Shown in pieces: positions 1 to 26,560 of a DNA stretch of 26,560 nt (within the stretch, counting starts at the first letter, position 1; each line of letters begins with the position of its first letter). The DNA is from a virus, in IMG/VR virus record IMGVR_UViG_3300042731_005201, positions 1-26,560 of that record; one strand, given 5' to 3'. The notes beneath the pieces were generated by a model. It saw only the letters and a list, made by a program, of their open reading frames with translations. It did not search any database and had not been told where the DNA came from. The position numbers and the translations under genes are program-made.

Positions 1-7
1 CCCCCTA

Positions 8-25
8 TTTTCCTAAACAGGAAAA
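8..25. promoter_or_regulatory. Stem-loop upstream of a G-run ribosome binding site
   Basis: A perfect 7-bp inverted repeat (TTTTCCT / AGGAAAA) with a 4-nt loop. On the minus strand it is followed by ATAGGGGG, the form of Shine-Dalgarno site used in front of many genes here, so a minus-strand gene probably starts just beyond the left edge. There is no U-tract after the stem, so it is not a standard terminator. Confidence 0.4.
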
Positions 26-83
26 CGTACACTTTTAGGCAATGTTCAGCGAGAGTAGAACAAGCCAAAAAAATGAACAAAAA

Positions 84-248
84 TTATGAGCCAGCTTCCT
101 CAAGCATCTTCTCGTATTTTTTCCGCTTCTTCGGATTATACGAACCGGCTCGAACAACCTTTTTGCCCTTCTTCTTAACCGTGTAGACATCACCGGTTGT
201 TGACTTCAGGACTTTAGGTGTCTCTTTGACTTCGGTAGATTCGTCCAT
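84..248 (-). CDS. Small basic protein, 54 aa, with duplicated N-terminal peptide
   Basis: I do not recognise the family. The protein begins MDESTEVKETPKV and continues into a Lys/Arg-rich C-terminal half (KKKGKKVVRAG, then KKRKKYEKMLEEAGS). The same first 13 residues open the next gene upstream (248-418). The start ATG overlaps that gene's stop as TAATG, which fixes the start and implies translational coupling. It lies downstream of portal among small basic genes, so a virion or packaging accessory role is possible, but only from position. Confidence 0.75.
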   Translation of the reverse strand: MDESTEVKETPKVLKSTTGDVYTVKKKGKKVVRAGSYNPKKRKKYEKMLEEAGS

Positions 249-418
249 TAGTAACGATACTCCTTCCCTTGGTGCCTTAAGGCATCACGCTTGATCCGCC
301 GTTTTCGAGCCGCTACAGCTTGGCGCTGCTTAGCCTTTCTAAGCTTATCCCACCAGCCCTCTTTAGGCTCAGTTGGATTTACCTTGGGCGTTTCTTTTAC
401 TTCGGTTGACTCGTCCAT
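248..418 (-). CDS. Small basic protein, 56 aa, paralogous N-terminus
   Basis: Unknown function. It opens with MDESTEVKETPKV, identical to the next gene; then comes a Trp-containing segment (EGWWDKLRKAK) and a strongly basic tail (RQAVAARKRRIKRDALRHQGKEYRY). In the shared 13 codons, eight differ from the neighbour only at silent third positions, so the peptide itself appears to be under selection. The stop overlaps the next start by one base. The tail could bind nucleic acid or a capsid surface; that is inference. Confidence 0.75.
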   Translation of the reverse strand: MDESTEVKETPKVNPTEPKEGWWDKLRKAKQRQAVAARKRRIKRDALRHQGKEYRY

Positions 419-427
419 CACAGCACC

Positions 428-556
428 TTATTTGCTGTATTTGTTGTTGCCGAAATGCTCGGTCACATTAGGGTCTTTTTTACTTCCGCCCTTCTGCGCT
501 TCCATGTCACCCTGTTTGCGGGTAGACTTCCAGGAATTACCTTTCTTTTTAGCCAT
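428..556 (-). CDS. Small basic protein, 42 aa
   Basis: Unknown family. It starts MAKKKGNSWKSTRKQG and is rich in Lys, Gly and Asn with no hydrophobic core, so it is probably unstructured in isolation. An AAAGGAG site seven bases before the ATG supports the start. It lies between portal and the paired small proteins. Minor phage proteins of this size and composition are common near structural genes, but no function can be assigned. Confidence 0.7.
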   Translation of the reverse strand: MAKKKGNSWKSTRKQGDMEAQKGGSKKDPNVTEHFGNNKYSK

Positions 557-578
557 CGGTTTGCTCCTTTCGTTTTAT

Positions 579-2741
579 TTAGATTCTACCAGGATCTTGT
601 AATGTCGGCAATACGCCACCAGGCGGGCCGCCAGGTTCGCCAGGGTTTGCCGGTGGGTTAAGCACGCCAGGGCCAGCCATTGCCTCATTTGGTATAGCAC
701 CATTCGGTAGGCCTTCTCCTGGCTGTGCCGGTATTGGCCCGCCAGGTTGTCCAGGATTAACTCCCTGGCCTGGTACGGGTGGGCCACCAGCATTAATATC
801 CATGGCGTCGATCTGTTCCTCAGGGATAATTTCATCGGGCATCTTAAGGGTCTTCAGGACTTCCTTCAAGATCTTAGCCCTGCCTGCCATGCCCAATATC
901 TGCATATCAAACGGGTTCATGGTCATCTGTAAAAACTCAGCCCGACGTATCTGGAGCTGCTCTGCTATGACCAGGTATTCGGAAGCGCGAGCCACGATCT
1001 CAAGATCTCCACGGTTGCGCTTATTAAATTCTTCGTCGAAGGTCATTTTATTCAGCCATAGCTCTTCAATGATTGGCTTCATAAGAGTCTTGTCGATATT
1101 ACCTATGGCATCCTTCATAATCTTCGAGGAAGCCGACATTAACATCGACAGGCCGTGGGCCGTCTTGCCAGCACCACCAACTTGCGGGCTGCCATGCTCG
1201 TAGGCTGGGACGCCAAGTTGTTCACCGGCCTGCTTAAAAAACTCTGCATAAACAGCCATCAGCTCTTTGGTCATACTGTTTGGCTGATAGAAATATACGG
1301 CCTGCTTACCGGTTCCAAGCTCGTCGCTCTTAGTCTTCCACACCTTCCACGGGTAGATATCTTCGATATCCTCTTTAGGATCAACCCTGTCCTCATGTAC
1401 CTCGACCTGAGGCCCTGAGGCTATAGCCATGTTATTTACAATGGCGCGAGCTGAGGCATTACATATCCGCTGGCAATCTTCCAGGATCTCAGGCGGAGCC
1501 AGGCCCCATATACTGTCAGGGTTCATCTCGAAAGAAGCCCCATACAGCGGGCGTCTCTTCAGCGGGTGCTTATTGATCCGAGCCATAAGGACATAATTCT
1601 CAACGAACCAGGCCTCAGTTTCATAATCGAAGTTTGGCTGAAGCTTATCTTTCATGCCCCAATCAATAAGATCCTGGCCCCTTATAGGCCCACGGTAGCA
1701 GACGACCTGGATCTGGTCAACGTCGTCATCTTGCTCATTGGGTCGATCATCCAACAAGGCCCGCTCCTGGTCAGTCCACAGCCAATTAGATAACTGGCCG
1801 TTTCGATGGTATGCCAACACCAGGTCAATCGCTGTGCTTTTAAAGCCAGGCACGTTCCTGAAGGCCTGGAGCGCTGACGGCCTAAGCCGCATACGTTCAC
1901 AAACATAGCCGTCTTGCAGGCTCTTGCTGGATGGGCCAGGGTAGATATCAAATGGTGAAACTCGCTCCCACTCGCGCTTTAAAACCTTTTTGATGACAGG
2001 CATCTTTTGTCCGGTAGCTGGATTAATCTCCCACTCCAAACAGTCGCGCATTTTAATTATCGGGCCTTTCATAAAGGCCGTCTGGTAGGTAGCGAAGTCT
2101 TTTATAAAGTCGGCAAAAGCATCATAGAAGCCACCCTCAACCAGGTCATCTTCAAGCTCGTCTTCCATTTTGATAGTTTCTTTGACGGCCTGCGTCTGCA
2201 TCTGCTTTCGGATATCCTCGCGGATCTCTTCCATACGCTCATTAACGTCGTCCATTGTAACGACCGGCCCCGCTTCGAGCATCATCATGCGGGCTTCCTT
2301 TTGTACCTGGACAGCGATCAATTCTTCTACCTCAATAGGTAGGTCGGCTACGGGCGTCGGCTCAATCGTCCAGGGCTTCTCACCAGCAGGGAGCATAACA
2401 TCTTTAACCCAGGACTCTATGGCTCTACACTTCACATTGGTAATCATCATGTAAATCGTAGACCCGCCAAATTGCTGTATTTGCTGCAAGTCCTCAGGGT
2501 CATACTCGCCCTTGCGCTGCCTCTTTGCCTTTAGAAGCTTACGCTCTGTAAAACTTTTATCGGTCTTGGCTTTATCCCAGCGTTTATTGAGAAATGTTGC
2601 CAGGCCTTGAGTGAGTAAGCTATTCTGCCTTTTCTCTTCAGCTCTCTTAGCTGCTTCCTTGGCTTCCAGCTCTTCTACCCCCACAAAACGAATAAGGCCC
2701 TCACCAGCCTTACCCATATCAATAGCGCCTGTATCTCCCAT
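579..2741 (-). CDS. Portal protein (P22-like, podovirus type)
   Basis: The portal forms the dodecameric ring at one capsid vertex through which DNA enters and leaves. At 720 aa it is close in length to P22 portal (about 725). The order fits the family: a charged N-terminus, an early helical region with WVKDVMLPAGEKPW, a long acidic and amphipathic helical section (about 130-200), the core with GPIIKMRDCLEWEINPATG and SPFDIYPGPSS, then helices near 500-600 including the KTAHGLSMLMSAS segment. The last 90 residues are a Pro/Gly-rich tail. It follows large terminase, as in many tailed phages. Its ATG overlaps the stop of a 45-aa gene (TAATG). The call rests on recognising the overall pattern and on context, not on an alignment. 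Confidence 0.85.
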   Translation of the reverse strand: MGDTGAIDMGKAGEGLIRFVGVEELEAKEAAKRAEEKRQNSLLTQGLATFLNKRWDKAKTDKSFTERKLLKAKRQRKGEYDPEDLQQIQQFGGSTIYMMITNVKCRAIESWVKDVMLPAGEKPWTIEPTPVADLPIEVEELIAVQVQKEARMMMLEAGPVVTMDDVNERMEEIREDIRKQMQTQAVKETIKMEDELEDDLVEGGFYDAFADFIKDFATYQTAFMKGPIIKMRDCLEWEINPATGQKMPVIKKVLKREWERVSPFDIYPGPSSKSLQDGYVCERMRLRPSALQAFRNVPGFKSTAIDLVLAYHRNGQLSNWLWTDQERALLDDRPNEQDDDVDQIQVVCYRGPIRGQDLIDWGMKDKLQPNFDYETEAWFVENYVLMARINKHPLKRRPLYGASFEMNPDSIWGLAPPEILEDCQRICNASARAIVNNMAIASGPQVEVHEDRVDPKEDIEDIYPWKVWKTKSDELGTGKQAVYFYQPNSMTKELMAVYAEFFKQAGEQLGVPAYEHGSPQVGGAGKTAHGLSMLMSASSKIMKDAIGNIDKTLMKPIIEELWLNKMTFDEEFNKRNRGDLEIVARASEYLVIAEQLQIRRAEFLQMTMNPFDMQILGMAGRAKILKEVLKTLKMPDEIIPEEQIDAMDINAGGPPVPGQGVNPGQPGGPIPAQPGEGLPNGAIPNEAMAGPGVLNPPANPGEPGGPPGGVLPTLQDPGRI

Positions 2742-2878
2742 TATTTACCTCGTTTTTTCTTGCTGATCTCGATAGCAGCAAGTTGAGCATTCGCTTTCTT
2801 TTTTGTTTTATGGCGGCCAAGGATCTGACGACCGCTGGAGTCTGTGACTATCCACTCATTACCGTCTTGTTTTACCAT
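2741..2878 (-). CDS. Small basic protein, 45 aa, between terminase and portal
   Basis: It reads MVKQDGNEWIVTDSSGRQIL followed by GRHKTKKKANAQLAAIEISKKKRGK. The first half looks like a short beta-hairpin (W-I-V-x-D-x-x-G-R) and the second is a Lys-rich amphipathic helix. Similar small proteins often sit beside portal genes, with unknown function. The preceding GGAGATAATC supplies a Shine-Dalgarno site, and the stop overlaps the portal start. The 95 bases upstream of it, to the end of terminase, hold only 10- and 12-codon frames that I do not call. Confidence 0.7.
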   Translation of the reverse strand: MVKQDGNEWIVTDSSGRQILGRHKTKKKANAQLAAIEISKKKRGK

Positions 2879-2973
2879 GATTATCTCCAGGTTAGCGGCA
2901 GCGACTTTACCTTCCACCTATTTTGAATAAGAAATTTTTAGTCATATTGCTTTTTCCGCAGTAGGATCTTGCA

Positions 2974-4548
2974 TTAAGTCCATCCTTTCGGGTTCTTTTT
3001 TTGGCCGTGACGACTTGACCTTCGCTCCATACTGTCACGCATATTTTGGATCTGCGTTCTAAATCTGTGCTTAATTGACATGGTATGGAAAGCGTCAGCA
3101 CCATTGGAAGCCCAATCATGCAGAGGCTTCTTTTTGTAGGTACCGCGCTTCTCGTCCCACTCTTTCCGGTAGGACTCCAGGCACGCCAGGCCTCGATCAC
3201 ATTTCTCTTCGTCGATATAGACGATCCCCAGGAACATACGAGAGGCTTCAATCTGCGACTCCTTACTCACCCTTGGAGCCACCTGGAAGTTGAAGCCATG
3301 ATTTTTGGCGAAGGCCTTACGGGTCTTCCCGCTCGTGTACTCGTGAACCATGATGTCGTGAGGCGCTGTGTGCTTCCCGTACCGATAGGGCTTCTCGTCC
3401 CTAAGGTAGTTGATATAATGAAGCAGGCCCTCTCCGCTGTTCTCGTAATAGTCGATCACTCGAAGCTCTCGACCAATATCCTGAGTGAACCAAATTGCAT
3501 TTGTATCATTGTAGCCAAGATCCCACCAGGTATCCACGAGATAACTTTCGTTCCATGGTACCGACGTAATACGCTGCTCAAGCCGCATCTTCTTAATCTG
3601 CGTCTTGAAGTATGAGCCTTCGATTGCTGCATAGAAGGCCTCTTCAGGTATCGACGGGTGTTCTTGCCACATCAAGTCCTGGCCGAGCTGCGCGAGCTTT
3701 TTTACATACCAGGCCTTCTGTCCTTCGCTTAGCTTAATGCCATGCTTAACCTTCAGCTCGTCGAAGTATTGCCGGTTATGCTCGTAGAAGACTACGCCGT
3801 CAGGGTCAAGGTAATTTAACGGGTTCTTCCACCAGGCGAAGAAGAAGAATTTTGGGTCAAGCGCTGTGAGCTTCGCACTCGTGTCCTGTAGCTTTTGTGC
3901 CACCTGGCTGTAGTCGTAGAAATGACCCTCTCGGCCCTCAGCCGTACTCTCGATAATGACAATCTTTCCAGGATGGATAGCATTGAGCGTACCCGATACG
4001 ATCTCATTAGCCTTGTCTGGATACTTCGCACAAATCTTTCCAAATTCCGATATATGGATGAACTGAAAAGTACCAGACCGACCAGAAGTAGCCACGCGAA
4101 TAGAGCTACCGTTACTAAACCTAAGGCGGTTTGCTCTTTTAGTGTCTGCTTCGACGGCAGCCTGTATCCCCTGAGGCAAGTTATCATAAGCATATTTTAC
4201 CTTCTGGTGGAAAAATTCTTCAGCCTCGTCCAGGTTATGAGCGATAATGAGCGCCTGTGTATTCGAGTTGAATAAGCACAGGTCAAGGCCAAATATACAC
4301 GAGAAGGTTGTAACGCCGAGCTGCCTGGCCTTCAGCACCAGGTTGAAATACCACATACCGAGGTATATGTTTTTCTGCGCCCAATTAAGATTAAACCTGA
4401 TATGGTTGCCGTCCGCATCTTTGATATAGTACAGGTTGTCAATGCGGCTACGTTGGCTCGCCAGTATCTTGCTTAAGCTCTCAATGTCTTGGGCCTCACC
4501 ATCTACCTCAGCGTGGACGGTGGTGCTTGTGTTTCCGAGATTTAACAT
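2974..4548 (-). CDS. terL: Terminase large subunit
   Basis: ATP-driven DNA packaging motor with a headful or site-specific nuclease, 524 aa, normal for the family. Visible motifs: a variant Walker A at residues 73-80 (KARQLGVT), a Walker B-type segment with the catalytic Glu at 165-170 (HISEFG), a coupling motif at 200-205 (ESTAEG), and a C-terminal RNase H-like nuclease half starting near 340 (DTWWDLGYNDT, then DAFHTMSIKH near the end). A GGGGGAT site eight bases before the ATG supports the start. A terminator lies just upstream, so its own transcript must start at an unidentified promoter or arise by read-through. The small subunit is about 10 kb away, which is unusual. Confidence 0.93.
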   Translation of the reverse strand: MLNLGNTSTTVHAEVDGEAQDIESLSKILASQRSRIDNLYYIKDADGNHIRFNLNWAQKNIYLGMWYFNLVLKARQLGVTTFSCIFGLDLCLFNSNTQALIIAHNLDEAEEFFHQKVKYAYDNLPQGIQAAVEADTKRANRLRFSNGSSIRVATSGRSGTFQFIHISEFGKICAKYPDKANEIVSGTLNAIHPGKIVIIESTAEGREGHFYDYSQVAQKLQDTSAKLTALDPKFFFFAWWKNPLNYLDPDGVVFYEHNRQYFDELKVKHGIKLSEGQKAWYVKKLAQLGQDLMWQEHPSIPEEAFYAAIEGSYFKTQIKKMRLEQRITSVPWNESYLVDTWWDLGYNDTNAIWFTQDIGRELRVIDYYENSGEGLLHYINYLRDEKPYRYGKHTAPHDIMVHEYTSGKTRKAFAKNHGFNFQVAPRVSKESQIEASRMFLGIVYIDEEKCDRGLACLESYRKEWDEKRGTYKKKPLHDWASNGADAFHTMSIKHRFRTQIQNMRDSMERRSSRHGQKKNPKGWT

Positions 4549-4563
4549 TTATCCCCCATAACC

Positions 4564-4609
4564 AAAAAAAAGCGAGGGATGACCTGAGTTGTTCAGGTAT
4601 CCCCCGCTT
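4564..4609 (-). terminator. Rho-independent terminator
   Basis: On the minus strand a long stem (AGCGGGGGATACCTGA paired with TCAGGTCATCCCTCGCT, small imperfections, 5-nt loop) is followed directly by a run of eight T. It would end transcription of the unit that starts at 6642, just before large terminase. Confidence 0.85.
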
Positions 4610-4649
4610 AAGATAGCCTTCGGTTATAGGATTATGTTAAGGTTATTTT

Positions 4650-5126
4650 TTATCGGTTGAAAAATCTCCTTATCTTCCACCACCAGGTACGGTGAAGTCC
4701 AGGGTTCTTCAGCTCCCATACGATACCAAGTAGTAAGTTAAACATGAACCGGTGAAAAGCGTTGGGAAGCTCAGGGCCATATTGAATAACGATACCACCA
4801 AGGCGGGCGGTACCATAAATAACCTGGGCCTTGGTAGGATTGAGATATATCAGGCCGGTAAACTCACCTACATCAGCATCAAGGGCATCACCATAACCAC
4901 TATAATCTATATCGGGCGGGCTGTGTATAAAGACCTTACCAGGCTCAAAGCCGCCAGTAGCCTCGACATTAGGCTCAGACTCCCAATCAATTCCCCTGTA
5001 TGGGTTATCAAACCTGGACTCCAGTAGCGCACGACAAAAGCCGGTATCGCACCAATCGCACTTGACCGGCACCAGGGTCACAGATTGTATCTCGTGATGA
5101 CATTCATCACATTTTAGAATAGGCAT
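4650..5126 (-). CDS. Zinc-ribbon protein of unknown function, 158 aa
   Basis: The N-terminus carries CDEC (residues 6-9) and CDWC (24-27), spaced like a four-cysteine zinc ribbon. The rest has no recognised motif: an acidic middle (near 60-95, with DYSGYGDALDADVG) and a C-terminal Trp/Arg-rich amphipathic segment (HRTWWWKIRRFFNR) that could touch a membrane or nucleic acid. An AAGGGG site precedes the ATG. It is the last gene before the terminator at 4564-4609, and its leader holds two inverted repeats (5139-5203). Function unknown. Confidence 0.75.
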   Translation of the reverse strand: MPILKCDECHHEIQSVTLVPVKCDWCDTGFCRALLESRFDNPYRGIDWESEPNVEATGGFEPGKVFIHSPPDIDYSGYGDALDADVGEFTGLIYLNPTKAQVIYGTARLGGIVIQYGPELPNAFHRFMFNLLLGIVWELKNPGLHRTWWWKIRRFFNR

Positions 5127-5138
5127 AATTTCCCCTTC

Positions 5139-5203
5139 CCGCTATAGCGGTAAAATGGTCTATTAATGCACCGTATGTCGGCTATAAGTAACATTAATAG
5201 ACC
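5139..5203. promoter_or_regulatory. Palindrome plus long inverted repeat in the leader of the 158-aa gene
   Basis: There are two elements: a perfect 12-bp palindrome CCGCTATAGCGG (5139-5150) directly before the AAGGGG ribosome site, and a perfect 12-bp inverted repeat GGTCTATTAATG / CATTAATAGACC (5157-5168 and 5192-5203) with a 23-nt spacer. A further ACATTAATA lies at about 5231. The arrangement suggests protein operators or an RNA stem. CTATTAAT also occurs in the promoter at 14098-14128, so a shared regulator is possible. Confidence 0.55.
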
Positions 5204-5234
5204 AAATTTGCTGTATTGACGGTAAAAACCAACA

Positions 5235-5594
5235 TTAATATAAATCAAATAACATACGCTGGCCGGTGGACTTCAGGGCCTTATTAGCGATATGCGGCAG
5301 CTTGTTGATCTCTTTAGACCGGCTACCCTGAGTGGCCTTGTATCTCTTGATAATCTCCCTGTCCTCAGTTATCTGATATCCCTTAACTGAAGACACGACG
5401 ACATAGCCCTTTTTACCGGCATACTCTTTGACCTGTCTCATTATCTTGCGGACTTTGGAGCGGGTCTTCTTATCATTGTCCTTGATATCAAATAGGACGT
5501 TGATAATCACAGACGAGTACCACTCACCATTTCCCATGTTACGGGCCAGGAATTTTGTGATATCGTCTATTACTCGCCGTACCTTCTCGGACAT
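5235..5594 (-). CDS. Putative winged-helix DNA-binding protein, 119 aa
   Basis: Likely alpha/beta fold: helices around residues 5-20 and 40-58 (SKVRKIMRQVKEYAGKKG), then a beta-hairpin YVVVSSVKGYQIT, the usual look of a wing (strand, turn with Gly-Tyr, strand), then a basic helix with KRYKATQGSRSKEINK. This is typical of small phage winged-helix regulators or replication proteins, but I do not recognise a family. A G6 ribosome site lies upstream, and the start overlaps the preceding gene by 25 bases. Confidence 0.7.
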   Translation of the reverse strand: MSEKVRRVIDDITKFLARNMGNGEWYSSVIINVLFDIKDNDKKTRSKVRKIMRQVKEYAGKKGYVVVSSVKGYQITEDREIIKRYKATQGSRSKEINKLPHIANKALKSTGQRMLFDLY

Positions 5595-5833
5595 ACTGCA
5601 TCCCCCCTTTTAAATGCTCCGTCACCTATCTGAGGCCCAAGGTGAAAGAATGCTATCGCCAGGTTGCGAGCGCAATCCCAACAAATATGACGATCTGCCT
5701 TGCTCGGAGACTCGCGCTCGATATGGTTGGCTACCGTATGATAACCATAAAGCATGACGCCCTGGATCTTCATATCGTCCTTATCGAAATCTCGTTTGCA
5801 AAGCTCACAGGTATAAGTAATATTGGCTGTCAT
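5570..5833 (-). CDS. Cys-rich zinc-binding protein, 87 aa
   Basis: CELC at residues 9-12 and CWDC near 51-54 form a split four-cysteine zinc site, with three His between them. It is coupled on both sides: its ATG overlaps the upstream stop (TAATG), and its last 25 bases overlap the next gene and contain that gene's G6 ribosome site. Unknown function; one of many small Cys-rich proteins here. Confidence 0.7.
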   Translation of the reverse strand: MTANITYTCELCKRDFDKDDMKIQGVMLYGYHTVANHIERESPSKADRHICWDCARNLAIAFFHLGPQIGDGAFKRGDAVCPRRYGE

Positions 5834-6087
5834 TAATCCCCCTCGATCTCAGGCACGAAGCCACCGCACCAGGAGTCCACGCCCTTGCTCTCGGTCTTCG
5901 GGTTAAGGTAGCATAGGCCATAGTTGGAGTTGATCTTCTCAAAGCAATCAGGATGGCCCTGGATCTCGATCTCCTTGGTTTCACGCAGAAAGAACCGGCA
6001 CAGCTTACAGCGGGCCTCAATGTAAATAGGCTTACCCGCACAAAAGCCGGTCTGCTTTACACCAATAAGGTATTGGAGTCTTTTCAT
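5833..6087 (-). CDS. Cys-rich protein, 84 aa
   Basis: Six Cys: the first near residue 16, a CKLC pair at 27-30, then singles near 48, 59 and 74. No family is recognised. The start ATG lies 11 bases after a run of seven G, and the stop overlaps the next gene as TAATG. The Cys arrangement suggests metal binding or a small disulfide fold. Membership of the unit starting at 6642 is clear from spacing. Confidence 0.7.
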   Translation of the reverse strand: MKRLQYLIGVKQTGFCAGKPIYIEARCKLCRFFLRETKEIEIQGHPDCFEKINSNYGLCYLNPKTESKGVDSWCGGFVPEIEGD

Positions 6088-6123
6088 CTGTATTTTACCC
6101 CCCCGTTTACAGTCGCATGGCCG

Positions 6124-6588
6124 CTACTCATTATCTTCCTCCCTTACATATACATGTGCTTTCAAGCCTTGATAGATCTCATCGTCATATGTTTCAAATC
6201 TTTCTCTATAGCTATAAGATCTTCCTATGCTTATCTCAATTCCAAACTTGTCTTCAAGAGCTTTCTTCCAAGCATTGAACTTTTTGGATTTTTTAATTGA
6301 GGTACGTCCAGAAGATTCTTCCTTGTAAAATTTGATGGAATAGAAAAACTCTTTTTCCCAAGATAGCATACATGACCCCTTGTGGTCAACTATAAAATCG
6401 ACTACTTTCTTTTTGGGAGACTTGATATTAAAAGCCTTTGCTTCAAATCTCTGTATGATGTCGTCTACTTCTTTGGAAAACTCTTGGCTGTTCAATCTCT
6501 TTTTTCTGGCTTTCTCTTTTCTTTCATACTCATCCATTCTACGTTGCTGTTCATCCTTTTTCTTTTTTACCATTTTGGCTACACTCAT
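6124..6588 (-). CDS. Basic coiled-coil protein, 154 aa, first gene of its unit
   Basis: The first 40 residues are almost all Lys, Arg, Glu and Gln and should form a charged coiled coil (KKKKDEQQRRMDEYERKEKA). The C-terminal two thirds (about 55-154) look globular, with alternating Lys/Phe/Trp strands such as SIKFYKEES and FNAWKKALEDKFG. No family is recognised. AAGGAGAT precedes the ATG at a good distance. It is the first gene after the promoter at 6612-6642. The codons are more AT-rich than in neighbouring genes, a possible sign of separate acquisition. Confidence 0.75.
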   Translation of the reverse strand: MSVAKMVKKKKDEQQRRMDEYERKEKARKKRLNSQEFSKEVDDIIQRFEAKAFNIKSPKKKVVDFIVDHKGSCMLSWEKEFFYSIKFYKEESSGRTSIKKSKKFNAWKKALEDKFGIEISIGRSYSYRERFETYDDEIYQGLKAHVYVREEDNE

Positions 6589-6611
6589 AATGTCATCTCC
6601 TTCATAATACC

Positions 6612-6642
6612 ATTATATCACAGGTCAAGAATTAATCGAACC
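6612..6642 (-). promoter_or_regulatory. Phage promoter, copy A
   Basis: On the minus strand: GG, TTCGAT at the -35 position, 17 bp, then TATAAT, with TGTG just before the -10 (extended -10 type). It shares this layout and most spacer bases with the copies at 14098, 20322 and 25031. Its first base touches the CCA end of the tRNA. It drives 6588 leftward. Confidence 0.85.
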
Positions 6643-6732
6643 TGGTGGGCAGGGATGGATTTGAACCATCGAAGGCACATAGGCCACCTGATTTACAGTC
6701 AGGCTGCTTTAACCGGACTTGCATACCTACCC
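6643..6732 (-). tRNA. tRNA-Tyr (GTA)
   Basis: 90 nt, class II. Acceptor GGGTAGG pairs with CCTGCCC (one G-T), then discriminator A and an encoded CCA. D stem TGC/GCA, anticodon stem CCTGA/TCAGG with loop CTGTAAA (anticodon GTA), a long variable arm of 16 nt with stem GGC/GCC, T stem GATGG/CCATC with loop TTCAAAT. The long variable arm is normal for bacterial tRNA-Tyr. It lies between unit A and the plus-strand cassette, divergent from the latter. A dedicated promoter was not identified. Phage tRNAs usually compensate for codon bias or host tRNA cleavage; which applies here is unknown. Confidence 0.93.
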
Positions 6733-6734
6733 AC

Positions 6735-6770
6735 TTAACCGGACATTTAACCGGACATTATGACCGGATA
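6735..6770. repeat. Tandem direct repeats TTAACCGGACAT
   Basis: Two exact 12-bp tandem copies (6735-6746, 6747-6758) and a diverged third (ATGACCGGATA, 6760-6770). They fill the gap between the tRNA 5' end and the promoter at 6781. A related TTTAACCGGACT occurs inside the tRNA D arm (6708-6719). They could be regulator binding sites for the plus-strand promoter, or the trace of a local duplication. Confidence 0.65.
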
Positions 6771-6780
6771 AAAAAAGTCC

Positions 6781-6840
6781 TTGACATTATTTTCAGGCTA
6801 TGCTAAGATGTCACATATGACATTGGATATGAGACATCTT
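6781..6840 (+). promoter_or_regulatory. Consensus sigma70 promoter with operator-like repeats
   Basis: TTGACA (6781-6786), exactly 17 bp, TAAGAT (6804-6809). From the -10 onward there is an 8-bp inverted repeat AAGATGTC / GACATCTT (6805-6812, 6833-6840) and, inside it, ATGTCA-CATA-TGACAT. GACAT half-sites therefore cover the start point, as expected for a repressor operator. It drives the PAPS reductase-like gene. Confidence 0.85.
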
Positions 6841-6858
6841 AACACGAAAGGAAACTCA

Positions 6859-7611
6859 ATGAGCCAGGAAATAACCGAGCTTATCGAAAGAGGCGCTCTC
6901 TTCGTCATCAATCACAGCGGCGGCAAAGATAGCCAGGCCATGACGCTGAAGATAAAACGCCTGGTGCCAAAGTCTCAGATATTGGTCGTACACGCTGATC
7001 TCCCTGAAGTGCATTGGGCCGGTTGCTGGGATCTCATAGAGCGTACCTGTCCAGACTTGGCGCGAGTCGAGGTAGTCGCTGTCAAAACCTTCGTGGATAT
7101 GGTACGGCACCGTGGAATGTTCCCCTCTCCCAAATACCGTCAATGTACCTCTGACCTCAAGCGAGGCCCGATTGAGAAAGCTGTCAGGCACTATATCAAA
7201 GATAACAACCTCAGCGGCCTGGTTGTCAACTGCATGGGTCTGCGTGCTGAAGAGTCCACTTCGCGGGCCAAAGCCAAGGTTTTTACGTTCAGCAAACGCA
7301 ACTCCAAGGCCGGTCGAGAATGGTATGATTGGCTGCCAATTCATCATTGGTCTACCTCACGAGTATTCGATGAAATAGCAGCAGCCGGTGAAGAACCTCA
7401 TTGGGCCTATGCAGCAGGCATGGAGCGCCTGAGTTGCTGCTTCTGCATCATGGCCTCTAAGAAAGATCTTCAGACCGCTGCCAGGTTAGCTCCCCAGGAA
7501 TACAAAACAATGGTTGACCTGGAGAAGGAAATAGGATTTACAATGATAATGCCCAAGAAGGGCCAAAAACCTCTTTACCTCGAACAAATAACCGGCATAA
7601 AAGCCAAATAG
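6859..7611 (+). CDS. PAPS reductase-family PP-loop protein
   Basis: 250 aa in the adenine nucleotide alpha-hydrolase fold. Visible: PP-loop SGGKDS at residues 20-25, YRQCTSDLKRGP around Cys96 (the substrate or redox loop of the family), GLRAEES at 127-133, and a C-terminal Cys group SCCFC (Cys193, 194, 196) that with Cys96 could hold an iron-sulfur cluster, as in APS reductases and DndC-type proteins. Relatives reduce PAPS/APS or activate sulfur for nucleic acid modification; the substrate here is unknown. The start is set by AAAGGA seven bases before this ATG; an earlier in-frame ATG would lie upstream of or inside the promoter region. It is on the opposite strand to nearly all other genes. 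Confidence 0.88.
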   Translation: MSQEITELIERGALFVINHSGGKDSQAMTLKIKRLVPKSQILVVHADLPEVHWAGCWDLIERTCPDLARVEVVAVKTFVDMVRHRGMFPSPKYRQCTSDLKRGPIEKAVRHYIKDNNLSGLVVNCMGLRAEESTSRAKAKVFTFSKRNSKAGREWYDWLPIHHWSTSRVFDEIAAAGEEPHWAYAAGMERLSCCFCIMASKKDLQTAARLAPQEYKTMVDLEKEIGFTMIMPKKGQKPLYLEQITGIKAK

Positions 7612-7623
7612 AAAGGAGACCCT

Positions 7624-8076
7624 ATGAGACCCACAATGGTACCCAACGATCTACCGGCAATCCCCTACAAGGTCAAAGTATTCGTAACCTATCATAGAGG
7701 CGTCGGTCACGGCCCCCTGAAGAGCTACTGCTACCTGTACGCCTCAATGAATAGCGAAGGACGCCAGGTTCTTCATGTAACCGACAAGCGCCACAACGAC
7801 GCACCGCTCAGGCTCGACCCTGGCTGCTATGCGGGCGGCATGGTTCCGATAGTACCCTCATACTATATCCCCACCGGCACAATGATATACCCGATCAAAG
7901 GCGAAGGTGAGTGGGAGACCCCTAAGCCCCTGGCAAAGATCCTCTATGATACCGATACTGAAGACTTCTTTGTGTACGTCGAAGATCTTAATTTAAGGGT
8001 ATATGGCGGCTTCTCCAGGCACTCAGCAGAGGCCTATTGTAAGGCCCAAGGATACCGGTTTAGACCATTAAGTTAA
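7624..8076 (+). CDS. Unknown protein, 150 aa, paired with the PAPS reductase-like gene
   Basis: It starts 12 bases after the preceding stop with a strong AAAGGAG site, so the two genes are co-transcribed and end at one terminator. The protein is rich in Tyr, Pro and Gly and looks all-beta, with strands such as YKVKVFVTYHRG and FFVYVEDLNLRVYGG. It has no signal peptide or membrane segment. I do not recognise it. Its constant pairing with the PP-loop gene, if seen elsewhere, would imply a joint function. Confidence 0.8.
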   Translation: MRPTMVPNDLPAIPYKVKVFVTYHRGVGHGPLKSYCYLYASMNSEGRQVLHVTDKRHNDAPLRLDPGCYAGGMVPIVPSYYIPTGTMIYPIKGEGEWETPKPLAKILYDTDTEDFFVYVEDLNLRVYGGFSRHSAEAYCKAQGYRFRPLS

Positions 8077-8098
8077 GTACCTAAGCACCTTAACAAAG

Positions 8099-8145
8099 AA
8101 AAAAGGGCGGTAAGCTACTGAGTTAAAACAGCTTCCGCCCTTTTT
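8099..8145. terminator. Bidirectional terminator between converging units
   Basis: AAAAAGGGCGG-T-AAGCT pairs with AGCTT-CCGCCCTTTTT around a 13-nt loop. It has A and T runs on both sides and so can end the plus-strand cassette as well as the minus-strand unit that ends at 8291. The 145 bases from 8146 to 8290 hold no gene I would call (one 48-codon frame is discussed under findings). Confidence 0.88.
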
Positions 8146-8290
8146 ACGATGGTGCAGCCCCCTTCTAAAATTTCTAAAAACTTAGCAAAACTTAACATTT
8201 CATCAATTTCACGCCCCTTTTTTGAGCGATTCCTCAACGAAATGAGACAAATTACCTGCATTTATCAATAAGTGAAGAGGTTTTTATCCG

Positions 8291-8590
8291 CTACTTAACA
8301 AAACCCCATATGCTCATTACCTGGTCAAACTTATAGGCAGCCCAAGATATACGCACCAGCTTAAGAATAAAGTCCTCTGAGTACACGTTGTCCAGGGCGT
8401 CGATATACATTGAGACGTATTTAACACCGCCAAGGCCAAGCTCTCCAGGCTTCCTACCAACCAGCGCCCTGAGGACTGTTCCGAAATGCCGCATCGAATA
8501 AGTGGTCTCAACCCTGATAAGCTGAATGCGATACATACCGAGCAACAGCGCCAGGTCAAATTCAAATTTTGGAGACATCTCATTAACCAT
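8291..8590 (-). CDS. Unknown protein, 99 aa
   Basis: A mixed alpha protein with a conserved-looking core (FDLALLLGMYRIQLIRVETTY, FGTVLRALVGRKPGELGLGG). No motif is recognised. The start overlaps the upstream gene by eight bases, so the two are coupled. It is the last gene of the unit beginning at 14128. The fold and function cannot be stated. Confidence 0.7.
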   Translation of the reverse strand: MVNEMSPKFEFDLALLLGMYRIQLIRVETTYSMRHFGTVLRALVGRKPGELGLGGVKYVSMYIDALDNVYSEDFILKLVRISWAAYKFDQVMSIWGFVK

Positions 8591-8993
8591 TTTTAGACCC
8601 CGCTATTTGATCTCCCTGGATAACAACAGTACCCTTCATGCTCACAGCCTCTTTTCTCAGGGCTGAAGGCAACACAGCAGACAGCAGCAGCTTGGTATCT
8701 CTTAGGTGAGACTCCACAGCCGCGAGCTTCTGGTTAGTGGCCGTTGCCTCAGGCGGATCAAAGATGTCAAGGAAGCCATAGAAGATAGCCTCTGCCTCTT
8801 CTCGGCTGAGATGAAGCCTGGCCTCTTTCGGTATCATGGCCCCAGGCTTATGCGGTTCAAATACAAAATGACCTATCTCTTTGTCGAACCGGCCAACATT
8901 AAAGGAGCCGTCCTGGTTCTCGATATACAGAGTAAGGTCAAAGCCAAAGCGCTCCATTGGCCTCGTGATATGCGCTTTAATCTTTCCGATCAT
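8583..8993 (-). CDS. Unknown protein, 136 aa
   Basis: The first 60 residues look like a beta sheet (IGKIKAHITRPMERFGFDLTLYI); then SREEAEAIFYGFLDIFDPPE and a helical tail with HLRDTKLLLSAVLP. The C-terminal MKGTVVIQGDQIAGSKNG is polar. No family is recognised. A G6 ribosome site lies just before the ATG. Its end overlaps 8291-8590. Confidence 0.72.
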   Translation of the reverse strand: MIGKIKAHITRPMERFGFDLTLYIENQDGSFNVGRFDKEIGHFVFEPHKPGAMIPKEARLHLSREEAEAIFYGFLDIFDPPEATATNQKLAAVESHLRDTKLLLSAVLPSALRKEAVSMKGTVVIQGDQIAGSKNG

Positions 8994-9002
8994 GTTCCCC
9001 CC

Positions 9003-9218
9003 TTAATTGTCATACCTGGTAAGCGACCAACCAGCTATGCTATCGTTTAAGAAGACAGCTCGCTTTTCCCGACCATCCGACATGGCCTTATAATTAAAAC
9101 TCACGGCGGTCTCGTTAACGTGGTTAATGGTAACATCTTTAAACGTGAACGTCTTGCCGGTCGGAAGAAAAATACAGATAGACCTGAACATATTGCCAGG
9201 CTTTGTGTCTTTTGTCAT
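9003..9218 (-). CDS. Unknown small protein, 71 aa
   Basis: Mainly beta: SICIFLPTGKTFTFKDVTIN, then AVSFNYKAMSDGREKRAVFL. It has the look of a small barrel or SH3-like fold, but this is impression only. A run of six G precedes the ATG. The start overlaps the nuclease gene by four bases (ATGA type). Confidence 0.68.
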   Translation of the reverse strand: MTKDTKPGNMFRSICIFLPTGKTFTFKDVTINHVNETAVSFNYKAMSDGREKRAVFLNDSIAGWSLTRYDN

Positions 9219-9670
9219 GCTATCCCCCCATGGTTAAAAAATTTAAACATAAGCGACCTGGCTATCTTAGTGATAACCTTAGGGCCTACCTTGGCAGTAT
9301 GCAGGCGGGTCGGCTTTCGGACTACTGTAATGAGATGCTGGCCCCACCGGTTCTCAGCACAATAATATAGGCCATAGCATCTGGATACCTCTTCAGGCTG
9401 TATCAGGCCTGAGGGTACCGCGAAAGAATAATAATTAGGGCCGCGCCGGTTGCCAATATACTGTTTGTGCTTAGTGCTTTTGTTCTTAAACTCGGACTTG
9501 TAATCAGCCCTGGATATCTTGACTTCGACCTCGTGCCAATACATTGACGGCATCAGCCGCACGATATCACACTCCCAACGCCAGGAGCCGAAATAAATAT
9601 TGGGAGCTATCAATAGACTCGACGATAGAAATTTGTGAAAATACGCCCGCTGTATAGCCCGCTCGTCCAT
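9215..9670 (-). CDS. PD-(D/E)XK nuclease-like protein (MmcB-like)
   Basis: 151 aa. The pattern D35 ... E49-V-K51 (ECDIVRLMPSMYWHEVEVKIS) matches the D-(x)n-ExK catalytic core of PD-(D/E)XK nucleases. The following ADYKSEFKNKSTKHKQY and the later YSFAVPSGLI strand fit the MmcB-like DNA repair subfamily, where a basic helix follows the active site. Known members cleave or repair DNA; the target here is unknown. It overlaps both neighbours by 1-4 bases. The assignment is from motif order, not from alignment. Confidence 0.65.
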   Translation of the reverse strand: MDERAIQRAYFHKFLSSSLLIAPNIYFGSWRWECDIVRLMPSMYWHEVEVKISRADYKSEFKNKSTKHKQYIGNRRGPNYYSFAVPSGLIQPEEVSRCYGLYYCAENRWGQHLITVVRKPTRLHTAKVGPKVITKIARSLMFKFFNHGGIA

Positions 9671-9867
9671 CAGTCAGTATTAAGGTAGTCGGCCACATTG
9701 TCAGGGCTGAAGCCGTGAGCCAGGCACAGGCCTTTAAACATACCGGCCAGGTCTTCCATATTGGCATCCCACATTTCAACCTCTGACTGATACCGCACGT
9801 TAGGCCCCATCGAATTAGGGTAATCAACTTCGAGTATCAGTCTGGTTCCGAATTTCTTTTCTCCCAC
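9670..9867 (-). CDS. Unknown small protein, 65 aa, GTG start
   Basis: The start is GTG, supported by GAGGGGGAG five bases upstream. The protein (MGEKKFGTRLILEVDYPNSM, later GLCLAHGFSPDNVADYL) is a small alpha/beta type with no recognised family. The stop overlaps the nuclease start as TGATG, so the two are translated together. Confidence 0.68.
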   Translation of the reverse strand: MGEKKFGTRLILEVDYPNSMGPNVRYQSEVEMWDANMEDLAGMFKGLCLAHGFSPDNVADYLNTD

Positions 9868-9938
9868 TACTCCCCCTCATAATCGAAGCGCATGGCTTCC
9901 GATAATGGTGCAGCCGTCCGCATACCTGGCACCACCGG

Positions 9939-10103
9939 TCAGTCGAGCTTTTTTGCTTTGACCTCGATCTCATAGGTCTTGCCCTCTTCAAAGATATCAG
10001 CCAAATCCCAGCCGTTATATCGGTCGGCGGATTCAATACTAATGCCCCTGCTACACGGCCTGATATACACACAGCCTGAAAATTTGACATTATCCTTGTC
10101 CAT
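9939..10103 (-). CDS. Unknown protein, 54 aa, probably extended by -1 frameshift to 75 aa
   Basis: The frame reads MDKDNVKFSGCVYIRPCSRG onward and stops right after EVKAKKLD. The codons GCA AAA AAG at 9948-9954 form the heptamer A AAA AAG. A -1 shift there enters a frame (ARLTGGARYADGCTIIG and on) that runs 23 more codons to 9877 and ends at the ribosome site of the next gene, filling a gap of about 70 bases in a region that has almost no gaps. Either this is programmed frameshifting or one A was lost in the sequence. The start overlaps the upstream gene by 14 bases. Confidence 0.65.
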   Translation of the reverse strand: MDKDNVKFSGCVYIRPCSRGISIESADRYNGWDLADIFEEGKTYEIEVKAKKLD

Positions 10104-10443
10104 TTATGATATACCTCTCAAGGTCTTCAGCACATTTCTCATAAGTATCAGCCTGGTGTATCATGTCGAGCATGACCAGCGGGCTTCTGTTCTGACGGCC
10201 ATTAACCCTTAGGCCCTCAGCTATATTCTTCCAGGCATTACAAAGGGCCATGGCCTTTTCCCTTAGAGGGTCTTCAGGCTCAGGTTTTGGAGCTGCACAA
10301 GCCTCACAGTCTCCAGGGAAAGTACGCGCTCGGCAGCCGTCGCAATCTTCTTCAGTAGGCTTATCCCCGTGGATAGCCTCACAGGTCAGGGTATGAACAG
10401 ATAGCGGAAGCTGAACCTCTTTAAAGCAGTATGGGCATTTCAT
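10090..10443 (-). CDS. Zinc-ribbon protein, 117 aa
   Basis: CPYC at residues 3-6, Cys21, then CDGC and CEAC pairs near 34-50 suggest one or two zinc sites, followed by a Pro/Glu linker and a helical C-terminal part (ALCNAWKNIAEGLRVNG). Such proteins bind nucleic acids or proteins; the role here is unknown. Its ATG overlaps the stop of the frameshifted gene upstream (ATGA). Confidence 0.72.
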   Translation of the reverse strand: MKCPYCFKEVQLPLSVHTLTCEAIHGDKPTEEDCDGCRARTFPGDCEACAAPKPEPEDPLREKAMALCNAWKNIAEGLRVNGRQNRSPLVMLDMIHQADTYEKCAEDLERYIINGQG

Positions 10444-10671
10444 TCTTTTTCCTCGACGAGTTTCATGTCAGACCGGCAAACCAGGCACACATATTTAAAG
10501 CCGGTGCCATGCTCGATACCGGTATAAGGACAGCGTTTCGGCCTGGTATCAACCTTACCACAGCCTCGGCCACCAGGTCTTTAAGTTTGCCCGCCGTCGT
10601 CCTGGCCTTGTCGCTCTCCAGGCTGTGAAGCCCCGAATGATTCCCTCATAACTCTTTTTAAATAGTGCCAT
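10440..10671 (-). pseudogene. Broken zinc-finger gene with two single-base shifts
   Basis: Three frame pieces line up end to end: MALFKKSYEGIIRGF from the ATG at 10671 (ribosome site GGGGGAAA), then HSLESDKARTTAGKLKDLVAE in the -1 frame, then CGKVDTRPKRCPYTGIEHG and on in the next -1 frame, ending VCLVCRSDMKLVEEKE with a stop that overlaps the next start. Adding one base near 10625 and one near 10563 would restore a 77-aa protein with a CxnC...CLVC zinc finger. The exact fit to both neighbours shows the intact gene existed recently. Mutation and assembly error are both possible. Confidence 0.7.
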
Positions 10672-10680
10672 TTTTCCCCC

Positions 10681-10986
10681 TTATTTTAGAAGATATGAAC
10701 CCATCAGAATTAAAGCTATACCAACCAGGCTCGCCAGGCTCAAGCTCTCCTTGAACATAAAGCAGCCGGTTAAATATCCCAATATTGATAAAGTGCCAAT
10801 AGCAACGAACCAATAGCCGGTGAAACTTGGTGCATTCTTTATAGCCAATGGTAGCAGCCAGGCCGTTCCACCGAGGACGCCGAGGACGTACAGACCATAT
10901 GTGCCAAGGGTAAGGCCGCTCGATCTCATTGGTATCTGAACGACGGTTAAAATAATCATAGCAACGATTAAATAGACTAACCACAT
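10681..10986 (-). CDS. SMR/EamA-like four-helix membrane protein
   Basis: 101 aa with four predicted membrane segments (about 2-18, 28-48, 56-74, 82-100). Length and layout match the small multidrug resistance family, and the C-terminal ESLSLASLVGIALILMGSYL is typical of it. Known SMR proteins export cations and need a Glu in helix 1; here helix 1 (LVYLIVAMIILTVVQIPM) has no acidic residue, so proton-coupled transport is doubtful. The start overlaps the upstream gene. An overlapping 108-aa frame (10658-10984) is a shadow. Confidence 0.75.
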   Translation of the reverse strand: MWLVYLIVAMIILTVVQIPMRSSGLTLGTYGLYVLGVLGGTAWLLPLAIKNAPSFTGYWFVAIGTLSILGYLTGCFMFKESLSLASLVGIALILMGSYLLK

Positions 10987-11327
10987 TCAGGCTCCCCCAT
11001 CTGCCTCATGGCTGCTTCAGCATGGTCAACGACGATTGCGATATCATGCCCAAGGTTATATTTACGCCACAGATACAAGAAATGCTCGGCGGTCGTAGCA
11101 TAATACGAGGCCATCTTTAGGCTCTCATGGTATTCTATAAGCTGAGACAATACAGGCACAGGAAGAGCGGTATTGATATCAACCCCGCGCTCGTCCCTGA
11201 TCTTACGGGCCTTGTCTATATAAAATCGACACCACTTCAAACGCTCAAGAAGGGTAGCCCTATAATCGCGCTTGGGCGGCTCAGCCTTTAACAGGTCGTC
11301 TGATATTTCATGGCCGTCGATAATCAT
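10977..11327 (-). CDS. Unknown protein, 116 aa
   Basis: Predicted helical: TLLERLKWCRFYIDKARKIR, then VPVLSQLIEYHESLKMASYY and FLYLWRKYNLGHDIAIVVDH. It has no signal peptide and no recognised motif. The start overlaps the preceding stop (TAATG), and its end overlaps the SMR-like gene by ten bases. Confidence 0.72.
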   Translation of the reverse strand: MIIDGHEISDDLLKAEPPKRDYRATLLERLKWCRFYIDKARKIRDERGVDINTALPVPVLSQLIEYHESLKMASYYATTAEHFLYLWRKYNLGHDIAIVVDHAEAAMRQMGEPECG

Positions 11328-11743
11328 TATAACCCAGCCTGTTCCTCTTCCCTGGTCGGAGTCTCGTTATTCTCCATGGCTGCCACGGCCAGCGCCCCGA
11401 TCTTTCGGATACAGGCCATGCGGTGAAGGTCGAGCTTAAGGTGACTATTGATACCGGTGAGAAACGGAAGCTTTTTGGCCTCGTTGACATAATGTTCAAT
11501 AAAGCCAATCCAATCCATTTCTTCCCACAAAAAGTCCTGGTAATCAGTATTGGACAGATTAAGGTTTTGATACCGGCGCTCTTCGTCGATCATATCAAAT
11601 ACCCTCATGCGCTCTTCCGGTATCTCGCGTGAAGTACACACCCCGATCTCTTCCGCTCCGATCACTCCGAGGTATTGTTTAATCTTCTCGGCTGCCAGGG
11701 ACGGTAGTTGATAAGCCTTTCCATCAAGAAATAACTGCGTCAT
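11327..11743 (-). CDS. Unknown protein, 138 aa
   Basis: The start is placed at the ATG that follows AGGGGGAT, not at the in-frame codon 11 residues upstream. The protein is acidic in the middle (PEERMRVFDMIDEERRYQNL) and contains YQDFLWEEMDWIGFIEHYVN and HRMACIRKIGALAVAAMENN. The ERxYQ segment followed by a helical bundle and the AxxAMEN ending resemble small phage helical proteins of unknown role. No family assigned. Confidence 0.72.
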   Translation of the reverse strand: MTQLFLDGKAYQLPSLAAEKIKQYLGVIGAEEIGVCTSREIPEERMRVFDMIDEERRYQNLNLSNTDYQDFLWEEMDWIGFIEHYVNEAKKLPFLTGINSHLKLDLHRMACIRKIGALAVAAMENNETPTREEEQAGL

Positions 11744-11767
11744 TTTATATATCCCCCTAATGATGGT

Positions 11768-11787
11768 GGCGGGCATCTCAGCCCGCC
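11768..11787. promoter_or_regulatory. Stem-loop in the leader of the 138-aa gene
   Basis: Perfect 7-bp GC stem GGCGGGC / GCCCGCC with a 6-nt loop, 12 bases upstream of the G-run ribosome site. There is no U-tract on the minus strand. The rest of the 11744-11847 gap shows nothing else I can support. Confidence 0.5.
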
Positions 11788-11847
11788 GTTTTAGTCCAGC
11801 TATAGCCTATGAATTAAGGACGTGAACCATCACGGCCTTACGCCTTC

Positions 11848-12180
11848 TTATGAAATAATAAGCGCCAGGGCCACCAGAATAATAACACCGGCACCGGTCA
11901 GCCAGGGCCAATACCGTTTGCAAAATGCTTTAAGCTTAGCTGTAAAAGCCTCGCCCGCATCATAAAGGTCTTTTGCTTCATCAACCGCTTCATCGACGGC
12001 TTTGTCCAGGGCATTTTTAAGCTCAACGATCTCATGCTCATAATCAGCAATGGTGTCTAAAAGCTCCTGTCTAACCGTATCTGAAATTTCAGAGGCCTGA
12101 TCCACCAGCTCTTCATTGATCTGTTTAACGCGAGCTTCAAGCTCTTTGATTCTTCGGTTAATCTCGATTCTCAAATTCAT
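11848..12180 (-). CDS. Coiled-coil protein with C-terminal membrane anchor, 110 aa
   Basis: Residues 1-75 have heptad character (RIKELEARVKQINEELVDQA and on) and are strongly acidic. Residues 76-88 are basic, then WPWLTGAGVIILVALALIIS (91-110) is one membrane segment ending at the C-terminus. AAGGAGAT before the ATG fixes the start. This is a tail-anchored shape. It could be a holin-like or membrane-remodelling protein, but the single helix and coiled coil do not identify a family. Confidence 0.75.
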   Translation of the reverse strand: MNLRIEINRRIKELEARVKQINEELVDQASEISDTVRQELLDTIADYEHEIVELKNALDKAVDEAVDEAKDLYDAGEAFTAKLKAFCKRYWPWLTGAGVIILVALALIIS

Positions 12181-12193
12181 TTGATCTCCTTGT

Positions 12194-12394
12194 CTATCCC
12201 CTTTTTATTAGTGATTTGTAAAGGTTATTCTGTCTCTTTCTGAATTTTTTGTCCGCCATTCTTATAAACGGCCATCCCAAAAGAAAGAAGGCTGTTAGAA
12301 TAAAATTTGTTAAGGCGATCATTGTCATACTTGGTTGGGGTAGCTTCGAGGATACAGGTTCCCCACGCATCATTTTGTCGAGACTCTGCTCCAT
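12194..12394 (-). CDS. Small membrane protein, 66 aa
   Basis: MEQSLDKMMRGEPVSSKLPQ is followed by one membrane segment (TMIALTNFILTAFFLLGWPF, about 24-43) and a very basic tail (KKFRKRQNNLYKSLIKRG). By the positive-inside rule the C-terminus is cytoplasmic. GGGGG five bases before the ATG supports the start. It overlaps most of the 3' third of the frame 12225-12629; I consider this one genuine and the overlapping tail of the other doubtful. Confidence 0.6.
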   Translation of the reverse strand: MEQSLDKMMRGEPVSSKLPQPSMTMIALTNFILTAFFLLGWPFIRMADKKFRKRQNNLYKSLIKRG

Positions 12395-12629
12395 TTTTAC
12401 CCCCATGGCTTCGCCTGAGACCGTTTATAAGGCTTTCGACCCTCTTTTCGATAGATGGATAGCCTAAAAGCTCTAACTGCTCTACAGCCTCTCTGATAAC
12501 CTCACATAGGCTGTGCCGGTCAAAATGGCTATTACGAATAAAAAATAAAACGACAGCCAGGCGCTCCCTCATTAACACATAAGGGCGGGCCATGCGACGC
12601 ATACCCTTAAAAATCTCTTTAAGTCCCAT
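12225..12629 (-). CDS. Unknown protein; C-terminal third probably out of frame
   Basis: Residues 1-65 look natural: MGLKEIFKGMRRMARPYVLM, then an Arg-rich helix and SLCEVIREAVEQLELLGYPS. GGAGAT before the ATG at 12629 supports this start. After ESLINGL the sequence loses normal composition and lies over the 66-aa membrane gene. A -1 shift at 12421-12425 would instead give QAKPWG and a stop at 12397, directly before the next gene's start. The real protein may therefore be about 77 aa and the long frame an artefact of one missing base. Confidence 0.5.
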   Translation of the reverse strand: MGLKEIFKGMRRMARPYVLMRERLAVVLFFIRNSHFDRHSLCEVIREAVEQLELLGYPSIEKRVESLINGLRRSHGGKNGAESRQNDAWGTCILEATPTKYDNDRLNKFYSNSLLSFGMAVYKNGGQKIQKETE

Positions 12630-12718
12630 ATCTGATCTCCAAGGATACACTCGGCATAGCCCAAACAGGCACCAGGTAAAATATAGATAATAAACAAAAG
12701 TGTTAATATTATAGCCAT
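12572..12718 (-). CDS. Small membrane protein, 48 aa
   Basis: MAIILTLLFIIYILPGACLG forms one N-terminal membrane segment; the rest includes WDLKRFLRVCVAWPALMC. AAGGA four bases before the ATG. It overlaps the preceding 36-codon frame by 10 bases and the next by 58, a long overlap that lowers confidence. It may be a lysis-accessory or membrane peptide; no family is recognised. Confidence 0.45.
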   Translation of the reverse strand: MAIILTLLFIIYILPGACLGYAECILGDQIWDLKRFLRVCVAWPALMC

Positions 12719-12819
12719 AGATCCTTCACGACATTTTTGGCATACACAACAGCATCAGACCAATCAACGCCGCTCAACCATTCGCGGACAGCAATATAAT
12801 ATATCCTACATAACTCCAT
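12709..12819 (-). CDS. Short protein, 36 aa
   Basis: MELCRIYYIAVREWLSGVDW, then SDAVVYAKNVVKDLWL. The start lies inside the end of the upstream gene (14-base overlap), consistent with coupling. The sequence looks like two short amphipathic helices. Too short for a function to be proposed. Confidence 0.45.
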   Translation of the reverse strand: MELCRIYYIAVREWLSGVDWSDAVVYAKNVVKDLWL

Positions 12820-13306
12820 TGCGGATACGCTCCCTGGTAGCCTCAATGCTTAAAACCTTGTGCATATTCTTAACGCTGTCAATGTCGTTATGGTTGTAAA
12901 CGATATATTTATAGCCGGTGCGGATACCACTCTCCTTCCTCTGAGGCACCACAGTCCAGGCCGTCATCAGTCGGCCACGCCTAAACGGGTAGGTATCAAA
13001 GAAAGCTTCAAGCTCGTGATAAACACCAGCGCCAAGACAACCATCTGTAAAGGAAGCTCCGATCATATGGTCACAGGACTGAGCGATAAGCTTAAAAATA
13101 AGAAAGCAATCATCATTACCCATGGCCTTCAGATTATTATAAACCTTCTGGAGCATCTCGTCGTTTGGATCTAAAATTCGATAATGCCTGGGCCAATGGC
13201 TACCGCAAAGGCTGGCAGCCTCAACAATCCCTTGGTTTAATGAGTGGTATGGAAAAAATATTGTAGGCCTTCCAAAGTAAATAAGGCGCTCGCGGTATGA
13301 GTCCAT
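12806..13306 (-). CDS. Putative nucleoside deoxyribosyltransferase-fold protein, 166 aa
   Basis: The block CDHMIGASFTDGCLGAGVYH with E98 and E100 after it (residues 78-100) resembles the D...G.GV..E signature of the nucleoside 2-deoxyribosyltransferase / DUF4406 fold, preceded by IYFGRPTIFF as first strand and LIFKLIAQ as helix. Known members exchange bases on deoxynucleosides. The usual N-terminal substrate loop is not clear, so the match is weak. AAGGGGGAT before the ATG fixes the start. Confidence 0.55.
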   Translation of the reverse strand: MDSYRERLIYFGRPTIFFPYHSLNQGIVEAASLCGSHWPRHYRILDPNDEMLQKVYNNLKAMGNDDCFLIFKLIAQSCDHMIGASFTDGCLGAGVYHELEAFFDTYPFRRGRLMTAWTVVPQRKESGIRTGYKYIVYNHNDIDSVKNMHKVLSIEATRERIRNGVM

Positions 13307-13315
13307 TAATCCCCC

Positions 13316-13591
13316 TTAATAAATTCGCTTTAAAGTACCTGGCACCATAGAAGCGCCATGGTTGGATAAGATCTCGGTAACACCCACCAGGGAGCTACCC
13401 TTACTTATTCTGATCTTGGTATTTGGCTTACAAGTACCATCAGTTAACCGAAAAGTGGCAATGTAAACCATTGGTTTTTTTCGAGAAGGTATCTCGGCGT
13501 AGGCACCCTTCTTGCCTACAGGGTGCTTAACACAGCCCCCAGCTCCGCCAGGACGATTATCCCTGCTATTAATATTAGCCCGTCTCTCCAT
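13316..13591 (-). CDS. Unknown protein, 91 aa or shorter; start uncertain
   Basis: From KHPVGKKGAYAEIPSRKKPM onward the protein looks genuine: strands MVYIATFRLTDGTCKPNTKI and RISKGSSLVGVTEIL, a small beta fold. The first 25 residues overlap the neighbouring membrane gene by 76 bases and look unnatural. No ribosome site precedes either this ATG or the internal ATG at 13471 (51 aa). A base change near 13540 may have hidden the true start. Confidence 0.5.
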   Translation of the reverse strand: MERRANINSRDNRPGGAGGCVKHPVGKKGAYAEIPSRKKPMVYIATFRLTDGTCKPNTKIRISKGSSLVGVTEILSNHGASMVPGTLKRIY

Positions 13592-13791
13592 CTCTCAATC
13601 TTCTCTTTCTGGAAGAAGGCCTCTGCCAGCCGCTTCCCGTAGTCTGGTTGATAATCCCTGGAGTCATAAACAAGGTTGCAATCGGCATAGCCGCGAGCTG
13701 CTTCCTTCCTGATCCACCGCCTGCTAAGCTCTTCAGCGCTGATAACCTCAACAGGCTCGATAGTCCCGTCAGCCCTCATTAAGGTTCCCAT
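13516..13791 (-). CDS. Tail-anchored small protein, 91 aa
   Basis: Soluble residues 1-65 (MRADGTIEPVEVISAEELSR and on) are followed by one membrane segment, GLILIAGIIVLAELGAVL, near the C-terminus. The ATG overlaps the upstream stop as TGATG; a GTG one codon earlier is possible. Unknown family. One of several single-pass proteins in this unit. Confidence 0.68.
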   Translation of the reverse strand: MGTLMRADGTIEPVEVISAEELSRRWIRKEAARGYADCNLVYDSRDYQPDYGKRLAEAFFQKEKIERWRDGLILIAGIIVLAELGAVLSTL

Positions 13792-14057
13792 CACTCACCC
13801 CGCGCTTTCCGCTTAGAGGCCTTAAGAGCATTAATCTTTTTTGCTACCTCGGCGCTTTTCTTTGGCGGTATAGAGCTGAGTGGACACCCACCCTTTTTAC
13901 ACCAATATTCAGGATTCGGATAAGCCATGCACCATTCATCATCATCTGAATGATTGCAAATTAAAATCTCGTCGCTGATTAATTTGCCGTCTTTGTCTTT
14001 GATTATGTCACGCCGAATACAGACCTCAGGCATTATGTTCATCGGCAAATAAGTCAT
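13791..14057 (-). CDS. Unknown Cys-containing protein, 88 aa, first gene of its unit
   Basis: Five Cys: residue 13, then 34, 43, 53 and 58 (CNHSDDDEWC and WCKKGGC), suggesting a metal site, plus a basic helical tail (KKSAEVAKKINALKASKRKA). AAAGGAAATT before the ATG. It is first after the promoter at 14098-14128. Function unknown. Confidence 0.7.
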   Translation of the reverse strand: MTYLPMNIMPEVCIRRDIIKDKDGKLISDEILICNHSDDDEWCMAYPNPEYWCKKGGCPLSSIPPKKSAEVAKKINALKASKRKARGE

Positions 14058-14097
14058 ATTATAATTTCCTTTCGATTCTTTTCAACACTCTTAAAAT

Positions 14098-14128
14098 ATT
14101 ATAACACAGAGCGCTAATTAATAGAACC
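14098..14128 (-). promoter_or_regulatory. Phage promoter, copy B
   Basis: GG, TTCTAT (one base off the other copies), 17 bp, TATAAT, with TGTG before the -10. The spacer keeps TAATTA but differs at GCGCTC. It starts the unit from 14057 to 8291 and sits directly downstream of a terminator. Confidence 0.82.
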
Positions 14129-14146
14129 GAAACAGGAAAGAATATC

Positions 14147-14204
14147 AAAAAAAATGGTACAGAAAGGTCGGCAATTAAATCGACCGTCTCCCTATTTTGT
14201 ACCA
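14147..14204 (-). terminator. Rho-independent terminator overlapping a stop codon
   Basis: Outer stem TGGTACA / TGTACCA, inner stem GGTCG / CGACC, followed by eight T on the minus strand. The outer stem includes the last codons of the gene ending at 14192, so translation termination and the hairpin overlap. It closes the unit that begins at 20352. Confidence 0.8.
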
Positions 14205-14449
14205 GGAATGATAATATCAATGATATAAGACTCTCCATGCTCCCCCCTGATTATCTCCTGGATAAGGTCGGCCTCGCCGTCGTTGTCCAGGTCACACCAT
14301 TGCATAAAAGAACCGTTAACCGTTTCCTCTTCGCGCAATATAGCGCAAGGGTCTTTAAGGCTCGGCTTCAGAGGTTCACACCGGACAGACATGGCGAAGA
14401 GTATAACAAATATGGCTGCCAGGACGAGCCTGGCCTGTAGCTTAGACAT
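14192..14449 (-). CDS. Secreted protein with EF-hand-like loop, 85 aa
   Basis: The start at 14449 is chosen because it yields a clean signal peptide: SKLQARLVLAAIFVILFAMS, with cleavage likely near residue 24. The mature part has two Cys and DLDNDGEAD (53-61), the loop form of a calcium-binding EF-hand or dockerin repeat (DxDxDG). The start overlaps the upstream gene's last bases (ATGTCTAA). Probably periplasmic or exported; partner unknown. A longer frame from 14545 would bury the signal peptide. Confidence 0.72.
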   Translation of the reverse strand: MSKLQARLVLAAIFVILFAMSVRCEPLKPSLKDPCAILREEETVNGSFMQWCDLDNDGEADLIQEIIRGEHGESYIIDIIIPGTK

Positions 14450-14708
14450 GGCGGGTCTCAAATAAATGGCTACAGGTAGCGCAGCGCCGGTCTCCATCTC
14501 CACACTCAGGGCATTCGTCCTCGCCTGCAAACACCTTGGCGACATAGATGGAAAACTGAGCCATAACAGCCTTTACTATACCCGTGGCAAACTCCATAAG
14601 CTCGTCAATATCCTCAAAGCTAAAAGACAGTATCCGGTCTCCATTGGGCATAAAGAAAACGAGCTTGGGCTTAAGCCCGTCAAACTCGATCTGATATTTT
14701 TTGGTCAT
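14442..14708 (-). CDS. Zinc-ribbon protein, 88 aa
   Basis: The N-terminal half is a small alpha/beta domain (KYQIEFDGLKPKLVFFMPNG, then FEDIDELMEFATGIVKAV); the C-terminus has CPEC and CATC (about 68-80), a zinc ribbon. The ATG follows AGTAGGGGG at short spacing. It lies directly after the small terminase subunit. Function unknown. Confidence 0.72.
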   Translation of the reverse strand: MTKKYQIEFDGLKPKLVFFMPNGDRILSFSFEDIDELMEFATGIVKAVMAQFSIYVAKVFAGEDECPECGDGDRRCATCSHLFETRHV

Positions 14709-14712
14709 CCCC

Positions 14713-15291
14713 CTACTCCATTTCTATCGGCAGCTTGTTGCGGTCTTTGCCGTCGATCTCTTCCAGGACACCCTTAATTGTGATAACGGCATCCAGGTCA
14801 ATTTTATCCCGCTGCATACCAAAGCACTTTTCGAGCCGGTCAAGCGAGCGGCCCTTATCGTTGATCTTGATCTCCCAGGTCTTTGTTTTTACCCCAGCGA
14901 TCTCGGTCTCCTTGATCTTAACCGAGGCAATGGCCCGACGTATATCCTCAGGCATCTGGTGGATACTGATAGGCTCGCCGGTATCAGGATTAAAGAGCTG
15001 GCCTACATCGTGAAAGGCAATGTATCCCTCTTCTTCGAGTATCCTGTCCCTGGTTATCTCAACCTTTTTCGTTACGGCGGTCTCGATCTCGCCCCTGCGC
15101 TTCGTCAGATATAGCTGAATATTGTCTTGCTTTAGTAGGCGGGCTGCGGCTGCTTGAGCGCTGGCTTCCTTCTTGACGTTTGGATAGGCCAACATATACG
15201 CCTGGTAGTCAGGCATTGCCCTGGTGCCATCAGGAGCCAGCTCCAGCAGATTATTACAAAAGGCTATCTGGTTGTTGGTAAGCTTCTTCAC
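14713..15291 (-). CDS. terS: Terminase small subunit
   Basis: 192 aa. The first 65 residues follow the Terminase_2 pattern: LTNNQIAFCNNLLELAPDGT, a helix-turn-helix with AYMLAYPNVKKEASAQAAAA, then RLLKQDNIQLYLTKRR. Family members recognise the packaging site and regulate the large subunit. The C-terminal half (VEITRDRILEEEGYIAFHDV, later KGRSLDRLEKCFGM) also fits. The start is GTG, overlapping the upstream stop. It is placed with regulatory genes, 10 kb from the large subunit and in another transcription unit. Confidence 0.85.
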   Translation of the reverse strand: MKKLTNNQIAFCNNLLELAPDGTRAMPDYQAYMLAYPNVKKEASAQAAAARLLKQDNIQLYLTKRRGEIETAVTKKVEITRDRILEEEGYIAFHDVGQLFNPDTGEPISIHQMPEDIRRAIASVKIKETEIAGVKTKTWEIKINDKGRSLDRLEKCFGMQRDKIDLDAVITIKGVLEEIDGKDRNKLPIEME

Positions 15292-15662
15292 AGCAGATTA
15301 AACCCCACACAGGTAACAATGTCGGTGGGCTTAAAACGCCGGTTATAGACTTCCTGGAGAACGTGCATCAGCCCAATAGGTTTCGTGCAGGCCAGGTCAT
15401 GCTCATTCTTTAACACAAAGTCTGGTATCTCAATCAACGCGCACACCATAACATTTGCCAGGACTCCATAGGCCGTGACATTTTCCTGAACATCGGCCAG
15501 GGCCACGGTCTCACCGATATGGTTAGCCAGGTGCGCGTGTTTGTCGCCGTTACGCACCGTAAAGTTTAGACCTTTCCGAAAAGACGGATTGTCAAACAGA
15601 AGGGTAAATTTAGGATCAAACCCCTCGCCAAAAGACATCTGAGACTGTTTTTGCTTTGCCAT
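15288..15662 (-). CDS. Putative ASCH/PUA-like protein, 124 aa
   Basis: LNFTVRNGDKHAHLANHIGE (34-53) followed by TVAL and, later, EVYNRRFKPTDIVTCVGF (104-121) resemble the two ends of ASCH domains, small PUA-like barrels that bind RNA or modified nucleosides. The middle is less typical. AAGGGGGATTAA before the ATG fixes the start. It is coupled to the small terminase (4-base overlap). Treat the family call as tentative. Confidence 0.6.
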   Translation of the reverse strand: MAKQKQSQMSFGEGFDPKFTLLFDNPSFRKGLNFTVRNGDKHAHLANHIGETVALADVQENVTAYGVLANVMVCALIEIPDFVLKNEHDLACTKPIGLMHVLQEVYNRRFKPTDIVTCVGFNLL

Positions 15663-15693
15663 TTAATCCCCCTTGGTTTAAATAAAGTAAAAT

Positions 15694-15761
15694 AAGCATA
15701 TCTATATTATGCTTTCAAGCCTCAAAGTAAACTATAATTTCTATTTAGAAACTATAGTTTC
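15694..15761. promoter_or_regulatory. Inverted repeat and twin palindromic sites upstream of the ASCH-like gene
   Basis: AAGCATA / TATGCTT (15694-15700, 15708-15714, 7-nt spacer) and, further up, a perfect 14-bp palindrome GAAACTATAGTTTC (15748-15761) with a near copy, on the minus strand GAAATTATAGTTTA, six bases after it. The twin sites look like operators. The palindrome lies inside the last codons of the Lys-rich gene 15741-15863. Confidence 0.55.
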
Positions 15762-15863
15762 CTTTTTCTTTTTCTTTTTCTTTTTCCCCCAAATACGATC
15801 CCAGCCCTCATTATATTTCTCAGAGGATGACCGGTCTCCCTTATTGAATAGCCTATCACCCAT
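15741..15863 (-). CDS. Small protein with poly-Lys stretch, 40 aa
   Basis: MGDRLFNKGDRSSSEKYNEG, WDRIWG, then eight Lys and ETIVSK. The Lys run is encoded by a hexanucleotide repeat. The ATG overlaps the upstream stop (TAATG). Short basic phage proteins of this form are usually of unknown function. Confidence 0.6.
   Translation of the reverse strand: MGDRLFNKGDRSSSEKYNEGWDRIWGKKKKKKKKETIVSK
15762..15785. repeat. Hexanucleotide microsatellite (CTTTTT)4
   Basis: Four exact CTTTTT units; on the coding strand AAAAAG repeats encode Lys-Lys. Copy-number change would alter the number of Lys residues but not the frame. Confidence 0.85.
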
Positions 15864-16201
15864 TACGGTTTTCTCCTTACGGTCATGCCGCTCAAAAAAC
15901 GAGCGAGGTTCCGCAGCATAAGAGCGCGAGACCTCGTAAAATAACCATCGGCCATAGTAAATTTAGAGCTATGCCGGTAATTATGACATGGAGTACACAT
16001 CGGCAACAGGTACACATCAGACGGTTTCAAAGCCGTTCCGCCGTCAGCCATAAAGCGCTCGTGGTGCGGATTACTCGGAGCGAGCTTTGTGCAGCTCCTT
16101 GATATACACATACAGGGAAGGCCGCGCACGAAGTCGCGGTAAGACTTGCATTCCCATATAGGTTGTTTAAAGACGGGTACACCGCCTGGTGTTAATTGCA
16201 T
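15863..16201 (-). CDS. HNH-like / DUF968-type nuclease, 112 aa
   Basis: Cys30, Cys32 and Cys37, HH at 46-47, KPSD at 59-62 and CTPCHNYRH at 69-77 follow the pattern C..C....HH....KPSD....C..CH...H of lambdoid DUF968/YbcO-like recombination nucleases, with two zinc-binding knuckles and a catalytic His. These act in recombination in lambda-like phages. G7 precedes the ATG, and a 14-bp stem-loop sits just upstream. Confidence 0.65.
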   Translation of the reverse strand: MQLTPGGVPVFKQPIWECKSYRDFVRGLPCMCISRSCTKLAPSNPHHERFMADGGTALKPSDVYLLPMCTPCHNYRHSSKFTMADGYFTRSRALMLRNLARFLSGMTVRRKP

Positions 16202-16214
16202 CCATCCCCCCCAA

Positions 16215-16251
16215 CTATCCTGCCATTTATCCTGCTAAAATGGCAGGATAG
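16215..16251. promoter_or_regulatory. 14-bp stem-loop upstream of the HNH-like gene
   Basis: Perfect inverted repeat CTATCCTGCCATTT / AAATGGCAGGATAG with a 9-nt loop that repeats ATCCTGC. On the minus strand it ends two bases before the G7 ribosome site. Without a U-tract it is more likely a translational control or processing element than a terminator. Confidence 0.65.
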
Positions 16252-16284
16252 CCAAAATAGGTGCCTAAAAAGGAATTATTATTC

Positions 16285-16983
16285 CTAATCGACGAGTCCA
16301 AGATCCTTCGCCTTTTTAACGTCAAACCAGGTCGTGCGGCCTTCCATATCTTCCCAGGCCTGCCTTGGCGTCTTGGTATGTGCCGTCAAAATATCCATAT
16401 ATGAGTCCCTTAATAGGTTCATTAGCTCGTTCTGACTACGGATATCTGAGGCCGTCTCTCGGCCAGGCCACTTCCACAGGGCTGCCTCGTGAACCATAAA
16501 GATTGTACCTGGCAGCGCGTGTCGCTCGTCTCCAACAGCCAGCACCGGTATGGCTGCGCTCGCCACAATACCTGAGGCATATATCCTGATAACCATTCCC
16601 TTATTTGAGAAGTCATCCAGGTACCGCGCCAGGGCTATTCCGGTAAAGGCGTCGCCGCCGCCTGAGTTAAGAAATACATTGACGTTCATTATTTCATGGT
16701 TCAGCATAATGTTCAAATCATTCCATAGGCGCGTAACGTCACTCACAGATAAACCAGAAAATATCTTAACATAGCCTTCACCACCGTCAACATAAGACAG
16801 GGCCGTCATCTCAGGCTTTGAGCCTTCGATAAAACCTTCTTCCTGGGTGCATCCCTTCTCGTTAACCGTGACATTGACATCGACAGGTATCCGGTTAACC
16901 TTGCGCTCAGGTGCCTGGGCCGCGCATCCCAACATGACAAAAACGCACGATAGACTTAAAATCTTTACGAGTTTCTTGAACAT
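16285..16983 (-). CDS. ClpP-like serine protease with lipoprotein signal peptide
   Basis: 232 aa. The N-terminus MFKKLVKILSLSCVFVMLGC is a type II signal peptide with lipobox LGC, so Cys20 should be lipidated and the protein exported. The remainder is the ClpP/SppA-type crotonase fold: NSGGGDA (107-112), nucleophile Ser142 in GIVASAA, His165 in MVHEA, Asp212 in WEDMEGRTTWF, and the ending KKAKDLGLVD typical of ClpP. All three catalytic residues are present. Phage ClpP-like proteases normally mature capsids in the cytoplasm; an envelope location argues for a different role, for example host-surface remodelling or exclusion of other phages. It is followed by the HNH-like gene. Confidence 0.85.
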   Translation of the reverse strand: MFKKLVKILSLSCVFVMLGCAAQAPERKVNRIPVDVNVTVNEKGCTQEEGFIEGSKPEMTALSYVDGGEGYVKIFSGLSVSDVTRLWNDLNIMLNHEIMNVNVFLNSGGGDAFTGIALARYLDDFSNKGMVIRIYASGIVASAAIPVLAVGDERHALPGTIFMVHEAALWKWPGRETASDIRSQNELMNLLRDSYMDILTAHTKTPRQAWEDMEGRTTWFDVKKAKDLGLVD

Positions 16984-16986
16984 TTG

Positions 16987-17163
16987 TCAAGTATCCTTCC
17001 CAATCCCCGAATAAGTTAGCCCCCGTGGATATTTAAAGTTTAGCCCGACATACTTAACGCCAGGCTTAAAACACTTTGGACACAAATAGCCCCTGAGGTT
17101 TTGAATTTTTAAAGCCTCTTGAAATCGGTGATTGTTAGCCCTGCATCTGTAAACATAGCTCAT
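16987..17163 (-). CDS. Zinc-ribbon protein, 58 aa
   Basis: YVYRCRANNHRFQE (3-16) and LCPKC (27-31) resemble FmdB-like zinc ribbons, with the first knuckle reduced to one Cys. No ribosome site precedes this ATG, and the reading frame stays open upstream to about 17223, so the true start may be different or disturbed. The gene sits between the ClpP-like lipoprotein and a homing endonuclease. Between 17164 and 17256 there is only an 11-codon frame (17213-17248). Confidence 0.55.
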   Translation of the reverse strand: MSYVYRCRANNHRFQEALKIQNLRGYLCPKCFKPGVKYVGLNFKYPRGLTYSGIGKDT

Positions 17164-17256
17164 AGAGTTAACGGCGTTTTGTTCTGAGAGGTTCCGCCTC
17201 GCCCCTCGCTGTTCAATACAGGCTTATGGGCGGGTTAGCTCTCACCATACAAGAGG

Positions 17257-17742
17257 TTATATCCTTCTATTTTTTACCTGTTCAAGCGGAGTAGCCCACC
17301 TACAATTCCACCTTCCATAAGGGCCATTATTATCAATTCGGTCTATACTCATTCCCTTCGGTCGGCTACCCATATCGGCTAAAAAGTTTTCAAAAGACTT
17401 TCTCCATCTGCGACAAACGGCAATCCCCCTACCACCATAGTATTTGAAACTGAGTAATTTTTCATTATAACAGCGCTGTTTCATTTGATGGTAAGACGTG
17501 TATTCACGAGACTGTTTTCCACCAGAATAATGACCGTGTTTCCTAACACGACCGTTTTTCTTAAGAAGACACCCGCAAGATCTCGTTAGCCCCTGAACAA
17601 GGCTACCACTCCTTACCTTAAAAAAATTACCACAGTCGCACTTACAAAGCCAAACCCTAAACCCGTGGTCGCGCTCCCTTGTGACACAAACAGCCAGGAG
17701 CCTTCCAAACTTTTTTCCTGAAAGATCTCTCGGAACGGCCAT
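17257..17742 (-). CDS. HNH homing endonuclease (AP2/HNH phage type)
   Basis: 161 aa. It starts with the [13 protein letters not shown] module, then a zinc ribbon (CKCDCGN ... SCGC), then HG and [20 protein letters not shown], and the HNH core ending [20 protein letters not shown] with EQ..NRR. This is the standard order in free-standing phage HNH endonucleases, which nick or cut specific sites and spread by homing. It is a mobile gene, probably inserted between neighbours of an older operon; the disturbed start of the next gene may be a result. GGGGATTAA precedes the ATG. Confidence 0.9.
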
Positions 17743-17755
17743 TTAATCCCCATGG

Positions 17756-18448
17756 TTAATAATAAATGTTTGTCAAGGCTTTTTTATGTTCGCTCTTTAT
17801 ATAATCCTCAAGATATTTTTCGACAATTTTGATATATTTATAAACAACTCCAAGAGTTGTCTGTATTTTCTCCATGTTACGAAGTACGGCGGGTATTTTA
17901 CCCGCTGGATAACCGTTGTCGAAGTAAGTCTCGATTATCCTTTTTGCAAGGAATGAATTTTTAATGCCGGTACCGCCAAAGATATCCAGCACGCTCATTC
18001 CCCTGAGGTATTTACGAAAGATAAGGCGACGATTGAGCTGTTTTGCAATCCTGGACTTGGCCGATTCCAGGCGCTCAAGGACGGCATGACTTGATATGCC
18101 AAGCTCCTTGGCGCAGGCAGCAACGCGCTTTGACTCGAAGAAGAAAAGCTTAATAGCCCCGCGCTGCTTATCAGTTATGTGAAAGTCATCAAGAGACTCA
18201 ACACCGTAGTAATCCAAAGAGAAAGGATCTTCCTTCTTTTCATACTCGCGGGCCAGTTTGTCCAGGTAAGATTCATCACCGCATAATGTAACGGTCTCAG
18301 AGTCCCAGGAAATGCTTGACCCCTTCTCTTCAGCAGCGAGCCAAGCTTCTACCTTCTCGCATGGCTTACCGGTGTTAAGGCATATCTTGTCGGCACAGTC
18401 TTCACAGCTTCCAGGGTGTTCGACGCGCTCCCGCCTATTCACTTTCAC
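17756..18448 (-). CDS. Putative sigma-region-4-like transcription regulator, 230 aa
   Basis: The N-terminal Cys15, 18, 23 and 30 may bind zinc. Residues 92-137 (ITDKQRGAIKLFFFESKRVA, AACAKELGISSHAVLERLES) form a sigma70 region-4-type helix-turn-helix: a start helix, then A-KELG-S and a recognition helix. The rest is helical and basic. Small phage proteins of this type redirect host RNA polymerase or act as late activators. The start overlaps the next gene upstream by 14 bases. Confidence 0.68.
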   Translation of the reverse strand: MKVNRRERVEHPGSCEDCADKICLNTGKPCEKVEAWLAAEEKGSSISWDSETVTLCGDESYLDKLAREYEKKEDPFSLDYYGVESLDDFHITDKQRGAIKLFFFESKRVAACAKELGISSHAVLERLESAKSRIAKQLNRRLIFRKYLRGMSVLDIFGGTGIKNSFLAKRIIETYFDNGYPAGKIPAVLRNMEKIQTTLGVVYKYIKIVEKYLEDYIKSEHKKALTNIYY

Positions 18449-19085
18449 GGCTTTGCTCCTTTACCAGGCCATAGATTAAGTCCATATAATTTTGGACATC
18501 AACGATTGCATCGACGATACCCTCGTTTTCCACTTCCAGCTTACCGGCCTCGTCGAAAGTTTTAATCCGCATAATCTTATCTTGAACCCTCAACAAGATC
18601 CCTTGTATCGGGCTTATTCCAAGCTGAACCGATCCCCTAAAATTGGCGTAAGGATCTCCAGAGCCGCCGCGATAATCATGGTTCTTTTTCATCATAATAT
18701 TGCGGCCAATCTGATAAAGCTCGTCTTTACAATACAGCGGGTTTGCATGGCCGTCAATAAACTCCATAACAATGCCATCGGCAGCCGTCATAAAATTCCC
18801 GACCGTAACGTCTTCCAGGCGTCCATTATCGTCGCTGTTAACCTGGTCGATTAATTCCTGAAAGGTCTTCCTCTCCAGGAGCCTTTCCTTTGTGATAAAC
18901 ATATAGGCCTTTTCAAGCCACACCCTTAGAGCTGGCATACCTTCGGTAGTTATAAAGTCAACAATATTGTCGCTCTTGTGGCAGCTTTGAAAATTTGAGC
19001 GGACGTTCTTCGCAAGGCCACCAAGTCCAGCGTCATCCAACATAAAGTCCATGATATCCCTAAAGCGCAGTTGTTTATTGGGCAT
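18435..19085 (-). CDS. Nmad1/DUF1599 (MazG-like) protein, 216 aa
   Basis: The C-terminal half (about 120-210) carries the DUF1599 pattern: MMKKNHDYRGGSGDPYANF, then GISPIQGILLRVQDKIMRIK and VDAIVDVQNYMDLIYGLV. The all-alpha NTP pyrophosphatase-like fold of this family (nucleotide modification associated domain 1) is associated in phages with handling of modified nucleotides. The N-terminal half is unfamiliar. GGGGG four bases before the ATG fixes the start. It overlaps the resolvase stop and the regulator start, in one operon. Confidence 0.78.
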   Translation of the reverse strand: MPNKQLRFRDIMDFMLDDAGLGGLAKNVRSNFQSCHKSDNIVDFITTEGMPALRVWLEKAYMFITKERLLERKTFQELIDQVNSDDNGRLEDVTVGNFMTAADGIVMEFIDGHANPLYCKDELYQIGRNIMMKKNHDYRGGSGDPYANFRGSVQLGISPIQGILLRVQDKIMRIKTFDEAGKLEVENEGIVDAIVDVQNYMDLIYGLVKEQSRESE

Positions 19086-19591
19086 CATTCCCCCTTTAGT
19101 CCGAGAGGGCCAATGTCGAAGTAGGTCACGCCCAATGCGTAAGCCTGCCATATGTCGGCCCTAAATTCATGGAAGTATTTTTCACGAGCTGCGTTTATCA
19201 TCTTATTTCTCGTTAATTCATTATTAACCCATTTAGCGAAAACATCAGGTGTAAACCGCTCGATTAATTTCTCAATCACTTTAGAGTCAGAGCCACGGCC
19301 CCTACACAAATGGCCGCGCACCTTGCTCCTGGTTATTCCTGTAAAAGCAGACCGAGACGCCTGCACCAGGCGACCAGCCTCGAAAGCCGTGTCAGACACT
19401 TCTTTACCCGACCGACCATAAGCAACGACATACTCAAGCGCGACGATATCCTGTTCCCACTCGTCGAAGTCAAGCGCCTTCCTAATAGCCTCGTTATCCT
19501 CAATATTACACGAGTGGATTGAAAGGTTTTTCATAAGTACCCAGGCGCTTTCTTTTTGGCCTGGATCAATCGCCAAGATTCGTAGCGTCAA
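19085..19591 (-). CDS. RuvC-like Holliday junction resolvase
   Basis: 168 aa from a TTG start that has an AAAGGAG site eight bases upstream; an ATG at 19633 would lack one. RNase H-like core: D9 in ILAIDPG, E53 in VALEYVVAYG, and D146 in RADIWQAYALG, the acidic residues of RuvC-type nucleases. Length is usual for the family. It would resolve branched DNA during replication and packaging. It overlaps the Cys-rich gene upstream by 26 bases. Confidence 0.85.
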   Translation of the reverse strand: MTLRILAIDPGQKESAWVLMKNLSIHSCNIEDNEAIRKALDFDEWEQDIVALEYVVAYGRSGKEVSDTAFEAGRLVQASRSAFTGITRSKVRGHLCRGRGSDSKVIEKLIERFTPDVFAKWVNNELTRNKMINAAREKYFHEFRADIWQAYALGVTYFDIGPLGLKGE

Positions 19592-19757
19592 AAGGTTTCT
19601 CCTTTGCTTCATCTGAAGAGCAATATTCGTCAAAGCGTTGAGATATACATTGCTTGCCGCCTCTCACGCTTTCGTAAAAATCACACTTCTCCTGTTTTTT
19701 TGTGTTATCCCCCGCGACGCACTTATTAAACAACTTGTGTCTCTCGCACAGGTTCAT
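19566..19757 (-). CDS. Cys-rich small protein, 63 aa
   Basis: Five Cys (residues 4, 13, 25, 37, 46), polar and acidic toward the end (FDEYCSSDEAKEKPFDATNL). No family. AAAGG before the ATG. Its leader holds the three-way-junction RNA at 19776-19855, so this gene is the first candidate to be controlled by that structure. The last 26 bases overlap the resolvase gene and carry its ribosome site. Confidence 0.65.
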   Translation of the reverse strand: MNLCERHKLFNKCVAGDNTKKQEKCDFYESVRGGKQCISQRFDEYCSSDEAKEKPFDATNLGD

Positions 19758-19775
19758 GTCGCGGCCTTTCGAGCT

Positions 19776-19855
19776 ATATACAGGGAGCCAGGAAACCTAC
19801 CGCCAGGCGACGGTAGCAGGCGGGTTGCCATCCCTTAACCTGGCTCCCATGTATG
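19776..19855 (-). ncRNA. Structured RNA leader with three-way junction
   Basis: On the minus strand a 10-bp stem GGGAGCCAGG / CCTGGCTCCC, extended by AUACA / UGUAU with one bulge, encloses two hairpins: GGG-AUGGCAA-CCC and CUACCG-UCGCCUGG-CGGUAG. The two loops contain GGC and GCC and could kiss. The element fills the gap between the Gly-rich gene and the Cys-rich gene and ends about eight bases before the latter's ribosome site. The layout is that of a riboswitch or protein-binding leader. I do not recognise the class. Confidence 0.65.
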
Positions 19856-19864
19856 CGTTATAGG

Positions 19865-20290
19865 TTATTTTGCTTCATAGCCCTCACAGCTAAAATCGTT
19901 TCCGAGCCAATAAACCAGAGTGCATTTAACCTGGTTGGGAATATACTCACCGCCACCGGCATCACCGGCACTACCGACGCTTCCACCGGAAGAAGATCCG
20001 CCGCCACCGTTTCCACCGTCGCCGCCACCGTCGCCGCCACCGTCGCCGCCACCGTCTCCACAGCCGCCGCCGTGTCCGCCGTCACCGCCGCCGTGTCCAT
20101 TACCATTGCCGTTTCCACCCTGGCCGTTTCCGCCACCATGTCCGCCACCGTATCCGCTTCCATGGCCGCTGTTTCCACCACCAGCAGATGCACCAGGCCC
20201 ACTACCGTCACCACTTCTCGCGTAAGCCATATTAACACCAGCCACAAAAGTAAAAACCAAGATTGCCAAAACTGCAAAAAATTTACGCAT
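19865..20290 (-). CDS. Secreted glycine-rich protein, 141 aa
   Basis: A signal peptide (RKFFAVLAILVFTFVAGVNM, cleavage near AYA-R) is followed by about 85 residues that are mostly Gly with Ser, Asp, Asn and His, built from GGG-D/H/N units, and a C-terminal domain with two Cys (CTLVYWLGNDFSCEGYEAK). GAAGGGGGAAT before the ATG. It is first after promoter copy C. A possible role is as an extracellular or envelope matrix protein. Open frames on the plus strand here are Pro-rich shadows. Confidence 0.8.
   Translation of the reverse strand: MRKFFAVLAILVFTFVAGVNMAYARSGDGSGPGASAGGGNSGHGSGYGGGHGGGNGQGGNGNGNGHGGGDGGHGGGCGDGGGDGGGDGGGDGGNGGGGSSSGGSVGSAGDAGGGEYIPNQVKCTLVYWLGNDFSCEGYEAK
20015..20056. repeat. 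12-bp tandem repeat within the Gly-rich gene
   Basis: 3.5 exact copies of ACCGTCGCCGCC, encoding GGGD units on the minus strand. In-frame, so copy-number changes only lengthen or shorten the Gly tract. Confidence 0.85.
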
Positions 20291-20321
20291 TTTATTCCCC
20301 CTTCTTTAATTGTTTTACTTC

Positions 20322-20352
20322 ATTATAACACAGGTTAGTAATTAATCGAACC
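20322..20352 (-). promoter_or_regulatory. Phage promoter, copy C
   Basis: GG, TTCGAT, 17 bp (TAATTACTAACCTGTGT), TATAAT. It lies just downstream of the hairpin ending the SSB unit and about 30 bases before the Gly-rich start codon. It starts the long unit from 20290 to 14192. Confidence 0.86.
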
Positions 20353-20358
20353 AGAAAA

Positions 20359-20414
20359 GCCCTGGCAGCGCTGGCATCAGTCTGGTATGTTTTTGAGCGC
20401 TCACATACCAGGGC
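20359..20414 (-). terminator. Probable terminator after ssb, with alternative stem
   Basis: Outer stem GCCCTGG / CCAGGGC is followed by TTTTC on the minus strand. An alternative 9-bp stem CTGGTATGT / ACATACCAG shares bases with it, so the two are mutually exclusive, as in attenuators. It follows the ssb stop and precedes promoter C. Confidence 0.65.
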
Positions 20415-20423
20415 CTTTCAAAT

Positions 20424-20861
20424 TTAGAACGGTATGTCGTCGTCTTCCGGTGCCTGAGTCCCACCAAAAGGCTTGTCGTCAGTACCAGGAGCGCCAGGGT
20501 AATCCTTCTCGCTTGGAGTATATCCATCACCCTTCTTATCCCCACAAAACTCAAACTGCTCAAGGACAAGCTCGGTCTTATAGCGCTTTATGCCATCGTC
20601 AGGCTCCCAGGATCTCGTTTGAGACCGGCCCTCAACATAAATCATTTTACCCTTTGAGAAGTATTCACCAATAACCTCAGCGCGTTTCCCGAAGCACACC
20701 ACCGGCACCCATTCAACTTGCTCAACCTTCTCGCCGGTATCCTTGTCTTTCCAACTCCGCACCGTTGCGACGCTGAAGTTAACCACGGCCACCCCTGAAG
20801 GCGTGTAGCGTACTTCAGGGTCTTGGCCTAACCTTCCCTGAATAATCCATTTGTTCGCCAT
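20424..20861 (-). CDS. ssb: Single-stranded DNA-binding protein
   Basis: 145 aa. OB fold at residues 1-105: [75 protein letters not shown]. After a flexible Pro/Gly linker comes an acidic tip DDDIPF that normally binds partner proteins. It protects single-stranded DNA in replication and recombination. Last gene of the replication unit; AAAGGGG before the ATG. Confidence 0.95.
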
Positions 20862-20875
20862 GTCTTTCCCCTTTC

Positions 20876-21850
20876 TTAGTCTGTAAAAATTTTAACGCCG
20901 GTAGATCCGAGGACGACTCTCTTTACACCGGCCACCTTGCCATTGCGGATCTCAAGAACCGCGAAGCCAAGCTCTACGGGCGAATAGCCAAAGCGCTCGG
21001 CATAACCACTCACAGGGCCATAGGTCTTCAGGAAGCTTCCGGTATTAATAAACCACCGGTAATCAGGATGGATAAAGCCGCTGTATTTTTTGGCTGAGGT
21101 ATACTTCTGGACTACCTCGTTACCTTGACCCTCGATATAAAGCTGAGATATGGGCGGCTTAAAAAGAAGTTTATGGGTATGGCCCATTGACATGACCAAG
21201 GTATCACCGGCCATGTCTCTCAAATTGTTTTTGAGCTGGATCTGCATATTTAACTTGGCACGTTCAGGCGGATCAACCTTCGAGTTAACCGTCCGCCAGC
21301 CATGCCCCGCGAAATGGTTGAATAAAAACTGAGGCTCACCAGGCCCGTACTTCATTCGGGCCTTATATGTGATATGGGCTGTCCATGAACCAAAATTAAT
21401 CCCCAGGTCTTTGCAGGCGCGGGCCGTCAGGTCTCCATATTTCTGAAGCTTAAATGGATGATTCCCGTCCAACATCATCAACATTTTATCCCTTATGTGC
21501 CAACGACTCAAAACGGCAGCCTCGACCTGTTTGTCAATATTAAATTTTTTGACCATATGCTTTGTCGGTATCTCGCTCTGATTAAACTCAACACCGTCAT
21601 TAATCTCTTCCTGGTATATGTCGGTTATATCAAACTGATACCGAGGATCTGTGATATGGATTCCCTCTATGAAATCACCATGGTCAAGCACCCTGTTATG
21701 GTCAGGCGAAAGCCCGTCCCAGGTCGAGTTAATCATATCGACCATCATCTCGTAACCGGTTACATGGCGGTTCGCGTTGCCTTCGTGGTCATCCCCACAA
21801 AGAAATAAATTCATATCATCATAAGGTAATACAAATTCAAATCGCAGCAT
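20876..21850 (-). CDS. Metallophosphoesterase, 324 aa
   Basis: Calcineurin-like fold motifs in order: GDDH (19-22), GDF (58-60, with Glu62 in place of a second Asp), GNH (129-131), NHF (178-180), GHTH (223-226). These residues bind the two metals. Relatives hydrolyse phosphodiesters of nucleic acids or nucleotides; within a replication unit between helicase and SSB a DNA-directed role is likely. The ATG overlaps the upstream stop (TGATG), with AAAGGAGAT in front. Confidence 0.88.
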
Positions 21851-22035
21851 CACTTATCTCCTTTAGGATAATATTCATCAAATTGGCCGGTTTCTTTATT
21901 ATAGCGCTTTATCGGCGTTAATGACTTCCTGATATGAACCACGCCATCAGGAAGCTCAACCTCTACGATAGGGTCTGACATAGGGATAACTTTTTGAAAA
22001 GCCAAGGAGTCCTTTTCTGTGTATTCTTTTTTCAT
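21850..22035 (-). CDS. Unknown small protein, 61 aa
   Basis: The start is placed at the ATG that overlaps the upstream stop and follows GGAGAT; an in-frame ATG five codons earlier is less well placed. The sequence contains VEVELPDGVVHIRKSLTPIK and GQFDEYYPKGDK, a small beta fold. No family. Operon member between a zinc-finger protein and the metallophosphoesterase. Confidence 0.65.
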   Translation of the reverse strand: MKKEYTEKDSLAFQKVIPMSDPIVEVELPDGVVHIRKSLTPIKRYNKETGQFDEYYPKGDK

Positions 22036-22313
22036 TGGTGTAATCTCCATTGTCTACAGTTAATGCAAGTCCTGAAATTTTCCATTTCAGAAATCTCGTC
22101 AAGTATAAGGCCGCACTTTACACACTTACCCTCAGCGGCCAACCTTTCCCGTTTTTTCCTATGCGTTTTTAGTCTCCTTTCTCTGTATCCTGGTTCAAGC
22201 CTCTTTCGTCTCCTATAATCCCTGTCATCCCTAAGGCATCTCTCGCACTTTGAATAGCCTGGCTTCGCTTCGCCCTTGCAACTATATTTTCCATCCCTGC
22301 ACAGCCTACTCAT
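22032..22313 (-). CDS. Double zinc-finger protein, 93 aa
   Basis: Two four-Cys groups: C5, C12 and CERC near 24-27, then CVKC near 64-67 and CINC near 84-87, linked by a very basic segment (RDYRRRKRLEPGYRERRLKT). The fold resembles HNH-associated zinc ribbons without the catalytic residues; nucleic acid binding is likely. The start is the ATG that overlaps the dnaB end, after AGGGG; a GTG two codons earlier is possible. Confidence 0.72.
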   Translation of the reverse strand: MSRLCRDGKYSCKGEAKPGYSKCERCLRDDRDYRRRKRLEPGYRERRLKTHRKKRERLAAEGKCVKCGLILDEISEMENFRTCINCRQWRLHQ

Positions 22314-23631
22314 ATTCACCCCTGTAGGCCAGGCTTTGAAAGCTCGCGGTCGGCCCGTTGAATAATAGCGACGTTATTCCAGTAGGGCCATTCCTGTGCT
22401 TCAATGTAAGAAGCTCGGTTTGACCGGCATAGTCCTCAGGAAGGTCGTAATATCCTGGCCGGTAAATAAAAGAGACGACATCGGCATCCTGTTCTATATT
22501 ACCGGATTCCCTTAAATCAGAGAGCTGAGGCTTTTTATCTGCTCGCTGTTCAAGGCTTCGGTTTAACTGGCTCAGTACAAGTACAGGTATGTCAAGGTCT
22601 TTTGCTATCGCTTTAAATCCAGCGGTAATCACCCCAAGCTCCACATTTCTGTTATCCTTTTTGTCTGCGTGGACAAGTTGAAGATGGTCAATTATGATAA
22701 GCTGGATTCCCTTTTGAACCTTATACTTCCTGGCCCGCCGCCGTATCTCCATCCAATGAAGAGCGGCAGCATCGTCGATATACAGCGGATAATTATACAG
22801 GGCATCCTGAGCGCCGGTAATCTTTGCCTGGTCTTCAGGAGTAAAACCACCCACTCTAAATTTAGTTGTGTCAATCCCCGTCTTCTCAGCGACTATTTTA
22901 TCTCGGAGCTGCTCCTTTGACATCTCCAGGCTGAAGACGGCTACCGGATAACCTTGACGGGCTGCGTTGGTTCCCATCTGGATAGCCAGGGACGTTTTTC
23001 CAATGCTCGGCCTGGCCGCCAGGATAATCAGGTCGGTAGGCTGAAGCCCGCTTGTAAGCCTATCATAGCCAGGGAAGCCGGTAGGCACACCGGTAACGTC
23101 CATGCCGCCTTCAAACAGCTTGTCATAACGGTCGAAGCTCTGTTTAATAATTGACTTCATGGACGCCAGGTTTTCCTTAGCCATGCCATAGCCAAGCTCG
23201 AATATTTGTTGCTGGAAGGTATCTATTGTTTCAATGGCGTCGCCCTCGTCTTTAAAGCAACGCTTCTGGATTGCATTCGTTATTTCAATGGCCTTCCTGA
23301 GAGAATACTTCTCTTTAATTTTTTGGATATAATATTCTGTGTCGGTAGGTATTGGATTATCAAGGATTGACGCCAGGAAGGAAGCGCCCCCGATCTCTTC
23401 GATCATTCCGCGCTCTTTGGCAGCCTGGTTGACAGCTACCAGGTCAGGCGTTACTCCATTAGAATACAACTCAGCAGCCAGGCCAAAAATCTTAGCGTTG
23501 GCCGTAGCGTAAAAGTGGTGAGGCTCCAGGCCCTCAAGGATCTCCATACTCTCGCCAGGCATAACGAACAAGGCTGCCAAGATGCTAAGCTCAAACTCTT
23601 TTACATTCGGCGGTACACCCAATTCACTCAT
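22306..23631 (-). CDS. dnaB: Replicative DNA helicase, DnaB family
   Basis: 441 aa, usual length. N-terminal helical primase-binding domain (1-150), then the RecA-like motor: Walker A ARPSIGKTS at 206-214, catalytic Glu236 in SLEMS, Walker B IIIDHLQ with Asp315, sensor SQLNR at 354-358, and the Arg-containing end KHRNGPTG (411-418). It unwinds DNA ahead of the polymerase as a hexamer. The initiator that would load it lies directly upstream with an 8-base overlap. No polymerase or primase is seen in this window. Confidence 0.95.
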   Translation of the reverse strand: MSELGVPPNVKEFELSILAALFVMPGESMEILEGLEPHHFYATANAKIFGLAAELYSNGVTPDLVAVNQAAKERGMIEEIGGASFLASILDNPIPTDTEYYIQKIKEKYSLRKAIEITNAIQKRCFKDEGDAIETIDTFQQQIFELGYGMAKENLASMKSIIKQSFDRYDKLFEGGMDVTGVPTGFPGYDRLTSGLQPTDLIILAARPSIGKTSLAIQMGTNAARQGYPVAVFSLEMSKEQLRDKIVAEKTGIDTTKFRVGGFTPEDQAKITGAQDALYNYPLYIDDAAALHWMEIRRRARKYKVQKGIQLIIIDHLQLVHADKKDNRNVELGVITAGFKAIAKDLDIPVLVLSQLNRSLEQRADKKPQLSDLRESGNIEQDADVVSFIYRPGYYDLPEDYAGQTELLTLKHRNGPTGITSLLFNGPTASFQSLAYRGEYE

Positions 23632-24574
23632 TCAGCTTCCCCTTTTTCCTCAGGTAGTTTAAGGCTTTATTATAGCCAAGGTATTCGCCGTACATTATCG
23701 TGTTAACATAGTCTTTGTAATTGTGCCACTCGACCAGGACTTCGTTTGCCGTCCGCTTCTTTTTCATTGCCCACTTCATAAAGTCGTCGGTCGATTGTTT
23801 TATTAGCCGCTGCTTCTCTTCAAAGCTCGCGCTGTTCATGGTATCCGGTTTTTTGAAAAATTCAGGATTCCACTTTTCGGCGTTTTGTATCCAGGTCTGC
23901 CAAGCAGAATACCAGGAAGCCCATTTAGACCCCTTCTTTTTGTGGTGGGTGCAGAAGGCCTCGAAGATAGGAAATAAATCAATCTGGACTCCTTTACGTT
24001 TTGCATACTCCGCATAACGAGGATCTGGAAGAGTACCATTTTCCCAGGCTGCTATAAGCACTTTTGGCATTTTCACCTTGGGTGTTTTGGGAGAGGATTT
24101 TTTCTTTTTATTTATTTTTTCTTTTTCTTTATCTTTATCTTCCTCTTTACTGCCTACAGGCTGCTTATTTAGATTGCGACTATCCCGTAATTCCAGTATC
24201 TTAGGGATGCACATTTTTAACTTGTGTCGTGCAGGTTCCCGACGCTTACCAAGAACGTGCATGGTATGTGCCAGGTTTCTGTAATCAATTTCATTACCAT
24301 CAGGGCCAAAAAGCTGCATTGAGATATTGCTGTGTTCATTATCAACCATGAATATAAAAAACTCAAAAAGCTTTTTTACCTTCATGTTTAAAAAGTCGCA
24401 CCACTTCTTTACAGACCATTTAAGGTCACATTTATCTGAACCTGGACTCATTTGTCCACCGACAGCCCGCACGATACCCCACCACCGGCCCTCACCTTCC
24501 CAGCCGTATGCGTCTTTTATGTCGTTAACAAACTCGTCATGGTCTGCATCACAATACAGTTTAACCCACTTCAT
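23624..24574 (-). CDS. Replication initiation protein / helicase loader (DUF4373-like N-terminus)
   Basis: 316 aa. The N-terminus (MKWVKLYCDADHDEFVNDIK, AYGWEGEGRWWGIVRAVG) is the winged-helix type seen in phage replisome organisers. A Lys/Glu-rich linker (140-175) follows, then a Trp-rich helical domain (WASWYSAWQTWIQNAEKW) that in relatives contacts the helicase. The place directly before dnaB supports the role. AAGGGGGATTTT before the ATG. A replication origin may lie inside or beside this gene, but I see no clear iterons. Confidence 0.75.
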   Translation of the reverse strand: MKWVKLYCDADHDEFVNDIKDAYGWEGEGRWWGIVRAVGGQMSPGSDKCDLKWSVKKWCDFLNMKVKKLFEFFIFMVDNEHSNISMQLFGPDGNEIDYRNLAHTMHVLGKRREPARHKLKMCIPKILELRDSRNLNKQPVGSKEEDKDKEKEKINKKKKSSPKTPKVKMPKVLIAAWENGTLPDPRYAEYAKRKGVQIDLFPIFEAFCTHHKKKGSKWASWYSAWQTWIQNAEKWNPEFFKKPDTMNSASFEEKQRLIKQSTDDFMKWAMKKKRTANEVLVEWHNYKDYVNTIMYGEYLGYNKALNYLRKKGKLNE

Positions 24575-24585
24575 TAAAATCCCCC

Positions 24586-25020
24586 TTAAACGAAATCGGT
24601 TTGATCTGGATCTGGAATGACAATGTTTAGATACTCAGCGGCCCACCGTTGGATATTTTCGATATACTCATTAAACTCGACGGTCGATAGCTCGGTCGTG
24701 CTTATACGTTCACCAAAGGTCACGCCGCCCGTCTCGAATATACGCTCATTATCAAAGTCAAGGAAATACCTTGCTAAGGCTCGGTGGACTTCGTGCTTTT
24801 CTACATTAGAGTTTGTACCGGCAATCTCCAGGGTAATCAACTCAACGACGACACCCCAATAATACCGGTTTTGCTTTAGCGTTCTTGATTTTTTAATAGG
24901 CCTTATCACCAGCTCATAAGGCCAATCGTGCTTTAGGCTTAATAGGAAATCCTTGAACCTGGTCGTATCCTCAACCTGAAGCTCCCCGTGAATTATTTTA
25001 CATCTGTGTATAGGATTCAT
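24586..25020 (-). CDS. ninB: NinB-like recombination protein
   Basis: 144 aa. YELVIRPIKKSRTLKQNRYY (38-57) followed by WGVVVELI is the NinB (lambda Orf) signature, and the helical C-terminus with FNEYIENIQRWAAEYLNIVI fits. Lambda Orf mediates recombination together with SSB. The ATG at 25020 is chosen because the in-frame ATG four codons earlier lies in the -10 of promoter D. The message from that promoter would have almost no leader. Confidence 0.8.
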   Translation of the reverse strand: MNPIHRCKIIHGELQVEDTTRFKDFLLSLKHDWPYELVIRPIKKSRTLKQNRYYWGVVVELITLEIAGTNSNVEKHEVHRALARYFLDFDNERIFETGGVTFGERISTTELSTVEFNEYIENIQRWAAEYLNIVIPDPDQTDFV

Positions 25021-25030
25021 AGCACCTACC

Positions 25031-25061
25031 ATTATAGCACAGGTTAATAGTTAATCGAACC
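25031..25061 (-). promoter_or_regulatory. Phage promoter, copy D
   Basis: GG, TTCGAT, 17 bp (TAACTATTAACCTGTGC), TATAAT. The -35 half lies within the last codons of the sigma-like gene 25044-25409. It starts the replication unit. Confidence 0.85.
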
Positions 25062-25409
25062 GAGACCCCTCAAGATATCATTTAAGGCCCCCTGGCACAT
25101 ACCAAAGTCATTGTCGTAAAGCACACAATCCCTATCAATGCCATATTCAGGGCATACCTTCCGCAGCTTGTCAATGGCTATCCGATAAATCCTTCGCGCC
25201 ATCGGCTCGCTTATGCCAAAAAAATCAGCAATCTCCTGGAAAGTCATTGCAGCGCCGTCTTGGGCTGAACCCTCAGGCCTGCCGACCGGCTCAGGTTTCG
25301 TTTCTTCCGGTTCGTCAATTCCGTATTTCTCGTTATATGCAGCCTCAAGTTTTTTGCCGTCCCATTTAAAGGGTTTAGGGTCTTCCGGTAAATTTCCAAG
25401 AATTTTCAT
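25044..25409 (-). CDS. Sigma-region-4-like helix-turn-helix protein, 121 aa
   Basis: Residues 55-84 (MTFQEIADFFGISEPMARRI, then YRIAIDKLRK) form a clear sigma70 region 4 helix-turn-helix. The N-terminal half is acidic and Pro-rich (DEPEETKPEPVGRPEG), probably unstructured. Two Cys follow the HTH. Such proteins act as sigma-like activators or anti-sigma targets. Its 3' end contains half of promoter D, so it sits at a regulatory junction. Start after GGGGGGAA and a 4-base overlap with the next gene. Confidence 0.75.
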   Translation of the reverse strand: MKILGNLPEDPKPFKWDGKKLEAAYNEKYGIDEPEETKPEPVGRPEGSAQDGAAMTFQEIADFFGISEPMARRIYRIAIDKLRKVCPEYGIDRDCVLYDNDFGMCQGALNDILRGLGSINY

Positions 25410-25594
25410 GTAAACATTCCCCCCAGGTTTCTCACCACTCGGTTAATGTTTTTAGCTTCGAGAATTGAGTCAATCTCATTAATCTCCGCCGAGAGATCTG
25501 ACCGACGAAGCTCAAGGCACTCTTCCATTGTCGGACAGTCATGGCATTTAGAAAGCTCAAAATCTCCCAGGCAAAATCCGGTATGCTTTATCAT
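25406..25594 (-). CDS. Cys-containing small protein, 62 aa
   Basis: MIKHTGFCLGDFELSKCHDC, then MEEC; the four Cys within 26 residues suggest a zinc or iron-sulfur site. The remainder is an acidic helix (SAEINEIDSILEAKNINRVV). AAGGAGAAT before the ATG. Coupled to the sigma-like gene by an ATGA overlap, which suggests they work together. Confidence 0.68.
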   Translation of the reverse strand: MIKHTGFCLGDFELSKCHDCPTMEECLELRRSDLSAEINEIDSILEAKNINRVVRNLGGMFT

Positions 25595-25608
25595 TTATAT
25601 TCTCCTTT

Positions 25609-25689
25609 TTATCTAATTGCCAGGCACACCAGCGAAATGATAACCAGCATAAACCCGTAAAATATTAACATTAATTTTATTTTATTCAT
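25609..25689 (-). CDS. Single-pass membrane peptide, 26 aa
   Basis: MNKIKLMLIFYGFMLVIISL, ending VCLAIR: one membrane helix with a basic N-terminus. The ATG overlaps the upstream stop (ATGAATAA). Short, but placed exactly between two genes with a normal spacing. Unknown function. Confidence 0.55.
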   Translation of the reverse strand: MNKIKLMLIFYGFMLVIISLVCLAIR

Positions 25690-25891
25690 TGTGTTTTTTC
25701 CTCGCATATCTAATTGCAAGTAGTTTTGCATTTAGTGACGCATTCGGATGGGCCTCGCGCCATTGCCGGTGCCAGGCCAAGGCTTTAGCATCAGGGTCAA
25801 TGGTTTTGGGCTGAGGCCACAGCCGTAAGACCGTGGCTCCCGCCAGCAGAAGGAAAATTAAAAGATGAATTATTAAGCCAGGCGTTATCAT
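25682..25891 (-). CDS. Membrane-anchored small protein, 69 aa
   Basis: N-terminal membrane segment GLIIHLLIFLLLAGATVLRL (about 5-24) followed by a soluble, Ala/Lys-rich helix (NASLNAKLLAIRYARKKHNE). The start overlaps the upstream stop (TAATG type). Unknown. Confidence 0.68.
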   Translation of the reverse strand: MITPGLIIHLLIFLLLAGATVLRLWPQPKTIDPDAKALAWHRQWREAHPNASLNAKLLAIRYARKKHNE

Positions 25892-26262
25892 TAGTAGATA
25901 AACCCTTCCAGGTATTCGGTGTCCTCATTCCGCTCCGGTTGTTTAATTGGGTATGCGCTCGAAAGAGAGAAGCACGACAATGAAGATTGATTGCCAACAG
26001 CCAGGATGGTCGATAGGGCTGCGTTGCGTTGCTGCTCGGTCTTGAAATAAATTCGAGCCAAATAGATAAGGGAAGAGTCGCCATAGCTGCCATCATGCGA
26101 GTAACCAGCAGGCCCATACAGGTCAAGCGCCCATTCGTCGCGCTCCCGATCCGTTTCCTCGCCATGAGCCGTCTTGACGGCGTTGTAATGGAAGTGGTGA
26201 GCGATCACTTTTTTGATCTCTTCAGCCCTGATAAATTCTCCAGGTCTATACTCAATAAACAT
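25891..26262 (-). CDS. Unknown protein, 123 aa
   Basis: It contains MFIEYRPGEFIRAEEIKKVI, an acidic centre (GEETDRERDEWALDL) and SLIYLARIYFKTEQQRNAAL, an alpha/beta pattern without recognised motifs. AAGGGGGTACC before the ATG. Probably co-transcribed with the genes to the left. Confidence 0.7.
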   Translation of the reverse strand: MFIEYRPGEFIRAEEIKKVIAHHFHYNAVKTAHGEETDRERDEWALDLYGPAGYSHDGSYGDSSLIYLARIYFKTEQQRNAALSTILAVGNQSSLSCFSLSSAYPIKQPERNEDTEYLEGFIY

Positions 26263-26275
26263 GGTACCCCCTTGA

Positions 26276-26315
26276 GCGCGTTTTGTTCAGGGCTGGACGC
26301 GCCCCCAGCTCCAGC
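26276..26315. promoter_or_regulatory. Overlapping inverted repeats upstream of the 123-aa gene
   Basis: GCGCGT / ACGCGC (26276-26281, 26297-26302) and GCTGG / CCAGC (26292-26296 with 26305-26309 or 26311-26315) cannot form together. They fill the short gap before a G-run ribosome site, as at other gaps in this window. Confidence 0.4.
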
Positions 26316-26321
26316 TTTTAT

Positions 26322-26560
26322 TTAGATGGTTACGGTTTGGATCTCGATAAACTCAATCAGTATCGCTTCCTGGTTAAACAACCTTTTATAGGTCTCCGCA
26401 ATATCAGTAATCTTACTGGCATTCTCATAAGCTACCTCATGGATAATTACCAGCTCAAATGAGTCCTCAATATTACCCTTCCAGGAGCCAAAAACTTCCC
26501 GATATGTGTAGCCGTCAAAATTCTTATCGACGACTTCTTTTAAAAACCCATTCCAGGAAA
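26322..26560 (-). CDS. Unknown protein, partial (C-terminal 78 residues)
   Basis: The frame is open to the right edge, so the start is outside the window. The visible part contains FDGYTYREVFGSWKGNIEDS, ELVIIHEVAYENASKITDIA and FNQEAILIEFIEIQTVTI, an alpha/beta pattern of the kind found in small phage proteins of unknown function. Confidence 0.65.
   Translation of the reverse strand, partial: SWNGFLKEVVDKNFDGYTYREVFGSWKGNIEDSFELVIIHEVAYENASKITDIAETYKRLFNQEAILIEFIEIQTVTI

Follow-up and report, generated by a model that had tools for sequence, protein, structure and literature searches.

A predicted ClpP-like lipoprotein common to phages and Desulfobacterota is a probable ATP-independent peptidase of the envelope

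The DNA analysed here (the window) is a viral record of 26,560 bases, a linear fragment. On its minus strand, at 16285..16983 (stop codon counted in), it contains a genuine open reading frame, verified for strand and coordinates, that encodes a ClpP-like protein of 232 amino acids. A ribosome-binding-site-like GGAAGGA, read from the sequence, is present 10 bases 5' of the ATG (16994..17000, minus strand). The gene order DnaB, SSB, other genes, lipoprotein, DUF968 protein and terminase small subunit is the same in the window and in two other phage carriers (G001 and G002); the remaining phage carriers have markedly different gene sets. Among the immediate neighbours no constant partner gene was seen and no substrate is visible from the context, and a PADLOC defence-system search with the protein gave no match. 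Just upstream of the lipoprotein gene, at 17257-17742(-), lies a gene that we read as HNH/AP2-type homing endonuclease-like, with no Pfam match. It looks like an insertion, because G001 and G002 have no counterpart at this place. Two more genes of the window, at 14192-14545(-) and 19865-20290(-), have exported-looking products, one with a DNDGEAD-like acidic motif and a relative in the contig L002, the other very glycine-rich. Besides, a gene resembling phosphoadenosine phosphosulfate reductases (phrog_424, 5.3e-36) was found at 6781-7611(+), beside a tRNA-Tyr at 6643-6732(-).

The N-terminus of the ClpP-like protein carries the lysines K3, K4 and K7, followed by a hydrophobic core and the lipobox M17-L18-G19-C20 (16924..16935, minus strand, as are all further positions in this protein), with Ala at position +2. 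Residues 1-20, MFKKLVKILSLSCVFVMLGC, conform to a written lipoprotein rule, and residues 1-19 (16927..16983) would form the signal peptide. Among 51 non-overlapping open reading frames of the window only the ClpP-like one obeyed this rule, as did 4 of 20,000 whole-protein shuffles and 30 of the 32 relatives in the alignment on which all residue counts given here are based. Cys20, the predicted lipidation site, was likewise present in 30/32 relatives, despite the hypervariable residues 21-60 that follow it as a tether (16804..16923). A chance lipobox is ruled out by this conservation together with the shuffles and the relatives. The two Cys-less relatives (L018 and L019) have different export-type N-termini, and a few further relatives start with a signal of the SPase I type or with a segment resembling a membrane anchor. 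This indicates that export, and not the lipid, is the constant property of the family.

The ClpP-like domain comprises residues 61-232 (16288..16803). A Pfam search with the protein returned CLP_protease as the sole match (1e-15, residues 94-232), with a score of 58.5 bits, above the cut-off of 20.2 for this ClpP (S14) profile. The AlphaFold monomer model showed a ClpP core with a mean pLDDT of 84.9; its uncertain parts were the tether, where pLDDT was mostly low, and a handle-like stretch at residues 171-180 (pLDDT 56). In a fold search with this model the best PDB matches were all ClpP (TM 0.7-0.8, normalised on the target), and a comparison of the family profile with solved chains yielded only ClpP among the best. 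Ser142 (16558..16560), the predicted nucleophile, and His165 (16489..16491), the predicted catalytic His, were invariant in 32/32 relatives and aligned with the catalytic pair of ClpP. The initial annotation had described a ClpP-like protease with a clear lipobox at Cys20 and a complete Ser142-His165-Asp212 triad. The ClpP-like identity, the lipobox and the first two residues of the triad were confirmed, but Asp212 is an Asp in only 3 of the 32 relatives and was dropped as a catalytic residue. The place of the ClpP catalytic Asp (rarely Asn) is occupied by Thr217 (16333..16335), which is found in 32/32 relatives and lies opposite that Asp in an alignment with a solved Thermus ClpP. The family signature TIFMVHEAALWKWPGRETASDIRSQ (residues 160-184; 16432..16506), which contains the handle-like stretch, was nearly invariant in the alignment; further relatives vary this block (HETSIWKWPG). 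In ClpP the handle is an assembly or substrate surface (PMC9035409). The near invariance of the handle-like stretch, together with its looseness in the monomer model, would fit a similar surface, for assembly or for substrate.

Relatives were found in about 16 genomes of Desulfobacterota and in about 30 viral contigs, which represent several phage types unrelated to each other. The viral scan gave 19 loci and the profile scan 34, on partly overlapping sets of contigs and mostly at 41-59% identity. Host contamination of the viral contigs is unlikely, since those examined carry terminase, portal, tail or phage replication genes. Among annotated phages and plasmids only distant matches (<60% identity) were found, and most of those listed bear the name head protease. 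A scan of bacterial genomes yielded 13 loci, every one in Desulfobacterota or 'Deltaproteobacteria' bins. All 13 genomes have CLP_protease matches elsewhere too, and 12 of them encode a canonical ClpP (~1e-87), to which the lipoprotein gene is additional; its chromosomal neighbours are ordinary ones. Seven host loci have a common neighbour, by our reading an FAD-binding oxidase, and some of these seven also have another lipoprotein gene and genes for branched-chain amino-acid transporters. That the host copies are prophage genes is not supported, as several have such common non-phage neighbours. The gene was present in 6/6 genomes of one family, in 11/194 of the order to which that family belongs, in 4/85 of another class and in 1/297 drawn over the phylum, so that it is a chromosomal gene restricted to a clade. 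In a tree of the family the phage protein L005 branched within a supported group of host proteins (99/97), in keeping with the gene having passed from a host to a phage at least once. The dN/dS values were 0.05-0.28 for pairs with unsaturated dS, the only ones considered, and reveal purifying selection. The chromosome of the bacterial genome G513 carries the lipoprotein gene twice, with a few kb between the copies (L109:6279-6950 and 9815-10603, minus strand), one of which gave only a partial profile match.

The protein is probably an exported, lipid-anchored, ATP-independent ClpP-like serine peptidase of the periplasm or envelope that is common to Desulfobacterota and their phages. As predicted from the signal, the cleavage site of signal peptidase II would lie just before Cys20, this residue would be lipidated, and the Ala at +2 would direct the protein to the outer membrane, provided that the E. 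coli sorting rule applies. The flexible tether would keep the ClpP domain at the membrane, where rings may form because the Ser-His pair and the ClpP-like handle region are retained. Retention of this pair, with Thr217 as the third residue, suggests an active protease. As the N-terminal loops of ClpP are missing and the compartment has no ATP-driven unfoldase, cleavage would be ATP-free and would concern peptides or unfolded envelope proteins. In some Desulfobacterota the gene stands alone on the chromosome. What the phages gain is a matter of guesswork; their copies would most likely maintain or tune envelope proteolysis during infection.

In the usual view ClpP is a chamber of the cytoplasm that ATP-driven unfoldases feed, and a ClpP-like gene of a phage is by default called a head protease. 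With ClpP (S14, PF00574) the present family shares the fold, the active-site Ser and His and the handle-region motif. It differs in being a predicted exported lipoprotein instead of a cytoplasmic enzyme that works with an AAA+ unfoldase, in having Thr for the catalytic Asp and no N-terminal loop region, and in occurring in hosts with a separate canonical ClpP. The feature, a ClpP-class protein with a predicted place in the envelope, is real and unusual. No papers on an exported or lipoprotein ClpP were found among the openly available ones searched; such proteins may nevertheless have been noticed earlier, given COG3904, which we take to consist of predicted periplasmic ClpP-like proteins. The wider ClpP/crotonase-like fold class includes SppA, and the STOPP/NfeD protease PH1510-N has a ClpP-like fold. 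SppA is membrane-anchored and acts on peptides in the periplasm by means of a Ser-Lys dyad and a transmembrane anchor (PMC9360617), whereas the window protein has Ser-His and a lipobox. PH1510-N resembles it as a membrane-tied protease with a Ser nucleophile (Ser97), but has a Ser-Lys dyad and five membrane spans, with the protease domain placed at the cytosolic side (PMC10153343). In the sequence alignment, Ser-His is kept in the relatives of the window protein. With a conserved exported, lipid-anchored ClpP-like family in both bacteria and unrelated phages, the Clp superfamily would gain a branch in the envelope, and some of the 'head maturation protease' matches of phages would prove misleading. 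Such a family makes testable the question whether a Ser-His-Thr peptidase of the ClpP type can act at the membrane without an unfoldase, and why phages carry it.

The change of Asp to Thr may mean that catalysis is weak or absent. The family could then be a ClpP-fold lipoprotein that serves as an envelope scaffold or peptide-binding ring, with assembly and not cleavage as its function. All aligned members have the Thr, and the most conserved block follows His165 over the handle-like stretch, as would be expected of an assembly surface. However, Ser142, His165 and their surroundings have remained invariant over long divergence, and dead enzymes usually lose one of Ser and His. Moreover, in ClpP1 and ClpP2 of P. 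plecoglossicida the Ser and His are indispensable, whereas activity is only modulated by the third residue (PMC12900304), so that ClpP tolerates changes of this residue and the Thr does not preclude catalysis. A weak or dead enzyme is unlikely.

Another possibility, put forward in the initial annotation, is that a phage lipoprotein of a new type excludes superinfecting phages or changes the host surface by cutting or blocking a receptor. Llp of T5 and Cor are likewise phage-encoded lipoproteins of the Gram-negative envelope, and proteins such as Llp exclude superinfection from there (PMC9586334); the carriage of the present gene by unrelated phages would agree with such a role. Yet Llp and Cor are small, bind and jam the receptor and are encoded beside the receptor-binding protein (PMC9586334), a pattern that differs from the one seen here. 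Besides, the gene is kept on host chromosomes in non-phage contexts. These chromosomal copies, which the initial annotation had overlooked, point to a cellular envelope role in which phages share rather than to exclusion, which found no specific support and is quite unlikely, and the occurrence of the same lipoprotein in all six genomes of one Desulfobacterota family speaks against an invention of phages.

A three-gene phage membrane module was observed at 15 viral loci (L040:6661-8971(+); L041:4323-6635(-); L090:3695-6160(+); L092-L103 near 4460-6270(+)). It encodes a MotA/TolQ/ExbB proton-channel protein, an ExbD/TolR-like protein that has a single span and a long additional part, and a third membrane protein. 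The ExbB-like protein matched PF01618 (1.9e-9 in L040), above the cut-off in 5/5 ExbB-like proteins tested, and no literature on an ExbB/ExbD-like phage module was found. In three phage contigs (G003, G004 and G589) another exported ClpP-like gene lies directly before the module, and in one of these the lipoprotein gene directly precedes this pair. That the phage proton-channel machine drives exported ClpP-like proteins in place of an ATP-driven unfoldase is suggested by this arrangement but highly improbable, since the module is absent from the window and was found in 2 of the 30 contigs searched that carry the lipoprotein family, too few for a constant partner, and 11 of 14 module-bearing records, many of them fragments, have no ClpP-like gene. 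It is also very doubtful that Desulfobacterota and phages possess a periplasmic Clp-type protease without ATP, made of lipid-anchored ClpP-like rings, in which the part of the unfoldase would fall to the membrane or, in certain phages, to a proton-driven stator of the ExbB/ExbD-like kind.

Finally, an ordinary head maturation protease with a merely signal-like N-terminus, which would belong to the same superfamily and be phage-encoded as well, is hardly credible. In its favour, head maturation proteases gave the best PHROG matches (phrog_94, 3.9e-22), and in the window the gene for the terminase small subunit is found about 1 kb downstream. Against it, the score with the NCBIfam profile NF045542 for ClpP-related head maturation proteases was 66 bits where the cut-off is 120, the lipobox is conserved, hosts have chromosomal copies, and the gene lies away from portal and head genes. 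In G002, a close relative, the lipoprotein gene is at 13.1 kb, the terminase large subunit at 20.9 kb, the portal at 22.7 kb and the major head protein at 30.2 kb, so that the head genes are 8-16 kb off (portal and major head protein 9-16 kb), and no second CLP_protease match was detected in this genome. The remark in the initial annotation that no capsid gene lies beside the gene holds in the window, but the contig stops just after the portal, and the major head gene of G002 is about 16 kb downstream; its reading of a phage-made, envelope-directed ClpP-like protein distinct from head maturation proteases is supported. As a separate observation, the contig L039 encodes a polyvalent phage protein of 4400 residues (363-13562(+)), in which LPD38 and a radical SAM domain are accompanied by a weak match to ADP-ribosyltransferase, and a related protein of 4596 residues is encoded in G001.
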